In this document: in pieces, positions 1 to 64,000 of the stretch
Position numbering within the stretch: position 1 is the stretch's first letter
Layout of the letters: each line of letters begins with the position of its first letter
Source: an uncultured Mediterraneibacter sp.
GTDB taxonomy: Bacteria; Bacillota; Clostridia; Lachnospirales; Lachnospiraceae
Reading direction: 5' to 3'
NCBI GenBank assembly: GCA_944381495.1
Contig: CALWLJ010000001.1
Location: forward strand, 62,001-126,000
Length of the DNA stretch: 64,000 nucleotides
Position numbers and translations under genes: made by a program
Notes under the pieces: generated by a model
Databases searched by the model: none
What the model was told of the DNA's origin: nothing
The model's input: only the letters and a program-made list of their open reading frames with translations

Positions 1-7
1 AATTAGC

Positions 8-691
8 ATGAAAGGTGATATTTATTCAAAGTATATAAAACGTATATTTGACGTTGTTTTTTCTGGAATGGCTATCGTTTGTTTGATACCGGTTTTTATA
101 ATAGTATCAGTTTTAGTTGGTGTAAAATTAGGCCGGCCAATTATTTTTACACAAGAAAGAACAGGCTTACATGGAAAAACCTTCTTGATGTATAAGTTCA
201 GGACAATGACAAATGAAATGGACAGTAATGGGAATCTACTGCCCAGCGAACAGAGAATGACAAAAACCGGGAGAATTCTTCGGTCTACAAGCTTGGATGA
301 ATTACCCGAGCTTTTTAATATTTTTAAAGGTGAGATGAGTTTTATTGGGCCGCGGCCATTGCTTGAAAGATATTACTCTTTCTATACTTCAGAAGAAATG
401 AAAAGGCACAATGTGAGACCTGGATTAACAGGACTGGCACAGGTGAACGGACGTAGTTTTATTTCCTGGGAGGAAATTTTTGAATATGATCTTCGCTATG
501 TCAATCATATTAGTCTAGTGATGGATTTTAAGATTTTTCTTGCGACAATCCAAAAAGTATTTGCACATAAAAATGTGGCAGATCTTTCCAAAGCTCAAAA
601 AGGAGCAGACGGAAGATATTGGATTGAAGTGGATGGAAAAAAAATAGCAGTACACGGTGCTTTAGATGAAGAGCGGAGGTTGAAACAATGA
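8..691 (+). CDS. Initiating sugar-phosphate transferase (PglC/WcaJ type)
   Basis: Membrane enzyme that moves a sugar-1-phosphate from a UDP-sugar onto undecaprenyl phosphate, the first step of exopolysaccharide repeat-unit assembly. At 227 residues it is a short, single-domain member. One hydrophobic segment lies at about residues 14-40. Family motifs follow: KFRTM (63-67), the Asp97-Glu98 pair in SLDELPELF, GPRPL (114-118), and RPGLTGLAQVNGR (137-149). The ATG at base 8 gives a complete N-terminus; its ribosome binding site would lie outside the window. It overlaps the next gene by four bases and heads the AT-rich cluster that runs to 10359. The sugar it transfers cannot be read from sequence. 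Confidence 0.93.
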   Translation: MKGDIYSKYIKRIFDVVFSGMAIVCLIPVFIIVSVLVGVKLGRPIIFTQERTGLHGKTFLMYKFRTMTNEMDSNGNLLPSEQRMTKTGRILRSTSLDELPELFNIFKGEMSFIGPRPLLERYYSFYTSEEMKRHNVRPGLTGLAQVNGRSFISWEEIFEYDLRYVNHISLVMDFKIFLATIQKVFAHKNVADLSKAQKGADGRYWIEVDGKKIAVHGALDEERRLKQ

Positions 692-1896
692 AACAAAAAA
701 AGATCATGATTTTAGGTGGCGGAAAAAATCAGATACCATTAATAAAAGCCGCTAAAAAACTGGAATATCATGTTGTAGTTTGCGATGAACGCAAAGATGT
801 TCAGGGGAAGCAGTTCTGCGATAAGTTTATTAATATAAATTACATGGATAAAGAGTTGGTTTTACAGGCGGCTGTGAAAGAAAAAATTGACGGTATTATC
901 TCAAACTCAGAACCGGCTATGCTTGTTGTTGCATATGTCTCGGAGACTCTTAATCTGGTAGGAAACAGCACTTCCAGTATTCAGAAATTATTGTCAAAAG
1001 AGAAATTTAGAAATTTACAAAAAGAGGCAGGGGTATTTGCGCCTTCTTATAAAGGGGTAGAAACAGCGGAGGAGCTTATAGAGGCAGTGGGAAAAATGAG
1101 TTTTCCAATTATTATTAAACCTGCAGAAAGCTCGGGAAGCAGAGGAACAACTCGTTTAGATAACTTTGATGAAGAAAAAATACTGGAAGCATTTGAAAAA
1201 TGCAGAAATTTTTCACGTAATAACAGAGTAACAGCAGAAGAATTCGTGAAAATGGATTCACTAATTGTAAATGAGGCTGATATTTTTGTGTTAGGAAATG
1301 AAATTCTATGGGACGGTATTATGTCTACAGGCAGAGCCGCTGAAACACCAATGCTTCCAATGACAACTAATTTTCCTGCACGAATATCAGAGGAAAATTT
1401 ATATAAATTAGAAAAGACAGTTGAGAAAATTTTAAAACAGGCAAATATCACACATGGAATCTATAATGTGGAGTCTTATTTTACAGAAGACCAGGTATTT
1501 GTAATAGAGATAAATCCACGACAAGGAGGTAACTTTATTCCAAAACTGATCCAGGAACATACAGGAATTGATATGTATAAGCTTTTAGTGAGTACTTCCG
1601 TAAATGATTTGTCGTATTATAACTCGTTAAATAGCTATAAACGTAAAAATAGTTATATAACTTTACAAATGGTTTTTGCAAAACAGGAAGGTGCTTATAA
1701 GGGACTATATATTGATCAGGAGATCAGCGATTATGTTCAATGGACTCAGGAATTATACCAATACAATGATTTTATTGAAAAAGGCGAAAATGCTTCCAAT
1801 GTTGTTGCTTATGTAGATCTGAAATTTGGAACATATGAAGAACAGACATTCTTTATCAGAAATATCGAAAAATATATTTATGCTATTGTGCAGTAA
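688..1896 (+). CDS. ATP-grasp ligase of the polysaccharide cluster
   Basis: A 402-residue ATP-grasp enzyme, expected to activate a carboxylate as acyl phosphate and join it to an amine. The N-terminus is a pre-ATP-grasp Rossmann-like fold with a glycine loop (MILGGGKNQ). The ATP-binding region includes IIIKPAESSGSRGT (about residues 147-160), and the metal-binding stretch is VIEINPRQGGNF (about 272-283). Its start overlaps the sugar transferase by four bases, so the two are translationally coupled. With the GNAT, PLP-enzyme and FemAB-like genes downstream it may make or attach an amino-acid substituent of the polymer. Substrates are unknown. Confidence 0.82.
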   Translation: MKQKKIMILGGGKNQIPLIKAAKKLEYHVVVCDERKDVQGKQFCDKFININYMDKELVLQAAVKEKIDGIISNSEPAMLVVAYVSETLNLVGNSTSSIQKLLSKEKFRNLQKEAGVFAPSYKGVETAEELIEAVGKMSFPIIIKPAESSGSRGTTRLDNFDEEKILEAFEKCRNFSRNNRVTAEEFVKMDSLIVNEADIFVLGNEILWDGIMSTGRAAETPMLPMTTNFPARISEENLYKLEKTVEKILKQANITHGIYNVESYFTEDQVFVIEINPRQGGNFIPKLIQEHTGIDMYKLLVSTSVNDLSYYNSLNSYKRKNSYITLQMVFAKQEGAYKGLYIDQEISDYVQWTQELYQYNDFIEKGENASNVVAYVDLKFGTYEEQTFFIRNIEKYIYAIVQ

Positions 1897-1907
1897 AGGG
1901 GATTACT

Positions 1908-2366
1908 ATGTATAAGATCAGAAAATTGGATGCGGAAACCTGCAGAAAGTATTTTGAAGAATTAAGTGTTTTCTATTATAACAATTCAATTACGGGCAGC
2001 TGCGAATATGGATTTACGATGGAAAAAGCTAAAGAAAAAATAGAAGGAATGATCAATTATCTGGAAGAGGGAAAGGCAATAACGTATGGAGCATTTGATG
2101 GGGATAAGATAATCGGTTATGCCTGGGCGTATGTTTATCCATTCAGACAGGAAGAACGTATTTACTTTAACGAAATGCATGTTTTAGATGAGTACAGGAG
2201 TCACGGTATAGGAAGTCGGTTTTTACAGTGTATTGAAAATGAGGGACGAGAAAGAGGTTTACCTGCAATATATTTTCATACCGAAGGCCATAATGAAAAA
2301 GCAATAAAACTTTACTTGAGAAAAGGTTATGAAATAGAACGCCTTCAGTTTAGAAAAGCGTTATAA
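1908..2366 (+). CDS. GNAT family N-acetyltransferase
   Basis: A 152-residue single-domain acyl-CoA-dependent acetyltransferase. The acetyl-CoA binding motif A is visible as EYRSHGIGSRFL (about residues 93-104), and the C-terminal part has the usual HNEKAIKLYLRKGYE segment with the conserved asparagine and tyrosine. It starts 11 bases after the ATP-grasp gene and has AAGGGG nine bases before its ATG. By position it probably acetylates an amino sugar or amino acid used by this cluster. The exact substrate cannot be inferred. Confidence 0.85.
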   Translation: MYKIRKLDAETCRKYFEELSVFYYNNSITGSCEYGFTMEKAKEKIEGMINYLEEGKAITYGAFDGDKIIGYAWAYVYPFRQEERIYFNEMHVLDEYRSHGIGSRFLQCIENEGRERGLPAIYFHTEGHNEKAIKLYLRKGYEIERLQFRKAL

Positions 2367-2384
2367 AAAATGGAGATCTAACTA

Positions 2385-3437
2385 ATGCCAAAAAAGGAAC
2401 TGGGAAGTGAATTTTCGGAGAATTCTTATAACTCAGGTATAAATGAGTACTTTGATCTGGCGAGTATGAACAGAAGATTCGTACTTTCTGGAAGAACTGC
2501 ATTGCATTTAGTTGCATTAGAATTGAAAAATAAGCATATTTGTTCAATTGCCCTGCCTGATTATTTGTGTGGAACTATGGTTAGGCCATTTTATGACGAG
2601 AAATTTACTATATCTTTTTACGAATCAGGCAATATGGGAAAAATCCAGTCGATTTGTAAATCGTCAGCTGTGCTGATAATGGATTATTTTGGATTTTTAA
2701 GAGAGGAAACTGTAAATTTCGCCAGTCAATGTAGAGATATGGGAAAAACTATCATTGTGGATGCTACGCAGACAGCCTTTTCCAAATCAAAATTATATGA
2801 GCTGGCAGATTATATCATAGTAAGTTATCGTAAATGGTTTGATTGTCTGTGCGCAGCCGTTTACAGCAAAAAAGATTTTGTAACTCCTGATTATCAAAAG
2901 AAATATCCGATATATGTGGATACATGGAGAATCGCTGCAAACAAGAAGCGGCAATATATACATACCGGAGAAGGAAGTAAAGACGAATATTTACGTTTGT
3001 ATTTTCAGGCAAATGCTACGTTGAATGACTATCAGTATTACAGCGCATGCGATAGTGAAAAGGAGCGATTACTAAATTGTAATTCCAGAGATTTGATACA
3101 AAAGCGTCGGTTAAATGCCAAATATCTAATAGATAGCATTAAGAGTTTAAATAATTCTAATATAAAGCTGATGTTTGAGGATTTAAAAACAGAGGATTGC
3201 CCGTTATTTGTGCCGGTAAAAATAAAAAAGCACAGAAATGTTATTAAAAATGAACTTATAAATAGAGATATCTATTGTCCTTCACACTGGCCAATAAACA
3301 AAAATTATCCGTATAAAGAAAATATATTATATGAGCAGGAACTGTCCTTGATTTGCGATCAAAGATATTCTATTGAAGATATGGAGATGCAGATAAGTGT
3401 TTTGGCAGAAATTTTGAATAAACACTTTGTTCCCTGA
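2385..3437 (+). CDS. PLP-dependent aminotransferase-like protein (fold type I)
   Basis: A 350-residue protein resembling DegT/DnrJ/EryC1-type PLP enzymes but divergent. The segment IIVDATQTAF (about residues 125-134) carries the Asp expected to bind the pyridine nitrogen. The following SYRKWFDC stretch (about 146-153) offers the Schiff-base lysine. An N-terminal SGRTALHL loop corresponds to the PLP phosphate-binding region. It lies 18 bases after the GNAT gene. It could transaminate a keto-sugar or supply an unusual amino acid to the neighbouring ligase and FemAB-like protein. Confidence in the fold is moderate and in the reaction low. Confidence 0.65.
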   Translation: MPKKELGSEFSENSYNSGINEYFDLASMNRRFVLSGRTALHLVALELKNKHICSIALPDYLCGTMVRPFYDEKFTISFYESGNMGKIQSICKSSAVLIMDYFGFLREETVNFASQCRDMGKTIIVDATQTAFSKSKLYELADYIIVSYRKWFDCLCAAVYSKKDFVTPDYQKKYPIYVDTWRIAANKKRQYIHTGEGSKDEYLRLYFQANATLNDYQYYSACDSEKERLLNCNSRDLIQKRRLNAKYLIDSIKSLNNSNIKLMFEDLKTEDCPLFVPVKIKKHRNVIKNELINRDIYCPSHWPINKNYPYKENILYEQELSLICDQRYSIEDMEMQISVLAEILNKHFVP

Positions 3438-3525
3438 ACAGGGAAAATACAAAAATGAAAAATAGTATTGAAAGTTGTCACTGTTACCGAAGGACTAGGG
3501 CAAAACAAAGAACAGGAGTAATCTT

Positions 3526-4530
3526 ATGAAAGATTTACCAGATATATATTTTGATAGAAATTATGGAAAACTTTATGAAAAAATGGAACACGGAGTAGCG
3601 CAGGTGTTCCATTTCAAAAATGAACATGGTGAAATACTGCATCAGTTTATAAAAAGGGAGATTCCGGTACGTGTAAATGACGATATCCTGTATGATTTGA
3701 TTACGCCATATGGTTATGGAGGCCCTTTGATATTGAATTGTGATGGTAATAAAGAACAATTAGTGCAGGAGTTTTACAATGAATTTTCGAAATATTGTAA
3801 AAGAAATAATATAGTCAGTGAATTTGTGCGTTTTCATCCTGTTATAGAAAACGCCAAGGATTTTGCTGATATTTATAATACTGTTTTTGATCGACATACA
3901 GTGGGAACAGATTTGAAAAGTTACACTATAGAAGAAGAATTCAGTAAAAGTGCAAGAAAAAGTATTCGGCAGGCACTTAAAAAGGGAATTACCTATTCTG
4001 TAAAGGCAAATCCGGATTCCCTGGAAGAATTTAAGAAAATATACAGATCTACAATGAATCGGAATGAAGCATCGGATTACTATTATTTTGATGACGATTA
4101 CTTCAGTGATTGTCTCAGGTATTATGGAAAAAATATTTTATTAGTAGAAGCTTATTGGGAAGGAAAAACAATTGCTGCGGGACTCTATTTTTTTTATGGA
4201 AAAATAATAGCGGCGCACTTGTCTGGAACATTATCGGAGTACCTGCATTTGTCACCAGCTTACATTATAAAATATGCAACAGCAGAATGGGCAAAGAATA
4301 ATGGAATAGAGTATATCCATTATGGTGGAGGAACTGATAGAAATGAAGATAATCCGTTGTATCTTTTTAAGAAAAAATTTGGGAAAAATACAGAGTTTGA
4401 TTTTTATTTAGGCAAAAAAATATGGAATAAAAAGTTGTATATAGAGCTTTGCAGGATAACCGGAAGCGAAACAGACATGGATTTTTTCCCGGCATACAGA
4501 GGAAAAAGAGAAAGTGATGTTTGTGAATAA
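3526..4530 (+). CDS. FemAB-like/GNAT aminoacyltransferase-related protein
   Basis: A 334-residue protein of the FemAB/BioF2-like (Acetyltransf_6) group. An N-terminal half-domain is followed by the RKSIRQALKKGI segment, then a second GNAT-like core with EAYWEGKTIAAGLYFFYG and HYGGGTDRNEDNPLYLFKKKFG (about residues 258-279). The last is the characteristic glycine-rich and FKxxFG ending of the family. Members use aminoacyl-tRNA or acyl-CoA donors, and in EPS clusters are thought to decorate the glycan. An AGGAG sits a few bases before the ATG, and an 88-base gap separates it from the PLP gene. Confidence 0.75.
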   Translation: MKDLPDIYFDRNYGKLYEKMEHGVAQVFHFKNEHGEILHQFIKREIPVRVNDDILYDLITPYGYGGPLILNCDGNKEQLVQEFYNEFSKYCKRNNIVSEFVRFHPVIENAKDFADIYNTVFDRHTVGTDLKSYTIEEEFSKSARKSIRQALKKGITYSVKANPDSLEEFKKIYRSTMNRNEASDYYYFDDDYFSDCLRYYGKNILLVEAYWEGKTIAAGLYFFYGKIIAAHLSGTLSEYLHLSPAYIIKYATAEWAKNNGIEYIHYGGGTDRNEDNPLYLFKKKFGKNTEFDFYLGKKIWNKKLYIELCRITGSETDMDFFPAYRGKRESDVCE

Positions 4531-4622
4531 TATAAATATTATGAGATTATAAATACAGGAAACTGTAATAAAATTTTAGTTTTGGCTTATATGATTTTTC
4601 AAATATTAGAAAGGAAAATATT

Positions 4623-5864
4623 ATGGACGTTGTTATTGTAGCAAACTTCAGCAGTGATTTTTCAGGAAAATATAATGGACGTTTTCCGTATCTTGCAAAA
4701 ATGCTTTTAGGCGATAATGATGTTGAGATTATTACAAGTAGTTTTGATCACGGAACAAAAAAGCAGAAAGATTCTACAATTACATATGGGGCCTGTAAGA
4801 TTACTTTGATATTTGAACCGGGTTATAAAAAAAATGTTGACATACAACGGTTAAGAAGTCATAGAATACTGGGAAAAAACTTAAGGAAATATTTATCTGC
4901 AAGAAAAAAACCAGACTTAATTTATTGTGCCGTTCCATCCCTGGATTTCGCAGATGCTGCAATGCACTACGCAAAGATAAATAAGATCCCTTTTATTGTT
5001 GATATCCAGGATTTATGGCCAGAAGCATTTAAGATGGTATTTAGTATTCCCGTTATCAGTGATCTGATTTTCGCTCCAATGGAAAGACAGGCAAATCGGA
5101 TTTACTCTAATGCGGATCATATTGTAGCTGTATCACAAACATATGCGAATCGCGGTTTAAAAGTGAACAGCAGAGCAAAAGCAACAGTTGTTTATCTGGG
5201 CACAGAAAAGGAAAAGTTCGATAAATATCGTGAAACATTAAGCAATAAAAGCATATATCAGGAGTTGAAATCAGACTTTGAGGCGAATGATGGTAAAATT
5301 CGAATAGGTTATGTAGGATCTCTGGCATATAGTTATGATTTGTCAACAGTATTTGAAGCTATGCGTAAACTAGCTTCTGATATTTTAAATAAAGTTCAGT
5401 TTGTAGTAATAGGAGATGGACTTAAAAGAGAGCAGTTTGAAAAGGAAGCGTGCGGATTACCGGTATTGTTTACAGGGCGAATGCCATATCCCGATATGGT
5501 ATGGTTTCTATCACATTGTGATATTGCGGTTAATCCAATACATAGAGGTTCAGCTGGAAGTATTATTAATAAGGTAGGCGACTATGCGATGGCGGGCTTA
5601 CCGGTTATAAATACACAGGAATGTGAAGAATACAGAAATTTATTAATACAATATCAGGCCGGTATAAACTGCGAATGTGAAAACTCTACGGAAATTGCCA
5701 AGGCATTAGAAAAGCTGGTATTAGATTCAGATTTGAGAAAACAAATGGCGCAGAATTCTCGAAAAATAGGCGAGGAATTTTTTGACAGAAATAATACATA
5801 TCGAAAAATTATAGATATTATTGAAAAAACATTTTTGACTGAAACTGCAGATAATTTAAGGTAG
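4623..5864 (+). CDS. Glycosyltransferase family 4 (GT-B fold)
   Basis: A 413-residue cytoplasmic glycosyltransferase with the two Rossmann-like halves of the GT-B fold. The N-terminal half includes PDLIYCAVPS and FIVDIQDLWPEAF. The C-terminal half includes IRIGYVGSLAYSYDL, FVVIGDGLKREQFE, FTGRMPYPDM, and the nucleotide-sugar region DYAMAGLPVIN near residue 325. GT4 enzymes retain anomeric configuration. The donor is unknown; it adds one sugar of the repeat unit. A good AGGAAAA site precedes the ATG. Confidence 0.9.
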   Translation: MDVVIVANFSSDFSGKYNGRFPYLAKMLLGDNDVEIITSSFDHGTKKQKDSTITYGACKITLIFEPGYKKNVDIQRLRSHRILGKNLRKYLSARKKPDLIYCAVPSLDFADAAMHYAKINKIPFIVDIQDLWPEAFKMVFSIPVISDLIFAPMERQANRIYSNADHIVAVSQTYANRGLKVNSRAKATVVYLGTEKEKFDKYRETLSNKSIYQELKSDFEANDGKIRIGYVGSLAYSYDLSTVFEAMRKLASDILNKVQFVVIGDGLKREQFEKEACGLPVLFTGRMPYPDMVWFLSHCDIAVNPIHRGSAGSIINKVGDYAMAGLPVINTQECEEYRNLLIQYQAGINCECENSTEIAKALEKLVLDSDLRKQMAQNSRKIGEEFFDRNNTYRKIIDIIEKTFLTETADNLR

Positions 5865-5879
5865 TACCTGGGAGGATCA

Positions 5880-6815
5880 TTGATGAATGAGATTGTTGAT
5901 GTGATTATTCCAACATATAAGAGACCGGAAATGCTTGATAAAGCAATTGAATCCATTCGGAATCAAAGTTATCAGAATATAAGGATAACAGTTGTAGATG
6001 ATAATGATCCGGAAAGTGTATGGAGACAGAGAACTGAAGATGCAATGAAAAAATTTGATCAAGTGAAAAATATTCAGTATATTTGTCATGATAGGAATAA
6101 GAATGGTTCAGCAGCGCGAAATACAGGTTTTATGAATACAAGTGGCGAATTTGTCTGCTTTTTAGATGATGATGATTATTTTCTGCCTGATAAAATCAGG
6201 CTGCAAGTTGAATATCTTCTCAGCCATAAAGATATGAGTGCGTGTTATTGTGATTATATTAAAAATGGAATAGATATACAACTGCCTGATAAAACAGATT
6301 TTTCATATGATATATTATTAGGTTTGCCTACTCCACAAACAAGCGGAATTATGTTTAGGAGAGAGGCGCTTAAACAGTTACATGGATTTGATGACTCTTA
6401 CTATCGGCATCAGGATTATGAGTTATTGTTGAGATATTATGACAACTTTCAAATGGGAAAGGTTGATAAAGTTTTATATGTACGTGAAAGATCAGACATA
6501 GATAATATTCCTGATGGTGAAAAGTTGAAAAAACTAAAGGAAAAATTTCTTGCTCAATTTTCATATAAAATACGGAACTTTGAAAATCTAGAACATGGTT
6601 ACAAAAAAAAAGTATTTGTTCATAATTATATCCAGGTTTTTAAAAGTTATTTAAAACAAGAAGAATATCTGAACTCATTAAAGATATTATGGAGTTGTAT
6701 AAAGGCAAATCCAGTATTGACAATAAATTTATTATTAAAGCAATATAATGTTCATAAAAAGTTTTCGGATAATAAAAGTGCAGGAGAAAACAAATTATCA
6801 AAATTAAGAAAATAA
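5880..6815 (+). CDS. Glycosyltransferase family 2
   Basis: A 311-residue GT-A fold inverting glycosyltransferase. The N-terminus shows VDVIIPTYKRPEMLDKAI, followed by VVDDNDPES, the NTGFMNTSGEFVCFLDDDD stretch with the metal-binding DDDD near residues 95-98, and the acceptor-side HQDYELLLRY motif near residues 178-187. No membrane segments are seen. Its start lies 15 bases after the GT4 gene behind GGGAGG. It adds a further sugar to the lipid-linked repeat unit; donor and linkage are not readable. Confidence 0.9.
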   Translation: MMNEIVDVIIPTYKRPEMLDKAIESIRNQSYQNIRITVVDDNDPESVWRQRTEDAMKKFDQVKNIQYICHDRNKNGSAARNTGFMNTSGEFVCFLDDDDYFLPDKIRLQVEYLLSHKDMSACYCDYIKNGIDIQLPDKTDFSYDILLGLPTPQTSGIMFRREALKQLHGFDDSYYRHQDYELLLRYYDNFQMGKVDKVLYVRERSDIDNIPDGEKLKKLKEKFLAQFSYKIRNFENLEHGYKKKVFVHNYIQVFKSYLKQEEYLNSLKILWSCIKANPVLTINLLLKQYNVHKKFSDNKSAGENKLSKLRK

Positions 6816-6860
6816 ATGATTTGAATAAGGAGTACAGAGATTGATTTCAATTTCTGAGTA

Positions 6861-7667
6861 ATGCGTATGAGTTTACAACTGTTAATATCAACGATGAACC
6901 AGGTAGATTATAGTTTACTAGAGAAAATAAATATTTGTGCGGATGCTGTTGTAATTAATCAATGCAACTGTACTTCAGAAACTAGGTTTAATAAGAAGGG
7001 ATACAATATATTATGGATTAATACAACTGATAGAGGGCTGAGCAGGAGCAGAAATCTGGCATTAAAAAAAGCAACAGCAGATTTTTGCCTTCTGGTTGAT
7101 GATGATGAAGAACTTGACCCGGCAGGAATTGCGATAATAGAAAATGAGTTTAAAAGATATTCTGATGCATCAATTATCCGATTTCAGGTAGATGGAATTG
7201 AACAACCATTTAAAATTTATTCTTCAAAAAGAAAAAGGCTTGGTTTTTTATCCGCCATGAAAATTTCATCTGTTGAGGTGGCAATTCGCAGAAAAAATAT
7301 TATTGAAAATAATATTATGTTTGATGAACTGGTCGGAGCCGGAACTGAATTTCCTTGTGGTGAGGAAAACGTATTTGTAAATCAATGTCTATTAAGCGGT
7401 CTCAACGTGTATTATGTACCAGTTCGTATAGCATATTTACATATAGGTAAATCCAGTTGGTTTCATGGACATAATGAAAGTTATTTTTTGGGAAAAGGAG
7501 CTTCATTTACTGCAATGAACCCTAAATATGCCCGACTGCTTATATTACAGTTTGCAATTAGACATAGAAATATATATGAAAGAATTAGTTTCAGAAAAGC
7601 GTTGGTAATTATGTTTAAGGGGAGAAAGAAATATTTAACAAAAAGAAGGAATGGGGAAATTTGTTAA
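6861..7667 (+). CDS. Glycosyltransferase family 2-like protein
   Basis: A 268-residue GT-A-like protein. RGLSRSRNLALKKATADF is followed by LLVDDDEEL near residues 76-84, matching the acceptor and metal-binding parts of GT2. FPCGEENVFVNQCL resembles the ED-type catalytic motif. The N-terminal QLLISTMNQ replaces the usual VSVIIPxYN. Start choice is uncertain: ATG 6861 has no close ribosome binding site (AAGGAG lies about 30 bases upstream), and ATG 6867 is an alternative. It is the third glycosyltransferase of the cluster. Confidence 0.8.
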   Translation: MRMSLQLLISTMNQVDYSLLEKINICADAVVINQCNCTSETRFNKKGYNILWINTTDRGLSRSRNLALKKATADFCLLVDDDEELDPAGIAIIENEFKRYSDASIIRFQVDGIEQPFKIYSSKRKRLGFLSAMKISSVEVAIRRKNIIENNIMFDELVGAGTEFPCGEENVFVNQCLLSGLNVYYVPVRIAYLHIGKSSWFHGHNESYFLGKGASFTAMNPKYARLLILQFAIRHRNIYERISFRKALVIMFKGRKKYLTKRRNGEIC

Positions 7668-7691
7668 ATTTAACTGGGAGTAAGATATATT

Positions 7692-8879
7692 ATGGTTATT
7701 AGGTTAAATAAACCAAATGATAGTAGATTAAATTGTGCTTTTCTTATGTTGTTTGCCGTCCCTCTTCAGAATGTATTAAATGCAGTAAGTGCCTTTTTAC
7801 ATATAAATATTGATGAGAATGGCTTGATTTTAACTTTTATGATTTGGTTATATGGAATCATAATTACTATTTTAAATCCTATAAAAAAGAAAAATTTTTT
7901 GTGGTTAGGATTAATTTATCTCACATACATATTATTGTATCTGTTTTCGTACCCTTTAGCAAAACATTATTTTTTATCATTCGGTATGTGGATAATCTAT
8001 ATTTATTATATTCCACTGTCAGTTTTTTTGATTGCAAGGATAGACGCTTGGGATAATTTGTTTACTGAAAAGAAATATTTGCTGTTATCAGATGGTATTA
8101 TTTTGATTTCTTTATTTACAAAAATATTTTTAAATGACCAAACAGAATATATGGACTATTCATATGCGTTATTACCAATTTGGGGAATAGTTGTGGTCGC
8201 AGCAATATACTTTAATAATAATTTTCAAAAAATAATGCTTCCAATTATATTTATACAAGCACTTGTTTATGGATGTAGAGGAGCACTTGTATCTATCGTT
8301 TTAGTTATTATAATAATTTACTTAAAGTTAAATTTTTTTGGTAATTGTAATAGAAAAACTTTTTTATTAAAAATTTTCAAAGCATGCATTGTTATTGGAG
8401 TAGTTATTTTAGGAAGTAAAATTGCGATTGACTATTTCCTTCAGCTGGATTTGGCAGAAACATCATATATTCTTCGAAGAATAAATATGGGATTAATAAG
8501 TGAAAGTGATGCAAGAGATGTAATTACTCAAATGTGTTTAGATGAGATTAAAAGGATGGGACTGAATATAAATGGCCTATTTTTTGATCGCCTATTTTTA
8601 CCAAGTGGAATGTATTCTCATAATTTTATATTAGAAATATTATTATCTCTTGGCTGGATAATCGGAGGTCTTTTTATTGTATGGATTATATGGAATATAA
8701 TTATTCAATATATTCGTCAATGTGAAAAGAATAAAGTAATACTGATTTGTTTTACAGGAACATTATTTATTCGATACTTTATATCAGGAAGCATTTTTTC
8801 TGAAGGAAAATTTATATTGTTTATGGCAATAGTCTTCTCTTTTAAAAATGTGAAATCCGGATTAGTCGTTAAGCCATAA
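7692..8879 (+). CDS. Wzy-like O-antigen/EPS polymerase
   Basis: A 395-residue, very hydrophobic and AT-rich gene product with roughly ten membrane helices and a larger extracellular loop around residues 240-310. This is the layout of Wzy polymerases, which join undecaprenyl-linked repeat units outside the membrane. Conserved sequence is minimal in this family, so the call rests on topology, on size and on its place between the glycosyltransferases and the flippase. Confidence 0.75.
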   Translation: MVIRLNKPNDSRLNCAFLMLFAVPLQNVLNAVSAFLHINIDENGLILTFMIWLYGIIITILNPIKKKNFLWLGLIYLTYILLYLFSYPLAKHYFLSFGMWIIYIYYIPLSVFLIARIDAWDNLFTEKKYLLLSDGIILISLFTKIFLNDQTEYMDYSYALLPIWGIVVVAAIYFNNNFQKIMLPIIFIQALVYGCRGALVSIVLVIIIIYLKLNFFGNCNRKTFLLKIFKACIVIGVVILGSKIAIDYFLQLDLAETSYILRRINMGLISESDARDVITQMCLDEIKRMGLNINGLFFDRLFLPSGMYSHNFILEILLSLGWIIGGLFIVWIIWNIIIQYIRQCEKNKVILICFTGTLFIRYFISGSIFSEGKFILFMAIVFSFKNVKSGLVVKP

Positions 8880-8910
8880 GATTAGTGTGTGTAGTGGGAG
8901 GATTTAAAAA

Positions 8911-10359
8911 TTGCCGTCTGTTAAAAAAAATTATTTGTATAGTGTTGCATTTCAACTTCTGACAATATGCATGCCGCTTATTACCTCGCCCTATATATCT
9001 AGAGTTTTGGGAGCAGAAATGCTCGGCACGCAGACATATTGCTACTCAATAGCAAATTATTTTTATATTTTTGCTATGTTAGGAGTGGCAAATTACGGAA
9101 ACAGAAGTATCGCAAGAGTTAGAGATAACAAAAGGGAATTGACAAAGACTTTTTGGACAATCTATGACTTTCAGTTGATGAGAGCTGGAGTCATGACTTT
9201 GTTATATTTTTTATTTGTTTTTATATTTTTTCAGCAATATCGTATTATTGCATTCATCAATGGTATCTATGTCTTTTCAAGCGCAATAGAAATATCCTGG
9301 TTTTTCTTTGGCCTTGAGGAGTTTAAAATAACGGTTATCAGAAATGCAGTTCTTAAAATACTTAATACTATTTGTATTTTTATTTTTGTAAAAAGTAAAA
9401 GTGATTTATGGATTTACTCTCTATTAGTGTGTGGCAGTGCCGTTTTAACCAATGCTTCTCTTTGGGTATTTGCCAAAAGATATATAGGATTTTATAAACC
9501 TAAATTATTTGAGTTGTTACCACACATTAAGCCGGAAATAGTATTGTTTATCCCTGTAATATCTATTAGCATTTACAATGTAATGGACAAAGTAATGCTG
9601 GGGTATATGTGTACAACGACTGATGTAGGATATTACAATAATGCAGAATCTATTATTACGATCCCGTTAGGATTTATTACTGCATTGGGAAATGTAATGA
9701 TGCCACATGCGGCCAATCTTATCGCAAGAAAAAAAGAGGAACAATGTAAAGCAGAAATTGAAAAGTCGATTCTCTTTGTGATGTTGGTTAGCTGTCCAAT
9801 GGCGTTTGGTGTTGCTGGAATTTCTAATGTTTTTGCTCCTGTGTATTTTGGAAAGAATTTTTTGCCGTGTGCGACTTTGATGGCGTGGTTAGCCCCTAAA
9901 ATAGTTTTTTGTTCCTGGGCTAATGTGATTAGAACACAATATTTAATTCCAAGAAATAAGGATCGAGAATATATTATTTCTATTTTGGCCGGAGCTGGAA
10001 TAAATTTATTAATGAATTTATGTCTTATTCCGCATCTAGCTGCATTAGGCGCGGTTATTGGAACTATTTGCGCTGAATTTACTGTTGCGTTCATGCAAAC
10101 ATTTTTTGTGAGAAAACAATTACCTGTAAGACAATATTTGTTTGAGAGCATTCCCTTTATTGCATTTGGTTTTTTTATGTTTGTGTGCGTAAGAAAGATC
10201 GTGGAATATTTTGGCGTAAATGTGTTGTCATTATTAATTGGGATAATAAGCGGTATTCTTATATATATTACACTCGTTATTCTTTTTTTGCTCTTCAGCC
10301 AAAAAGCAGGAATTAATCATATTAGATCATCTATTCAGGAAATTTTAAAAAGAAAATAG
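8911..10359 (+). CDS. Wzx-like polysaccharide flippase (MATE/MOP superfamily)
   Basis: A 482-residue membrane protein with about 12-14 helices. The N-terminus is typical of Wzx/RfbX proteins (LTICMPLITSPYISRVLGAE), followed by YTYSIANYF-like and FGLEEFK segments. It flips lipid-linked repeat units across the membrane. The start codon is TTG at 8911, supported by GGGAGG about 13 bases upstream. It is the last gene of the AT-rich EPS block; an insertion sequence follows about 40 bases later. Confidence 0.9.
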   Translation: MPSVKKNYLYSVAFQLLTICMPLITSPYISRVLGAEMLGTQTYCYSIANYFYIFAMLGVANYGNRSIARVRDNKRELTKTFWTIYDFQLMRAGVMTLLYFLFVFIFFQQYRIIAFINGIYVFSSAIEISWFFFGLEEFKITVIRNAVLKILNTICIFIFVKSKSDLWIYSLLVCGSAVLTNASLWVFAKRYIGFYKPKLFELLPHIKPEIVLFIPVISISIYNVMDKVMLGYMCTTTDVGYYNNAESIITIPLGFITALGNVMMPHAANLIARKKEEQCKAEIEKSILFVMLVSCPMAFGVAGISNVFAPVYFGKNFLPCATLMAWLAPKIVFCSWANVIRTQYLIPRNKDREYIISILAGAGINLLMNLCLIPHLAALGAVIGTICAEFTVAFMQTFFVRKQLPVRQYLFESIPFIAFGFFMFVCVRKIVEYFGVNVLSLLIGIISGILIYITLVILFLLFSQKAGINHIRSSIQEILKRK

Positions 10360-10440
10360 TTTTTTATTTTTGTTTTATAAGAAATACCGATCTTTCCATG
10401 TGAACTTCCCGGATAATTAACGCTCAAAAAAGGAGTCGCT

Positions 10441-12147
10441 ATGTACCTGAATACAACAGTAAAGATTCCGGAGCTCAAGACCGGGATAACGAAGAAAAAA
10501 ATCAAAGGAACGATATACATTTACTACGAGTATGGGAGAAAATATTACTCAGACAAGAGGTATAATGTTTCCCAGTGTACGTCGATTGGAAAAGCGTGCG
10601 AAGACGATCCGGGCATGATGATACCTAACGGGAACTTTCTGAAGTACTTTCCTGATATCGAGCTTCCGGAAAAACTTCCGGTATCAGTCAGAAGCGGATG
10701 CATAAAGATAGGGAGCTGGCTTGCTATAAAAAAGGTCATCAAATACTATAAGCTTGATGAACGCCTCTTTGATATCATAGGCGATAAAAACGGGTTGTTT
10801 TTAGATTTGGTAGCATATACAGTCGTGGCAGAGAATAATGCTGCGCAGTACTATCCGGACTATGCTTATAACCATCCTCTGTTTACCGAAGGAATGAAGA
10901 TATACAGTGATTCAAAGATATCCTCTTTCCTTAGAGAAATCAAAAGAGATGACAGTATAACGTTCCAGAATGAATGGAACTCGGGCAGAGACCATAGGGA
11001 AAAGATCTACATTTCCTATGACTCGACCAATAAGCACTGTCAGGCGGGAGAAATAGAATTAGCCGAGTACGGGTACGAGAAAGACAGACAGAAGAAGCCG
11101 GTCTTCAACTTCTCTATAGCCTATGATAAGAAGAATTGCATACCGCTGTATTATGAGGTTTACTCAGGAAGTATCAATGATGTATCACAGCTTCAGTGCA
11201 TGCTGGAGAAGGCAAAGGCATATGGGTATAAGAATGCAGGATTTATACTTGACAGAGGATACTTCAGCGAATCCAATATAAAGTACATGGACAGAAATGG
11301 TTATGACTTTATCATCATGGTCAAGGGATATAAGGATATCGTAAACGGCCTGGTTCGAAAGATGAGAGGGACATTCGAGGATGAGTGGGAGTACACGATA
11401 CCTTATTATGACGTAAACGGTATTACTGTGAAGAGCAAGCTGTTTGAATCAGATGAGAAGGATAGATATTTCCATATCTATTATAACGACTTCCGGAAGG
11501 CAAAGGAAAAAGGGAAGCTGAAAGATAAGATCCAGGCACAGAGGGAAGCGCTTGAGAGGCTCAAGGGGAAACCGATAGAGGAAATAGACTCCGGATATAA
11601 TGCCTTTTTCGACCTGATCTGCCATAAGGGAGAAGACGGAGTAAACAGACTCAGATTCGTAAGAGAACGTAAGGATGTGATATCCGAAAGCGTGAAGCTC
11701 TGCGGGTACTTTGCCATTATAACATCCAGTAAGATGACTGCAGATGAGGCTTTAGACCTATATAAGAGCAGGGATGCCTCAGAGAAGCTCTTCAGGGGAG
11801 ATAAATCATATCTTGGCGAGAAGAGTGAGCGCGTCTATCACTCAGAGCCTATGCTCAGTAAGATCTTCATAGAGTTTGTGGCGCTCATCATACGAAATAA
11901 GATATATACGCTTCTGAAGGATAGGATGAAGGAGATTCACAAAAAGAAGAACTACATGACAGTGCCAGCAGCTCTTAAGGAGCTGGATAAGATAGAGATG
12001 CTGAGACAGGCAGATGGAGTATATCGGCTGGACCATGCCGTAACTGCCACTCAAAAGGACATCCTTCAGGCCTTTAATATAACGGCAGCTAACGTGAAGA
12101 AGGAAGCCGTGGAGGTATCGGAGGCTCTGAACACAAGTGTAGTATAA
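10441..12147 (+). CDS. IS1634/IS4-superfamily DDE transposase
   Basis: A 568-residue, apparently intact transposase. Candidate catalytic residues are the Asp in YISYDSTN (about residue 198), the Asp in FILDRGYFS (about 278) and the Glu of the IS4-superfamily YREK signature. That signature is visible as Y-x2-R-x3-E-x6-K within LYKSRDASEKLFRGDK (about 440-455). A zinc-ribbon-like N-terminus is absent. Ribosome binding site AAAGGAG lies just upstream of the ATG. It catalyses cut-and-paste movement of the surrounding element. Confidence 0.9.
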   Translation: MYLNTTVKIPELKTGITKKKIKGTIYIYYEYGRKYYSDKRYNVSQCTSIGKACEDDPGMMIPNGNFLKYFPDIELPEKLPVSVRSGCIKIGSWLAIKKVIKYYKLDERLFDIIGDKNGLFLDLVAYTVVAENNAAQYYPDYAYNHPLFTEGMKIYSDSKISSFLREIKRDDSITFQNEWNSGRDHREKIYISYDSTNKHCQAGEIELAEYGYEKDRQKKPVFNFSIAYDKKNCIPLYYEVYSGSINDVSQLQCMLEKAKAYGYKNAGFILDRGYFSESNIKYMDRNGYDFIIMVKGYKDIVNGLVRKMRGTFEDEWEYTIPYYDVNGITVKSKLFESDEKDRYFHIYYNDFRKAKEKGKLKDKIQAQREALERLKGKPIEEIDSGYNAFFDLICHKGEDGVNRLRFVRERKDVISESVKLCGYFAIITSSKMTADEALDLYKSRDASEKLFRGDKSYLGEKSERVYHSEPMLSKIFIEFVALIIRNKIYTLLKDRMKEIHKKKNYMTVPAALKELDKIEMLRQADGVYRLDHAVTATQKDILQAFNITAANVKKEAVEVSEALNTSVV

Positions 12148-12162
12148 GGTGAGGGTATAAAG

Positions 12163-12381
12163 ATGGCAAGAAAGAAGATAGATATAAGCATCCGGTTACA
12201 GAGACAGGAAAAGAAAATCCTCGAGCTTACTGATCAGCTTAATGCTGCTAAGGATGAGTATGAGAAACTGCTGATAGAACAGAAAGAAGCTGAAAAGGAG
12301 AAGTTACTCGAAGCTTATGAGAAAAGTAGAAGGAGCCTTGACGAGGTAATAGATTTTTTGAAGGGTAAGGCTGATATCTGA
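12163..12381 (+). CDS. Small coiled-coil protein of the insertion sequence, copy 1
   Basis: A 72-residue, Lys/Glu-rich protein predicted to be one long coiled coil (heptad-like LELTDQLNAAKDEYEKLL). The C-terminus AYEKSRRSLDEVIDFLKG resembles that of the next small gene. It begins 15 bases after the transposase stop, with GGTGAGGG upstream, inside the inverted repeats, so it travels with the element. Function is unknown; an accessory role in transposition or its control is inference. Confidence 0.6.
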   Translation: MARKKIDISIRLQRQEKKILELTDQLNAAKDEYEKLLIEQKEAEKEKLLEAYEKSRRSLDEVIDFLKGKADI

Positions 12382-12399
12382 CGAAGGGAATCAAGGAGG

Positions 12400-12657
12400 A
12401 TGAGTGTGACAAAAAGGGAAATGGAAGCATTGGATAGGAAGATCGAAAAGCTCGGCTCTAAAGTATCTGAAGCAAAAAGGGAGTATGACACATTACTTGA
12501 ACAGATGTCCGAGCTGCTGGAACAGAGATATCCTGAGCGGCGTGAAGAGGCGATCAAGGAGCGATTATACGAGGCCTACAAGAGAAGTGGGAAGACGGTA
12601 GACTTTATAATTGATTTTATTGATAATGCTGATGACGAAGATGATTTTTGGGCATAA
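12400..12657 (+). CDS. Small coiled-coil protein of the insertion sequence, copy 2
   Basis: An 85-residue coiled-coil protein paralogous to the upstream 72-residue one; AYKRSGKTVDFIIDFI aligns with its C-terminus. It ends in an acidic tail (DNADDEDDFWA). AAGGAGG lies just before the start; ATG 12400 is in frame and GTG 12406 is an alternative. The gene ends 33 bases before the right inverted repeat. I do not recognise a named family. Confidence 0.6.
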   Translation: MSVTKREMEALDRKIEKLGSKVSEAKREYDTLLEQMSELLEQRYPERREEAIKERLYEAYKRSGKTVDFIIDFIDNADDEDDFWA

Positions 12658-12754
12658 TATGCAATCCTAATCCGCTCAAACTTAGCGATTGAGAGTTAAA
12701 AATACAGGAAGTTCACATTAAAAAACTCAGGAAGTTAAGGGTAAAGTTCCTTCT

Positions 12755-12772
12755 AAAACATTAGGTTGACAT
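12755..12772 (+). repeat. Interspersed element AAAACATTAGGTTGACAT, copy 1
   Basis: An 18-bp sequence found identically at 14913-14930 and 25676-25693 and degenerate at about 19749-19765. It includes a perfect TTGACA. Three of the copies precede Rpn-like nuclease genes and the 25676 copy forms a consensus promoter. The shared context AAAGTTC(C/T)TTCT just upstream at 12755 and 14913 shows these are parts of a longer duplicated segment. Confidence 0.7.
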
Positions 12773-12813
12773 AAAAAAGAAATTCTTAATTTTATTTTTA
12801 ACATTTATTTCTC

Positions 12814-12842
12814 TTGCGCCTGTCCGTTTTTCGTACTATAAT
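12814..12842 (+). promoter_or_regulatory. Promoter of Rpn-like gene A1
   Basis: TTGCGC at 12814-12819, a 17-base spacer and TATAAT at 12837-12842. It is identically arranged at 15987-16015 before A2. Transcription from here would give a leader of about 315 bases before the ATG at 13165. That leader has no other convincing gene. Confidence 0.65.
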
Positions 12843-13164
12843 AACGAAAAGCATTATTTTTCTATATGTGTCATACAGATGACGAGTTCTGATATCTAAA
12901 CCTGAACATTTATCTGCCGGAGAAGCATGAATGATCCGGCGTCAAACAGAAATCTCAATGCTTTGGATCCCATTACAATAGCAGAGAGATTTCCGTTAAA
13001 TTCAGCGGATACAGATCATCAGTTGCTGACAGCCAAACGTATTCCGAGATAACAAGAATCATAAAGATTCGCTCCATGGAGCCGACGGCAGAATGTTCCA
13101 TTTATTATCTAACGTTGGAAGGCAAAACGAAATCTCCTGCACCACAGAAAAAGGAGGTTGATCT

Positions 13165-14052
13165 ATGCCGAAGAAAGTCACACCCACTGAGAACACCGTC
13201 AACTGTGAGTACAAGTCAAGTATCTTTGCCATGCTCTTCCGGGATAAGACAAAGCTGCTGGAATTGTACAATGCCATCAGCAGCACGGAATTTACAGACC
13301 CTGACCTGTTGAAGGTTGTTACTCTGGAGAACGCCATCTATATGGGACTCAAGAACGATCTTTCTTTTATCGTTCTTGAGATCAGGCTGTATCTGTATGA
13401 ACATCAGTCCACCCCGAATCCGAACATGCCCCTGAGGGATCTGCTCTATGTAGCAGATGAGTTTTCAGACCTTACAAAGGACATGAACCTTTACGGCAGC
13501 CGGAAGATCAGGATTCCCGCGCCTCATTTCTTCATCTTTTATAACGGAGAGGAAGATCGCCCGGACCGGGATGTGCTGAAACTGTCAGATCTATATTATG
13601 AAAAGGAAGAGGATCCTTCTCTGGAGCTGAAAGCAATCGCACTGAACATCAACAAAGGACATAATCCCGAATTGATGGAAACTTGTCAGACCCTTCGAGA
13701 ATATGCGGAATACACAGACCGCGTCCGGCAATATGCGAAGGAGATGCCGCTGGAAGAAGCAGTGGAGCGTGCCATTACGGAGTGCATCCGGGAAGGAATC
13801 CTTGAGGATTTTCTGAAAAAGAATCGAGCGGAGGCGATGAAGGTGAGCATCTATGAATATGACGCTCAGAAACATATTGAGATGGAGAGAGAGGATAGTT
13901 ATAGGGATGGCTATCAGGCTGGTAAGGACGATGGCTACCGGCAGATCATCCGAACGATGCTGTCCAATGGCAGGACTGTCGCACAGATTTCGGCGGAGCT
14001 GGAGATAGAGGAGGACAGAGTAATCGAGTTGGCCGGCAAATCAGAGGATTAG
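13165..14052 (+). CDS. Rpn-like PD-(D/E)XK nuclease/transposase family protein A1
   Basis: A 295-residue member of the Rpn/YhgA-like (putative transposase, recombination-promoting nuclease) superfamily. The restricted nuclease core is KNDLSFIVLEIRLYLYEHQ, where the Asp and the E-x-Q pair stand for D...ExK. It is followed by STPNPNMPLRDLLYVADEF and PAPHFFIFYNGEE. The C-terminal third is charged helical sequence ending in a DGYQAGKDDGY repeat and a small helix-turn-helix-like tail (RTVAQISAELEIEEDRVIEL). AAAGGAGG precedes the ATG. The core is nearly identical to A2, but the last 45 residues differ. Confidence 0.8.
   Translation: MPKKVTPTENTVNCEYKSSIFAMLFRDKTKLLELYNAISSTEFTDPDLLKVVTLENAIYMGLKNDLSFIVLEIRLYLYEHQSTPNPNMPLRDLLYVADEFSDLTKDMNLYGSRKIRIPAPHFFIFYNGEEDRPDRDVLKLSDLYYEKEEDPSLELKAIALNINKGHNPELMETCQTLREYAEYTDRVRQYAKEMPLEEAVERAITECIREGILEDFLKKNRAEAMKVSIYEYDAQKHIEMEREDSYRDGYQAGKDDGYRQIIRTMLSNGRTVAQISAELEIEEDRVIELAGKSED
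13652..13902 (+). repeat. Internal direct repeat, donor part in A1
   Basis: These 251 bases recur at 14092-14342 with an offset of 440 bases and only a few differences. The repeated part encodes the helical linker before the C-terminal tail, so recombination between the copies would swap or delete tails. Confidence 0.9.
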
Positions 14053-14054
14053 TT

Positions 14055-14534
14055 TTGATAAATGGTATTGTTACTGGAGAGAAGAAATCTTACAAAGGAC
14101 ATAATCCCGAACTGATGGAAACCTGTCAGATCCTTCGAGAATATGCGGAATACACAGACCGCGTCCGGAGATACGCGAAGGAAATGCCGCTGGAAGAAGC
14201 GGTGGAGCGTGCCATTACGGAGTGCATCCGGGAAGGAATCCTTGAAGATTTTCTGAAAAAGAATCGAGCGGAGGCGATGAAGGTGAGCATCTACGAATAT
14301 GACGCTCAGAAACATATCAAGATGGAGAGAGAGGATAGTTATCAGGCTGGAAGGAATGATGGCTATCAGGCCGGCAGAGAGGATGGTTATCAGAGTGGAA
14401 AGGATGATGGCCGAACGGAGATGCTGCGGCAGGTCATCCGCACAATGTTGACCAATGGAAAGACTGTCTCACAGATAGCTGCTGATCTTGGGATGGATGA
14501 GAAAAGTGTGGACGACTTGAGCGGCAAATCGTAA
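14055..14534 (+). pseudogene. Orphan C-terminal cassette of an Rpn-like gene (A1')
   Basis: A 5'-truncated duplicate of the Rpn-like gene, placed immediately after the A1 stop. It lacks the nuclease core and keeps only KGHNPELMETCQILREYAEY through the C-terminus. It carries three DGYQAG-type repeats and the tail RQVIRTMLTNGKTVSQIAAD, which matches A2 and not A1. An open frame of 159 codons begins at 14055, but no good ribosome binding site is present. It is probably not an independent gene; it may act as a reservoir of an alternative tail. Confidence 0.7.
14340..14411 (+). repeat. Three 24-bp tandem repeats (YQAGxxDG)
   Basis: Three in-frame 24-bp units encoding YQAGRNDG-type octapeptides. 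The homologous array in A2 has four units and A1 has about one, so the copy number varies between paralogues. Confidence 0.8.
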
Positions 14535-14608
14535 GATCAGTCCGGATAAAGTGTACCTTTTACAGGAGCTTTATATAGCGCTTACAAAACAGTTATCCCC
14601 GGAACGGA

Positions 14609-14902
14609 TTGAAGAAACCATTGACCCGGAACAGGACGGACCTGCTCCATTTATGCGAGATTCACGGTTTACGGCCTATTCTTTTGTGGAATTATCTGTT
14701 CCCATCCGCAGAAAACATGCTGCAGATCATGCCCTCTGTGGAAAAGTACCGGTGGCTTCTCCCCGCAGCGTGGATAAAGCGGTGGTGGCTTGGAGCATTC
14801 CGCCGTCGGAGCCACTCTATACATACAATGAAATCCATGTTCAAAGATGACGATGGACGTGGACAGAAAGAATATCAGATGTTGAAAGAACTGGGATTAT
14901 AA
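14609..14902 (+). pseudogene. Relic of a nucleotidyltransferase-family (NTP_transf_5-like) gene, 3' end
   Basis: The frame encodes LLWNYLFPSAENMLQIMPS and LLPAAWIKRWWLGAF, ending in a KELGL-type terminus. This looks like the C-terminal part of the nucleotidyltransferase family (PF14907-like) common in Firmicutes polysaccharide loci. The catalytic N-terminal domain is missing. The sequence from about 14540 to 14600 instead matches the region after A2 (17290-17362). A second relic of the same gene is at 19307-19759. Family assignment rests on my reading of the C-terminal pattern. Confidence 0.5.
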
Positions 14903-14912
14903 AGTTCTTTCT

Positions 14913-14930
14913 AAAACATTAGGTTGACAT
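14913..14930 (+). repeat. Interspersed element AAAACATTAGGTTGACAT, copy 2
   Basis: Identical to the copies at 12755 and 25676. It sits 20 bases after the nucleotidyltransferase relic stop and about 120 bases before the B1 gene. Confidence 0.7.
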
Positions 14931-14958
14931 AAAAACAAATAGTCTTTAAAAGTTTTCC

Positions 14959-14987
14959 TTGCGTTTTCTATTTTTATAAAGTAATAT
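14959..14987 (+). promoter_or_regulatory. Promoter of Rpn-like gene B1
   Basis: TTGCGT at 14959-14964, a 17-base spacer and TAATAT at 14982-14987. The same arrangement occurs before B2. The TTGC(G/C) -35 is shared with the A promoters. Confidence 0.55.
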
Positions 14988-15049
14988 ATGCGTAACGATA
15001 AAAACGAATTAAAGAATAGAAATGCAATGAAAGGTAGGCGTATGCTGAT

Positions 15050-15895
15050 ATGGTTCAGAGAGAAAGTGGAATTCAGCTTCATTATGAAAAATATCGGAAG
15101 ATCATTCAGGGCCTTACACTGATGAGCGATGCCCTTATGAGGAATGTACTGAGAGACATCAAGTGTGCCGAATATGTCATTCGGATCATTATGGAACAGG
15201 CAGATCTGAAAATTGTCGATGTGACGATCCAGCAGGATAATAAGAATCTCAGAGGACGTTCCGCAGTATTAGACTGTGTAGCAGAGGATGCCTGTGGAGA
15301 CAGATATGAAGTAGAGGTTCAGCAGGGAAGCGGTGGAGCTTCGCCGAAGAGAGCAAGATACCACAGCGCTGTCCTTGACGCCAATACCCTGGAGCCAGGG
15401 AAAGATTTTGACACATTACCGAAGAGTTATGTTATATTTATTACAGACGAAGACATCGCCGGGGCAGGTCTTCCTATATATCACGTTGCGAAAACAGTGA
15501 AAGAAACAAAGGAAGAATTCGGAGATCAGGCGTATATTATATACGTGAATTCTAAAATCCAGGATGATACCGAACTGGGAAGGCTGATGCATGATTTTCA
15601 TTGCAAAAGTCCGGATGATATGTACAGCAGAGTTCTGGCGGAACGAGTACGAAGCATAAAAGAAACTCAGAAAGGAGAAGATGATATGTGCCGTGAAATG
15701 GAAAAGATATATGAAGAAGGTCTGGAAAAAGGAATAGAAGAAGGGCGAGCAAAGGGAATAGAAGAAAAGGCACGGGAAACGGTTCGGAATCTTTCTGCAA
15801 TGGGGCTTTCGGCGGACAAGATCGCCAGCGCGGTTCAGGTGAGTATAGAAGAAGTTCGGGAGTGGCTTTCAGACGGAGCAAAGGCAGTCAGATGA
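15050..15895 (+). CDS. PD-(D/E)XK nuclease family transposase (PDDEXK_2, Rpn-like) B1
   Basis: A 281-residue protein with the nuclease core GRSAVLDCVAEDACGDRYEV followed by EVQQ, where Asp and E-x-Q form the active site. The typical GGASPKRARYHSAVLDANTL, SYVIFITDEDIAG and LGRLMHDFHCKSPDDM blocks come after it. The C-terminus has a Glu-rich helix with EEGxEKGIEEG repeats and a small helix-turn-helix-like end (GLSADKIASAVQVSIEEV). Family members are annotated as transposase-like nucleases; in E. coli the related Rpn proteins stimulate recombination. Start at 15050 is preferred; ATG 15122 is an alternative. Confidence 0.85.
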   Translation: MVQRESGIQLHYEKYRKIIQGLTLMSDALMRNVLRDIKCAEYVIRIIMEQADLKIVDVTIQQDNKNLRGRSAVLDCVAEDACGDRYEVEVQQGSGGASPKRARYHSAVLDANTLEPGKDFDTLPKSYVIFITDEDIAGAGLPIYHVAKTVKETKEEFGDQAYIIYVNSKIQDDTELGRLMHDFHCKSPDDMYSRVLAERVRSIKETQKGEDDMCREMEKIYEEGLEKGIEEGRAKGIEEKARETVRNLSAMGLSADKIASAVQVSIEEVREWLSDGAKAVR

Positions 15896-15961
15896 TATAT
15901 TTCTGAATTAATGTTTCTGATAAAAAGTTTCTTTACAGAACAAAGGAATGTTACAAGTGTG

Positions 15962-17076
15962 ATTTTATTTTTAACATTTATTTCTCTTGCGCCTGTCCGC
16001 TTTTCGTACTATAATAACGAAAAGCATTATTTTTCTATATGTGTCATACAGATGACAAGTTCTGATATCTAAACCTGAACATTTATCTACCAGAGAAGCA
16101 TGAATGCTCCGGCGTCAAACAGAAATCTCAATGCTTTGGATCCCATTACAACAGCAGAGAGATTTCCATTAAGTTCAGCGGATACAGAGCGTTAGTTGCT
16201 GACAGCCAAACGTATTCCGAGATAACAAGGATCATAAAGATTCGCTCCATGGAGCCGACGGCAGAATGTTCCATTTATTATCTAACGTTGGAAGGCAAAA
16301 CGAAATCTCCTGCACCACAGAAAAAGGAGGTTGATCTATGCCGAAGAAAGTCACACCCACTGAGAACACCGTCAACTGTGAGTACAAGTCAAGTATCTTT
16401 GCCATGCTCTTCCGGGATAAGACAAAGCTGCTGGAATTGTACAATGCCATCAGCAGCACGGAATTTACAGACCCTGACCTGTTGAAGGTTGTTACTCTGG
16501 AGAACGCCATCTATATGGGACTCAAGAACGATCTTTCTTTTATCGTTCTTGAGATCAGGCTGTATCTGTATGAACATCAGTCCACCCCGAATCCGAACAT
16601 GCCCCTGAGGGATCTGCTCTATGTAGCAGATGAGTTTTCAGACCTTACAAAGGACATGAACCTTTACGGCAGCCGGAAGATCAGGATTCCCGCGCCTCAT
16701 TTCTTCATCTTTTATAACGGAGAGGAAGAACGCCCGGACCGGGATGTGCTGAAACTGTCAGATCTATATTATGAAAAGGAAGAGGATCCTTCCCTGGAGC
16801 TGAAAGCGATCGCACTGAACATCAACAAAGGACATAATCCCGAACTGATGGAAACTTGTCAGACCCTTCGAGAATATGCGGAATACACGGACCGCGTCCG
16901 GCAATATGCGAAGGAGATGCCGCTGGAAGAAGCAGTGGAGCGTGCCATTACTGAGTGCATCCGGGAAGGAATCCTTGAGGATTTTCTGAAAAAGAATCGA
17001 GCGGAGGCGATGAAGGTGAGCATCTACGAATATGACGCTCAGAAACATATCGAGATGGAGAAAAAGGATAGTTATC
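15962..17076 (+). repeat. Duplicated unit A, second copy
   Basis: Counterpart of 12789-13902 at offset 3173, including promoter, leader and most of the Rpn-like coding sequence. After about 17076 it follows the tail type found in the orphan cassette, not that of A1. Confidence 0.9.
15987..16015 (+). promoter_or_regulatory. Promoter of Rpn-like gene A2
   Basis: TTGCGC at 15987-15992, a 17-base spacer and TATAAT at 16010-16015, identical in arrangement to the A1 promoter. The leader to the ATG is about 320 bases and conserved between the copies. Confidence 0.65.
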
Positions 17077-17291
17077 AGGCTGGAAGGAATGATGGCTATC
17101 AGGCCGGCAGAGAGGATGGCTATCAGGCCGGAAAGGATGATGGTTACCAGACTGGAAAGGATGATGGCCGAACGGAGATGCTGCGGCAGGTCATCCGCAC
17201 GATGTTGACCAATGGAAAGACTGTCTCACAGATAGCTGCTGATCTTGGGATGGATGAGAAAAGTGTGGACGACTTGAGTGGCAAATCGTAA
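16338..17291 (+). CDS. Rpn-like PD-(D/E)XK nuclease/transposase family protein A2
   Basis: A 317-residue near-copy of A1. The first 240 residues are almost identical, including KNDLSFIVLEIRLYLYEHQ and FFIFYNGEE. The end differs: four YQAGxxDG octapeptide repeats and the tail RTEMLRQVIRTMLTNGKTVS followed by a helix-turn-helix-like QIAADLGMDEKSVDDL. AAAGGAGG lies eight bases before the ATG. This may be the ancestral arrangement from which the A1 locus was rearranged. Confidence 0.8.
   Translation: MPKKVTPTENTVNCEYKSSIFAMLFRDKTKLLELYNAISSTEFTDPDLLKVVTLENAIYMGLKNDLSFIVLEIRLYLYEHQSTPNPNMPLRDLLYVADEFSDLTKDMNLYGSRKIRIPAPHFFIFYNGEEERPDRDVLKLSDLYYEKEEDPSLELKAIALNINKGHNPELMETCQTLREYAEYTDRVRQYAKEMPLEEAVERAITECIREGILEDFLKKNRAEAMKVSIYEYDAQKHIEMEKKDSYQAGRNDGYQAGREDGYQAGKDDGYQTGKDDGRTEMLRQVIRTMLTNGKTVSQIAADLGMDEKSVDDLSGKS
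17073..17168 (+). repeat. Four 24-bp tandem repeats (YQAGxxDG)
   Basis: Four in-frame 24-bp units, each encoding tyrosine-glutamine-(alanine or threonine)-glycine plus a basic and acidic half. Unit number changes between the paralogues, consistent with slippage. Confidence 0.8.
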
Positions 17292-17307
17292 AATCAGTCC
17301 GGGTAAA

Positions 17308-17780
17308 GTGTACCTTTTGCAGGAGCCTTATGTAGCGATTACAAAACAGTATCCCCGGCTCATTCTTACCGGTGTTGGGCCAGAATGCGCCGGGGAGCTG
17401 ATTGATCTGGATGTTGATAATATCGCTTATTTTGAAAAGCATATATGGCGATTTGAAAACGATATCAGCATCCCCATGGATGAATCAACAATGTGATTTT
17501 TCAGTATGTGCTCATGTAGCTGTATGGTCTATTGTGAAATATTATAGTAATGAATATTCTGAATACAGGGATATTGATATCGGAGAACTAGTAGATTTTA
17601 TTCCCGCGAGCAACGAGCCAAGCGGACATGCTGGCATGTGATAAAACTTCTCAAGAAAAACGGGTTTGAAGAAGTAAACCAGAATGGCTCAAAAGTGAAA
17701 AACGAGCTGATCTCTCTTCTGAAGACAGCAGACAACACAGTATACGATTGTACTGACGATAAAGGAACAACTTAGAGTGT
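17308..17780 (+). pseudogene. Frameshifted relic of an unrecognised protein gene
   Basis: Three consecutive frames carry protein-like sequence broken by stops near 17494 and 17640. They encode VYLLQEPYVAITKQYPRLIL and VDNIAYFEKHIWRFENDISI, then QCDFSVCAHVAVWSIVKYYS, then IKLLKKNGFEEVNQNGSKVK. The Cys-x4-Cys-Ala-His stretch recalls the active-site region of C39/transglutaminase-like cysteine peptidases, but that is a weak resemblance. The first part is shared with 14550-14600. No intact copy is in the window. Confidence 0.45.
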
Positions 17781-17902
17781 GGAAGTCTGAAAAAGGGGAA
17801 GGAATATGTAATCCTGACTGACGAGATTTCCCGCGCATGGTCGGGCATGACAACCCATAGAGATGCATACACGCATCGCAGTCTTTGACTTAGCTCTTTA
17901 GG

Positions 17903-17930
17903 CGGCATGGAAGAAACTATGCCGTTTTTA
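17903..17930 (+). terminator. Short hairpin with T-run
   Basis: CGGCAT at 17903-17908 pairs with ATGCCG at 17919-17924, followed by TTTTTA. It closes the relic region before the DUF4143 gene. Confidence 0.5.
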
Positions 17931-18004
17931 CATACTCAAATCTATTTATGCCCCGAAAAAATCTCGATAAGAAATAAGTTTTTACGGATTGAAAGTAAAA
18001 ACTT

Positions 18005-18033
18005 TTGATATTTATGAAGTTTTTCGCTATACT
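18005..18033 (+). promoter_or_regulatory. Promoter of the DUF4143 ATPase gene
   Basis: TTGATA at 18005-18010, 17-base spacer, TATACT at 18028-18033. Its position places the start codon of the gene downstream, at 18062. Confidence 0.7.
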
Positions 18034-18061
18034 ATTAGTAAGTAACAAGGAGGCGAACGAT

Positions 18062-19261
18062 ATGATTATCCGACCACACTATATGAACACGTTGAAAACC
18101 TATCGGAATGTTCCGCTGGTGAAGATACTGGCAGGAATCCGGCGTTGCGGAAAATCCACGATTTTGGATATGCTGCGGGATGATTTGCTGAAAAGCGGGA
18201 TTGCCGCAGACCACATTATCAGTATGCGCTATACATCGGAGGACTTTGACGATGGAATGACCGACAAAGCTATGTATCAGGGCATTAAAGAACAGATGAC
18301 CAACGATGGGCGCTACTATCTGCTGCTGGACGAAGTGCAGGAAATCGATGGTTGGGAAAAAGCTGTGAATAGCTTACTGGAAAATGCTAATACTGATATT
18401 TATGTGACCGGCTCCAATTCCAAGTTGATGTCAAGCGAGATATCCACCTATTTGACGGGACGGTATATCTCCATTCCGGTTTATACGCTGTCTTTCGCTG
18501 AATATTTGGAATTCAAGAAATCAGATTCCCGTTCCACAAAGGAGCTGTTAAACGAATATCTGCGGTTGGGCGGTTTCCCGATTGTGGCGCTGGGCTGCTT
18601 TGACGAACGCTCCGCCTATCAGATCGTGGAGGGAATCTATAACTCTGTGATTACCAACGATATTACAAAGCGGCATAACATCATGAACTTTGATTTGTTC
18701 AATCGCGTTGTCAAGTATATCGTGGAAAATGTGGGTAAGACCTTTTCCGCCAACGCCATTGCAAAGTTCCTCAAAAGCGAGGGGCGTTCCCTATCCGTGG
18801 AGGCAGTTTACAACTATCTGAACTGGCTGGAAAAGGCGTTTGTGATCTATCGCTGCCAGCGGTATGATTTGCAGGGAAAATCCGTGCTGAAAACCCAGGA
18901 AAAATTCTATCTGGCAGACGCTTCTCTGAAATACTGCATCATGGGCTTTAATCCGAAGTCCATTGCCGCTATGCTGGAAAACATCGTGTATTTTGAACTG
19001 CGGCGGCGGGGCTATGAAGTTTATATCGGGAAGAATGAAACGAAAGAAATTGATTTTGTGGCGGTACAGCGTGACGAGCGTATCTACGTTCAGGTGTGCC
19101 GCAGGCTGCCGGAGGAATCGGATCAGGAGGTTGCCAATCTCCTCGAAATCAAAGACCACTATCCGAAATACGTGGTAACATTGGATGAGCTGGCGGCAGG
19201 AAATATCAATGGCGTGAAGATCGTGCATTTGGCGGATTTCCTTCTAAGTGACACATACTGA
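18062..19261 (+). CDS. AAA_14/DUF4143 ATP-binding protein
   Basis: A 399-residue ATPase. Walker A is GIRRCGKST near residues 25-33 and Walker B is YYLLLDEVQEIDGWE near 91-105. VYVTGSNSKLMSSEISTYL-like sensor sequence follows (here IYVTGSNSKLMSSE), then the C-terminal DUF4143 domain with a restriction-endonuclease-like KNETKEIDFVAVQRDERIYV end (D and the acidic/QV pattern). The frame extends upstream to 18005, but ATG 18062 is chosen because AAGGAGG lies at 18047-18053 and a promoter overlaps the longer frame. Members are common, poorly understood and often compared with toxin-antitoxin or mobile-element ATPases. Confidence 0.88.
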   Translation: MIIRPHYMNTLKTYRNVPLVKILAGIRRCGKSTILDMLRDDLLKSGIAADHIISMRYTSEDFDDGMTDKAMYQGIKEQMTNDGRYYLLLDEVQEIDGWEKAVNSLLENANTDIYVTGSNSKLMSSEISTYLTGRYISIPVYTLSFAEYLEFKKSDSRSTKELLNEYLRLGGFPIVALGCFDERSAYQIVEGIYNSVITNDITKRHNIMNFDLFNRVVKYIVENVGKTFSANAIAKFLKSEGRSLSVEAVYNYLNWLEKAFVIYRCQRYDLQGKSVLKTQEKFYLADASLKYCIMGFNPKSIAAMLENIVYFELRRRGYEVYIGKNETKEIDFVAVQRDERIYVQVCRRLPEESDQEVANLLEIKDHYPKYVVTLDELAAGNINGVKIVHLADFLLSDTY

Positions 19262-19306
19262 CCTAAGAGTCTGATACAGTGCCGAAAGAAGTGGGATATG
19301 GCTTAA

Positions 19307-19759
19307 TTGAGAAATGATAAAAAACAATCTTTTAATGCCGGGAGTGAAATTATCTACTTCACCCCGGCATTTTTCTCAGATGCCATAGAGCATACAGAGA
19401 AAAACGCTAATTTTATTTTTCTAAAGAGAGAATATCACTTCTGCTTTCTGATCTATCATATTGCAAAACATCTGTATTCCACAGGAGCCGGAATACGGAT
19501 GTTTCTTGACATTTGTCTTTTGTGGAATTATCTGTTCCTATCCGCAGAAAATATGCTGCAGATCATGCCCTCTGTGGAAAAGCACCGGTGGCTTCTCCCC
19601 GTAGCGTGGATAAAACGCTGGTGGCTGGGAGAATTCCGCCATCGGAGCCATTCGATACATACGATGAAATCCATGTTCAAAGATGATGCTGGACGCGGAC
19701 ACGAAGGAATACTAGATGCTGAAAGAACTTGGATTGTAAAGTTCTTTTCAAAAAATTAG
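19307..19759 (+). pseudogene. Relic of a nucleotidyltransferase-family (NTP_transf_5-like) gene, copy 2
   Basis: The frame encodes REYHFCFLIYHIAKHLYSTG, then AGIRMFLDICLLWNYLFLSA and VEKHRWLLPVAWIKRWW. The IYHIAKHL and GAGIRMFLDI blocks match the conserved middle of the nucleotidyltransferase family, but the segment between FLDI and LLWNYL is deleted. The N-terminal catalytic domain is missing and a one-base shift alters the C-terminus compared with the 14609-14902 copy. It is a decayed remnant carried with unit B. Confidence 0.55.
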
Positions 19760-19789
19760 GTTACATAAAATAATTTTTTTAAGTTTTTC

Positions 19790-19818
19790 TTGCCTTTTTT
19801 ATTCTTATGATATATTAT
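19790..19818 (+). promoter_or_regulatory. Promoter of Rpn-like gene B2
   Basis: TTGCCT at 19790-19795, a 17-base spacer and TATTAT at 19813-19818, matching the B1 promoter position. Confidence 0.5.
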
Positions 19819-19880
19819 ATGCGTAATAATAAAGATAAATAGAAGAATAAAAATACAATGAAAGGCGGGCGTATGATGAT

Positions 19881-20702
19881 ATGGTTCAGAGAGAAAATAG
19901 AATTCAGCTTCATTATGAAAAATATCGGAAGATCATTCAGGGCCTCATACTGATGAGCGATGCTCTTATGAGGAATGTACTGAAAGACATCAAGTGTGCC
20001 GAATATGTTATTCAGATCATTATGGAACAGGCAGATCTGAAGATCGTGGATGTGACAATCCAGCAGGACAATAAGAACCTCAGAGGGCGTTCCGCAGTAT
20101 TGGACTGTGTAGCGGAGGATGCCGGTGGAGACAGATATGATGTAGAAGTTCAGCAGGGAAGCGGTGGGGCTTCGCCGAAGAGAGCAAGATACCATAGCGC
20201 TGTCCTTGACGCCAATACCCTGGAACCGGGGAAAGATTTTGACACATTACCGAAGAGTTATGTTATATTTATTACAGATGAAGACATTGCCGGGGCAGGG
20301 CTTCCGATATATCACGTTGCGAAAACAGTGAAGGAAACAAAGGAAGAATTCGGAGATCAGGCGTATATTATTTACGTGAATTCTAAAATTCAGGATGATA
20401 CTGAACTGGGCAGACTAATGCATGATTTCCATTGCAAAAGTCCGGATGATATGTATAGCAGAGTTCTTGCAGAACGAGTACGAAGCATAAAAGAGACTCA
20501 GGAAGGAGAAGATGATATGTGCCGTGAAATGGAAAAGATATATGAAGAAGGAAGAGAAAAAGGAATAGAAGAAAAGGCACGGGAAACGGTTCGGAACCTT
20601 TCTGCAATGGGGCTTTCGATAGACAAGATTGCCGGTGCGGTTCAGGTGAGTATAGAAAAGGTTCAGGAATGGCTTTCAGACGGAGCAAAAGCAGCCAGAT
20701 GA
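19881..20702 (+). CDS. PD-(D/E)XK nuclease family transposase (PDDEXK_2, Rpn-like) B2
   Basis: A 273-residue paralogue of B1, nearly identical through the nuclease core (LDCVAEDAGGDRYDVEVQQ, Asp and E-x-Q). It is shorter because the Glu-rich EKGIEEG repeat region has eight fewer residues. It ends with the same helix-turn-helix-like tail (GLSIDKIAGAVQVSIEKV). Start ATG 19881 is aligned with B1. It lies 95 bases before the AAA-ATPase gene. Confidence 0.85.
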   Translation: MVQRENRIQLHYEKYRKIIQGLILMSDALMRNVLKDIKCAEYVIQIIMEQADLKIVDVTIQQDNKNLRGRSAVLDCVAEDAGGDRYDVEVQQGSGGASPKRARYHSAVLDANTLEPGKDFDTLPKSYVIFITDEDIAGAGLPIYHVAKTVKETKEEFGDQAYIIYVNSKIQDDTELGRLMHDFHCKSPDDMYSRVLAERVRSIKETQEGEDDMCREMEKIYEEGREKGIEEKARETVRNLSAMGLSIDKIAGAVQVSIEKVQEWLSDGAKAAR

Positions 20703-20797
20703 TATATCAGATCGGGGCGGATATTCGCATCTACAGTCGGTGAGTAACAGATTACCGGCATGATCTGTGCCGCAGACATCGTAAGGAGTGTGGAAAA

Positions 20798-22498
20798 GTG
20801 AGAAAGAAACTTCCCATCGGTATCGATGGATTCGAAAAACTGAGGACAAATGATTTTTACTATACAGATAAAACCCTGTTTATCAAAGAACTGTTACAGA
20901 ACTGGGGTGAGGTAAATTTATTTACCCGCCCCAGGCGTTTTGGAAAAACCCTGAATATGAGCATGCTACAGTGTTTTTTTGAAATTGGAAACAATCCAGC
21001 ACTGTTTGACGGATTGAAGATTGCGCGGGAGAGGGAACTATGTGAAGAATATATGGGAAAGTTTCCGGTCATATCTATCAGTCTGAAGAGTGTGGATGGA
21101 CGGAGTTTCCGGTCAGCGTCTGTGGCATTACGGACGGTGATAGGAGATGAAGCCAGACGCTTTGAGTGCTTAAGATTCAGTACCAGATTATCTGAGGATG
21201 ACAAAGAAGCTTATGCACAGCTGACTGAAGTGGGATCTGCACAGGGTGGAGTTTATACTATGACAGAAGATATAGCGGCAGCCAGCCTGAAAACACTCTC
21301 CCGGCTTCTTGAAAAACATTATGAAAAAAAAGTCATCCTGCTGATTGATGAATATGATGTGCCATTGGATAAGGCTTTTCAGGGCGGATACTATGATGAG
21401 ATGGTAAATCTTATCCGCAGTCTGCTGGGCAATGCTCTGAAAACTAACTCCAGCCTTTATTTTGCTGTTCTCACTGGATGCCTGCGGATTTCTAAAGAAA
21501 GTATCTTTACCGGTCTGAATAATCTGAAAGTACACACAATTTCAGATGTCAGGTATGATGAATACTTCGGTTTTACAAATTCGGACGTGGATGAACTATT
21601 GGAATTTTATGGTCTGTCTTCGTATAAAAATGTGATTCGGGATTGGTATGACGGGTATTGTTTTGGAAATACGGATGTATATTGTCCCTGGGACGTTATT
21701 AATTACTGTGATGAGCTGCGGGCAGCTCCGGACGCCGAGCCGGAGAATTACTGGGCCAATACCAGTGGAAACGAGCTTATCCGCCGCCTGCTGAAGAGAG
21801 CTGATCAAAGCACAAGAAATGAAGTGGAACAGCTGATCAACGGAGGAAGCATTACAAAAACCATCCGTCAGGAACTGACCTACAGGGAGGTGGAGGACTC
21901 CATTGATAATGTCTGGAGCGTCCTTTATTCTACCGGGTATCTGACCTGCCGCAGGAGGATACCGGGGAAGCAGATGGAATTGGCGCTGCCGAACCGGGAG
22001 GTAAGGGAATTGTTCATCGAACTGGTAAAGGACTGGTTTGAAGAAACGGCCCAGGCAGACTCCGGGAGAATCAACCGTTTCTGCGCGGCGTTCCCGGCAG
22101 AAGATGTGTCAACGATCCAGGAGATGCTCGGTGATTATCTGTGGGAATCCATCAGTGTGCGTGATACAGCAGTCCGGACAAACATGAAAGAAAACTTTTA
22201 TCATGGTATGATGCTTGGCCTGCTGCGCAGTCAGGGGAGCTGGCTGGTCAAGTCCAACGCGGAGACAGGAGAAGGCTACAGTGATATTTCTATCCAGACG
22301 CCGGAACGGCTTGGGATTGTGATTGAACTGAAGTATGCAAATGACGGGAACCTGGAAGCTGCATGTGCGGAGGCATTAAAGCAGATCGAAGAAAAGAAGT
22401 ATGCGGAAGGGCTGAAACGGCAGGGTGCAAAGAAAATTATTAAATATGGCATAGCTTTTTGTGAGAAAGAGTGTATGGCAGTAATGGCGAATCAATAA
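20798..22498 (+). CDS. AAA-ATPase-like protein with C-terminal PD-(D/E)XK nuclease domain, copy 1
   Basis: A 566-residue protein of the AAA-ATPase_like plus PDDEXK_9 architecture. The N-terminus KKLPIGIDGFEKLR leads into a modified Walker A (TRPRRFGKTL, about residues 44-53) and Walker B (VILLIDEYDVPL, about 179-190). The C-terminus has GYSDISIQ and IVIELKY, giving the D...ExK nuclease site near residues 493-512. The start codon is GTG with AAGGAG nine bases upstream. Such genes are abundant in gut bacteria; their function is unknown. Confidence 0.88.
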   Translation: MRKKLPIGIDGFEKLRTNDFYYTDKTLFIKELLQNWGEVNLFTRPRRFGKTLNMSMLQCFFEIGNNPALFDGLKIARERELCEEYMGKFPVISISLKSVDGRSFRSASVALRTVIGDEARRFECLRFSTRLSEDDKEAYAQLTEVGSAQGGVYTMTEDIAAASLKTLSRLLEKHYEKKVILLIDEYDVPLDKAFQGGYYDEMVNLIRSLLGNALKTNSSLYFAVLTGCLRISKESIFTGLNNLKVHTISDVRYDEYFGFTNSDVDELLEFYGLSSYKNVIRDWYDGYCFGNTDVYCPWDVINYCDELRAAPDAEPENYWANTSGNELIRRLLKRADQSTRNEVEQLINGGSITKTIRQELTYREVEDSIDNVWSVLYSTGYLTCRRRIPGKQMELALPNREVRELFIELVKDWFEETAQADSGRINRFCAAFPAEDVSTIQEMLGDYLWESISVRDTAVRTNMKENFYHGMMLGLLRSQGSWLVKSNAETGEGYSDISIQTPERLGIVIELKYANDGNLEAACAEALKQIEEKKYAEGLKRQGAKKIIKYGIAFCEKECMAVMANQ

Positions 22499-22569
22499 TA
22501 TATAGGCTCAGTTTATATACAAATTGCTTTATCCGCATGAAAACATTTTTCTACTCCGTTATCCTGTGT

Positions 22570-22575
22570 TATAAT
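22570..22575 (+). promoter_or_regulatory. -10 element of the UDP-glucose dehydrogenase promoter
   Basis: A perfect TATAAT is preceded only by a weak -35 region (TTTTTCT around 22546-22552). It overlaps an upstream in-frame ATG (22574), which argues for translation starting at 22613. Confidence 0.5.
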
Positions 22576-22612
22576 GGCAAGTGTTAGTACAATAAAGGGA
22601 AGGATGAAAATT

Positions 22613-23845
22613 ATGAAGATAGCAGTAGCAGGAACAGGTTATGTTGGTTTATCCATCGCCACTCTCCTGGCACAGCACAATGAAGTGACGGCGGTAGACA
22701 TCATTGAGGAAAAGGTGAATCTGATCAATCAGAAGAAGTCTCCGATCCAGGATGATTACATTGAGGATTATCTGGCGAATAAGCCGCTGAACCTTACAGC
22801 CACTCTGGATGCAGAGGCTGCCTACACAGGAGCGGATTTCGTTGTGATCGCAGCTCCCACCAACTATGACAGCAAGAAGAACTTTTTTGATACGTCAGCG
22901 GTTGAGAGTGTGATCGAGCTGGTGCTCAAGTACAACCCGGATGCGATCATGGTGATCAAGTCTACGATTCCGGTAGGTTATACCGTATCTGTCCGTGAGA
23001 AATATCATTGCGACAATATTATTTTCAGCCCGGAGTTCCTTCGTGAGTCCAAGGCGCTCTATGACAATCTGTATCCCAGTCGTATCATTGTGGGAACAGA
23101 TGTGGAGAATGCCCGTCTTGTGAAAGCGGCGAATACTTTTGCAGGACTTCTTCAGGAAGGCGCGATCAAGGAGAATATTGATACGCTGATCATGGGATTT
23201 ACAGAGGCGGAGGCAGTGAAGCTTTTTGCCAACACATATCTGGCGCTCCGTGTTTCTTATTTCAATGAGTTGGATACTTATGCAGAGATGAAAGGGCTGA
23301 ATACGAAGCAGATCATTGACGGCGTTTGTCTGGATCCGAGAATTGGTTCTCATTACAACAATCCGTCTTTCGGTTACGGCGGATACTGCCTGCCGAAGGA
23401 TACGAAGCAGCTCCTTGCCAACTATGCAGATGTTCCTCAGAACATGATGACGGCCATCGTGGAGTCCAACCGGACGAGAAAGGATTTCATTGCAGACCGT
23501 GTGCTTGAGCTTGCAGGTGCATACAGCGGTGGCAGTGAGTATGATCAGAGCATGGAGAAGGAAGTTGTGATCGGTGTTTACCGTCTGACTATGAAGAGCA
23601 ACTCTGATAACTTCCGTCAGAGCAGCATCCAGGGCGTTATGAAGCGGATCAAGGCGAAAGGAGCTACCGTGATCATTTATGAACCCACTCTGGAGGACGG
23701 CAGCACCTTCTTCGGCAGCAAAGTGGTGAATGATCTTGAGAAGTTCAAGGAGATGAGCCAGTCGATTATTGCCAACCGGTATGACAAGTGTCTGGATGAT
23801 GTGAAGGATAAGGTTTATACTAGAGATCTGTTCGGAAGAGACTGA
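22613..23845 (+). CDS. UDP-glucose 6-dehydrogenase (nucleotide-sugar dehydrogenase)
   Basis: A 410-residue NAD-dependent dehydrogenase that oxidises UDP-glucose to UDP-glucuronate for polysaccharide synthesis. Rossmann start [20 protein letters not shown] is followed by STIPVGYT and [15 protein letters not shown]. The catalytic cysteine is in [15 protein letters not shown] (about residues 251-265). ATG 22613 is chosen over the in-frame ATG 22574, as the usual N-terminus begins here and TATAAT overlaps the upstream ATG. It stands alone between two mobile-type AAA-ATPase genes, about 12 kb from the EPS cluster it may serve. Confidence 0.93.
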
Positions 23846-23895
23846 TCAGGCAGCAAGTCGCATGAGATGGATCAGATGTAAAGGGTGAAGGTTGA

Positions 23896-25593
23896 ATGGT
23901 GAAGGTGAATCTGCCGTATGGTATTGATAATTTCGCAAAAGTTCGTACCAGTGGCTGCTACTACATTGATAAAACTGGATTTATCAGAGAACTGCTGAGT
24001 GAGACATTTGATGTGAATCTGATCACCCGGCCCCGACGCTTTGGGAAAACACTTACAATGAGTATGCTGGCCGAGTTTTTTGATATTCGGAAAGACAGCA
24101 GAAAGATTTTCGAGGGGCTTGAGATTACAGATGATAAAGAACTCTGTGCGGCGTGGATGAACCAGTGGCCTGTATTATTCATTACATTGAAAGATGTAGA
24201 TGGGGATGAATTTCAGGACGCATATGGTCTCCTGGAGAAGACGGTTTCAAAGATCTGCATTGAACATGCTTATTTAGTTCAGAGCGATAAGGTGGATCCG
24301 ACTGACAGAGAGGTTTTCCTTGAATTAAAATCAAGGAAAGCCGATACAATTGATCTGCAGTGCGCTCTTGATACATTGCTGCGCATGATGAAAGCCTACT
24401 ATGGAAAAGATGTAATCCTTCTGGTAGATGAATACGATGTCCCGCTCGCTAAAGCCAGTGATAACGGTTACTATAAGGAAATGCTGAATATTATTAAAAA
24501 GTTTCTCGGCATGGTGTGGAAGTCTAATCCATCGCTTAAATTTGCTGTAGTGACGGGATGTTTTCGTATTGCAAAGGAAAGTATATTTACCGGCGCAAAC
24601 AATTTTATCTCTAATTCAATTTCCGGAGAAAGTTATCAGGACTATTTTGGCTTTACAGAATCTGAGGTGGAAAGCCTTCTGCAGACTGCCGGGTTACAGG
24701 AGGCACTGCCTCAGATGAGAAAATGGTATGACGGATATATTTTTGGAAGGAAAGAGATTTATTGTCCTTGGGATGTGATTAATCATGTTCGTGCTCTGAT
24801 GAAGGATGAAAAGGCTGAACCTGAGAATTACTGGCTTGATACCAGTCATAATAATATTATCCAGCGGTTTATCGAACATCCACGGATCAATGTTAATGCC
24901 AAGTTTGAAACATTACTGTCAGGTGGGGCAATTCAGGAATTAATCAGAGAGGATCTCACATACGACATTGCTCATTCTACGGAGGATAATCTGTGGAGTA
25001 TCCTGTATCTGACAGGATATCTGACGAGGGTGCTTTCGGAAAAAGTTCCAAAGGAAATGAATGTGATAAAAGGGAATACTGTTCTCAGAATCCCGAATGA
25101 AGAAGTAAAGTCAGTGTTTGGCGATACCGTCAGGAAGTGGTTTGAAGAGAAGATTTCTGTAAGGGATCGCAGCAGTTTATTTTCGGCATGGTGGAATGGT
25201 GATGAAGACAAGCTGACACAGGATGTGACAGATATTCTCTTTGGCACGATCAGCTACTTTGACTATAAAGAAGATTTCTATCATGCATTTGTTGCAGGAT
25301 TGTTTTCCGGTGCAGGTTATGATGTGCGGACGGATTCCGAGCAGGGGACCGGGCGTGCAGATATCGTTGTGAAAGAGCAGGAGCGGAGACGAGCCATTGT
25401 GATAGAGATTAAATGGCCCGGAAAAGGTGAGGCAAGTCTTGAAAAAGAATGTGCGGCGGCGCTGAAGCAGATCAAAGACAGGCAGTATGTAAAGAACCTT
25501 GAGATGGAAGGTTATACGACGATACTATGTTATGGTGCTGCCTTTCTTGGAAAGAGGTGTCTCATTAAGCTGGCAGAGAAGGAAAGGGAATAA
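23896..25593 (+). CDS. AAA-ATPase-like protein with C-terminal PD-(D/E)XK nuclease domain, copy 2
   Basis: A 565-residue paralogue of the 20798 gene, with clearly lower identity than the Rpn-like pairs. Modified Walker A TRPRRFGKTL (about residues 42-51) and Walker B VILLVDEYDVPL (about 174-185) are present. The nuclease site is GRADIVVKEQ plus IVIEIKW near the C-terminus. Start ATG 23896 follows a GAAGG-type site. The strong terminator at 25635 follows 41 bases after its stop. Confidence 0.88.
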   Translation: MVKVNLPYGIDNFAKVRTSGCYYIDKTGFIRELLSETFDVNLITRPRRFGKTLTMSMLAEFFDIRKDSRKIFEGLEITDDKELCAAWMNQWPVLFITLKDVDGDEFQDAYGLLEKTVSKICIEHAYLVQSDKVDPTDREVFLELKSRKADTIDLQCALDTLLRMMKAYYGKDVILLVDEYDVPLAKASDNGYYKEMLNIIKKFLGMVWKSNPSLKFAVVTGCFRIAKESIFTGANNFISNSISGESYQDYFGFTESEVESLLQTAGLQEALPQMRKWYDGYIFGRKEIYCPWDVINHVRALMKDEKAEPENYWLDTSHNNIIQRFIEHPRINVNAKFETLLSGGAIQELIREDLTYDIAHSTEDNLWSILYLTGYLTRVLSEKVPKEMNVIKGNTVLRIPNEEVKSVFGDTVRKWFEEKISVRDRSSLFSAWWNGDEDKLTQDVTDILFGTISYFDYKEDFYHAFVAGLFSGAGYDVRTDSEQGTGRADIVVKEQERRRAIVIEIKWPGKGEASLEKECAAALKQIKDRQYVKNLEMEGYTTILCYGAAFLGKRCLIKLAEKERE

Positions 25594-25634
25594 TTTTTTC
25601 TTGTGGAAAATATCATATAAAGGCGAATATCCCA

Positions 25635-25667
25635 GGAGTTCTGTCCCTCCAGACAGAACTCCTTTTC
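25635..25667 (+). terminator. Rho-independent terminator after the AAA-ATPase gene
   Basis: A perfect 11-bp stem (GGAGTTCTGTC at 25635-25645 and its complement at 25652-25662), loop CCTCCA, followed by TTTTC. Confidence 0.85.
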
Positions 25668-25675
25668 TGCGCATG

Positions 25676-25715
25676 AAAACATTAGGTTGACATGTGATAT
25701 ATATCGGCCTATAAT
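25676..25715 (+). promoter_or_regulatory. Consensus promoter inside element AAAACATTAGGTTGACAT, copy 4
   Basis: The 18-bp repeated element is at 25676-25693. Its TTGACA (25687-25692) is followed by a 17-base spacer and a perfect TATAAT (25710-25715). It should drive the pRiA4b ORF-3-like gene, giving a leader of about 110 bases. Confidence 0.8.
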
Positions 25716-25831
25716 TCAGATAAAAATATCTAGGTGTATCCGTCATCAGCTGCTTTTTTCGTGGCTGACACGGATCAGGACAGCAATCAAGAGATACACA
25801 AGAGATTAAAGGGAAAAAGGAGGCAACCCAG

Positions 25832-27517
25832 ATGACACAGACAGATGGCAGACCGGACGATATCCTGTATCAGAAGATCATCGACGGATATCTGGAGACA
25901 GAGTCCATACAGCGCACCGCCAAAGAGCTTCATGTTTCAGAAGTGAAGGTCAGGCGCGTCCTGATCACTGAGAAAATATGGTCCAGCCGCACCAGCCTTG
26001 CAGTGCAGCATTATCATGAACAGGGAATGACAGCCGCCCGGATCGCATCTGTCTTAAACACTACAGAGAAGGCGGTGCAGCAGTATCTGCCCTACACCAG
26101 AGGAATCTACAACAAGGAGCAGCGCTCCGCCAATGCAGTGAATTCGGAAGAGTACAGGAGAAGGATACGAATTGTCCGGGAGAAGACGCTGAAGAAGTCG
26201 ATTTCCATTGCAAAAGAGGAAGGATGGGAAGAAATGAGCGGGATGAGCGGGAAGGAAGATATGGAGAGGAAAGGTACAGAGATGGGTGGAACAGCGATAG
26301 AAGGAGCAGCGATAGAGGGCAAGGAGAAGGAAAGCCAATGTCCTGTTGGAGTAATGCGTCTGCATCTGGAGTTGATCAGCCACGACCAGCTGGAGCTGAA
26401 TGAAAATGATGAAGGTAATGAAAGGAAGGAAAGTGCTGCTATGAAGCAGTACAGGCTCATGAAAGAGGAAGAAGAACAGCGGGTACTGCACACTTATGGC
26501 CGGGTGAAATATGGAGACAGGATCACAAGGGATATTGCGGTTCCGGAAGATATGCCTCTATATGCCATTCATTATATGATACAGCGGGCATTCGGCTGGG
26601 AGAACTCGCATCTTCACAGCTTCAGACTTCCGGAGGCGGTATTTTCGGGGCTTACGGAGAACAGTGCTCAGAACTGGCTTGATCTGGTGGGAGTGCTGTT
26701 CCGGTCGCCGCTGATGGGAGAAGAGGATCTGTTCTGGGCGGATGATTATGAGAAGGGAAGTTTCCGGAACTGGCTGAAGAGGAAGTATACCGGTCCATAT
26801 CTGTCACTGAATCACGGTGAAGGGATTGTCCAGTGCAGGCAGGATGCTTGCGTGATTCTGAATGAATTCCCGGCGGTCCGGACTGAATCGCCGGCGGACA
26901 TATTCGCTTATTATGAGCAGGATCCCAAGCAGCTTCTTGAGAGGCTGAGCATCGGAGATCTGCTTGCTGGAAAAGCGGAAAAGAATGGAGCGGTGATTTC
27001 AGATACTTACGGTAAATTCATGACAAGAGAGAGGAAAGCAGATATCGAGAGTATACTGGAGAGCGGTCTGGATGAACCGGATGTGCAGCCTTGGATCTCC
27101 TGTTGTACAGACACACTGCTTTATGAATATGACTATGGAGACGGATGGCTTGTACGGATCACGGCTCCCGGAAGCTGTGCGGATCTGGTGGAACAGGGAA
27201 GGATAACGGTGCAGGAGCTGGATCGTGCATTTTCAATAGTGGAGGAGACATACTGCCCGGTATGTCTGGCTGCGGACGGCCTGCCGGTGCTGGATGATGT
27301 AGGCGGAATCGACGGTTATATCAGGTTTCTGAGGGGCATAAATAAAGAGAAGGAGACGTTATTCTGGAATGAGAAGGGGATAGCGGAGGGCTGGTCACAG
27401 GAGGAATATCTGGATGCAATTCCGGATAACTGGGACTACGACCAGGAAGGTACCCGGGAGTGGGCGCGCAGTCTGGGGTGGACCGGGCGCATGAGCAGAC
27501 CGGAGAAACTGCTTTGA
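25832..27517 (+). CDS. Plasmid pRiA4b ORF-3-like (IS1096 TnpR-like) protein
   Basis: A 561-residue protein. The N-terminal 110 residues are helix-turn-helix-like (TAKELHVSEVKVRRVLITEK and ARIASVLNTTEKAVQQYL). A low-complexity Gly/Met/Glu stretch follows at about 130-170, then a PRiA4_ORF3-type domain with AIHYMIQRAFGWENSHLHSF near 245-264 and YEYDYGDGWLVRI near 430-442. The family is often found as a passenger of mobile elements, but has no settled biochemical role. AAAGGAGG precedes the ATG. Confidence 0.82.
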   Translation: MTQTDGRPDDILYQKIIDGYLETESIQRTAKELHVSEVKVRRVLITEKIWSSRTSLAVQHYHEQGMTAARIASVLNTTEKAVQQYLPYTRGIYNKEQRSANAVNSEEYRRRIRIVREKTLKKSISIAKEEGWEEMSGMSGKEDMERKGTEMGGTAIEGAAIEGKEKESQCPVGVMRLHLELISHDQLELNENDEGNERKESAAMKQYRLMKEEEEQRVLHTYGRVKYGDRITRDIAVPEDMPLYAIHYMIQRAFGWENSHLHSFRLPEAVFSGLTENSAQNWLDLVGVLFRSPLMGEEDLFWADDYEKGSFRNWLKRKYTGPYLSLNHGEGIVQCRQDACVILNEFPAVRTESPADIFAYYEQDPKQLLERLSIGDLLAGKAEKNGAVISDTYGKFMTRERKADIESILESGLDEPDVQPWISCCTDTLLYEYDYGDGWLVRITAPGSCADLVEQGRITVQELDRAFSIVEETYCPVCLAADGLPVLDDVGGIDGYIRFLRGINKEKETLFWNEKGIAEGWSQEEYLDAIPDNWDYDQEGTREWARSLGWTGRMSRPEKLL

Positions 27518-27666
27518 TCAGAAGCTCCTTGTCCGGAGAGAAAAATGGTGATAGAATATAACGGATAAAATGGGGATTGACGCCTGCTCTGTGCAGCGGG
27601 CAGCAGATCAGAAAGGAGTACCGGGAAGACCTGGGCAGTCACTGAGGCTTTCCGGCAGGGAAAGAG

Positions 27667-29289
27667 ATGAATAGTTTATTGATTCTGGGAGCAGGCGGCT
27701 TCGGACATATGATACAGGAGACGGCCCGCCTGCTTGGATATGAAGATGTGGTGTTTCTCGACGACGCAGTGAAGGAGCCGGACGTGGTCGGGAAATGCTG
27801 TGATTACGAAGACTTCAGGGAAAAGTACGACACAGCGGTGGCGGCTCTGGGAGATAACAACATGCGGCTCTACTGGACGGAGAAGCTGATAGAGGCGGGA
27901 TACCAGGTGCCGGCCATCATCCATCCGTCGGCAGTGGTAAGTCCCAGCGCAGTTATCGGCAACGGAACATTTGTCATGCAGAGAGCAGTGGTGAATACTC
28001 ATACTGTGATCGAGCACGGCGTTCTCGTCAACAGCGGTGCTGTAGTGGATCACGATTCTCATGTGGCCCGCGGCGCACATATCGGACTGGGCAGTGTGGT
28101 GAAGGCCAACTGTAACATATCCCCAAAGCAAAAGGTAGAGGCCGGAGAGGTTATATTTTCTACCAGAAGGAAGATCGACGGTGTCAATGACCGGAACCTG
28201 GAGGACGCCATCTATGCGTTTGGTTTCGGCCCGAGATGCAGCTATGTGAAGCCCTTCGGCGCCGGGCATATCAATGAGACATATGCGGTCTACATGCCCG
28301 GGGAGGAGGGAGACGAGCTCTCCTACGTCCTGCAGCGGGTGAACAGCAATGTGTTCCGTGATCCTGCCGGTGTGATGGACAATATTTTCGGAGTGACAGA
28401 GTATCTGCGAAATGTGATCCGCCGGGAGGGCGGAGACCCGGACCGGGGAACTCTCTCCTATATCAAGACAAAGAGCGGCAGCAATTACTTCGAGGATGGC
28501 GAGGGAGAGCCGTGGCGGTGCTATAACTTTATCCCGGACTCGGAGTGCTATCAGATCGTGGAGGATCCGGAGCAGTTCTATCAGTCGGGCAGCAGCTTTG
28601 GACATTTCCTGAAGCAGCTCAGTGATTATCCGGCAGACAAGCTGAACGAAACGATTCCGGACTTTCACAACACAGTGAAACGATTCGGGGCATTCCAGGT
28701 GGCGCTGAAGCGGGATCTGAAGAACCGGGCTGCCTCCTGCCGGCCGGAGATCGACTTCGTGCTTGCCAGGGAGAAGGACTGCGGCGTGCTGGTAGAGCAG
28801 CAGGAAAATGGAAACCTGCCCCTGCGGGTTACCCATAATGACACGAAGCTGAATAACATCCTTTTCGACGGAAAGACCGGGAAAGGACTGTGCATCATCG
28901 ATCTGGATACTATTATGCCGGGGCTTGCGGCAAATGACTTCGGTGATTCCATCCGGTTCGGCGCGGCCACAGCTGAGGAAGATGAGCGGGATCTGGACAA
29001 GATGCATTTCGACATCTCCCTCTATGAGCTGTATGTGAAAGGCTATCTGGAGGAGACGAAGGACGTGCTGACAGAGGCGGAGATCGACAGCCTGCCCTGG
29101 GGCGCAAGGCTGATGACGCTGGAGTGCGGGATCCGTTTCCTGACCGACTATCTCCAGGGAGACACCTATTTCAAGACCGAGTATCCGGAACATAACCTTG
29201 TCCGGGCAAGGACTCAGTTCCGGCTGGTCGATGAGATGGAGCAGCAGTTCGGTCGGATGCAGGAGATCATCAGGAAATATGCCGGTTAG
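27667..29289 (+). CDS. Fusion of a PglD/NeuD-like acyltransferase and a NahK-like sugar kinase
   Basis: A 540-residue two-domain protein. Residues 1-180 are a NeuD/PglD-type hexapeptide acyltransferase: Rossmann-like LLILGAGGFGHMIQE, then left-handed helix repeats (HPSAVVSPSAVIGNGTFVMQ) with a candidate catalytic His in VVDHDSHV. Residues 190-540 are an aminoglycoside-phosphotransferase-fold kinase most like N-acetylhexosamine 1-kinase: FGAGHINETYAV, VLQRVNSNVF, catalytic loop LRVTHNDTKLNNILFD (about 391-406) and metal-binding IIDLDTIMPG (about 417-426). It would combine acetyl transfer and hexosamine phosphorylation in one chain. The VanZ gene overlaps its end. Confidence 0.85.
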   Translation: MNSLLILGAGGFGHMIQETARLLGYEDVVFLDDAVKEPDVVGKCCDYEDFREKYDTAVAALGDNNMRLYWTEKLIEAGYQVPAIIHPSAVVSPSAVIGNGTFVMQRAVVNTHTVIEHGVLVNSGAVVDHDSHVARGAHIGLGSVVKANCNISPKQKVEAGEVIFSTRRKIDGVNDRNLEDAIYAFGFGPRCSYVKPFGAGHINETYAVYMPGEEGDELSYVLQRVNSNVFRDPAGVMDNIFGVTEYLRNVIRREGGDPDRGTLSYIKTKSGSNYFEDGEGEPWRCYNFIPDSECYQIVEDPEQFYQSGSSFGHFLKQLSDYPADKLNETIPDFHNTVKRFGAFQVALKRDLKNRAASCRPEIDFVLAREKDCGVLVEQQENGNLPLRVTHNDTKLNNILFDGKTGKGLCIIDLDTIMPGLAANDFGDSIRFGAATAEEDERDLDKMHFDISLYELYVKGYLEETKDVLTEAEIDSLPWGARLMTLECGIRFLTDYLQGDTYFKTEYPEHNLVRARTQFRLVDEMEQQFGRMQEIIRKYAG

Positions 29290-29839
29290 TTTTATATCCG
29301 ATGCATTTCATTTCCTGTGGATGTATATCAGACAGTATTATGGCCTGATGATCTTCCTTGCCGCATTCGTTGTCTGCTATATCCTGCTGATGCACCGGCT
29401 GAACAGCCCGCTCTTCAATAAGCTGAGGGAGCCGACGGCTCTGCTGGGCTTTGGGATCGAGATAGTGACGATTGTATATTTTACCCTTATGTTCCGGGAC
29501 AGCTCTTCGGCCCATTCTTATGAGCTGGAGCTGTTCTGGTCCTATAAGGAGTGGATCATCCATCATAATGCAGCTCTGGGGATGGAGATCCTGAACAATA
29601 TACTGCTGTTCTTCCCTCTGGGATTCATCATGACTGATGCTTTCAGGAAATGCCCTCTTAGGATCGTCTGCCTGGTATCCCTGATCCTGAGCGGCGCGGT
29701 GGAGTGCTGTCAGCTGATCTTCCGGCTGGGGCTCTTCGAATTCGACGACATCCTGAACAATGTGCTGGGGGCTGTTCTGGGCTGGTGCGTATTCCATCTG
29801 CTGAAGAATCTCCGCAGCCGGAAGCGGAGGAGAAAATGA
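29279..29839 (+). CDS. VanZ family membrane protein
   Basis: A 186-residue integral membrane protein with about five helices. The VanZ pattern is clear: GMEILNNILLFFPLGFIM followed by SGAVECCQLIFRLGLFEFDD and NNVLGAVLGW. ATG 29279 is chosen because it lies nine bases after GGAG and overlaps the kinase stop by 11 bases; a longer frame from 29198 would add 27 non-homologous residues. VanZ relatives are linked to teicoplanin resistance and cell-envelope functions; the role here is unknown. Confidence 0.88.
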   Translation: MPVSFISDAFHFLWMYIRQYYGLMIFLAAFVVCYILLMHRLNSPLFNKLREPTALLGFGIEIVTIVYFTLMFRDSSSAHSYELELFWSYKEWIIHHNAALGMEILNNILLFFPLGFIMTDAFRKCPLRIVCLVSLILSGAVECCQLIFRLGLFEFDDILNNVLGAVLGWCVFHLLKNLRSRKRRRK

Positions 29840-30852
29840 CTGGGGAAAATAAAATGAGTAATAAAAAACAAAAGAGAGATCACAGACTGGATAATATACG
29901 TGCTATTGCAATTATCTTGATTGTTCTGGGGCACAGTATTATTATATATTCTTCTTCCTGGAATTTATATCAGACGTCTGTATCAGTCCCTTTACTTGAC
30001 GTCTTGAAGGATATTATTAATGTTATGCAGCTGCCTATATTCTTTGCATTATCGGGATATTTTTTCACCTATACACTGAAGAAGAAAAATATAGCAACGA
30101 TAATAAGAGATAAAATTAAAAGACTATTAATACCGTTTCTGGCATTTGGATTATTGTGGCTTTTCCCTGTCCGCATGTTACTTGATTATCCGGGATATGA
30201 AAATGTAGGATTAGTGAATATTATAATTAATAAGATTTTGTTTGGATCAGACAATGGACATCTGTGGTATCTGCCGACATTATTTCTTATCTTTATTGTA
30301 TATGCTTTTCTCATGTTTTTCGAAAGAAAATGTATCGGTGAACAGGCAGCTTACTATTGTAATTTTTTTGCAGGCATCTGTTTATATTTTCTGCAGATGA
30401 ATTTTACGATTCCGTCATATGCCGGATTCTTTTGCAGGCACTTTATTTGGTTTAGTCTAGGATTGATAATCTGTAACTGTAATGCACATCTGGTAAGTTT
30501 AAAAGGATATGTCAAGTTTGCATTTATCATAACTGACGTATTTTGTATTGCGTTTTACATTTTCAGCAGAAATAATCTTGCTCTCTTTATATCAAGCATA
30601 CTATCTGTTGTGATTATATTCTCATTAAGACTGAATTTTAAAAACAGATTAATTGATTTAATATCGGACAATAGTTATGGATTGTATTTATTTCATTCAC
30701 CGCTTATTTATATAACATATACATATTTTGCAGAGTCATCACCGGTATTTGTAGTTTTTATGAACTTCTTCCTCTTTGGCGGGCTTAGTCTGTTATTTGC
30801 CTGTTTGCTGAGGAAATCCAGGTTTGCATTTTTAATGGGAGAATTTAGTTGA
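29836..30852 (+). CDS. Acyltransferase 3 family membrane protein
   Basis: A 338-residue protein with about ten membrane helices. The family start is visible as RDHRLDNIRAIAIILIVLGH, containing the R and H residues needed for acyl transfer, then FFALSGYFFTYTLKKKN and DNSYGLYLFHSPLIY. It would O-acylate a surface glycan. ATG 29836 overlaps the VanZ stop (ATGA-type coupling) and has GGAGG five bases upstream; ATG 29854 is an alternative. The gene is more AT-rich than its upstream neighbours. Confidence 0.9.
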   Translation: MTGENKMSNKKQKRDHRLDNIRAIAIILIVLGHSIIIYSSSWNLYQTSVSVPLLDVLKDIINVMQLPIFFALSGYFFTYTLKKKNIATIIRDKIKRLLIPFLAFGLLWLFPVRMLLDYPGYENVGLVNIIINKILFGSDNGHLWYLPTLFLIFIVYAFLMFFERKCIGEQAAYYCNFFAGICLYFLQMNFTIPSYAGFFCRHFIWFSLGLIICNCNAHLVSLKGYVKFAFIITDVFCIAFYIFSRNNLALFISSILSVVIIFSLRLNFKNRLIDLISDNSYGLYLFHSPLIYITYTYFAESSPVFVVFMNFFLFGGLSLLFACLLRKSRFAFLMGEFS

Positions 30853-30917
30853 TTTATAATTCTTGTTCATTTGTCCTCAGATATCCGCCATAAAGCTGTA
30901 TTTATAGTTCTTCGGTA

Positions 30918-30966
30918 AGCAGGTTCCTGTTTGTATAAAGTACAGACAGGAACCTGCTGTTTTTGA
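30918..30966 (+). terminator. Rho-independent terminator of the acyltransferase operon
   Basis: A perfect 13-bp stem (AGCAGGTTCCTGT at 30918-30930 pairs with 30946-30958), followed by GTTTTTT. This 340-base gap otherwise holds the promoter and leader of the surface-protein gene. Confidence 0.85.
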
Positions 30967-31014
30967 GGAAATTGCTTTCTTTTGTTAATATATTGCCAGA
31001 AAATAGTAAATCTG

Positions 31015-31043
31015 TTGAAAAAGAAATGGAAGAGTGCTATGCT
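31015..31043 (+). promoter_or_regulatory. Promoter of the LRR surface-protein gene
   Basis: TTGAAA at 31015-31020, a 17-base spacer and TATGCT at 31038-31043. A leader of about 170 bases follows. Confidence 0.55.
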
Positions 31044-31068
31044 TGCGTTATTAAAAATTAACAAAAAT

Positions 31069-31106
31069 ATTATCAATTAAAAAATATAATCGACGAAATT
31101 GATAAT
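31069..31106 (+). promoter_or_regulatory. 10-bp inverted repeat in the LRR gene leader
   Basis: ATTATCAATT at 31069-31078 and AATTGATAAT at 31097-31106 are perfect inverted repeats, just before an orphan AAGGAGG at 31112-31118. No convincing ORF follows that Shine-Dalgarno directly. It could be an operator or an RNA stem. Confidence 0.45.
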
Positions 31107-31185
31107 ATAAAAAGGAGGAAATCGGGGAAAGGTTGTCGGTTATAACTAAACGTGAAATTACAAGATTTTACTGTTAGGAAAGGGA

Positions 31186-31208
31186 TCCCGTACGTTGGGG
31201 ATACGGGA
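31186..31208 (+). promoter_or_regulatory. Hairpin before the LRR gene start
   Basis: TCCCGTA at 31186-31192 pairs with TACGGGA at 31202-31208, ending just before the AAGG used for the ATG at 31222. The TTG at 31195 lies in the loop. It may modulate translation initiation. Confidence 0.4.
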
Positions 31209-31221
31209 CAAGGAAAAAAAT

Positions 31222-34200
31222 ATGAAAAGGAAATTTTTAAAGCAAGCACTTGGACTGGTGATCTGTCTGTCTATGGTTTGCCCGCAGGTAATGGTATCGG
31301 CGGCTCCGTTGCAGGAAATGAATGTGAAGACTATACAGGCTGAAGTGCAGAGTACATCAGATGACGGAAATGAACAGGTGACAAAAGTAGCTGAAGGACT
31401 TGTAACTGCTTTAATTGATGGCAAAGCAGCAGAAGGCGAGAGTTTCCAGGCAGCTGTAGAAGCAGCAGGTATCAATGCGGCGGATGTGGAAACGATTGAA
31501 TTCCAGTCTGGTAATGTTACATCAGAAGACCTTGCTTATATTAAGGAAAACTGCGAGGCGCTTGAAACATTCAAACTTAACTTGACAGAGGAACTGACCT
31601 TTGACGCGGGAGCTACTGTATTACCTTCTCGTGCATTCGAGGATATGGAGAGTCTTGAGACAGTTGAACTTGGCGGATTTACAGAACTTGGATCATATTC
31701 TTTTGAAGAAACAAAATCTCTTGCAAATGTATCTATACCAGATGTAGTGAAGGTAGGACCATATGCTTTCATGCAGTCTCCTAGCGATGCTAGCACAGGC
31801 AAGGGAGTGGCTCTTAAGAGCATTGATCTGCCAAATGTAGAGACAATTTCGAATTACGCATTTTCAAATTGCCATGAATTGACAGAAGTTAATATGCCGA
31901 AGGTAGAGAAGATAGACTCAAGAGCCTTTGACGGCAAGAAATTAACGGAGATACATCTTCCTGCAACGATTAAAGAATTAGCAAAAGAAGCCTTCTATTG
32001 TAAAAATGGCACCCAAAAGAAAGAGATTCATGTGACGATAGATAGCATGACTCCGCCACAAATTACTAAATATGCAACACCGTTTACAGGAGCTACACCG
32101 GAATCTACTCTGACGGTTCCAGAAGAAGCATTGGACGCATATATGGCGGATACAAAGTGGTATGATGCAGAAGACCATACCTGGGCAGGCCTGAAGCTGC
32201 CGGAGCAGCAGACTGTTGTAACAGCGAATATCAATGGAACATCATACAATGGCGCGTCACTGGAAAAGGCTGTGGAGAAAGCAGGACTTACTGCCGAGGA
32301 AGTGACATCACTTACCATTGAATCCGGTAAAGTTACTCAGGATGATCTGGCTTATATTACAACGTTAGATACGCTGGAAGATTTCACGATGAATCTGGAC
32401 GGTGACCTGACTCTGATCGGAAAAGATGGCAATGCTACAACCGTACTCAGTGAGGACACAGCTGTGCTTGAATTTGCTGACGCAAAGAGCGGATCCAGTA
32501 AGGGCAGCCTGAGGAACCTGACTCTTGGCGGTATTACAGAGGTTCAGAATGGCGGTCTGGAATCTGATTCCGTAGAAGTCATCAATATGCCTGATGTCGT
32601 GACGGTAGGAAAGAGTGCATTTTCTGGAATGGGATGGCTGGAAGAAGTGGATCTGAGCAGTGCCAAAGAGATTGGTGAGAGTGCTTTCTTTAATTGTACA
32701 AGACTGACAACCCTGACGATGGAGAAGGTTGAGATTCTGAAGAAAGGTGCGTTTAAGTATACGAACTCACTGAAGAAAGTGACATTCCCGGCAACATTGA
32801 AGACAATTGAAAATATTGAGTTTGGTGTAGTAAGCCAGGGAAATAAAAATGGTACAAAGATCACAATGCTTGGTTCCACACCTCCGATAGTAGCGTCAGG
32901 CGCATTTAAGGGTGTAGCAAGCAGCGGTGGAACACAGTCCACTGTAACAGTCCCGGCAGGAGCACTTCAGACTTATGTCAACGATGTTAATGAAAAAGCA
33001 GATGTAACCGGCGTTCTTAAGATTAAAGATACGATCTGGAATAACCTGTATCTGAAAGAAGAAGGAAGCTATCGGATCGACTATGATACGGGAAACAGCT
33101 GGGAAACACAGTATGCATTTGTAAAGGCAGGAGCTGCTCTGACAGAGAAACAGATTCCTACAGCAAATGCAGAAGAAGGCTATGAATTTGCCGGCTGGAA
33201 TACAAAGAAAGACGGCTCCGGCGATTGGATAACAACTGAGACAGCTATTACAAAAGACAATATCAAAGTTTATCCGGTATTCGAAGAAGCGGTTGTTAAT
33301 GTAACCGCGGAAATTAACGGCCAGTCTGTTGGCGGCGAAACGCTGGAAGAAGCTATCACGGCATCTGGAATCGATGCAGGGGATGTGACGTCTATCAAGT
33401 TTGTATCCGGCAATGTGACAAAAGATGATCTTACATATATCAGAGATAACTGTGATGATCTTGAATCACTGGTACTGAATCTGACAGACGGACTGACCTA
33501 TGATAATGGCTCTACCGTACTGCCGATGAAAGCATTTACTAAGATGAGATATCTTAAGAATGTGGAACTGGGCGGATTTACTGAGATTGGTTCGAGGGCA
33601 TTCCAGAATTCCGGAATTGAGACGATCTCCATCCCGGATGTGACGGTCATTAACAGCCAGGCATTCCAGGAATGTACAGCGCTTGAAAGCGTTGATATGC
33701 CAAAGGTTGAGACAATCGGTTCCAGCGCATTCTACTGGACAGACAGTTTGAAGGAAGTAACGCTGCCTGCAAGCATTACAAGTCTGAATGGCTGTGGATT
33801 TGGCGCTACGAAGAATGGTTCCATGGACAACTTCCACCTGATTATGGAGAAGACGACGCCTCCGGAAACCAAAGGAAGAGTTATTGAAGGAGAAGGAACG
33901 GTTACAGTTCCGGCGGGAAGCCTGTCTGCATACCTTGACGAGACAGATTTCAACAAGTACTTTACATCCGAAGGAGATGTCCAGTGGGCAGGACTTTACG
34001 TAGAAGATCCGTCTTACAGCATGGTTACATTCCACGGAACAAATGCAGGCCAGACTGCTTATGCATATGTGGCAAACGACACAGCAATTACAGAGGCTCA
34101 GATGCCGGCATTTACACAGGATGGTTACGTATTGGCAGGATGGAATACAAGCAAGGACGGCTCTGGTGAAGCGCTGAATGTGGGCGATACACTGGATGGC

Positions 34201-36234
34201 AATATGGATGTATATGCTCAGTGGGAAGTAGAAGTGAAGGATACAACAGCTCCTACAGCTCAGATTTCCACGGACGGAAAACTGCAGAACATTGACCAGG
34301 AGAAGCCGTACAATATTAACATCAGCCTGAAGTTCCATGATGATACAGCTCTTGACTATTACGTGCTGAATGACAAGGAGAAGCCGACAGGCATCACAGG
34401 AACATGGGGCGATGGTAATTACCAGAATATCAAGTCCTACCTGAACGAAGGCAACGGCGAGGAAGGCAAGAATACACTGACTGTATATGACAAGGCGGGC
34501 AATTCCACTACATATACATTCTATGTGGATCAGACGAAGCCGGAGCTTGTCGGTGAGTTTGTCATCACACCGGACAATGGACAGATGAGCACATCCAAGA
34601 CGGTTACATTTACAACCTCAGAGCCGATCCAGGTACTGGAAGGCTGGACAGAAGTGGCAGATTCCAACGGAACGCAGTGGCAGAAGGAGTTCACAGAGAA
34701 CTTCAAGGGCGAGATCAAGTTTACGGATATCGCAGGAAATGAATCCGACGCTTATAAATTAGAAGTGAAGCGGATCGAGAATGTGAAGCCGGAAGCAGAG
34801 ATTACCTATTCCAACAACGGACAGCCGACGAACCAGGATGTAGTAGTAACGGTTAAGACAAATGTAGAGTGTCAGACACCGGACGGATGGGAAAGAGTAC
34901 CGGGAAGTGCTAAGAGGAACGAGTTCCAGAAGACATACAGCGAGAATACAACGGAGACAGTTACATTTGTAAGCCTGTCCGGAGTATCTGCAGAGTTTGA
35001 GATCAATGTTACAGGAATTGACAAGGTGGCTCCGGTTATCACGGATGTTGCGATCAGTCCTGAGAACAGTCAGATGAGTACATCCAAGACGGTTACGATT
35101 ACTGCTGATGAGGCGGTACAGTGCCCGGGCGAAGGCTGGACAGAAGTAGAAGGATCTGATGGAACTCAGTGGGCCAAAGTTTATACAGAGGCCAAGAAGG
35201 ACAGCATAACGGTAACAGATATTGCAGGAAATGTATCCGAGAAAGCAAGCTTCGAAGTTAAGAGAATTGAAAATATTGCTCCGACAGCAGAGGTAGCTTA
35301 CTCGAATGACGGTCAGCCTACGAATGAGGATGTGACTGTGATCATTTCCACAAATGTGGAGTGTAATGTTCCGGACGGCTGGGAGAGAGTACCGGGAAGT
35401 GCAAAGAGAAATCAGTTCCAGAAGACATATAGTGAGAATACGGAAGAAACCGTAACACTTACAAGTCTGTCGGGAGTAACGGGAAGCGTAGTTGTTACTG
35501 TTACCGGAATTGATAAAGTGGCTCCTGAAGCGGATGTTGAATATTCAACAACAGAGATCACATCCGGAAGTGTGATCGTTACGATCCGCGCAAATGAACC
35601 GATCCAGACACCGGAAGGCTGGACAAAAGTTGACGATGTTACATTTACAAAGGAGTATACTCATAACGTAGACCGCAACGTCAATATCTATGACCTTGCA
35701 GGAAACGGAAATGATGTAGATATCCGTATCACAAACATTGTTCAGAACAAAGAAGTGACAGTCAGCTATGTGGATGAGGCAACTGGTGAGACGGTAGGAA
35801 TAGAGACAATCTCTGTTGAGGAAGACAGCTATCAGTTCAACACAAGTATTCTGCAGAATATTCCGCAGGGATATGAGATTGTAAATGTCGGTGATACTCT
35901 GATCAATAAGGATGATAATACAGCCGAAGTAAAAGTAAGGATTCCGGCTGACCAGGCTGAGGCAAAACTTGTGATCTGGTGGATGGACGAGTGGGGCATT
36001 CCTCTTACTGATGAAGGTGGAGAGCCCTGGAAGATGGAACTGACCGCCAGAGGAACAGAAGGAGAAAAACATACATTTACAAAGGATGACTGGGAGCTGC
36101 CGGAAGGATATGAATATGTATCCGACACAGACAAATGGCTGGCTGAACAGGACTTTATCGTAAAATATGGAGAGACTCTGGATACATTAAGTATTGCGAT
36201 CTGCCCGGAAGGAACCAGCGGAGTAGGAAGATAA
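31222..36234 (+). CDS. Giant secreted leucine-rich-repeat/Ig-like surface protein
   Basis: A 1670-residue extracellular protein. A signal peptide is at residues 1-27 (KRKFLKQALGLVICLSMV, then VSAAP). Three BspA/LRR_5-type blocks follow, each opened by an ING-type motif and a TSEDLAYIKENC-like element. Two InlB_B-type repeats (YEFAGWNTKKDGSGDW and YVLAGWNTSKDGSGEA) lie between and after the later blocks. The C-terminal 600 residues are alternating Ig-like modules, then a MucBP-like segment (VSYVDEATGETVG). No LPXTG, membrane anchor or SLH domain is seen at the end (EGTSGVGR). ATG 31222 is preferred to TTG 31195 because the signal peptide starts there. Adhesion or host binding is inferred. Confidence 0.88.
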   Translation: MKRKFLKQALGLVICLSMVCPQVMVSAAPLQEMNVKTIQAEVQSTSDDGNEQVTKVAEGLVTALIDGKAAEGESFQAAVEAAGINAADVETIEFQSGNVTSEDLAYIKENCEALETFKLNLTEELTFDAGATVLPSRAFEDMESLETVELGGFTELGSYSFEETKSLANVSIPDVVKVGPYAFMQSPSDASTGKGVALKSIDLPNVETISNYAFSNCHELTEVNMPKVEKIDSRAFDGKKLTEIHLPATIKELAKEAFYCKNGTQKKEIHVTIDSMTPPQITKYATPFTGATPESTLTVPEEALDAYMADTKWYDAEDHTWAGLKLPEQQTVVTANINGTSYNGASLEKAVEKAGLTAEEVTSLTIESGKVTQDDLAYITTLDTLEDFTMNLDGDLTLIGKDGNATTVLSEDTAVLEFADAKSGSSKGSLRNLTLGGITEVQNGGLESDSVEVINMPDVVTVGKSAFSGMGWLEEVDLSSAKEIGESAFFNCTRLTTLTMEKVEILKKGAFKYTNSLKKVTFPATLKTIENIEFGVVSQGNKNGTKITMLGSTPPIVASGAFKGVASSGGTQSTVTVPAGALQTYVNDVNEKADVTGVLKIKDTIWNNLYLKEEGSYRIDYDTGNSWETQYAFVKAGAALTEKQIPTANAEEGYEFAGWNTKKDGSGDWITTETAITKDNIKVYPVFEEAVVNVTAEINGQSVGGETLEEAITASGIDAGDVTSIKFVSGNVTKDDLTYIRDNCDDLESLVLNLTDGLTYDNGSTVLPMKAFTKMRYLKNVELGGFTEIGSRAFQNSGIETISIPDVTVINSQAFQECTALESVDMPKVETIGSSAFYWTDSLKEVTLPASITSLNGCGFGATKNGSMDNFHLIMEKTTPPETKGRVIEGEGTVTVPAGSLSAYLDETDFNKYFTSEGDVQWAGLYVEDPSYSMVTFHGTNAGQTAYAYVANDTAITEAQMPAFTQDGYVLAGWNTSKDGSGEALNVGDTLDGNMDVYAQWEVEVKDTTAPTAQISTDGKLQNIDQEKPYNINISLKFHDDTALDYYVLNDKEKPTGITGTWGDGNYQNIKSYLNEGNGEEGKNTLTVYDKAGNSTTYTFYVDQTKPELVGEFVITPDNGQMSTSKTVTFTTSEPIQVLEGWTEVADSNGTQWQKEFTENFKGEIKFTDIAGNESDAYKLEVKRIENVKPEAEITYSNNGQPTNQDVVVTVKTNVECQTPDGWERVPGSAKRNEFQKTYSENTTETVTFVSLSGVSAEFEINVTGIDKVAPVITDVAISPENSQMSTSKTVTITADEAVQCPGEGWTEVEGSDGTQWAKVYTEAKKDSITVTDIAGNVSEKASFEVKRIENIAPTAEVAYSNDGQPTNEDVTVIISTNVECNVPDGWERVPGSAKRNQFQKTYSENTEETVTLTSLSGVTGSVVVTVTGIDKVAPEADVEYSTTEITSGSVIVTIRANEPIQTPEGWTKVDDVTFTKEYTHNVDRNVNIYDLAGNGNDVDIRITNIVQNKEVTVSYVDEATGETVGIETISVEEDSYQFNTSILQNIPQGYEIVNVGDTLINKDDNTAEVKVRIPADQAEAKLVIWWMDEWGIPLTDEGGEPWKMELTARGTEGEKHTFTKDDWELPEGYEYVSDTDKWLAEQDFIVKYGETLDTLSIAICPEGTSGVGR
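34575..35525 (+). repeat. Two roughly 480-bp direct repeats encoding paired Ig-like modules
   Basis: Blocks starting near 34575 and 35060 encode the same order: a module opening with MSTSKTV and closing with DIAGN, then a module opening with NGQPTN and closing with SLSGV. Shared peptides include DGWERVPGSAKRN and FQKTYSENT. Confidence 0.8.
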
Positions 36235-36280
36235 TATAAGTAAGAAGACAGCATAATAAGAAGACAGCATAATAGGAAGA

Positions 36281-36335
36281 GCCCCCGTGAGGGATTGTGC
36301 AGATAGAACTGCACAGTTCCCTGCGGGGGCTTTTT
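36281..36335 (+). terminator. Terminator of the LRR surface-protein gene
   Basis: GCCCCCGTGAGGGA at 36281-36294 pairs with TCCCTGCGGGGGC ending at 36330, an inner stem TGTGCAG/CTGCACA extends it, and TTTTT follows. Confidence 0.85.
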
Positions 36336-36435
36336 GCGCCGAAATCCCGGGATACGCCTTCCTGATCTTCCGGTGATCAAGCTGTGTACGTTCATCCGGA
36401 TGTCTGATAAATGTATTTTTATTATAATATGCAGG

Positions 36436-36471
36436 AATTGGGATAAATGGTATAAAATTGGGATAAGTGGT
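36436..36471 (+). promoter_or_regulatory. Direct-repeat pair, candidate LytTR regulator binding site
   Basis: AATTGGGATAAATGGT (36436-36451) and AATTGGGATAAGTGGT (36456-36471) are 16-bp direct repeats differing at one base, with a 20-bp period. They end just upstream of the -35 region of a promoter whose TATAAT is at 36496-36501. Paired direct repeats of this spacing are typical for AgrA/VirR-type LytTR regulators. Confidence 0.65.
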
Positions 36472-36548
36472 GATTCAACGGACGAAGGGAAAATATATAA
36501 TATTTATATGCTTTGGTTTTCATGCCGGAGTATGAGGTGTATTGAGCT

Positions 36549-37259
36549 TTGAAACAAATGAGAGTTATGGTCTGTGATGACGAAATGTATGACAGAGGAG
36601 AACTGGTACAGTCTGTGAAGGCAGTCTGGCCGGAGGCCCGGATCGATGTGGCCGGCAGCGGACAGGAAGTGATCCGCAGCATTCAGAAAGGTACAGGGTA
36701 TGACCTGATCTTTCTTGATATTTATATGGATAATGTAGACGGGATCCAGGCAGGTAAATGGATACACGAGAATTTCCCGGAACTGAAAATGGTTTTTGTG
36801 AGCAACAGCAGGGATTTCGGTCCGGAGCTGTTCGCGGTGAACGCTCTCCACTATCTTGTAAAGCCCTGGGAGCAGAAGGATATGGAGGAGATCAGAAGGC
36901 GGTTTGAAGAGAGTGCCCGCAAGAATGCGGTGCTCCATACCGGCATACGGGAAACAGAGGAGATACCTTTTCAGAGGATTTCTTATATAGACAGTGATCA
37001 TAACAACCTGCATATTCATCTGCTGAACGGATCGATCCTCACTGTCAGAGACAGCATTCAGCGATTCATGGAGAAGCTGGACGAACGTTTCCTTCGTATT
37101 AACAGGGGCGTTATCGTCAACATGGAGGCGGTGGAGAAGATGAATACACAGTCCTGTGAGATCGCAGGAGTGACATTTATGCTCAGCCGGAAGACCAGGG
37201 CGGAAAGCAGAAAAAAATATAATGACTATATGTTTGAAGCTGCAATGCGGATCACATAG
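36549..37259 (+). CDS. LytTR-family response regulator
   Basis: A 236-residue AgrA/VirR-like regulator. The receiver domain has the acidic pair in VMVCDDEMYD, the phospho-acceptor Asp57 in DLIFLDIYM, and the conserved Lys in LVKPWEQ near residue 106. A LytTR DNA-binding domain fills residues 130-236 (ISYIDSDHNNLHIHL, FLRINRGVIVNMEAVEKM). The start is TTG 36549 with GAGGTG nine bases upstream; ATG 36558 is possible. It is followed two bases later by its kinase gene and lies upstream of the RiPP-like genes, which it probably controls. Confidence 0.92.
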   Translation: MKQMRVMVCDDEMYDRGELVQSVKAVWPEARIDVAGSGQEVIRSIQKGTGYDLIFLDIYMDNVDGIQAGKWIHENFPELKMVFVSNSRDFGPELFAVNALHYLVKPWEQKDMEEIRRRFEESARKNAVLHTGIRETEEIPFQRISYIDSDHNNLHIHLLNGSILTVRDSIQRFMEKLDERFLRINRGVIVNMEAVEKMNTQSCEIAGVTFMLSRKTRAESRKKYNDYMFEAAMRIT

Positions 37260-37261
37260 AG

Positions 37262-38719
37262 GTGTGCGTGGCGGGGACAGACAGCAGACAGATATATGTC
37301 TGCATACAGTTTTGCGGAATCCTGATACAGGCTCTTCCGATTGTTTTCTTGCTTTTTGTACCTTATGGTATAAGGCAGATGAGAGTGTCCAGAAGGATAT
37401 TAGTACCGGTGATGGCCGCAGGAATAATCCTGGCAGGAACAGCAGAGGCAGTAATATTGTATGACGGAAGCTGTCGGGCAGGAGAAGATGCGGCGGCTTG
37501 CTGGTTATGGGGCAATCTCATTTTATTGTGCATGTTCAGTATTGAGACGGCTGCCTATTTCCTGGCGGTGAAAAAGGAAGCCGGAACCAGGCTTCTGACC
37601 TGGCTGATCGTACTGCATTATGGAACGTTCCTGTATGCAGTGACCGAGACCGTGGAAAAACTCCTCGAGATCCGGGTCTATGGCAGCGGGTTCAGGCCGT
37701 GGTCCACGGTCAGCATTATTATATACGTTATCATAACTGCTATTACTTATCCATTTATATACAGACTGATGAAGCAGCACAGATCTGAACATATGCATAC
37801 ATCCAACCGGAAGAAGCTTTGCATGGTCACTATAATCTCTGTTCTGCTTCTTATATTATACATATGTTCTCTGAGCGCAGAACAGAAGCTGTATTATTTC
37901 CTGAAAGACGGAGCAGGCGAGCTGTGTATCCTGATCTGGATGGCCAGCATGATCCTGATGGATATATTCGCATATCACTTCTATCTGCGCAGGCTGCAGA
38001 CAGCAGAAAAGCAGATAGAAGAACTGGAGCGGACCAGCGCCATGCTGGCTGCTGCGGAAAGTCAACAATATCAGTCATTCAGTGACCGGCTCGGCGAAGA
38101 CCGGAGGATGTACCACAATATGAGACATCATTTCCGGACAATGGCTTCGCTGGCAGACAGAAAACAGTATGACCGTCTTGAGGATTACCTGAAAAGGTAT
38201 CTGAAAGAATGGGAAAAGATTGCCGACAGAGATATCTGCGGCAATCCAATGTTCAATGTGATCCTGGGATATTACTTCTCTCTTGCGGAGAAGAAAGGAA
38301 TCCGGGTGGAAACAGACATCAGTATCAAAGAATACTATCCTTTCGATATAACAGATATGACAGTTCTCCTTGGAAATGCCATGGAGAATGCCGTTGAGGC
38401 ATGTGAGGACTCGGGAGCGGACCAGCCGTTTATCCGGATCATGCTCAGACAGGTGAAGCAGTCCTTCCTTATTAAAATAGAGAACTGCATGGCCCCGGAG
38501 GGGGAAGAGGGCATGAAAAAGAAGTTCAGGAAGAGTCCGGGAGCCGAAAACGGCGGCACAGCCGGCCCTGTAAGGCGGGACCGCGCGGGCGGGGATGGGA
38601 TCGCCAGTATGAGAGCGGTCGCCAAGAAATACGACGGCAGTCTGGAATACCGGACAGAAGGAGAGACATTTATCCTTCGGATAGTATTGAATATACCTGA
38701 CAAAACAGCAGCAGTATAG
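37262..38719 (+). CDS. GHKL-domain sensor histidine kinase (AgrC/VirS-like)
   Basis: A 485-residue kinase. About six membrane helices fill residues 10-240, a coiled coil follows (LRRLQTAEKQIEELERT), then the phospho-acceptor region MYHNMRHHFRTMASLA near residues 281-296. The N-box is LLGNAMENAVEACED near 373-387 and the G-box is GDGIASMRAVAKKYDG near 445-460. The start is GTG. This topology is used to sense peptides or small signals at the membrane. No AgrB or AgrD-like gene is adjacent. Confidence 0.9.
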   Translation: MCVAGTDSRQIYVCIQFCGILIQALPIVFLLFVPYGIRQMRVSRRILVPVMAAGIILAGTAEAVILYDGSCRAGEDAAACWLWGNLILLCMFSIETAAYFLAVKKEAGTRLLTWLIVLHYGTFLYAVTETVEKLLEIRVYGSGFRPWSTVSIIIYVIITAITYPFIYRLMKQHRSEHMHTSNRKKLCMVTIISVLLLILYICSLSAEQKLYYFLKDGAGELCILIWMASMILMDIFAYHFYLRRLQTAEKQIEELERTSAMLAAAESQQYQSFSDRLGEDRRMYHNMRHHFRTMASLADRKQYDRLEDYLKRYLKEWEKIADRDICGNPMFNVILGYYFSLAEKKGIRVETDISIKEYYPFDITDMTVLLGNAMENAVEACEDSGADQPFIRIMLRQVKQSFLIKIENCMAPEGEEGMKKKFRKSPGAENGGTAGPVRRDRAGGDGIASMRAVAKKYDGSLEYRTEGETFILRIVLNIPDKTAAV

Positions 38720-38730
38720 CTGGAAAGGGG

Positions 38731-39063
38731 ATGATGCTTTTGAAACTGAAAGACGGCCTGATCCTGCGGGAGGTTGCCGGACAGTACGTGATCGTGCCGA
38801 CCGGGAAGCGGGTGCAGGAAGTGACCAGTATTGTTTACATCTCTTCTTCAGCAGCCTACCTCTGGGACTACATGAAGGATCATGAGTTCGAGAAAGAGGA
38901 TCTGGTGCAGAGGATCATGGAGCACTACACCGGTGTGACGGAGGAAAAGGCGGCGGAAGATGTGGAGAAATTCCTGAAAATACTGTCGGACAACAACATC
39001 ATGGATGATGGAATCAAGCGAGGCAGGGTATTTGTCCGGATGCCCAAGAAGGATGAATCATGA
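38731..39063 (+). CDS. PqqD-like RiPP recognition protein
   Basis: A 110-residue PqqD-fold protein. Such proteins bind the leader of a ribosomal peptide and present it to a radical SAM enzyme. The pattern is a beta-hairpin start (LKDGLILREVAGQYVIVP), SSSAAYLWDYM, then a winged-helix-like C-terminus with VEKFLKILSDNNIMDD. AAAGGGG lies immediately upstream, so the true start may be ATG 38734 or TTG 38740 rather than ATG 38731. Its last four bases overlap the radical SAM gene. PQQ synthesis itself is not suggested, as no other pqq gene is nearby. Confidence 0.88.
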   Translation: MMLLKLKDGLILREVAGQYVIVPTGKRVQEVTSIVYISSSAAYLWDYMKDHEFEKEDLVQRIMEHYTGVTEEKAAEDVEKFLKILSDNNIMDDGIKRGRVFVRMPKKDES

Positions 39064-40127
39064 GTACGGAATTTGAACCTGCATGCCGGAGAATGGAATG
39101 GCTGGATCCCTTTTATAAATCTGTCTGGGAAAAGGCATTCGCAGATGCGATCCCTATATCCGGAACTTTTGAGCTTACCCCGCGGTGTAACTTCAATTGC
39201 CGGATGTGTTATGTCCATCTGAAGCCGGATCAGATCCCGAAATACGGAAGAGAACTGACGGCGAAAGAGTGGATCCGGATCGCAGAAGAAGCGAAAGAAG
39301 CCGGAACTACCTGGTTGTGCGTTACCGGCGGAGAGCCGCTGATGCATCCGGAGTTCGAGACGATCTGGAAGGAACTGTGCTCCATGGGATTCTTCATCAC
39401 TTTGCAGACAAACGCTTCCCTTATCAAAGGGAAAACGGCAGATCTGCTGGCGAAGTATCCGCCGAGAGGGGCGAAGATCACCCTCTATGGATCCAGCGAT
39501 GAAGTCTACGAAAAAGTATGCCGCGTCAAGCACGGATTTACTGACGCAGACGCCGGGATCCGCGCTCTGTGCGAAATGAAGATTCCGGTACAGCTGATCA
39601 GTACGGTGATCCGGCAGAACGAAGATGATATAAAGAGGATGGCGTTCTACGCATACATCCACAGACTCCCATGGATGGCAACCGGAGGGATCAAAGCCTC
39701 CTGCAGAGGAGCCGAGAGCGAGGCCCGGCAGGTCCGTGTGGAGAATAAACTGGAAGAACAGAAAAGAGAAGAAATCAAACGGAGGCTGGAAAAAGTCCCG
39801 GTTGATATAAACAGAAAACCCTGTACATACTGCAAGGACTACCGCCTGGGATACTGGGTGGTGTGGAATGGTGATATGAGGTTCTGCAGCTTTTTGAATG
39901 AACCGAATATCCCGGTGAGAGACATGCCGTTTCAGAAGGCCTGGGAAGAGCTGATCCGATATGAGGAAGCTCTGGAATGGCCTGAGGAATGCAGGACATG
40001 CGAGGCACAGAAAGTGTGCTTCAAGTGCGCCGGGACTCTGGCGGCCGAGTGCGGGAGTCCGCATCGGGTGACAGAGGAGTATTGCGGCAGGGTTAGGAAG
40101 ATTTATGATGAAATGAAAGGTGAGTGA
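39060..40127 (+). CDS. Radical SAM/SPASM peptide maturase
   Basis: A 355-residue radical SAM enzyme. The CxxxCxxC cluster is Cys43, Cys47 and Cys50 in TPRCNFNCRMCYVHL; WLCVTGGEPLMHPEF supplies the SAM-binding GGE. The C-terminal SPASM region has cysteines for auxiliary iron-sulfur clusters (CTYCKDYRLGYWVVWNGDMR, CSFLNEP, CRTCEAQKVCFKCAG, and a final EEYC). It should modify the peptide bound by the PqqD-like partner. Its start overlaps that gene by four bases. The type of linkage formed is unknown. Confidence 0.92.
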   Translation: MSTEFEPACRRMEWLDPFYKSVWEKAFADAIPISGTFELTPRCNFNCRMCYVHLKPDQIPKYGRELTAKEWIRIAEEAKEAGTTWLCVTGGEPLMHPEFETIWKELCSMGFFITLQTNASLIKGKTADLLAKYPPRGAKITLYGSSDEVYEKVCRVKHGFTDADAGIRALCEMKIPVQLISTVIRQNEDDIKRMAFYAYIHRLPWMATGGIKASCRGAESEARQVRVENKLEEQKREEIKRRLEKVPVDINRKPCTYCKDYRLGYWVVWNGDMRFCSFLNEPNIPVRDMPFQKAWEELIRYEEALEWPEECRTCEAQKVCFKCAGTLAAECGSPHRVTEEYCGRVRKIYDEMKGE

Positions 40128-40131
40128 AAAT

Positions 40132-40506
40132 ATGAGTAATGGAAGTAATTATGTACAAGCACCTTATGAAGCGGTTGAGGCAAATGCAATATCTACGTAT
40201 GCTGGCATACCATCAGGAGCCACAATAGTAAGGGGAATTTATTATAAGTGGGGGGATGGTGGTTTTACTAGTCGAGGGTGGATGTCTAATATTGAAGGAT
40301 CTCCTACTAATATTTATCCGGAATTTAGCGTACTGCAAGAAAATGTGAGAGACCAAGCTGTAGCTCAGTATGTTGCTACCAAGGGTGATTTGGATGATGT
40401 ATTTTTCTATTGGAGTCAGCACTATACTTTGGAGGGATGGGATAATTTTTACAATGCAGTTGGTGTGGACTCTGGATGTATGGATGTTGACCATAGCCAG
40501 TCCTAA
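40132..40506 (+). CDS. Candidate RiPP precursor or radical SAM substrate
   Basis: A 124-residue protein I do not recognise. It is rich in aromatic residues, with a single Cys (116). Residues 91-95 read FFYWS and residues 103-108 are Trp-Asp-Asn-Phe-Tyr-Asn, two tandem aromatic-x-Asn triplets. There is no signal peptide or double-glycine motif. ATG 40132 follows AAAGG by about 11 bases; an in-frame GTG 40120 would add four residues and overlap the radical SAM gene. Its position directly after the maturase suggests it is the substrate. The gene is AT-rich compared with the maturase. Confidence 0.6.
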   Translation: MSNGSNYVQAPYEAVEANAISTYAGIPSGATIVRGIYYKWGDGGFTSRGWMSNIEGSPTNIYPEFSVLQENVRDQAVAQYVATKGDLDDVFFYWSQHYTLEGWDNFYNAVGVDSGCMDVDHSQS

Positions 40507-40518
40507 TATCATTATTGT

Positions 40519-41316
40519 ATGAAAATATATTCAATAGCCAATATAAAGATGGGGGTTATCCGAGTCTGTCTAAGTGAAGTGTGGATGAAAAAATTTTTTC
40601 TTAGAGATCAAACTGAAAATGGAAACTTATTAGTGATAACATATGCACAAAACGTTATTACAGAGTATGGCGTAAATATTATGAATATCCCTAACTTTAG
40701 TGATAAAATACTTTTTAATGATTACTGTATTGCAATAGTAAATGACGATTGGTCCAAAGCTGAGTTAATTACTAACAGTACTTCTATCCAATATAATCAT
40801 TATAAAGATATTGTTTTAAAAATCTTTTATACCCATGCTGTCCAGCGCCACATGATCCAACTTCACAGCTCCCTGATTTCCACCAACAACCGCGGTCTGA
40901 TGTTCCTTGGTCCATCCGGCATCGGCAAGACCACCCAGGCCGAGCTCTGGAACAAGTACCGCGATGCGCTGATCATCAACGGAGACATCGTATTTGTCCA
41001 GGAAACGGAAGACGCCTTCCTTGGCTGGGGTACTCCATGGCATGGTTCTTCACCCTACTGTGAGAATACCAGTGTGCCTGTCCACGCCATGATCGTGTTG
41101 AAGCAGGCGACGGAGAATTCCATTCGGGAGCTGACAGGATTCGAGAAAGTATCTGAGGTGTCCAACAGTGTGTTTTATCCGCGATGGCTGGAGAACGGTA
41201 TGGAACTCTGCCTGGAAACTCTGGATCATCTCCTGTCGAAGATCCCGGTCTATGAACTGTCCTGCCGTCCGGATGAGGACGCCGTGCGGCTGGTAGAGAA
41301 AACAGTATTTAAATGA
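40519..41316 (+). CDS. HPr-kinase-like P-loop protein of the RiPP cluster
   Basis: A 265-residue protein related to HPr kinase/phosphorylase-like proteins found in some RiPP clusters. Walker A is GPSGIGKTT (residues 131-139), and INGDIVFVQET is the following acidic strand. The C-terminus (LSCRPDEDAVRLV) matches the family ending. No clear ribosome binding site precedes ATG 40519; ATG 40549 is possible. About the first 105 codons are markedly AT-rich and the rest GC-rich, with a sharp switch near 40835, so the gene appears mosaic. A phosphorylation role on the precursor is inference. Confidence 0.75.
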   Translation: MKIYSIANIKMGVIRVCLSEVWMKKFFLRDQTENGNLLVITYAQNVITEYGVNIMNIPNFSDKILFNDYCIAIVNDDWSKAELITNSTSIQYNHYKDIVLKIFYTHAVQRHMIQLHSSLISTNNRGLMFLGPSGIGKTTQAELWNKYRDALIINGDIVFVQETEDAFLGWGTPWHGSSPYCENTSVPVHAMIVLKQATENSIRELTGFEKVSEVSNSVFYPRWLENGMELCLETLDHLLSKIPVYELSCRPDEDAVRLVEKTVFK

Positions 41317-41323
41317 AAAAGGG

Positions 41324-41384
41324 AAATCTCATTCCCATATACCGTGAGGAATCTCGGCGGGATGTGGGAATGAGATTTTATTGT
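41324..41384 (+). terminator. Hairpin between the HPrK-like and exporter genes
   Basis: AAATCTCATTCCCATAT (41324-41340) pairs with ATGTGGGAATGAGATTT (41362-41378), then TATTG. It may end the biosynthetic transcript or let only part of it read into the exporter gene. Confidence 0.7.
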
Positions 41385-41410
41385 GTAAGTAAAGGAGCGC
41401 GGCAGGTTCT

Positions 41411-43171
41411 ATGAGCGATATCAGGCGGATCATCCGCAGGATCAAAGAGGGAAGGCTGAAGCAGCTGATCGCGGAGCTGCTCTGGATGTACGCCTATGTG
41501 CGGAAATACTGGCTGTTGATCGGCGTATATGTTCTGCTTGGAGCGTCGGGATCGGTTCTTGCATTGGGGACGTCCATGGTGAGTCGGGATCTTGTGGACG
41601 CAGTGACAGGAGTGAATTCTCTGGAGATCGTAGGCGTTGCCGCCACTTATGTCGGCGTGGGTGTTGCGCAAATATTCATTAATGCGGTGAAGTCCAGGCT
41701 GTCTTTGAAGGTCCGCCTTAAGGTGACCAATGAGATCCGGGCGGATATATATGAGCAGGTATTGCGGACCAACTGGGAGTCTCTGGCGAAGTATCGTTCC
41801 GGTGACTTGCTTTACCGGGTGAACGGTGACGCGGGAATGGTAGCGAATACGATCCTTACCTTTCTGCCTAACGTGGTGACTACACTGATCAGCTTCGGCG
41901 GCGCTTTTATTGTTGTTATGCAGAATGACCCGTGGATGGCTCTGATCGCCCTGATGGGTGCGCCTATTTCTTTCCTGACTTCCCGGTACTCGGCGAAGCG
42001 GATGCGGGACTTCCAGCGGGACAATCAGAATGTAGCCAGCGACCGGACTGTATTCGATCAGGAGACCTTCCAGAATCTGCAGTTTATCAAGGCTTTCGGG
42101 ATGCTGGACCGGGTGACGGAGAAGTTCCACCGGATCCAGCAGGAGACGGTGGATATTGCGCTGAAGCAGAATAAGTTCCAGCAGACCATGACCATCGCTA
42201 CCTCTCTTGTAGGACAGGCGGTGGGCTATGCCTGTTATGGATTTGCCGCTTTCCGCCTCTGGCAGGGGCAGATCAGCTATGGAACCATGACCATGTTTGT
42301 ATCCATGGCAGGATCGCTCCGGGGATCATTCAGCAGTATCCTGAACCTGATGCCCCAGGTTATCCGTGCCGGCATCAGTGCGGAGCGGATCATGGAGATC
42401 ACCGGGCTCCCGAGAGATTCCATGGAGAATCAGGAGGAGGCGGAGGAGATCAAGCGCCGTGGGAAAGAGGAAGGTGTCTATGTACATATGGACTCGGTAG
42501 ACTTCGCCTACGAGGAAGAGAAGTGGATCTACAGGGATGCAGACTTCCGGGCGGAGCCGAGGGAGATCGTTGCTCTCATCGGTCCTTCCGGACAGGGGAA
42601 GACGACCACGCTGAATCTGATACTGGGGCTATATCATCCCCAGAAAGGGGAGATCACCATAGGGAACCCCAGCGGGATGGAGCTTCCGGCCTCTTCGGCT
42701 ACCCGATGTATGTTCAGTTATATTCCCCAGGGGAATACTATGTTTTCCGGTACGATTGCCGACAATATGCGCATGGTGAAGCCGGATGCCACAGATGAGG
42801 AGATCCGGTCAGCCCTTGAGGCTGCATGTGCCTGGGAGTTCGTGGAGAAGCTGGATCACGGTATTGACACGGAGGTACGGGAGAGAGGTACCCGTTTTTC
42901 CGAAGGACAGAAGCAGAGACTGTCCATTGCCCGGGCCCTGCTGGCGGATGCTCCGGTGATGATCCTGGATGAGGCCACCAGTGCGCTGGATGTAGCGACC
43001 GAGAGACGGGTCCTTCGGAGGATCATTAAGAAAGAGCCCCACCGTACAGTGATCGTGGCGGCTCACCGTCCCAGTGTCTTCTCCATGTGCAGCCGGGTGT
43101 ACAAGATCGGGGAAGGACGTGTGTCTGAGGTAGACGAGGAAGGGATCCGTCAGTTCCTGGACGAGTTCTGA
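41411..43171 (+). CDS. ABC exporter (fused membrane and ATPase domains)
   Basis: A 586-residue half-transporter of the peptide or lipid exporter type. Six membrane helices fill residues 30-320. The ATPase domain has Walker A GPSGQGKTT (about 394-402), a signature variant FSEGQKQRLSIARAL (about 497-511), Walker B VMILDEATSALD (about 517-528) and the H-loop VAAHRPSV. No C39 peptidase domain is present, so any leader removal must occur elsewhere. AAAGGAG precedes ATG 41411. It likely exports the matured product of the preceding genes. Confidence 0.9.
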   Translation: MSDIRRIIRRIKEGRLKQLIAELLWMYAYVRKYWLLIGVYVLLGASGSVLALGTSMVSRDLVDAVTGVNSLEIVGVAATYVGVGVAQIFINAVKSRLSLKVRLKVTNEIRADIYEQVLRTNWESLAKYRSGDLLYRVNGDAGMVANTILTFLPNVVTTLISFGGAFIVVMQNDPWMALIALMGAPISFLTSRYSAKRMRDFQRDNQNVASDRTVFDQETFQNLQFIKAFGMLDRVTEKFHRIQQETVDIALKQNKFQQTMTIATSLVGQAVGYACYGFAAFRLWQGQISYGTMTMFVSMAGSLRGSFSSILNLMPQVIRAGISAERIMEITGLPRDSMENQEEAEEIKRRGKEEGVYVHMDSVDFAYEEEKWIYRDADFRAEPREIVALIGPSGQGKTTTLNLILGLYHPQKGEITIGNPSGMELPASSATRCMFSYIPQGNTMFSGTIADNMRMVKPDATDEEIRSALEAACAWEFVEKLDHGIDTEVRERGTRFSEGQKQRLSIARALLADAPVMILDEATSALDVATERRVLRRIIKKEPHRTVIVAAHRPSVFSMCSRVYKIGEGRVSEVDEEGIRQFLDEF

Positions 43172-43286
43172 TCCTGTGAAATATTGTACCAGGCAGCTGG
43201 CAGGAGAAAACGGAAAGGAACAGAGTTACCCGGAGGAAGCGGGAAAGAGGAGAATATCAACAGGAGAACACGACAGAGGAAAGAAT

Positions 43287-44117
43287 ATGGGTATGAGAAT
43301 TGTCAGGACCGTAGTGGTCGTTATTACAATTTTATCTTTTGCATTATTCGGGATAACCGAAGTGATCCGGCTGGTGAACCGGGATACCAGCCTGCCGGAG
43401 ATCACAAGCGACAGGGAGGTTCTTGAGATTTCCTGTGATTATACGGAGGAGCAGCTCCTGGAAGGGCTGACGGCAAGCGATGAGGATGATGGAGATCTGA
43501 CGTCCCAGATCATTGCGGGCTCATTTTCCAGATTTATTGACAAGGGTGTCTCCAATATCACGTACGTGGTGTTTGATTCGTCTGACCAGCCGGCCACCCT
43601 TACACGAGAGGTGCGTTTTACCGACTACCATTCTCCCAGATTTACACTGACCGAGCCGCTGGTATTTGCAGAGGAGGAAGGCAGCTATACCGAGGCTATG
43701 AACCGGATCGGCGCACAGGATATGCTGGATGGTGACCTGAAGGACTGGATCACTCAGACGGAAACGGATCTGAACTACCAGAGAGCCGGCAGCTATACCA
43801 TGACGGTAGAGGTCAGCAACAGCTTCGGTGATACTTCTACGGTGGGACTCCCGGTCCATGTAGTCAGTGCGGAGAGAAGAACGATGGATATTGAACTCAG
43901 TACTTCGATCGTGTATATCAGCACCGGCGGCAGCATTGATCCGGATTCCTACGTGCAGCGTGTGACAGATGCGCAGGGAAATGAAGCAGATGCGGGGAGG
44001 GTGAATGTCTCTTCCAATGTGGATACGCAGACGCCGGGCGTCTATGAGATACATTATGAAGTTTCCGATGGCGGCAGTACAGGGGAGACCTGGCTGACGG
44101 TCATTGTAGAAGGATAG
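43287..44117 (+). CDS. Membrane-anchored protein with Ig-like (DUF5011-type) repeats
   Basis: A 276-residue protein with one N-terminal membrane helix (residues 4-27) and an extracellular remainder of three Ig-like repeats. Each repeat has the pattern DxxDGDLT near its start (SDEDDGDLTSQI, AQDMLDGDLKDWI) and a closing strand such as YVVFDSSDQPATLTREVRF. ATG 43287 is chosen for its GAGGAAAG site; the frame from GTG 43176 adds 37 polar residues with no homology. It starts the operon with two BY-kinases and the phosphatase, so it may act at the EPS export site. Confidence 0.75.
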   Translation: MGMRIVRTVVVVITILSFALFGITEVIRLVNRDTSLPEITSDREVLEISCDYTEEQLLEGLTASDEDDGDLTSQIIAGSFSRFIDKGVSNITYVVFDSSDQPATLTREVRFTDYHSPRFTLTEPLVFAEEEGSYTEAMNRIGAQDMLDGDLKDWITQTETDLNYQRAGSYTMTVEVSNSFGDTSTVGLPVHVVSAERRTMDIELSTSIVYISTGGSIDPDSYVQRVTDAQGNEADAGRVNVSSNVDTQTPGVYEIHYEVSDGGSTGETWLTVIVEG

Positions 44118-44127
44118 GAGGGACAGG

Positions 44128-45534
44128 ATGAACCGGGAATTATTCCGACTGGATGAGATCAGCTGGAGGGGTCTGTGCATGGATCTGCTCCGCAATGCCT
44201 GGATGATCCTGATGGCGGCGGCAGCCGTATGGTTCGCTGCCACAGGACTCTACAATATTACATATGAACCGGCTTACACGGCGTCTGCTACTCTGGTGGT
44301 GACTGTACGCGGGGAGTCCAGTGCTTACTCTTCGCTTTCGGTGGCGTCGTCTATGGCTGATGTGTTCGGACAGGTGTTCCAGAGCGAAGCACTCAGGAAC
44401 AGGATCATTGAGGATGTGGGAGAGGAGATCCAGGGGACGATCACCTGTGCGCCCATCGAGGAGACGAATCTGCTGGTGCTCAGTACTACCTGTCCGGATC
44501 CGAGGCAGGCATACCTGTTTATCAATTCTGCCCTGCAGCACTATGAGGAGGTGGCCGGAGATGTATTTGCCAATGCGTCTCTTCAGATCGTACAGGAGCC
44601 GGAGGTGCCTTCCGAACCGTCCAATTCTTCCTGGCTGCTGACCAGAAGGACCCTTCTGGCCCTGGGCGGAGCATTTGCGATGGCCTGCCTGATCTGTCTG
44701 TTCTATGTACTGCGGTTTACAGTGAAGAATGCGGTCTGTGCTTCTCGTCAGCTGGACGGGAGGATCCGCGGGACGATTCCGTTTGAGCGGAAGAGCGGGG
44801 CACTTCTGCAGGAAGGATCTATATGGAAGCAGGAGAAATCAAAGCAGGCGCTGCTCCTTACTTCTCCGCTTGTCAGCATGGACTTCGCTGAGGCACAACG
44901 CCGTGCAGAGGCAAGGACGGAGGCGCATATGCGCCGGAAGGGCCAGCAGGTCCTGCTCGTTACCAGTGTGACGGAGAATGAAGGGAAATCAACCATAGCA
45001 GCGAATATCGCTCTCGCTATGGCAGAAAAGCATAAGAAGGTACTGGTGGTGGACGGAGACCTGCGTCAGCCGTCCCAGTATAAAATATTTGAGCGCAGGG
45101 AGCGCCGCGGCAGTTCTCTGGAAAATGTGCTGAAGGACGGCACGGACTGGCATGATGTGGTCATGTACAACGAGAAGGACAGTATCAGCCAGATCTTCCA
45201 GTTCCGGGCCGCGTCTGATCCTTCCCGTCTCATGAACCGGCTTGCTGAAACCGGTCTGGTGGAAGAGTGGAAGCAGGAGTTTGACTATATTGTGATAGAC
45301 TGTTCTCCGACTGCGGTGTCTACAGACGCGGAGATCTGGATAGCATTGGCCGATACGGTGCTTCTCGTTGTGCGGGAGGACTGGGCTGATGTACGTGTGA
45401 TCAACGATACGGTGGATATGATATGGCAGAGCGGAAAGGACTTTGCAGGATTCGTACTCAATGCATTCCACCGGGAGTGGGCTGCCGGAAGCTCAGAATA
45501 CGGATACGGCGGTTACGGACAGGAGAAAGGATAG
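44128..45534 (+). CDS. Wzz/BY-kinase fusion protein, copy 1
   Basis: A 468-residue fusion of a chain-length (Wzz-type) domain with two membrane helices (about residues 23-42 and 171-193) and a cytoplasmic bacterial tyrosine kinase domain. Walker A is SVTENEGKSTIAANIA (about 281-296), Walker A' is VLVVDGDLRQPSQY and Walker B is YIVIDCSPT. The C-terminal tyrosine tail is short (SSEYGYGGYGQEKG). It regulates polysaccharide polymerisation and export through autophosphorylation. Ribosome binding site GGAGGGA is ideal. Confidence 0.9.
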   Translation: MNRELFRLDEISWRGLCMDLLRNAWMILMAAAAVWFAATGLYNITYEPAYTASATLVVTVRGESSAYSSLSVASSMADVFGQVFQSEALRNRIIEDVGEEIQGTITCAPIEETNLLVLSTTCPDPRQAYLFINSALQHYEEVAGDVFANASLQIVQEPEVPSEPSNSSWLLTRRTLLALGGAFAMACLICLFYVLRFTVKNAVCASRQLDGRIRGTIPFERKSGALLQEGSIWKQEKSKQALLLTSPLVSMDFAEAQRRAEARTEAHMRRKGQQVLLVTSVTENEGKSTIAANIALAMAEKHKKVLVVDGDLRQPSQYKIFERRERRGSSLENVLKDGTDWHDVVMYNEKDSISQIFQFRAASDPSRLMNRLAETGLVEEWKQEFDYIVIDCSPTAVSTDAEIWIALADTVLLVVREDWADVRVINDTVDMIWQSGKDFAGFVLNAFHREWAAGSSEYGYGGYGQEKG

Positions 45535-45538
45535 GGAT

Positions 45539-47029
45539 ATGGAAGAACAGAGAAATGATATTGTGTCAAATGCCAGAGAGGACGAGATGGAGATCGATCT
45601 TGTACTGCTTATTGGCGCCATGTGGAAAGGTTTTCTCCGGTTCTGGTGGCTGGTTCTTGCGCTGATCGTGATCGGAGCAGCCGGATTTTCCATATTTCAG
45701 GCTGTGGGATATGAACCCATGTACCGCAGCAGCGCTACTTTCACCGTTTCAACCGGGGACGGTTCAAGCGGAAGCTACAGTTTTTACTACAACAGCAGCA
45801 CGGCTGATCAGATGTCGAGGACCTTTCCCTACATCCTGAACAGCAGCTTCTTCCGGAGCACTCTGCTGGAGCAGCTGGGGACGGATACACTGAATGGAAC
45901 GATCTCGGCGGAGACGATAACAGACTCTAACGTGGTCACCATGACAGTGGAGAGTTCAAGTGCGGAGGATGCGGTGACGATCCTGAATGCCGCTCTTGAG
46001 ATATATCCGGATACGGCCCGTTTTGTGTTGGGAGATATCAGCTTTAACTATCTGAACGAGCCGGAGACGCCGGGAGCACCATACAATCAGATGAGTATGC
46101 CACGTTCTGTTGCACTGGGCGGCGGCGCCGGTGCATTCGTGGCACTCTGTTTCCTTGGAATTACGGCTCTCTTCCGAAAGACAGCCAGGAATCCGGAAGA
46201 AATGAAGAAAGTCACCAGCCTCCGCTGTCTGGCTTCCATACCTCATGTCAGGTTCAAGGCGAGGAAGAAGCAGAAGAATACCAGTATCCTTGTCTGGGAC
46301 AATAAGGTCCCATACAGCTACAGGGAGAGTCTCCGCGCGCTGCAGATCCGTCTGGAGAAGGAGCTGAAGAAGAGAAGCGGAAAGATACTCCTTGTTACAA
46401 GTACGTCTGCAGGAGAGGGCAAGTCCTCTCTGGCAGTGAATCTGGCGGAAATGTTTGCGGAGAGAGGACAGGAAGTCCTCCTGATCGACGGAGACCTGCG
46501 CAAGCAGGCAGACGCAAGAATGCTCCGGCTTCGGAATGGATTCTCCCTGGCGGATGCGGCGAAAGGCGATAAGGACCCGGAGGAACTGCTCCGGAAAGTG
46601 CACAAGACTTCTCTCTGGTTCCTGGGAGGGACGAGAGCGATCCGGCAGCCGGCGCCTGCTCTTACCAGCCGGAAAACCGTAGACTTTATCCGGAAGGTAC
46701 GGGAGAAGATGGACTATATTATCATTGACACACCTCCATGCGAGATGTTCCAGGATACGGGAATCCTGGCAGACCAGGCGGATGGGATCTTATATGTTGT
46801 AAAGCATGATTTCGCATCCCAGCAGAAGATATGGGAGGGTATCTCTTCCCTGAGAGGCAGAAAAGCAGCATTCCTCGGGTATGTGTTTAATGATTATCCG
46901 GAGTCAGTGAGCGAATACGGGTATGGAAGGTATGGCGGCTACGGAAATTACGGATACCGGAAGAACCGTTACAGGTACGGTTACGGACAGGAAGCTCCGG
47001 CCGGGGAGGAGAACAAGGGCCATGATTGA
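45539..47029 (+). CDS. Wzz/BY-kinase fusion protein, copy 2
   Basis: A 496-residue paralogue of the preceding kinase. Two membrane helices frame the Wzz-like part; Walker A is TSTSAGEGKSSLAVN, Walker A' is VLLIDGDLRKQAD and Walker B is YIIIDTPP. The C-terminal tail carries about ten tyrosines (YGYGRYGGYGNYGYRKNRY), far more than copy 1. ATG 45539 is chosen since GGATAGGG precedes it and it lies five bases after the upstream stop; a longer in-frame extension overlaps copy 1. Kinase pair and phosphatase form one unit. Confidence 0.9.
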   Translation: MEEQRNDIVSNAREDEMEIDLVLLIGAMWKGFLRFWWLVLALIVIGAAGFSIFQAVGYEPMYRSSATFTVSTGDGSSGSYSFYYNSSTADQMSRTFPYILNSSFFRSTLLEQLGTDTLNGTISAETITDSNVVTMTVESSSAEDAVTILNAALEIYPDTARFVLGDISFNYLNEPETPGAPYNQMSMPRSVALGGGAGAFVALCFLGITALFRKTARNPEEMKKVTSLRCLASIPHVRFKARKKQKNTSILVWDNKVPYSYRESLRALQIRLEKELKKRSGKILLVTSTSAGEGKSSLAVNLAEMFAERGQEVLLIDGDLRKQADARMLRLRNGFSLADAAKGDKDPEELLRKVHKTSLWFLGGTRAIRQPAPALTSRKTVDFIRKVREKMDYIIIDTPPCEMFQDTGILADQADGILYVVKHDFASQQKIWEGISSLRGRKAAFLGYVFNDYPESVSEYGYGRYGGYGNYGYRKNRYRYGYGQEAPAGEENKGHD

Positions 47030-47747
47030 TCTTCACTGTCATATCATCCCCGGGATTGATGACGGGGCCGGAACAATCGAAGACTCACTGGAGATGGCAA
47101 GGATCGCCGTGGAGAATGGCACGAGGATCGTTGCCGCCACCTCTCACGGGGACTTTGCCCGGGTGGAGCCGGGAGAATATGTCCGGTACTATGTGAAGAA
47201 GCTTGTCAGTCTCAGGAAGGTGCTGGAAAAGGAAGGTATTCCGCTGAAAGTTGCAGGCGGCATGGAGCTCCTCGTAAATGAGGAGCTCCTGCGTTATGCG
47301 CAGGATCACCCGCTTCCCGCTATTAACGGAGGGAGATATATCCTGGTAGAGTTCCGATTTGACGTATCTGCTGATCTGGCTGAGAAGAGTCTGGACAGGC
47401 TGAGAGGGCTTGGGTGGAAGCTGGTGCTGGCGCATCCGGAGCGATACGACTTCATCCGGCGGGATCCGTCGAGAGCCCGTGAACTGTACCGGGCCGGTAC
47501 GGTACTGCAGATCAACAAGGGAAGTCTCTCCGGCGCCTTCGGAAGACTTGCTTCGCGGGCAGCTGATCAGATGCTCTGGGAAGGGATCGCCGGGGTGGTC
47601 GCTTCTGACGCTCATGATCCGGTTCTGCGTACCATTGATCTGGAGGATACAGCAGCGATACTGGATCTGTATTACGGCAGCGATGCATCGAGGATCCTGC
47701 TAAAGCGCAATCCATATCGGATCCTGAAATCCACTCCTCCAGGATGA
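47022..47747 (+). CDS. CpsB/YwqE-type PHP tyrosine phosphatase
   Basis: A 241-residue metal-dependent phosphatase. The PHP motifs are MIDLHCHIIPGIDDGA at the N-terminus, AATSHGDF, LAHPERYDFI near residue 128-137, and VASDAHDP near residue 193-200. It removes phosphate from the tyrosine tails of the BY-kinases. ATG 47022 overlaps the kinase stop by eight bases and has GGGGAGGAG upstream. In place of the usual ATSHH motif the sequence reads ATSHGD. Confidence 0.9.
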   Translation: MIDLHCHIIPGIDDGAGTIEDSLEMARIAVENGTRIVAATSHGDFARVEPGEYVRYYVKKLVSLRKVLEKEGIPLKVAGGMELLVNEELLRYAQDHPLPAINGGRYILVEFRFDVSADLAEKSLDRLRGLGWKLVLAHPERYDFIRRDPSRARELYRAGTVLQINKGSLSGAFGRLASRAADQMLWEGIAGVVASDAHDPVLRTIDLEDTAAILDLYYGSDASRILLKRNPYRILKSTPPG

Positions 47748-47899
47748 GCCCTGAACGGAGACAGGAGACGGTGTTTTCTGATATGCGCGAACCTTTGCCA
47801 TCTCGGATGACATATTGTTTTCTCATGAAAAGCGCGCAGACACTGAGAAAACTGACAGCCGCTGCATTTGTAGAAAAATTGTTCATTTTTTTAAATATA

Positions 47900-47929
47900 T
47901 TGACATTCTCACATATACAGTGATATTAT
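47900..47929 (+). promoter_or_regulatory. Promoter of glmS
   Basis: TTGACA at 47900-47905, 18-base spacer and TATTAT at 47924-47929. A leader of about 120 bases precedes the ATG. Confidence 0.7.
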
Positions 47930-47955
47930 AGTCCACGTAGTTGCTGTAAATTAGA

Positions 47956-48012
47956 GGTAATAAAATTTCAGGAGGATTCCGCAGAGGGAATGAGATTTTA
48001 TTACCTTTTTCT
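47956..48012 (+). terminator. Intrinsic terminator in the glmS leader (candidate attenuator)
   Basis: A perfect 11-bp stem, GGTAATAAAAT (47956-47966) with ATTTTATTACC (47995-48005), and then TTTTTCT. An inner stem ATTCC/GGAAT lies in the loop. It sits after the promoter and 45 bases before the glmS start codon. I see no glmS ribozyme core. Confidence 0.7.
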
Positions 48013-48056
48013 ATTGAGAAAGCATAGGATATACAATAAAGGAGGAGTATGACAGT

Positions 48057-49895
48057 ATGTGTGGTATTGTTGGATACGTAGGAGATTCCCAGGCGGCGCC
48101 GATCCTGCTGGAGGGCCTGGCCAAGCTGGAGTACCGGGGATATGATTCCGCCGGGATCGCGGTGCGCAATGAGGAGACAGGTAATATTTCGATTGTGAAG
48201 GCGAAGGGAAGGCTGAAGATCCTGTCCGAGAAGACGGACGGAGGAGCAGCTGTGCCGGGTACATGCGGTATCGGTCATACACGCTGGGCTACTCATGGAG
48301 AGCCTTCTGAGAACAACGCTCATCCCCACTGTACAGAGGATAAGTCTGTTGTACTTGTACACAATGGAATTATCGAGAATTATCAGGAACTGAAGGATAA
48401 GCTGTCCAGATCCGGATATACATTCTATTCTCAGACAGATACAGAGATCGCAGTGAAGCTTGTGGACTACTACTATAAGAAGACAGGTACCCCGCTGGAG
48501 GCACTGACCCGCTCCATGCTTCGTATCCGCGGTTCTTATGCATTTGGCGTGATGTTCCATGATTATCCGGGCAGACTCTTTGCAGCGCGCAAGGACAGTC
48601 CGCTGATCATAGGCAAGAACGAGACCGGCAGCCTGATCGCGTCAGATGTGCCGGCTATCCTGGATAAGACGAGAAATGTATTCTATATCGGCAACATGGA
48701 GATCGCAGAGCTGACCCGCGACGAGATCCATTTCTACAACATCGACCGGGAAGAGATCCAGAAGGATATGGTAGAGATCAAGTGGGACGCCGAAGCGGCA
48801 GAGAAGGGCGGCTATGAGCATTTCATGCTGAAGGAGATCCACGAGCAGCCCAAGGCGGTGCAGGATACGGTAGGCGCCTATGTGAAGTCCGGTAAGATCG
48901 GTCTGGAGGAGGTCGGACTTACGGACGAGGTTCTCAGCGGAGTGAAGCGTATATATATCGTGGCCTGCGGTTCCGCATATCATGTGGGGATGGTCGGAAA
49001 ATACGTGCTGGAAGATCTGGCCCGTGTACCGGTGGAAGTGGACCTGGCGTCAGAGTTCCGTTACCGCAATCCTATCCTTATGGAGGACTCCCTCGTGATC
49101 GTAGTTTCCCAGTCCGGTGAGACCGCAGACAGTCTGGCTGCGCTCCGTCTGGCGAAGGAAAAGGGAGTACCGGTGCTCGGCGTTGTCAATGTCGTCGGCT
49201 CCAGCATTGCCCGTGAGAGCGACTATGTTCTCTATACCTATGCAGGACCGGAGATCTCCGTTGCTACGACGAAGGCCTACAGCACTCAGCTGATCGCCAT
49301 GTATCTGCTGGCGATCCAGACTGCTTATGTGAAGGCTCTGATCAGCGAGGAACGTTACGGAGAGCTCATCGCAGAGCTTGGCAGACTGCCGGAGAAGATC
49401 CAGAAGACTCTGGATGACAAGGAGAGGATCCAGTGGTTCGCCAGCAAATATGCCAATGCAAAGGACATTTTCTTCATCGGCCGGGGCATCGACTATGCGA
49501 TCAGCATGGAAGGCAGCCTGAAGATGAAGGAGATCAGCTATATCCACTCCGAGGCTTACGCTGCCGGCGAGCTGAAGCACGGCACCATCAGCCTGGTGGA
49601 GGACGGTACTCTTGTGGTAGGAGTTGCCACACAGAAGGCTCTCTTCGAGAAGACAGTCAGCAATATGGTAGAGGTCAAGAGCCGCGGAGCTTACCTGATG
49701 GGCCTGACCCTCTATGGAAACTATAATATCGAGGATCATGCGGATTTCTCTGTGTATGTGCCGAAGACGGAGCAGTATTTCACAACCAGCCTGGCGATCG
49801 TGCCGCTGCAGCTCATGGGATACTATGTGAGCGTGGCAAAGGGACTGGATGTAGATAAGCCGAGAAACCTGGCAAAATCCGTTACAGTAGAGTAA
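48057..49895 (+). CDS. glmS: Glutamine-fructose-6-phosphate aminotransferase (isomerising)
   Basis: A 612-residue enzyme that makes glucosamine-6-phosphate from fructose-6-phosphate and glutamine, supplying peptidoglycan and glycan precursors. The glutaminase nucleophile is Cys2 (MCGIVGYVGD). Then come GHTRWATHGEP (about 75-85), the SIS-domain sugar-phosphate motifs (ACGSAYHVG, VVSQSGETADS, SVATTKAYSTQ), and the C-terminus DVDKPRNLAKSVTVE, the canonical ending. AAAGGAGGAG lies upstream. Length is normal. Confidence 0.97.
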   Translation: MCGIVGYVGDSQAAPILLEGLAKLEYRGYDSAGIAVRNEETGNISIVKAKGRLKILSEKTDGGAAVPGTCGIGHTRWATHGEPSENNAHPHCTEDKSVVLVHNGIIENYQELKDKLSRSGYTFYSQTDTEIAVKLVDYYYKKTGTPLEALTRSMLRIRGSYAFGVMFHDYPGRLFAARKDSPLIIGKNETGSLIASDVPAILDKTRNVFYIGNMEIAELTRDEIHFYNIDREEIQKDMVEIKWDAEAAEKGGYEHFMLKEIHEQPKAVQDTVGAYVKSGKIGLEEVGLTDEVLSGVKRIYIVACGSAYHVGMVGKYVLEDLARVPVEVDLASEFRYRNPILMEDSLVIVVSQSGETADSLAALRLAKEKGVPVLGVVNVVGSSIARESDYVLYTYAGPEISVATTKAYSTQLIAMYLLAIQTAYVKALISEERYGELIAELGRLPEKIQKTLDDKERIQWFASKYANAKDIFFIGRGIDYAISMEGSLKMKEISYIHSEAYAAGELKHGTISLVEDGTLVVGVATQKALFEKTVSNMVEVKSRGAYLMGLTLYGNYNIEDHADFSVYVPKTEQYFTTSLAIVPLQLMGYYVSVAKGLDVDKPRNLAKSVTVE

Positions 49896-49942
49896 TATAA
49901 AGAGCGAAATAGAGAGATATAGAGCGATATAGAATGGAAGAA

Positions 49943-49994
49943 AGCCCCGCCTTTACGAAGATTTAACATAATCGGAGATGAAGGCGGGGTTTTC
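49943..49994 (+). terminator. Terminator of glmS
   Basis: AGCCCCGCCTT at 49943-49953 pairs with AAGGCGGGG at 49981-49989 around a 27-base loop, followed by TTTTC. Confidence 0.8.
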
Positions 49995-50044
49995 TGTCTG
50001 TTATAATATTTTCAGCAATATATTTATAGAAAAGAAAGCGGATT

Positions 50045-50059
50045 TGTAGAAAATCTACA
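50045..50059. promoter_or_regulatory. Palindromic operator upstream of the RpiR-type gene
   Basis: TGTAGAAAATCTACA is a perfect 15-bp palindrome around a 3-base centre. It lies 11 bases before the regulator start codon, over the ribosome binding region. Its 13-bp core recurs at 51015-51027 before the phosphonate operon. RpiR-family regulators bind such palindromes, so autoregulation is likely. Confidence 0.7.
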
Positions 50060-50070
50060 GAGGAATGATC

Positions 50071-50970
50071 ATGAAAAACGGTATTGAACGACAGATCAAG
50101 GCAGGTTACGGAGACCTGCGCAGATCAGAGAAGAAAGCGGCGGATTATATACTGGAGCATATGGAGCAGGCGGCTGAGATGTCCATTGACCGTCTGGCAA
50201 AGGAGGCACAGGTCAGCCAGCCTACAGTGCTGCGCATGCTCCATGCTCTGGGATTCGCAGGATATAAGGACTTCCGATACCGTCTTGTATCAGAGCTGGC
50301 AGTGAAGGAGCCTGGCGGTGAGCAGCCTTCCGCGGAGCCGATGTATGGATATACACTGGGCAGAGAGGATGCTCTGGAGGATATTCCCTCCCGTATGCTG
50401 AGTACAGCTACAGGGATGCTGGAGGAGACGATGAAGAACTTCTCGGTGAAGACGTACAAAAGAGTGGTGGAAGCGCTTAAGTCTGCCCGGATGATCGATA
50501 TCTATGGAGTGGAGAACTCTGCGGTAACAGCCCAGGATCTGCTGGCGAAACTTCTGTACCTGGGGCTGCCGTGCCGGTATTTCGAGGATTATTATTATCA
50601 GCGGATCTCAGCGGGAACGCTGACCGATCAGGATGTGGCGGTGGGGATCTCCTATTCCGGCGCGTCGAAGGATACGGTGGATGTGATGCGCACGGCGAAG
50701 AAATCAGGAGCGACAACTATTGTGATCACCAATTTCCAGGAGTCGCTCATTAATAAGTATGCGGATATCCTGATCTGTACCAGTCAGGAGCAGTTCATCT
50801 ATGGAAATGCCATCTTCTCCCGGATGACCCAGCTGATGATCGTGGATATGATCTACATGGGGATCATCGCATCGGATTACGATCATTATATATCCCAGCT
50901 GGACAAGGGGGAGAAGGTAGTGAGGGAGAAGGCCTATCCGGAGAAGGATCTGCCGGGCAGTCACCGGTAA
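50071..50970 (+). CDS. MurR/RpiR-family transcriptional regulator
   Basis: A 299-residue regulator with an N-terminal helix-turn-helix (MSIDRLAKEAQVSQPTVLRM at about residues 41-60) and a C-terminal SIS sugar-phosphate-binding fold (DIYGVENSAVTAQDLLAK, VGISYSGASKDTVDVM, TTIVITNFQESLINKYAD). ATG 50071 is preferred to 50065 because of the AGAGGA spacing. It adjoins the 2-aminoethylphosphonate genes and shares an operator sequence with them, so it probably controls that operon. The effector may be a phosphonate or phosphorylated compound; this is inference. Confidence 0.9.
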   Translation: MKNGIERQIKAGYGDLRRSEKKAADYILEHMEQAAEMSIDRLAKEAQVSQPTVLRMLHALGFAGYKDFRYRLVSELAVKEPGGEQPSAEPMYGYTLGREDALEDIPSRMLSTATGMLEETMKNFSVKTYKRVVEALKSARMIDIYGVENSAVTAQDLLAKLLYLGLPCRYFEDYYYQRISAGTLTDQDVAVGISYSGASKDTVDVMRTAKKSGATTIVITNFQESLINKYADILICTSQEQFIYGNAIFSRMTQLMIVDMIYMGIIASDYDHYISQLDKGEKVVREKAYPEKDLPGSHR

Positions 50971-51007
50971 CTCTGAGTTCGCTTTGACAGCATTTTGGCC
51001 GTGCGGC

Positions 51008-51036
51008 TTCAGGAGTAGATTTTCTACAATTATACA
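51008..51036 (+). promoter_or_regulatory. Promoter with operator in its spacer (phosphonate operon)
   Basis: TTCAGG (51008-51013), 17-base spacer, TATACA (51031-51036). The palindrome GTAGATTTTCTAC (51015-51027) fills the spacer and is the exact reverse complement of the core at 50046-50058. A repressor bound here would block RNA polymerase. Confidence 0.55.
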
Positions 51037-51040
51037 TATG

Positions 51041-51088
51041 TTAAGCCTCTGTAAAGTTTACATTCCCTTTACAGAGGCTTAATTTTAT
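51041..51088 (+). terminator. Perfect 16-bp hairpin with T-rich tail
   Basis: TTAAGCCTCTGTAAAG (51041-51056) is exactly complementary to 51067-51082, followed by TTTTAT. It lies at the expected transcription start of the operator-containing promoter. It could terminate the regulator transcript or attenuate the phosphonate operon. Confidence 0.8.
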
Positions 51089-51231
51089 CTTGATGGAAAT
51101 CGGAGAAAAATCAGTGCATAATCGGAACTGTCCGGAGCGGAAAAGCCGACGGCAACAGTCGATACAAAGGGCTCCGGCAGATATAAGAAACGAAACACTT
51201 GAGGAAATTCATTCTAAGAGGAGTAAGTATT

Positions 51232-52002
51232 ATGCTGAAGTTGAGAAATGTAAAGAAGAGTTTCGATGGAACTCCGGTGCTGAAAGACATCAGCCTTGAT
51301 ATTGAAGACGGCGAGATCGTCTCTATACTCGGTCCTTCCGGATGCGGCAAGACAACGCTGCTGAACCTGATCCTGGGCATTGTGGACGCCGACGGCGGGC
51401 AGATCATTTATAACGAGGAAGATCTGACGAGAGTTCCTATGGAGAAGAGAGGATTCAACATCGTCTTCCAGGATTACGCCCTGTTTCCTAACCTGAATGT
51501 ATATCAGAATATTACATACGGCCTCCGGAACAATCCGGAGATCTCTTCCAGAGAAGAAGTAGAGGACCTGATTCATCTGCTTGGCCTGGAAGAGCACCTG
51601 AACAAGCGGATCGGCATGCTCTCCGGCGGACAGAAGCAGAGAGTGGCGCTGGCAAGGACCATGGTGATGAAGCCGAAGATCCTGCTGCTGGATGAGCCGC
51701 TGAGCGCCCTGGACGGCGTGATCAAGGAGTCCATCAAGGACAGGATCAAAACGATCGCGCAGGAGTATCATCTGACAACGATTATCGTAACTCATGATCC
51801 TGAGGAAGCTCTGACACTCTCTGACCGTGTTATGATCATCAACGACGGCGAGATCGCACAGTTCGGAAAACCGGAGGAGATCATCGCGAAGCCGGAGAAC
51901 GGATTTGTGAAGAAGTTCATCCTGAACCAGCTGGAGATCAAGAAGAACAATATATATACCCTGTTCGCGGGACAGCTGCAGGAACAGGCTCAGGTCTGCT
52001 GA
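51232..52002 (+). CDS. ABC transporter ATP-binding protein (2-aminoethylphosphonate uptake)
   Basis: A 256-residue ATPase. Walker A is LGPSGCGKTTLLNL (about residues 34-47), signature LSGGQKQRVALARTM (about 128-142), Walker B ILLLDEPLSALDG and H-loop IIVTHDPEEAL. It energises the permease encoded four to fourteen bases downstream. ATG 51232 follows AAGAGGAG by about eight bases; an extended frame begins at 51199. Substrate is inferred from PhnW and PhnX in the same operon; by sequence alone it resembles spermidine/iron/phosphonate-type importers. Confidence 0.9.
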   Translation: MLKLRNVKKSFDGTPVLKDISLDIEDGEIVSILGPSGCGKTTLLNLILGIVDADGGQIIYNEEDLTRVPMEKRGFNIVFQDYALFPNLNVYQNITYGLRNNPEISSREEVEDLIHLLGLEEHLNKRIGMLSGGQKQRVALARTMVMKPKILLLDEPLSALDGVIKESIKDRIKTIAQEYHLTTIIVTHDPEEALTLSDRVMIINDGEIAQFGKPEEIIAKPENGFVKKFILNQLEIKKNNIYTLFAGQLQEQAQVC

Positions 52003-52015
52003 AGAGGTGAACCCC

Positions 52016-53683
52016 ATGAGAAAGAACAGAGAGATTAAACTTATTTTCACACTGCTGGCGGTCTTCTTCGCAGGATTCCTTGCAGTGCCTATGATCAGCG
52101 TGCTGGTGAGGTCCTTTACCGGCGACGGGACAGCATTTTCCCTGTCCCATTATGTGGAAGTGCTGACAGGAAGAGGATTCCTGAGAGCGCTGTGGAACAG
52201 TATCCTGATCTCCGTGTGCAGCGCCTTTTTAACAACAGTGCTGGCGTTCATCCTGGCATACACGATCCACTATACAAATACCGGGAAACGCTATAAATGG
52301 CTGATCAGCAAGGCGGCTATCCTGCCTATGCTCCTGCCGACTATTACATATGGATTCGCTATCATCTATTCCTTCGGAAAGCAGGGACTTCTGACCCGGC
52401 TCTTCGGCAGACAGCTCTTCGACATCTACGGATTCAACGGACTGCTGCTTGGATATGTGGCATATACACTCCCCATCGCATTTACACTGATCAACAATGC
52501 CATGGGATATATCGACAAGCGGTTCATGATCGTCTCGAGACTGATGGGGGATTCCCCGCTGCAGACATTCCGCATGACGATCCTGATCCCGCTGCTCGGA
52601 ACACTGGCGACAGCATTTATCCAGACATTCTTCCTCTGCTTCACAGACTTCGGTATCCCGGCGTCAGTAGGCGGACAGTTCGAGGTGGTGGCCAGCGTGC
52701 TCTACACAGAGATGCTGGGAAGTGTGCCGAACTTCGGAAACGGCGCGGTCGTGGCTCTGATCATGATCATCCCGTCCGTGGTCAGCATCACGGTGCTGCA
52801 TATTCTGGAGAAATACAATGTACGCTACAATAAGATCTCGCCCATCGAGTTGAAGAAGGGTGTGAAACGTGACGTGGCATTCAGCATTTTGAGCGGCGCT
52901 ATCCTGATCTGCACGCTGTCTATGTTCCTTGTTATGTTCATCGTGCCCTTCATCGAAGAGTGGCCATACCGGATGAGCTTTACTCTGGAGCATGTGCAGG
53001 CGGTGTTCGAGGACAGCCAGCTCTATGGTGTGTATATCAACTCGGTAATGGTGGCCGTGCTCACGGCTCTGGCGGGAACGATCCTGTCCTACGGAGGGGC
53101 TCTGGTGACAGCCAGAAGCACAGTCAGCGGAAAACTGAAGAAGGTGATCGACAGCATCGCCCTGGTGACAAACACCATCCCCGGCATGGTCATCGGTCTT
53201 GCCTACCTGTTCGTGTTTACAGGTACACCCCTTCAGAATACCTTCCCCATCATTATCATATGTAACATTGTGCATTTCTTCTCTACACCTTATCTGATGA
53301 TGAAGAACTCTCTCTCCAAGATGAATGCATCCTGGGAGACGACAGCAATGCTGATGGGAGACAACTGGATCAAGACTATCGTCAGAGTTGTGACGCCGAA
53401 TGCAATGTCCACGCTGCTGGAAGTGTTCAGCTACTATTTTGTCAATGCGATGGTAACGGTCAGTGCCGTGATCTTCATCGCAGGCACAAGGACCATGGTC
53501 ATTACGACCAAGATCAAGGAACTGCAGTATTTTAATGAATTCAACGAAATATTCGTGCTTTCGCTTCTGATCCTGTTTACCAATCTGATCGCAAGAGCGC
53601 TGTTCCGGAAGCTGGCGGCGGTAAGCGAGAGGAGACAGAACACGGCGAAGATATACCGGTTCTCAGCGAAGAAAGCGGCATAG
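52016..53683 (+). CDS. ABC transporter permease with two fused permease domains
   Basis: A 555-residue integral membrane protein with about twelve helices, made of two BPD_transp_1 halves in tandem. Each half has its own EAA-type loop (SRLMGDSPLQTFRMTILIPL in the first, AMLMGDNWIKTIVRVVTPNA in the second). One gene thus supplies both permease halves for 2-aminoethylphosphonate import. ATG 52016 follows GAGGTG by seven bases; GTG 52007 is inside that site. Fused permeases of this size are known in the phosphonate and iron groups. Confidence 0.9.
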   Translation: MRKNREIKLIFTLLAVFFAGFLAVPMISVLVRSFTGDGTAFSLSHYVEVLTGRGFLRALWNSILISVCSAFLTTVLAFILAYTIHYTNTGKRYKWLISKAAILPMLLPTITYGFAIIYSFGKQGLLTRLFGRQLFDIYGFNGLLLGYVAYTLPIAFTLINNAMGYIDKRFMIVSRLMGDSPLQTFRMTILIPLLGTLATAFIQTFFLCFTDFGIPASVGGQFEVVASVLYTEMLGSVPNFGNGAVVALIMIIPSVVSITVLHILEKYNVRYNKISPIELKKGVKRDVAFSILSGAILICTLSMFLVMFIVPFIEEWPYRMSFTLEHVQAVFEDSQLYGVYINSVMVAVLTALAGTILSYGGALVTARSTVSGKLKKVIDSIALVTNTIPGMVIGLAYLFVFTGTPLQNTFPIIIICNIVHFFSTPYLMMKNSLSKMNASWETTAMLMGDNWIKTIVRVVTPNAMSTLLEVFSYYFVNAMVTVSAVIFIAGTRTMVITTKIKELQYFNEFNEIFVLSLLILFTNLIARALFRKLAAVSERRQNTAKIYRFSAKKAA

Positions 53684-53734
53684 AGAGAAATATTTTCTAT
53701 CAATAAAAAGTTCTAAATAAGGAGAATCAGAAAA

Positions 53735-54757
53735 ATGAAGAAAATGAGATCATCAAATGGAAAAAGAGCAGCTGCTCTTACACTGGCACTTGCTGTAGGC
53801 GTTACCGGCCTCGGACTCACCGGCTGCGGCGCGGGATCATCCGACGATCAGGTGATCATCTACTCCAACGCGGATGAAGAAGCTATCACAGCTATGGAGA
53901 ACGCCCTGAACAACAACGGATATGAGGGACAGTATGTGTTCCAGACATTCGGAACATCTGAGCTGGGCGGAAAGCTCCTGGCAGAGGGAACAGACATAGA
54001 GGCGGATATGGTGACTATGAGTACATTTTATGTAGAGAGTGCTCAGGAGCAGAACTCCATGTTCCAGGATCTGACCTTCGATGTGGATACGATCGATGAG
54101 TTCGAGCCCTACTGCGCACCTATTACATCCCAGGAGGGAACGATCATCGTGAACACAGAGATGATGGCAGAGAACAACCTGCCTACTCCTACATCTCTGA
54201 AGGACCTTGCGGATCCGGTTTACAAGGGATTCCTCTCTGTGACAGATATTTCCGCATCCTCTACGGCATGGCTGCTGATCCAGGCTCTTGTGTCCGAGTA
54301 CGGTGAGGACGGCGCGAAGGATGTGCTGGCAGGTATTTATGAAAATGCAGGAGACCATCTGGAAGACTCCGGTTCCGCTCCGCTGAAGCTGGTGCGCGCT
54401 GGTGAGGTGGCTGTCGGATTCGGTCTTCGCCAGCAGGCAGTGGCTGACAAAGCAGATGGACTTCCCATCGACTATATCGATCCGGCGGAAGGAAACTTCA
54501 GCCTGACAGAATCTGTGGCAGTTGTGGACAAAGGCGACAATACGAATCCTCTTGCAATGGAGATGGCTCAGTGCATCATCGAGAACGGAAGAGAAGAGCT
54601 TCAGTCCTACTATCCCAACGCGCTGTATAATGGAGAGACGACAGACGCGGCGAATAAATCCGCCAATCCGAAGGTGTTCCCGGAGAAGCTGACGGTTGAT
54701 CTGCTGGAGCAGCACCAGGCAATCTCTGAAGCTGCGAAGGAGCAGGCAGGCCTGTAG
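53735..54757 (+). CDS. ABC transporter substrate-binding lipoprotein (2-aminoethylphosphonate)
   Basis: A 340-residue lipoprotein with a type II signal peptide and lipobox LTGC (Cys31). The mature part has the ferric/phosphonate-binding (SBP_bac_6/11) pattern, starting QVIIYSNADEEAITAMENAL and including ADMVTMSTFYVESAQ and PVYKGFLSVTDISASSTAWL. It would capture 2-aminoethylphosphonate at the cell surface for the adjacent permease. AAGGAG lies ahead of ATG 53735. A hairpin after the gene may stabilise its part of the message. Confidence 0.88.
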   Translation: MKKMRSSNGKRAAALTLALAVGVTGLGLTGCGAGSSDDQVIIYSNADEEAITAMENALNNNGYEGQYVFQTFGTSELGGKLLAEGTDIEADMVTMSTFYVESAQEQNSMFQDLTFDVDTIDEFEPYCAPITSQEGTIIVNTEMMAENNLPTPTSLKDLADPVYKGFLSVTDISASSTAWLLIQALVSEYGEDGAKDVLAGIYENAGDHLEDSGSAPLKLVRAGEVAVGFGLRQQAVADKADGLPIDYIDPAEGNFSLTESVAVVDKGDNTNPLAMEMAQCIIENGREELQSYYPNALYNGETTDAANKSANPKVFPEKLTVDLLEQHQAISEAAKEQAGL

Positions 54758-54769
54758 GCTGCAGAGAAT

Positions 54770-54811
54770 GGGGCAGACTGATTCTTATGCTGACATGAAT
54801 CAGCTCTGTCC
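54770..54811 (+). promoter_or_regulatory. Intercistronic hairpin before phnW
   Basis: GGGCAGA and CTGATTC (54771-54784) pair with GAATCAG and TCTGTCC (54797-54811) with one G-U pair and a small bulge. No T-run follows, so processing or message stability is more likely than termination. Confidence 0.5.
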
Positions 54812-54890
54812 ATACCAGACAGCTGAACGGTTATGAAAGGAAGCATTAGGAATCATTACAAGATAAAATTGAGAAAAGAGGAAATTCAAG

Positions 54891-55997
54891 ATGAAGACTT
54901 ATAAACTGCTGACGCCGGGACCGCTGACTACAACGGACACGGTAAAAAAAGAAATGTTGTTCGACCACTGCACCTGGGATGATGACTACAAACAGATCAC
55001 CCAGGAGATCCGGAAGAAACTTCTGGAGCTGGCTCATGTATCTGAGGACGAGTATACAGCCGTACTCATGCAGGGCAGCGGTACCTTCGGAGTGGAGTCT
55101 GTGATCACCAGCGTGATCGGGGAAAATGACAAGCTGCTGATCTGTGCCAACGGCGCCTACGGTGAGCGTATGGCAGATATCGCTGATCATGCGAAGATCG
55201 ATCATGTGATCTACAACGAGCACTATAACCTCGTTCCCGATGCTGCGAAAGTAGCGGAAATGCTGGATGCGGATCCGGCCATCACTCATGTCTCCATGGT
55301 ACACAGCGAGACCACATCCGGTATCCTCAATGATATTGAGGCAGTAGGAAAAGTGGTAAAGGAGAAGGGGAGAGTCTTCATCGTGGACGCCATGAGCAGC
55401 TTCGGCGGCGTGGATATCCCGGTGGCGGACTGGGGCATTGACTTCATCATCAGCAGTGCCAACAAGTGTATCCAGGGGGTTCCCGGATTCTCATTTATCA
55501 TTGCAAGACGCTCTCTTCTCATGGAAAGCGCAGGCAAGGCGAGAAGTCTGTCCCTTGATCTGTACGATCAGTGGAAGACGATGGAAGTGGACGGCAAATG
55601 GCGCTTCACATCCCCGACTCATGTGGTGCTTGCATTCGCACAGGCCATGAAGGAGATGGAGGCGGAAGGCGGCATCCCGGCAAGAAACCGCCGCTATACA
55701 GAGAATAACCGCCTCCTCATCGAGAAGATGAATGAGATGGGATTCAGGACTTACATTGACGGAACCCACCAGGGCCCTATCATCACAACTTTCTTCTATC
55801 CCGATGAGTGCCACTTTACATTTGACCAGATGTACCGCTATATCAAGGAGAGAGGCTATGCCATCTATCCGGGCAAGGTTACGGAGGCGCCTACTTTCCG
55901 CATTGGCAACATCGGAGAGATCTACCGGGAAGACATCGAGAAAGTGTGCGGCATTATAAAAGAATTTCTGGAGGAATACAACCATGAAGAAAATTAA
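54891..55997 (+). CDS. phnW: 2-aminoethylphosphonate-pyruvate transaminase
   Basis: A 368-residue PLP enzyme converting 2-aminoethylphosphonate and pyruvate to phosphonoacetaldehyde and alanine. The start YKLLTPGPLTTTDTVK is typical of PhnW. VFIVDAMSSFGG gives the PLP-binding Asp166, and FIISSANKCIQGVPGFSF the Schiff-base Lys192. Length matches the family. GAGGAAATTC precedes the ATG. Its end overlaps phnX by 14 bases, giving translational coupling of the two catabolic steps. Confidence 0.95.
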   Translation: MKTYKLLTPGPLTTTDTVKKEMLFDHCTWDDDYKQITQEIRKKLLELAHVSEDEYTAVLMQGSGTFGVESVITSVIGENDKLLICANGAYGERMADIADHAKIDHVIYNEHYNLVPDAAKVAEMLDADPAITHVSMVHSETTSGILNDIEAVGKVVKEKGRVFIVDAMSSFGGVDIPVADWGIDFIISSANKCIQGVPGFSFIIARRSLLMESAGKARSLSLDLYDQWKTMEVDGKWRFTSPTHVVLAFAQAMKEMEAEGGIPARNRRYTENNRLLIEKMNEMGFRTYIDGTHQGPIITTFFYPDECHFTFDQMYRYIKERGYAIYPGKVTEAPTFRIGNIGEIYREDIEKVCGIIKEFLEEYNHEEN

Positions 55998-56757
55998 GGC
56001 AGTGATCTTTGACTGGGCAGGAACAACAGTAGACTATGGATGTATGGCGCCGGTGCAGGCATTTGTGGAAGTATTTAAGCAGTATGGCATCGAGCCTACC
56101 ATGCAGGAGGTCCGCGAGCCTATGGGTATGCTGAAGATCGATCATATCCGGACCATGCTGAAGATGGAGAGGATCAGCGGTCTGTGGAAGGAAAAATACG
56201 GAAAAGAGCCGGGAGAGGAAGAGGCACAGGCCCTCTACAAGATCTTCGAGGAGAAGCTGCTGAGCATCCTTCATCTCTATTCTGATCCAAAGCCGGGCGT
56301 AGTAGAAGTAGTAAACCGTCTCAGGAGAAACGGCATCAGGATCGGATCCACAACCGGATATAACGACAAGATGATGGAGATCGTCGTTCCTGCGGCAAAG
56401 GAAAAGGGATATGAGCCGGACGTATGGTTCAGCCCGGACTCTACCGGACAGAAGGGCCGCCCCTGGCCCTATATGATCTTCCGCAACATGGAGGCGCTGG
56501 AGATCAAGAAGGTCCGCCGTGTGCTGAAGGTGGGAGATACAGTGTCCGATATCAAAGAAGGCAGGAACGCAGGTGTGTGGTCTGCAGGGATCGTGATCGG
56601 CAGTTCTGAGATGGGGCTGACGGAGGCAGAGTTCGAGGCACTTTCCGATGAAGAGAAGGAAAGAAAGTGCAGAGAAGTTGCAGGCAGGTTCCTGGATGCG
56701 GGAGCGGACAAGGTATTTTACACAATCGAGGATCTGGAGGCGTTTCTTCTCGGGTGA
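55984..56757 (+). CDS. phnX: Phosphonoacetaldehyde hydrolase
   Basis: A 257-residue HAD-superfamily enzyme that splits the C-P bond of phosphonoacetaldehyde to acetaldehyde and phosphate. The nucleophile is Asp10 in VIFDWAGTTVDYG, with the DWAGT signature. The Schiff-base lysine is Lys51 in PMGMLKIDHI, and RVLKVGDTVSDIKEGRNAG carries the metal-binding acids. It completes the pathway with PhnW, feeding phosphate and a two-carbon unit to the cell. The pst phosphate operon follows about 250 bases later. Confidence 0.95.
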   Translation: MKKIKAVIFDWAGTTVDYGCMAPVQAFVEVFKQYGIEPTMQEVREPMGMLKIDHIRTMLKMERISGLWKEKYGKEPGEEEAQALYKIFEEKLLSILHLYSDPKPGVVEVVNRLRRNGIRIGSTTGYNDKMMEIVVPAAKEKGYEPDVWFSPDSTGQKGRPWPYMIFRNMEALEIKKVRRVLKVGDTVSDIKEGRNAGVWSAGIVIGSSEMGLTEAEFEALSDEEKERKCREVAGRFLDAGADKVFYTIEDLEAFLLG

Positions 56758-56846
56758 GTACAGCAGGATCACAGGAAGAAACGGCCGGGTCACGGAGAAA
56801 ATGTAAAAATGGGAGTTATTTCCACTGATATCATATGGAAAATGCA

Positions 56847-56885
56847 GCCTGGATTTGTGCAAAATGGCATAAATCCAGGCTTTTT
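56847..56885 (+). terminator. Terminator of the phosphonate operon
   Basis: GCCTGGATTT (56847-56856) pairs perfectly with AAATCCAGGC (56871-56880), followed by TTTTT. Confidence 0.85.
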
Positions 56886-56890
56886 CGGAC

Positions 56891-56945
56891 TTTACATAGA
56901 TTTAACATACTCTTGATTTTACATTTAACATTTCTCTTTTAAGAT
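56891..56945 (+). promoter_or_regulatory. Pho-box-like repeat array and -10 of the pst operon
   Basis: TTTACA (56891), TTAACA (56902), TTGATT (56913) and TTTAACA (56924) recur with an 11-base period, as in PhoP/PhoB boxes. TAAGAT (56940-56945) is a suitable -10 element and no good -35 is present. The cognate two-component genes end the same operon. Confidence 0.65.
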
Positions 56946-57006
56946 GAATAACGTGCTAAGGAAAGACACAAAATAATCGCAATTGAAAAAAAGGAGATTA
57001 TGAAAA

Positions 57007-57930
57007 ATGAAGATGAAAAAGTTTATCGCAATCTTATCAGTTGTAAGCATGATGGCAGTTGCTGCAGTCGGATGCGGAAGCAGCGGAGATGATGCAAACA
57101 CAGGAAACGATGCGAACGCGGAAAGTGATGCGGGAACAGAAGCAGAAGGCTCCTGGGACGCAGCAAGCACAATCACAGTTGTTTCACGTGAGGAAGGTTC
57201 AGGAACAAGAGGAGCCTTCACAGAGCTGTTCGGTGTTGTTGATGAGAATGACAACGACATGACAACACTTGACGCGCAGATCACAAACAACACATCCGTT
57301 ATGATGACTACTGTATCTGAGAATGAGTATGCGATCGGATACATATCTCTTGGATCTCTGGATGAGTCAATGGTAAAAGCAGTGAAGATTGACGGGGCTG
57401 ATGCTACAGCAGAAAACATCGAGAATGGTTCTTATAAAGTATCCAGACCGTTCAACGTTGCTATGAAGAAAGGCGCTGACAATGCAGTTGCAACAGACTT
57501 CATGAGCTTTATCATGAGCCAGGAAGGACAGCAGGTTGTTGCTGACGAGGGATATATCCCGGTATCTGATGTACAGGCTTATTCAGGAAGCGCTCCGGAA
57601 GGCAGCTGTGTAGTCGGAGGATCTTCTTCAGTGTCTCCGCTGATGGAGAAACTGATCGAGGCTTATAAATCAGTAAACGCAAATGCAAACATCGAGCTTC
57701 AGACATCTGATTCTACAACAGGTATGACATCTACGATCGAGGGAAGCTATGACATCGGTATGGCATCCAGAGAACTGAAGGATGACGAGGCTGCTGAGCT
57801 TGACGGAACTGTTATCGCTACAGATGGTATTGCGGTTATCGTTAACCAGAACAACCCGACAGATGATCTGTCTGTTGATCAGGTAAAATCCATCTACATG
57901 GGCGATGTTACAACATGGGATGCAATCTAA
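57007..57930 (+). CDS. pstS: Phosphate-binding lipoprotein PstS, circularly permuted order
   Basis: A 307-residue lipoprotein with lipobox Cys23 (AVGC). The ligand-binding blocks are in swapped order. SREEGSGTRGAF, normally in the second half of PstS, is at residues 60-71, and GGSSSVSPLMEKL, normally at the mature N-terminus, is at 204-216. It ends with IYMGDVTTWDAI, normally mid-protein. It binds phosphate for PstCAB. AAGGAG lies ten bases before ATG 57007. I recall the same order in other clostridial PstS proteins. Confidence 0.9.
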   Translation: MKMKKFIAILSVVSMMAVAAVGCGSSGDDANTGNDANAESDAGTEAEGSWDAASTITVVSREEGSGTRGAFTELFGVVDENDNDMTTLDAQITNNTSVMMTTVSENEYAIGYISLGSLDESMVKAVKIDGADATAENIENGSYKVSRPFNVAMKKGADNAVATDFMSFIMSQEGQQVVADEGYIPVSDVQAYSGSAPEGSCVVGGSSSVSPLMEKLIEAYKSVNANANIELQTSDSTTGMTSTIEGSYDIGMASRELKDDEAAELDGTVIATDGIAVIVNQNNPTDDLSVDQVKSIYMGDVTTWDAI

Positions 57931-57999
57931 TCAGACCGATACGGACTGAGAGTACGATGCAGAAAAATTTTCAAATGAAAAGATTTCCGCTTTGAATGT

Positions 58000-58036
58000 A
58001 TGAGCCGGGCAGATAGAACATGTCTTCCCGGCTCAT
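58000..58036 (+). promoter_or_regulatory. Hairpin between pstS and pstC
   Basis: ATGAGCCGGG (58000-58009) pairs perfectly with CCCGGCTCAT (58027-58036), directly abutting the AGGAGG of pstC. There is no T-run. It may stabilise the pstS message or limit pstC translation. Confidence 0.65.
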
Positions 58037-58048
58037 TAGGAGGAAAAA

Positions 58049-58942
58049 ATGAAATCAAAAGCATGGACTGAAAAATTCATGCAGGGAGTGTTTTTCGTGG
58101 CCGCATGTGCCTCTGTGCTGGCGGTAGCGCTCATTTGCATCTTCCTTTTTGCAAATGGTATCCCTGCAATGAGAGAGATTGGATTTATTAAATTTATTAC
58201 CGGAGATATCTGGCGTCCGGGCAGTGACCAGTACGGTATCCTTCCGATGATCGTAGGAAGCCTTTATGTGACGGCCGGCGCGATCATATTCGGAGTGCCG
58301 ATCGGGATCCTGACTTCAGTATTTATGGCAATGTACTGTCCGAAGCAGATTTATAAACCACTGAAGGCAGCTACCGAGCTGCTGGCCGGAATTCCTTCCG
58401 TTATCTACGGTTTCTTCGGTATGGTGATCGTGGTTCCGCTGATCCGCAGCCTGGGTGAGTCGCTGCATGCAGCTGGTATCGTGAAGAATGCGGGAAACGG
58501 AAACAGCATCCTGACTGCTTCCATCATCCTTGGAATGATGATCCTGCCTACGATCATCGGAACAACAGAGAGCGCCATGCGCGCGGTTCCTTCTCATTAT
58601 TATGAAGGATCTCTTGCACTGGGAGCAACAAAAGAGAGAAGTATCTTCCGTGTCATCATCCCGGCTGCCAAGTCCGGTGTGATCACGGGAATCGTCCTGG
58701 GGATCGGCCGTGCTATCGGTGAGACCATGGCCGTGATCATGATCGTTGGAAACCAGGCCCGCCTTACAGGCAGTATCCTCCAGGGAATCCGTACCCTGAC
58801 CGGAAATATCGTAATTGAAATGGGATATGCTACAGGCCTGCACCGTGAGGCGCTGATCGCAACAGGAGTTGTTCTCTTTGTATTTATCCTGATCATCAAC
58901 TTATGTGTAGCAGTGTTAAAGAGGGGGACAGATCATGAGTAA
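58049..58942 (+). CDS. pstC: Phosphate ABC transporter permease PstC
   Basis: A 297-residue membrane protein with about six helices. PstC features include FIKFITGDIWRPGSDQYGIL, the ELLAGIPSVIYGFFGMVI motif near residues 112-129, and the EAA-like loop YYEGSLALGATKERSIFRVI. It forms the phosphate channel with PstA. AGGAGG precedes ATG 58049. It overlaps pstA by eight bases. Confidence 0.95.
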   Translation: MKSKAWTEKFMQGVFFVAACASVLAVALICIFLFANGIPAMREIGFIKFITGDIWRPGSDQYGILPMIVGSLYVTAGAIIFGVPIGILTSVFMAMYCPKQIYKPLKAATELLAGIPSVIYGFFGMVIVVPLIRSLGESLHAAGIVKNAGNGNSILTASIILGMMILPTIIGTTESAMRAVPSHYYEGSLALGATKERSIFRVIIPAAKSGVITGIVLGIGRAIGETMAVIMIVGNQARLTGSILQGIRTLTGNIVIEMGYATGLHREALIATGVVLFVFILIINLCVAVLKRGTDHE

Positions 58943-59795
58943 TAAAACGACAATCGGTGACAAGTTCCGAACCTATCTGAAACATCCGGGCTCATTCATC
59001 GTGATGCTGCTCGTGATGCTGTCAGCTATCATCACATTTGCCGTGCTGATCTTCCTGATCGCATATATCCTGATCAATGGAGTTCCGCACATCACACCGT
59101 CCCTTTTCTCGCTGGAGTATACTTCTGAAAATGCGTCGGTAGTGCCCGCACTTGTGAATACCATTATTATGACATTATTATCCCTGGTGATCGCAGTTCC
59201 TTTCGGAATCTTTTCCGCTGTCTTCCTTGTGGAATATGCGCCAAGAGGAAATAAATTTGTAGAGATCATCCGTCTGACGACAGAGACGCTTCAGGGTATT
59301 CCGTCCATCGTATACGGTCTGTTCGGTATGCTGCTCTTCGTTAACGCGCTGGGATGGGGATTCTCCCTTCTGGCAGGTGCATTTACAATGGCGATCATGA
59401 TCCTTCCTCTGATCATGAGAAATACAGAGGAGGCCCTGAAAGCCGTGCCGGATTCCTACCGTGAAGGAAGCTTCGGACTGGGCGCAGGCAAGCTGCGTAC
59501 CGTGTTCCGCATCGTCCTTCCGTCCGCTATCCCGGGCGTCCTGGCAGGTGTCATCCTGGCAATCGGCCGTATCGTCGGCGAGACGGCAGCTCTGATGTAT
59601 ACGTCAGGTACAGTTGCACAGATTCCGGACAGCATTATGGGATCCGGACGTACACTGGCACTTCATATGTATACACTGTCCAGCGAAGGACTTTATATGG
59701 ATCAGGCATATGCAACGGCGGTTATCCTGCTCGTACTTGTTGTAGGTATCAATGCATTGTCAAGCTTCATTGCAAGAAAACTTACAAAAGCATAA
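58935..59795 (+). CDS. pstA: Phosphate ABC transporter permease PstA
   Basis: A 286-residue permease, about six helices. LTTETLQGIPSIVYGLFGML and the EAA-like SYREGSFGLGAGKLRTVFRI (about residues 172-191) mark the family, and GRIVGETAALMYTSG follows. It pairs with PstC. The start overlaps pstC by eight bases, behind GAGGGGG. Confidence 0.95.
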   Translation: MSNKTTIGDKFRTYLKHPGSFIVMLLVMLSAIITFAVLIFLIAYILINGVPHITPSLFSLEYTSENASVVPALVNTIIMTLLSLVIAVPFGIFSAVFLVEYAPRGNKFVEIIRLTTETLQGIPSIVYGLFGMLLFVNALGWGFSLLAGAFTMAIMILPLIMRNTEEALKAVPDSYREGSFGLGAGKLRTVFRIVLPSAIPGVLAGVILAIGRIVGETAALMYTSGTVAQIPDSIMGSGRTLALHMYTLSSEGLYMDQAYATAVILLVLVVGINALSSFIARKLTKA

Positions 59796-59815
59796 AATGT
59801 GAAAAAACTGTGAAA

Positions 59816-59850
59816 GGGGACGTACTCAAATTAGATTTCACTACGTCCCC
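59816..59850 (+). promoter_or_regulatory. Hairpin between pstA and pstB
   Basis: GGGGACGTA (59816-59824) pairs perfectly with TACGTCCCC (59842-59850). No T-run follows. It lies 30 bases before the pstB start. Confidence 0.6.
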
Positions 59851-59879
59851 AATCGATGAAAATGAGAAAGGGAAAGGAA

Positions 59880-60629
59880 ATGTCTAAGATTAGCATCAAG
59901 AATCTTGATTTATATTACGGCGATTTCAAAGCCCTCAAAAATGTAAATCTTGAGATCGAACCAAATAAGATCACCGCATTTATCGGACCTTCCGGATGTG
60001 GTAAATCAACTCTCCTGAAGTCCATCAACCGGATGAACGACCTTGTGGAAGGCTGCCGCATCGACGGTGAGATCCTTCTGGACGGCCAGAATATTTTCAA
60101 GGGCATGGACGTAAATATGTTAAGAAAGCGTGTGGGAATGGTATTCCAGAAACCTAATCCGTTCCCCATGAGTATCTACGACAACATCGCGTACGGACCG
60201 AGAACCCACGGTATCCGCTCGAAAGCAAAGCTGGATGATATTGTCGAGAGGTCACTGCGCAACGCGGCGATCTGGGATGAGTGCAAGGATCGTCTGAAGA
60301 CGAGCGCGCTTGGAATGTCAGGCGGACAGCAGCAGAGACTCTGTATCGCAAGAGCTCTTGCGGTAGAACCGGAAGTCCTGCTGATGGATGAGCCTACATC
60401 CGCTCTGGATCCGATCTCCACATCCAAGATCGAGGACCTTGCGATGGAACTGAAAAAGGACTATACTATTGTCATGGTAACACATAACATGCAGCAGGCA
60501 GTACGTGTTTCCGATAACACAGCTTTCTTCCTCCTGGGAGAAGTGGTTGAGTACAATGATACGGAGAAGTTGTTCTCCATCCCGTCCGATAAGAGGACAG
60601 AAGATTATATCACAGGGAGGTTCGGTTAA
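59880..60629 (+). CDS. pstB: Phosphate ABC transporter ATP-binding protein PstB
   Basis: A 249-residue ATPase. Walker A is [14 protein letters not shown] (about residues 33-46), signature [15 protein letters not shown], Walker [16 protein letters not shown], with the PstB-type [18 protein letters not shown] segment. ATG 59880 is chosen for its GGGAAAGGA site; an upstream in-frame ATG at 59856 lies just after the hairpin and gives eight extra residues. It powers PstCA. Confidence 0.96.
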
Positions 60630-60632
60630 ATC

Positions 60633-61301
60633 ATGCGTAATAAATTTGACGAACAGCTTCATCGTCTGGATGAGCAGCTTACACATATGGGAGAGCTCTG
60701 CGAGACAGCTATTGCTAAGGCAACGCAGGCTCTGAAGGACGGCAGTGTTGAACAGGCAAAGATTATTATTGAAGAGGATGAGGAGATCGATCAGATTGAA
60801 AAAGACATCGAGCGTCTCTGCCTGAAACTTCTTCTTCAGCAGCAGCCGGTAGCCAAGGATCTCCGCAGAATTTCAGCAGCGCTGAAAATGATCACGGATA
60901 TGGAGAGGATTGGCGATCAGACATCCGATATTGCTGAGATCATCATTACATCCAAGGGAGAGAGCGCAGCAGACGCTATCCATGTAATCGGAACCATGGC
61001 ATCCGAGGTGAGCAAGATGGTGCGCAACAGTGTGACCGCATATGTAAATAAGGATCTTGAACTGGCAAAGAGTGTCATGGAGGCGGATGATGCCATTGAC
61101 GCGTATTTTGACGAAGTCAGAGATGAGATGATCGACTTCATCAAAGAGGAAAAGGGGCAGAACGGAAGAAGGATCTTCGATCTGATCATGGTTACCAAAT
61201 ATCTCGAGAGAATTGGAGACCATGCTACCAATATTGCTGAGTGGGTGGAATTCTCGATCACCGGCGTTCACAAGGACAGCGCGGTCATCCACGAGGGTTA
61301 A
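60633..61301 (+). CDS. phoU: Phosphate signalling regulator PhoU
   Basis: A 222-residue all-helical protein of two three-helix PhoU repeats. Metal-binding E/D-rich motifs are visible (EDEEIDQIEKDIERLCLKLL; DDAIDAYFDEVRDEMIDFI), with RRISAALKMITDMERIGDQT and the matching KYLERIGDHATNIAEWV. It links PstSCAB occupancy to the histidine kinase and limits phosphate uptake. It starts four bases after pstB. Confidence 0.95.
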   Translation: MRNKFDEQLHRLDEQLTHMGELCETAIAKATQALKDGSVEQAKIIIEEDEEIDQIEKDIERLCLKLLLQQQPVAKDLRRISAALKMITDMERIGDQTSDIAEIIITSKGESAADAIHVIGTMASEVSKMVRNSVTAYVNKDLELAKSVMEADDAIDAYFDEVRDEMIDFIKEEKGQNGRRIFDLIMVTKYLERIGDHATNIAEWVEFSITGVHKDSAVIHEG

Positions 61302-61309
61302 TTAAGATA

Positions 61310-61373
61310 ATACGGACTCATGGCAGCCGGAAGGCCGGCGTATGTATATACGCCGGCCTTCGACAGTCCGTAT
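61310..61373 (+). promoter_or_regulatory. Large nested hairpin between phoU and the response regulator
   Basis: An inner perfect 13-bp stem (AAGGCCGGCGTAT at 61331-61343 with 61348-61360, loop GTAT) is enclosed by an outer 9-bp stem (ATACGGACT at 61310 with AGTCCGTAT at 61365). There is no T-run. It ends about 30 bases before the ribosome binding site used at 61405. Confidence 0.7.
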
Positions 61374-61419
61374 GAGTATGGCTGACAGGAATAAGAGATA
61401 CGATAAGGAGAGCTTTGAA

Positions 61420-62094
61420 ATGATATTTTGCGTGGAAGATGATGACAACATCCGCGAACTTGTCATATATACACTGGAAACGACCGGACTCAAGGCCAGA
61501 GGCTTTGCAGACGGAGCCGCCTTTATGGAAGCTTTGGCATTTGATACGCCGGAGCTTATTTTGCTAGATATCATGCTCCCCGGTGATGACGGGCTGGAAC
61601 TTCTGAAAAAGCTGAAGTCTTCCCAGAAGACAAAGGATATTCCGGTCATCATGGTGACTGCAAAAGGATCGGAATATGACAAGGTCGTGGGCCTGGATTC
61701 CGGAGCCGATGACTATGTCACGAAACCTTTCGGCATGATGGAGCTTGTGTCGAGGATCAAGGCAGTCATGCGGCGTGCTGGAAAAGTGGAAGACAGGATG
61801 GACATGGACATATCAGGCGTCCATGTCAATGTGAAAAAACATGAAGTTACGGTAGAGGGAAAAGAGGTTTCCCTTACCCTCAAGGAATTTGAACTGCTGG
61901 AGAAACTGATGCGCAACCAGGGAATCGTCCTCACCAGAGATCAGCTCCTCACAGAGATCTGGGGCTATGATTTCGACGGAGAGACCCGTACCGTAGACGT
62001 ACATATCCGTACCCTCAGACAGAAGCTGGGCGAGCATGGAGATCTGATCCAGACTGTCCGGGGCGTCGGTTACCGCGTAGGGGGAAGCGCATGA
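61420..62094 (+). CDS. OmpR/PhoP-family response regulator
   Basis: A 224-residue regulator. The receiver domain begins IFCVEDDDNIRELVIYTLE, with the phospho-acceptor Asp in LILLDIMLPGDDGLE (about residue 52) and Lys in DYVTKPFGMMEL. A winged-helix DNA-binding domain follows (KEFELLEKLMRNQGIVLTRD, then RTVDVHIRTLRQKLG). ATG 61420 is chosen because AAGGAG lies at 61405-61410; the frame extends to 61342, but that part is the hairpin. It likely binds the Pho-box array before pstS. Confidence 0.93.
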   Translation: MIFCVEDDDNIRELVIYTLETTGLKARGFADGAAFMEALAFDTPELILLDIMLPGDDGLELLKKLKSSQKTKDIPVIMVTAKGSEYDKVVGLDSGADDYVTKPFGMMELVSRIKAVMRRAGKVEDRMDMDISGVHVNVKKHEVTVEGKEVSLTLKEFELLEKLMRNQGIVLTRDQLLTEIWGYDFDGETRTVDVHIRTLRQKLGEHGDLIQTVRGVGYRVGGSA

Positions 62095-63437
62095 GAAAGA
62101 AGATACAGAAGAGTATGATGCTGATCCTTGGGGTCACTTTCATACTCTTTTACGCCATCATATCCATATTTTTATATAGAAGAAATCTGTCTCTTCTGGA
62201 GGCAGAGGTTCGGCAGGAAGCTATATATATCAGTGCGGCCATCAATATTTCCGGGTCTGATTACCTGGAGGAGATGAGTCAGGTGGACAGCCAGATCCGC
62301 ATCACACTGATCGGAGACAACGGAGAGGTGTTATTTGACTCTGGTGTAAATGACAGTGATGTGGATGAGATGGATGACCACAGTACGAGAGAAGAGGTGA
62401 GAGAGGCGGAGGTTTCCGGTACAGGTGAAGACATCCGGATGTCGCATACAGTCCGCCAGGAGCTGTATTACTATGCGATCCGTCTGGATGATGGGACTGT
62501 GCTCCGTGTCTCCAGATCCATGGACAGTCTGGTGCAGACCGCTATCGATGTCCTGCCAGTTGTGGGCGGTATCGCGCTGCTCATGATCATTCTTGCCATG
62601 ATCCTTGCCAGCTGGCAGACGAAGCGGCTCATCCGCCCGATCATCTCCCTTGATCTGGAGCATCCTCTTGATAATAATGTATACGAGGAGCTGGGGCCCC
62701 TTCTGGAAGCTATGGACAGGCAGAACAAGGAGAAGGAGGCTGTCTCCAACATGAGGAAGGAGTTCTCTGCAAATGTCTCCCATGAGCTGAAGACACCTCT
62801 GACCTCGATCTCAGGATATGCAGAGATCATGAAGAACGGCATGGTACGTCCGGCTGACATACCGCTTTTCTCAGAACGAATCTACAAGGAAGCGCGACGC
62901 CTGATCACACTTGTAGAGGATATCATCAAGTTGTCCAAGCTGGATGAAGAGTCGGTGGAACTGGAAAAGGAAAATGTAGATCTCTTCGACCTTACCCGTG
63001 AGATCATCAGCCATCTGACCCCCCAGGCAGCTCAGAAAAATGTCCGTCTGGAAGTCACCGGAGAGCCTGTCACCTACTTCGGTATCCGGCAGATCCTGGA
63101 CGAGATGATCTACAATGTATGCGAAAATGCCATAAAATATAATAACGAAGGCGGACGGGTATCAATCTGGGTGGGAGATACTCTGGAAGGACCGAAGATC
63201 TCCGTCTCCGACACCGGCATCGGAATCCCGAAAGAGCACCAGGAGCGGATCTTCGAGCGTTTCTACCGGGTGGATAAGAGCCACTCGAAAGAACGGGGAG
63301 GAACCGGCCTGGGCCTCTCTATCGTAAAACACGGCGCACTGCTCCACGGCGCCAAGGTCACAGTAGACAGCGTGCCCGGCAGAGGGACCCGGATGGAAAT
63401 GCAGTTTCCGAAGGCGGAGAAAGAAAAGACGGAGTGA
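62091..63437 (+). CDS. PhoR-like sensor histidine kinase
   Basis: A 448-residue membrane kinase. Membrane helices lie at about residues 9-29 and 151-171, framing an extracytoplasmic sensor domain of about 120 residues. The dimerisation and phospho-acceptor box is EFSANVSHELKTPLTSISGY (His in SHELKTP), the N-box is YNVCENAIKYN, and G-boxes are SDTGIGIPKEH and GGTGLGLSIVKHGALLHG. It overlaps the regulator gene by four bases. With PhoU and the Pst transporter it should sense phosphate status. Confidence 0.93.
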   Translation: MRKKIQKSMMLILGVTFILFYAIISIFLYRRNLSLLEAEVRQEAIYISAAINISGSDYLEEMSQVDSQIRITLIGDNGEVLFDSGVNDSDVDEMDDHSTREEVREAEVSGTGEDIRMSHTVRQELYYYAIRLDDGTVLRVSRSMDSLVQTAIDVLPVVGGIALLMIILAMILASWQTKRLIRPIISLDLEHPLDNNVYEELGPLLEAMDRQNKEKEAVSNMRKEFSANVSHELKTPLTSISGYAEIMKNGMVRPADIPLFSERIYKEARRLITLVEDIIKLSKLDEESVELEKENVDLFDLTREIISHLTPQAAQKNVRLEVTGEPVTYFGIRQILDEMIYNVCENAIKYNNEGGRVSIWVGDTLEGPKISVSDTGIGIPKEHQERIFERFYRVDKSHSKERGGTGLGLSIVKHGALLHGAKVTVDSVPGRGTRMEMQFPKAEKEKTE

Positions 63438-63447
63438 TCGTCCGGCG

Positions 63448-63583
63448 GGGAGGAACTCTGTGCTGCCCTGCGGCCACGCTCTCGCTCGGAGTGAAACGCA
63501 ACGGGCACATAAAGACGCAAAAGACGCGTCTTAAGTGCCGGCGTTTCACTACGGGCCTTCATGACAGCACAGAGTTCCTCCCC
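63448..63583. repeat. Large nested palindromic repeat, member 1
   Basis: GGGGAGGAACTCTGTGCTG (63448-63466) is the perfect reverse complement of 63565-63583. Inside, AGTGAAACGC (63490-63499) pairs with GCGTTTCACT (63541-63550), and GGCAC and AAGACGC pair further in. It begins 11 bases after the histidine kinase stop. Its right arm region shares GAAGGCCCGTAG (as complement) with the palindrome at 63900. Confidence 0.8.
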
Positions 63584-63899
63584 ACCTGGTTGATCGCAGC
63601 CGGTACAGAAGTAATCAAGAAGCGGATGTCTTTCAATTCTGTAACTTTTTCAAAACAAATCTACATTTCCTACAACTTATCCTCATGTCCCCAACAAACC
63701 AATAAGTCAAGCTAATAAGTTAAGCCACCAATTTGGCGGCCCCTGCGACCCAAAATCCCATACGTCTTTGGTACGCTGCAGATTCGCCGCTTCATTACTT
63801 GCCGCGGAGGTAAAAACATAGCTTTACCCAGTTCTGCCCACCCCCTGTAATCTCCGCTCCCGTCAGGGAGGGCAAGTTCAGACCTGTCTTCAGTACCCA

Positions 63900-63970
63900 G
63901 GCGGGGGAGGCACTGTGGTGTCACGAAGGCCCGTAGCAGAGCGCCGGGACACCACAGCGCCTCCTCCGCC
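63900..63970. repeat. Large palindromic repeat, member 2
   Basis: GGCGGGGGAGGCACTGTGGTG (63900-63920, continuing to TC) pairs imperfectly with GACACCACAG onward at 63948-63970. The loop contains ACGAAGGCCCGTAGCAG, also present in the complement of the first palindrome. No convincing gene is seen in 63438-64000. Confidence 0.75.
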
Positions 63971-64000
63971 GTCCCCTCTGACCCCAATCTGAAATCCCAC

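Follow-up and report, generated by a model that had tools for sequence, protein, structure and literature searches.

The window, that is, the whole stretch of 64,000 nucleotides analysed here, carries an operon on the plus strand with the following genes and features.

36549..37259, +, LytTR response regulator (Pfam Response_reg and LytTR)
37262..38719, +, GHKL sensor kinase (HATPase_c_5, E=2e-13)
38731..39063, +, PqqD-like RiPP recognition protein (PF05402, E=1.3e-11)
39060..40127, +, radical SAM enzyme with SPASM-type C-terminal cysteines (PF04055 and Cys motifs)
40132..40506, +, putative substrate of 124 aa (family synteny, alignment of relatives)
40132..40203, +, leader-like N-terminus of the putative substrate, residues 1-24 (low pLDDT, conserved Y12 and position 15)
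40136..40824, +, cassette that appears to be exchanged (blastn gap against the related locus L004, fall in DNA identity, GC dip)
40519..41316, +, HprK/PEPCK-fold kinase-like protein (model, fold matches, P-loop)
41323..41381, +, long terminator/attenuator-like hairpin between the kinase and exporter genes (folding energy, pair consensus)
41411..43171, +, MsbA-like ABC exporter (ABC_membrane and ABC_tran)
43176..44117, +, Ig-like surface-type protein (Bact_surface_Ig-like, E=4.5e-18)
44128..45534, +, Wzz and AAA_31 (CpsC/CpsD-like) protein 1 (domain calls)
45443..47029, +, Wzz-like and AAA_31 protein 2 (Wzz score just below the cut-off)
46923..47747, +, CpsB/CapC-like protein (PF19567, E=6e-49)

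The LytTR, GHKL, PqqD, radical SAM/SPASM, 124-aa, HprK-like and exporter genes lie where an earlier note on this DNA had called them, and the overlap it had claimed between the PqqD and radical SAM genes spans 4 bases. The operon continues beyond 43171 with the Ig-like protein, two Wzz/AAA_31 proteins and CpsB; the Wzz/AAA_31 module was absent from that note. Judging from where most relatives' alignments begin, the Ig-like protein probably starts near 43287. The true start of the second Wzz/AAA_31 protein is probably later than 45443, and that of the CpsB/CapC-like protein is probably near 47022.

The radical SAM protein carries CX3CX2C at residue 43, CX12GX4C at 258, CX2CX5CX2C at 311 and C342, the combination of CX3CX2C and SPASM cysteine pattern that marks a radical SAM/SPASM maturase. 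The usual SPASM pattern is CX2CX5CX3C, in place of which the protein has CX2CX5CX2C, and Pfam called no SPASM domain on it. The PqqD protein weakly matched the NCBIfam lasso PqqD model (E=2e-4, 21.3 of 80 bits). For the exporter, the best NCBIfam match was MsbA_rel, below the cut-off, and neither Pfam nor NCBIfam called a peptidase domain. The hairpin region (41314-41410) folded at -39.4 kcal/mol (z -6.3), and a consensus of 21 pairs, 10 of them with two-sided change, was obtained from 13 loci picked because the hairpin was present. The exact hairpin pattern occurred at a single place in the genome. Rfam gave only sub-threshold matches that look like chance.

The earlier note had taken the 40132 protein as the substrate of a RiPP-like system, to be checked by its conservation beside related maturases. 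This proposal is well supported by synteny, the leader-like N-terminus and conserved motifs. The family adjoins related maturases in all 32 loci with enough sequence, and substrate, kinase and exporter were all present in the 30 loci with more than 5 kb downstream, so that a small encoded precursor stands beside modifying enzymes across loci. Alignment of the family revealed near-invariant Y12, W40, G44, W50, W94 and C116, the motif W..GG[F/I/V/Y]TGxGW and one invariant Cys close to the end; 26 of the 32 substrates have a single Cys, and the last Cys lies 2-10 residues before the C-terminus. In the predicted model, pLDDT was below 50 at residues 1-4 and 6-24. Y12 was found in 31/32 substrates and V, I or L at position 15 in 32/32, with Y-x-x-[VIL] within the first 60 residues in 29/32 and a leader consensus of Yxx[V/I]xA, which, together with the PqqD/RRE protein, points to putative leader recognition. 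The substrate had no sequence match in Pfam, NCBIfam or PDB, and its fold had no match in PDB or BFVD; since the model is only moderate (pLDDT 71), no novelty of the fold is claimed.

The model of the kinase-like protein (pLDDT 91.6) and the P-loop GPSGIGKT at residue 131 place it in the HprK/PEPCK superfamily. It is not an HPr kinase/phosphorylase proper, with an Hpr_kinase_C score of 17.4 bits against a gathering threshold of 33.3, and its best NCBIfam match was ScmC (E=1.8e-4, 20.9 bits, cut-off 125). HprK has a double Asp where this protein shows INGD, so its kinase activity is putative. A hypervariable N-terminal domain reaches to 40824, and the conserved P-loop domain follows from 40825, the change point of conservation after residue 102 (29 rows). 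Identity among the N-terminal halves is near the shuffled level, but in 88% of pairs the alignment score exceeds that of 95% of the shuffles.

This division of the kinase gene was also the edge of a replaced block. The window was compared with L004, the only locus this close that was found and the one on which the direct breakpoints rest. Identity was 98% for PqqD, 97% for the radical SAM enzyme, 98% for the kinase C-terminal half and 99% for the exporter, versus 25% for the substrate and 15% for the kinase N-terminal half (28% and 21% by pairwise alignment). Means from the pairwise-alignment method are rough, since some of its identities rest on short overlaps (e.g. L021/L035). The blastn gap covered 40136-40824 between flanks of 94-98% identical DNA with abrupt edges, and DNA identity fell from ~95% in the flanks to ~20-50% within, where GC also dips. 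The block thus comprises the substrate gene from just past its start codon and the first 102 kinase codons, and its right edge, 40825, coincides with the start of family-wide kinase conservation. The substrate gene and the kinase N-terminal half appear to be a low-GC cassette that is replaced as one block between strains, in a way that resembles the swapping of serotype genes among bacteria. This exchange, absent from the earlier note, is newly recognised here.

The replacement was seen in one close pair, and the family-wide pattern fits it. GC of the kinase N-terminal half was below that of the C-terminal half in 28/28 loci (means 33.8 and 51.4); these 28-row comparisons exclude L005 and L007, whose kinase frames measure 186 and 198 aa, and L010, L015, L017, L036 and L037 (contig ends). 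GC3 of the C-terminal half tracked that of the exporter (r 0.89), GC3 of the N-terminal half tracked the C-terminal half poorly (r 0.39), and two HprK-like kinases from other systems had no GC3 drop. In AU tests, the substrate data rejected a grouping of the window with L004 (p 0.0045); the kinase N-terminal data did not (p 0.46). The substrates instead group the window with L008, L011 and L025, a group rejected by the exporter and radical SAM data (p 1e-46 and 2e-6). Mean identity hardly differed between close loci (exporter at least 85%, 45 pairs) and distant loci (exporter <65%, 228 pairs), at 31.9% versus 30.9% for the substrate and 26.3% versus 24.4% for the kinase N-terminal half. The radical SAM enzyme gave 63.7 versus 61.0%. 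Its kinship hardly follows the exporter, indicating that some exchanges exceed the cassette.

Similarity of substrates was associated with that of kinase N-terminal halves when the radical SAM enzyme was controlled (0.28-0.37, reached by 0 to 5 of 2000 permutations). With the kinase N-terminal half controlled, the substrate/radical SAM association was 0.37 in the full set (0 of 2000) and 0.12-0.16 without L030-L035 and further groups (42 to 220 of 2000). A strict match of each substrate to one kinase N-terminal half was ruled out by the group of the window, L008, L011 and L025, whose substrates are 58-65% alike but whose kinase N-terminal halves are only 15-23% alike. As to a source, the cassette DNA matched only its own genome among the 397 genomes of the family sample. 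The substrate profile reached only the window and a second copy, C2, in the 91%-complete assembly, so silent cassettes and a local reservoir are not supported.

It is conceivable that no exchange took place, and that the substrate and kinase N-terminal half are merely fast-evolving or the assemblies chimeric, given that the kinase N-terminal half is very diverged everywhere and that L004 and many other loci are metagenome assemblies by title. We consider this extremely unlikely in view of the 94-98% identical flanks with abrupt edges, the conflicting trees and the breakpoint at the family change point. Moreover, the GC step in 28/28 loci includes An-series strains without a MAG label (L006, L022, L023, L030 and L033).

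The regulators did not take part in the replacement. GHKL adjoins LytTR, and a swap of the substrate with half of its neighbour recalls the agr specificity groups of Staphylococcus, where conserved flanks enclose a substrate gene that is exchanged along with half of the gene next to it; the modified peptide might accordingly be a signal with GHKL/LytTR as its receptor pair. Such signalling is very unlikely, because LytTR and GHKL are 100% and 99% identical between the window and L004 although the substrate was replaced, and because other regulators stand in some loci. In agr the receptor gene is the one that is split; here the split gene codes for a kinase-fold protein, and the sensor stays unswapped. 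The earlier note had counted both regulators as part of the system, but they are not constant across the loci. A LytTR relative lay near 22/35 loci and a GHKL relative near 15/35 at E 1e-4 (15 and 14 at E 1e-10), some loci carrying little upstream sequence, and in three relatives as well as in the C2 copy the regulator place is taken by a sensor of the His_kinase type.

The hosts are gut bacteria related to Mediterraneibacter. With the own genome counted, the system was found in 11/299 family, 8/58 genus and 2/398 phylum genomes. A phage or plasmid origin was rejected: a radical SAM scan of viral contigs returned no relative, the kinase profile reached only four weak relatives there, and tblastn against phages and plasmids gave only distant radical SAM enzymes (<60% identity) along with three kinases, likewise distant, of which one sits in a cluster resembling those of linear polyphosphorylated peptides (LPP). 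Patchy occurrence, two copies in one genome, high allelic diversity, an own exporter and two-component regulators would suit a narrow-spectrum bacteriocin-like factor, for which the co-swapped kinase half would confer specificity or self-protection of the producer. This antagonistic role seems rather unlikely. The swapped block has no separate immunity gene, all that is swapped along with the substrate is one half of an enzyme-like protein, and no toxin-like family was called by Pfam or NCBIfam.

A product at the cell surface, kept diverse in a serotype-like manner by phages or host immunity, would fit the downstream genes. Wzz/AAA_31 proteins were present in 28 of the 30 loci with more than 5 kb downstream, relatives of the Ig-like protein occurred in 24 loci (window counted in), and the Ig-like protein and CpsB were often linked. 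The exchanged block is low in GC, and the downstream module keeps its own history. Surface display is nevertheless doubtful, as neither a domain nor an anchor was called in the substrate by Pfam or NCBIfam. In a capsule locus, glycosyltransferases lie next to Wzz/AAA_31/CpsB genes; a scan of 20 proteins of the window, including three from the operon itself, and of a sample of 20 proteins out of 8 further stretches revealed none. Upstream in the window lie a PglD_N/APH protein at 27667 and an acyltransferase at 29704.

The locus is probably a RiPP-like modification and export operon with strain-specific substrate cassettes. PqqD would hold the flexible substrate N-terminus through its Tyr-x-x-Val/Ile/Leu stretch, and the radical SAM/SPASM enzyme would modify the 124-aa protein, most likely at the W..GG[F/I/V/Y]TGxGW motif or at the Cys close to its end. 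The kinase N-terminal domain may contact the variable substrate body, while the HprK/PEPCK-fold protein may phosphorylate the substrate or otherwise spend ATP on it. The MsbA-like protein would export the modified substrate, and the Ig-like/Wzz-AAA_31/CpsB module could serve release or display of the product. Recombination in the conserved flanks would swap the cassette between strains and create strain-specific versions, a diversity that might serve competition or recognition.

More tentatively, at slightly under even chances, specificity itself may be exchangeable: the substrate gene would recombine with only the recognition half of the kinase, the catalytic half and export would stay fixed, and the products would be strain-specific tokens. 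If so, the alleles would act in competition, recognition or escape from phage or host. Among the literature matches listed, no title or abstract opening described a RiPP pathway with a plug-in design of this kind. The many pairs of substrate and kinase N-terminal domain, all combined with a conserved P-loop domain and exporter, form a natural domain-swap series, so that substrate recognition by a RiPP kinase could be tested by exchanging halves. If the alleles underlie competition or help strains to escape phages, their polymorphism could also be used to type strains in gut communities.

In these gut Clostridia, a single operon brings together radical SAM peptide chemistry, a kinase of the HprK type and a Wzz/AAA_31/CpsB module. 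Because it has PqqD/RRE, radical SAM or HprK-like parts in common with described RiPP classes, membership in one of them (sactipeptide/ranthipeptide, LPP, paeninodin-type lasso or SynChlorMet) was weighed; it is highly unlikely, as defining genes or motifs were not found and NCBIfam equivalog scores were far below cut-off. Sactipeptides and ranthipeptides are defined by several core Cys for thioether links, against the single Cys of most substrates here, although a single thioether might form. The SynChlorMet cassette (NCBIfam ScmC/ScmE/ScmF) likewise combines a radical SAM/SPASM enzyme with an HprK-like protein, and ScmF was the second-best NCBIfam match of the radical SAM enzyme. However, ScmC, ScmE and ScmF scored 20.9 of 125, 62.2 of 400 and 76.6 of 400 bits, and the present operon has one radical SAM gene and a different substrate.

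The earlier note could name no class for this combination, which holds against the classes tested here but overlooks the parts that the operon shares with the core of LPP clusters and, through its HprK-like kinase, with paeninodin-type lasso clusters. These two kinds of cluster are its closest kin, and their defining genes were not found here. According to Popov et al. (2026, PMC13381572), the LPP core includes an RRE, an HprK-like kinase and an MsbA-like exporter, clusters occur in capsule loci, and the HprK-like RiPP kinase LppK phosphorylates a precursor Ser. Precursors are 35-200 aa long, with a conserved N-terminus, a Tyr-containing leader motif and a variable remainder; HprK kinases are also typical of paeninodin-type lasso clusters. 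The operon shares with LPP a discrete RRE, the HprK-like kinase, the MsbA-like exporter and Wzz/CpsB-type neighbours, and with paeninodin-type clusters the RRE protein and HprK-like kinase. LPP clusters, as listed there, carry a SipW-like leader peptidase and an NTP transferase next to RRE and HprK; neither turned up in a scan of the window proteins between 25832 and 63437 (short frames left out), and no lasso B2 peptidase or macrolactam synthetase was called among the scanned proteins near the locus. The leader consensus Yxx[V/I]xA departs from the LPP motif YxxPxVLxHQxIxFETxxS. Compared with LPP as described there, the substrate has a conserved motif, a Cys and a predicted folded part, and the kinase gene is split by cassette exchange. 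What sets this operon apart from both kinds of cluster is its radical SAM enzyme together with its substrate family.

Every gene of the candidate RiPP system that the earlier note had placed at 36549..43171 was present on the + strand and in the proposed order, namely LytTR and GHKL regulators, a PqqD-like protein, a radical SAM/SPASM enzyme and the following three genes.

40132..40506, + strand, 124-aa putative substrate
40519..41316, + strand, kinase-like protein of the HprK/PEPCK fold
41411..43171, + strand, MsbA-like ABC exporter

The substrate frame begins with the ATG at 40132, and AAAGGTGAG lies ahead of it, inside the end of the radical SAM gene. Both CX3CX2C and SPASM-type cysteines occur in the radical SAM enzyme, and 32-33 of 33 full-length rows keep them. 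Since the HprK score of the kinase-like protein in Pfam was below the cut-off, its assignment as HprK-like leans on the predicted structure (pLDDT 91.6), whose structural matches were PEPCK and HprK chains in one comparison and PEPCK in another.

One scan of genome contigs with the radical SAM enzyme of the window yielded 34 relatives (by NCBI names, 21 Lachnospiraceae, 6 Oscillospiraceae and 7 without a family). Of the 35 loci including the window, 32 reached far enough past the radical SAM gene to show the next gene, and in all 32 a member of the 124-aa family directly followed; the proposed substrate is conserved beside related maturases. In the substrate alignment (33 rows, including a second copy from the same genome), M1, Y12, G44 and C116 were invariant and W40, W50 and W94 nearly so, and Y12 was found in 31 of 32 rows of a separate alignment. 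Three residues after Y12 stands V, I or L. This resembles the RRE motif [Y/W]xxPx[L/V/I/F/A] quoted in the paper on linear polyphosphorylated peptides (LPP; PMC13381572), with Val/Ile/Leu replacing Pro, and by analogy we infer that this stretch may be an RRE binding site. In the predicted model, residues 1-24 have low confidence and are followed by strands (29-33 and 36-41), at the end of which the W..GG.TGxGW motif sits, and by helices from 58 to 110, suggesting a substrate built of a leader and a small domain with a fold of its own. Searches of sequence and structure databases returned neither a sequence nor a structure match for it.

The locus of Candidatus Mediterraneibacter stercoripullorum (L004) is nearly the same as that of the window, with identities of 98% for PqqD, 97% for the radical SAM enzyme, 98% for the kinase C-half (the P-loop domain) and 99% for the exporter. 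The substrates were 25% identical and the kinase N-halves (first 102 codons) 15%, or 28% and 21% in pairwise alignment. At the DNA level the flanks were 94-98% identical, whereas the block 40136-40824 did not align. The left edge of this cassette lies just past the substrate start codon, and the right edge, 40825, is the first base of kinase codon 103. An independent analysis of kinase conservation across 29 rows agrees: its best single change point fell after residue 102, with a mean pairwise identity of 0.18 before and 0.72 after. The replacement in this close pair and its breakpoint are observed. In another related locus (L005 9393-10225), the two kinase halves apparently lie in different frames, which may mean a disrupted kinase gene or an assembly error.

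Base composition agrees with an exchanged cassette. The kinase N-half was lower in GC than the C-half in 28 of 28 loci (means 33.8 vs 51.4%), and the substrate was lower than the radical SAM gene in 25 of 28 (39.6 vs 48.5%). Mean third-position GC was 28 for the substrate and 33 for the N-half, vs 54 for the radical SAM gene and 58 for the C-half; it correlated at 0.89 between C-half and exporter, 0.39 between the two halves, 0.65 between substrate and N-half, and 0.30 between substrate and radical SAM gene. In two HprK-like kinases of other systems the N-half was not lower than the C-half (39.3 against 33.5 in one, 37.6 against 33.7 in the other). The copy on contig C2 of the same genome had a small drop (N-half 29.0, C-half 34.4), because its locus is AT-rich throughout.

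Trees and distances supported the exchange in part. A clade of window and L004 was rejected by the substrate sequences (p 0.0045) and not by the kinase N-halves (p 0.46). The group of four loci with the substrate type of the window (window, L008, L011 and L025), selected after inspection of the substrate alignment, was rejected by the exporter (p 1e-46) and the radical SAM enzyme (p 2e-6). Loci with close exporters had substrates and kinase N-halves no more similar than loci with distant ones. N-half identities were about those of shuffled sequences (mean 26.8%); in 88% of pairs, however, the alignment score exceeded that of 95% of shuffles, which makes the N-half one diverged family. Since radical SAM relatedness was nearly as independent of the exporter, the left edge of the exchange often seems to lie beyond that of the window/L004 pair, and the right edge seems to stay in place. 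The similarities of substrate and N-half stayed associated with each other when the radical SAM enzyme was controlled for, also with three groups removed (0.28-0.37; 0-5 of 2000 permutations). When the N-half was controlled for, the association of substrate and radical SAM enzyme was 0.37 and fell to 0.12-0.16 after removals. A strict pairing of substrate and N-half is countered by the same four loci, whose substrates are 58-65% alike and N-halves 15-23%.

Beyond gene order, conservation, the one-pair replacement and its breakpoint, which are observed, family membership suggests the roles of the proteins. PqqD would bind the substrate N-terminus, the radical SAM/SPASM enzyme would modify the substrate, and the ABC protein would export it. 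The kinase-fold protein may act on it as LppK does, which phosphorylates a precursor Ser according to PMC13381572. From what varies with what, the simplest reading is that the conserved substrate parts (leader, motif and Cys) would serve the unswapped enzymes and the variable body would meet the swapped kinase half.

The operon extends beyond the proposed region. Wzz/AAA_31 proteins, usually two per locus, followed the exporter in 28 of 30 loci with >5 kb downstream (absent in L022 and L028), often with an Ig-like protein ahead (24 loci) and, where the available stretch reaches that far, CpsB behind (15 loci). Neither 20 proteins of the window nor 20 sampled from eight other stretches included a called glycosyltransferase, so an ordinary capsule locus seems unlikely here. 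The LytTR and GHKL regulators are present in the window but vary among loci and are not a constant part of the system: LytTR relatives were near 22 of 35 loci at E 1e-4 (15 at E 1e-10), GHKL relatives near 15 (14 at E 1e-10), and L057, L063, L065 and the C2 copy had His_kinase-type sensors upstream. Just upstream in the window, 31195-36234 encodes a 1679-aa BspA-type leucine-rich-repeat protein with a relative only in L004 (88%) among the loci, although in several of these the sequence available upstream is short.

Between the kinase and exporter genes lies a strong 59-base hairpin (41323-41381, z -6.3), which may throttle exporter expression. Among 30 loci inspected, 13 were picked for having the hairpin and then aligned; these share a 21-pair stem with two-sided change in 10 pairs. 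At this junction the genes overlap in 11 of the others, and 6 gapped loci were left out of the alignment. In L004 (10266-10500), ~235 bases missing in the window are inserted between hairpin and exporter; related pieces occur in 7 other stretches of the genome of the window, so the insert is probably a small mobile repeat.

With the genome itself counted, the substrate profile matched 3 of 41 relatives, 8 of 58 genus genomes, 11 of 299 sampled family genomes and 2 of 398 phylum genomes; all these genome sets overlap with the contigs of the radical SAM scan (34 relatives). In the genome of the window, contig C2 has a second, related system (radical SAM enzyme 45%, its own 119-aa substrate). By tblastn, contig C30 of this genome (L055 3299-12613) has a third PqqD/HprK-like/radical SAM set in a different layout; by eye, a signal-peptidase-like protein stands before it, and a 1659-aa surface-type and a 309-aa protein stand between. 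L067 10916-12838 lacks a radical SAM gene: there a substrate-family protein of 101 aa comes immediately after PqqD, and ahead of the two lies a reading frame that by eye resembles an integrase, possibly a remnant or mobile cassette. On Butyrivibrio fibrisolvens plasmid pNP243 (L081 5614-7637), an HprK-like protein, PqqD and an S24/S26 peptidase stand together near nucleotidyltransferase and polysaccharide genes, an arrangement that resembles a plasmid-borne LPP-type cluster.

Among the matches listed in the literature (titles and abstract openings, most subscription papers and bioRxiv preprints lying outside this scope), neither this combination nor the exchange of a cassette that includes part of a RiPP kinase gene was described. 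The NCBIfam models of SynChlorMet match the window proteins weakly. The LPP and lasso hallmarks (peptidase, NTP transferase, lasso enzymes) were not called at the window locus, and "radical SAM" is absent from the main text of PMC13381572. The nearest described systems are the LPP and paeninodin-type clusters, which have an RRE and an HprK-like kinase in common with the window operon and, for LPP, the MsbA-like exporter as well.
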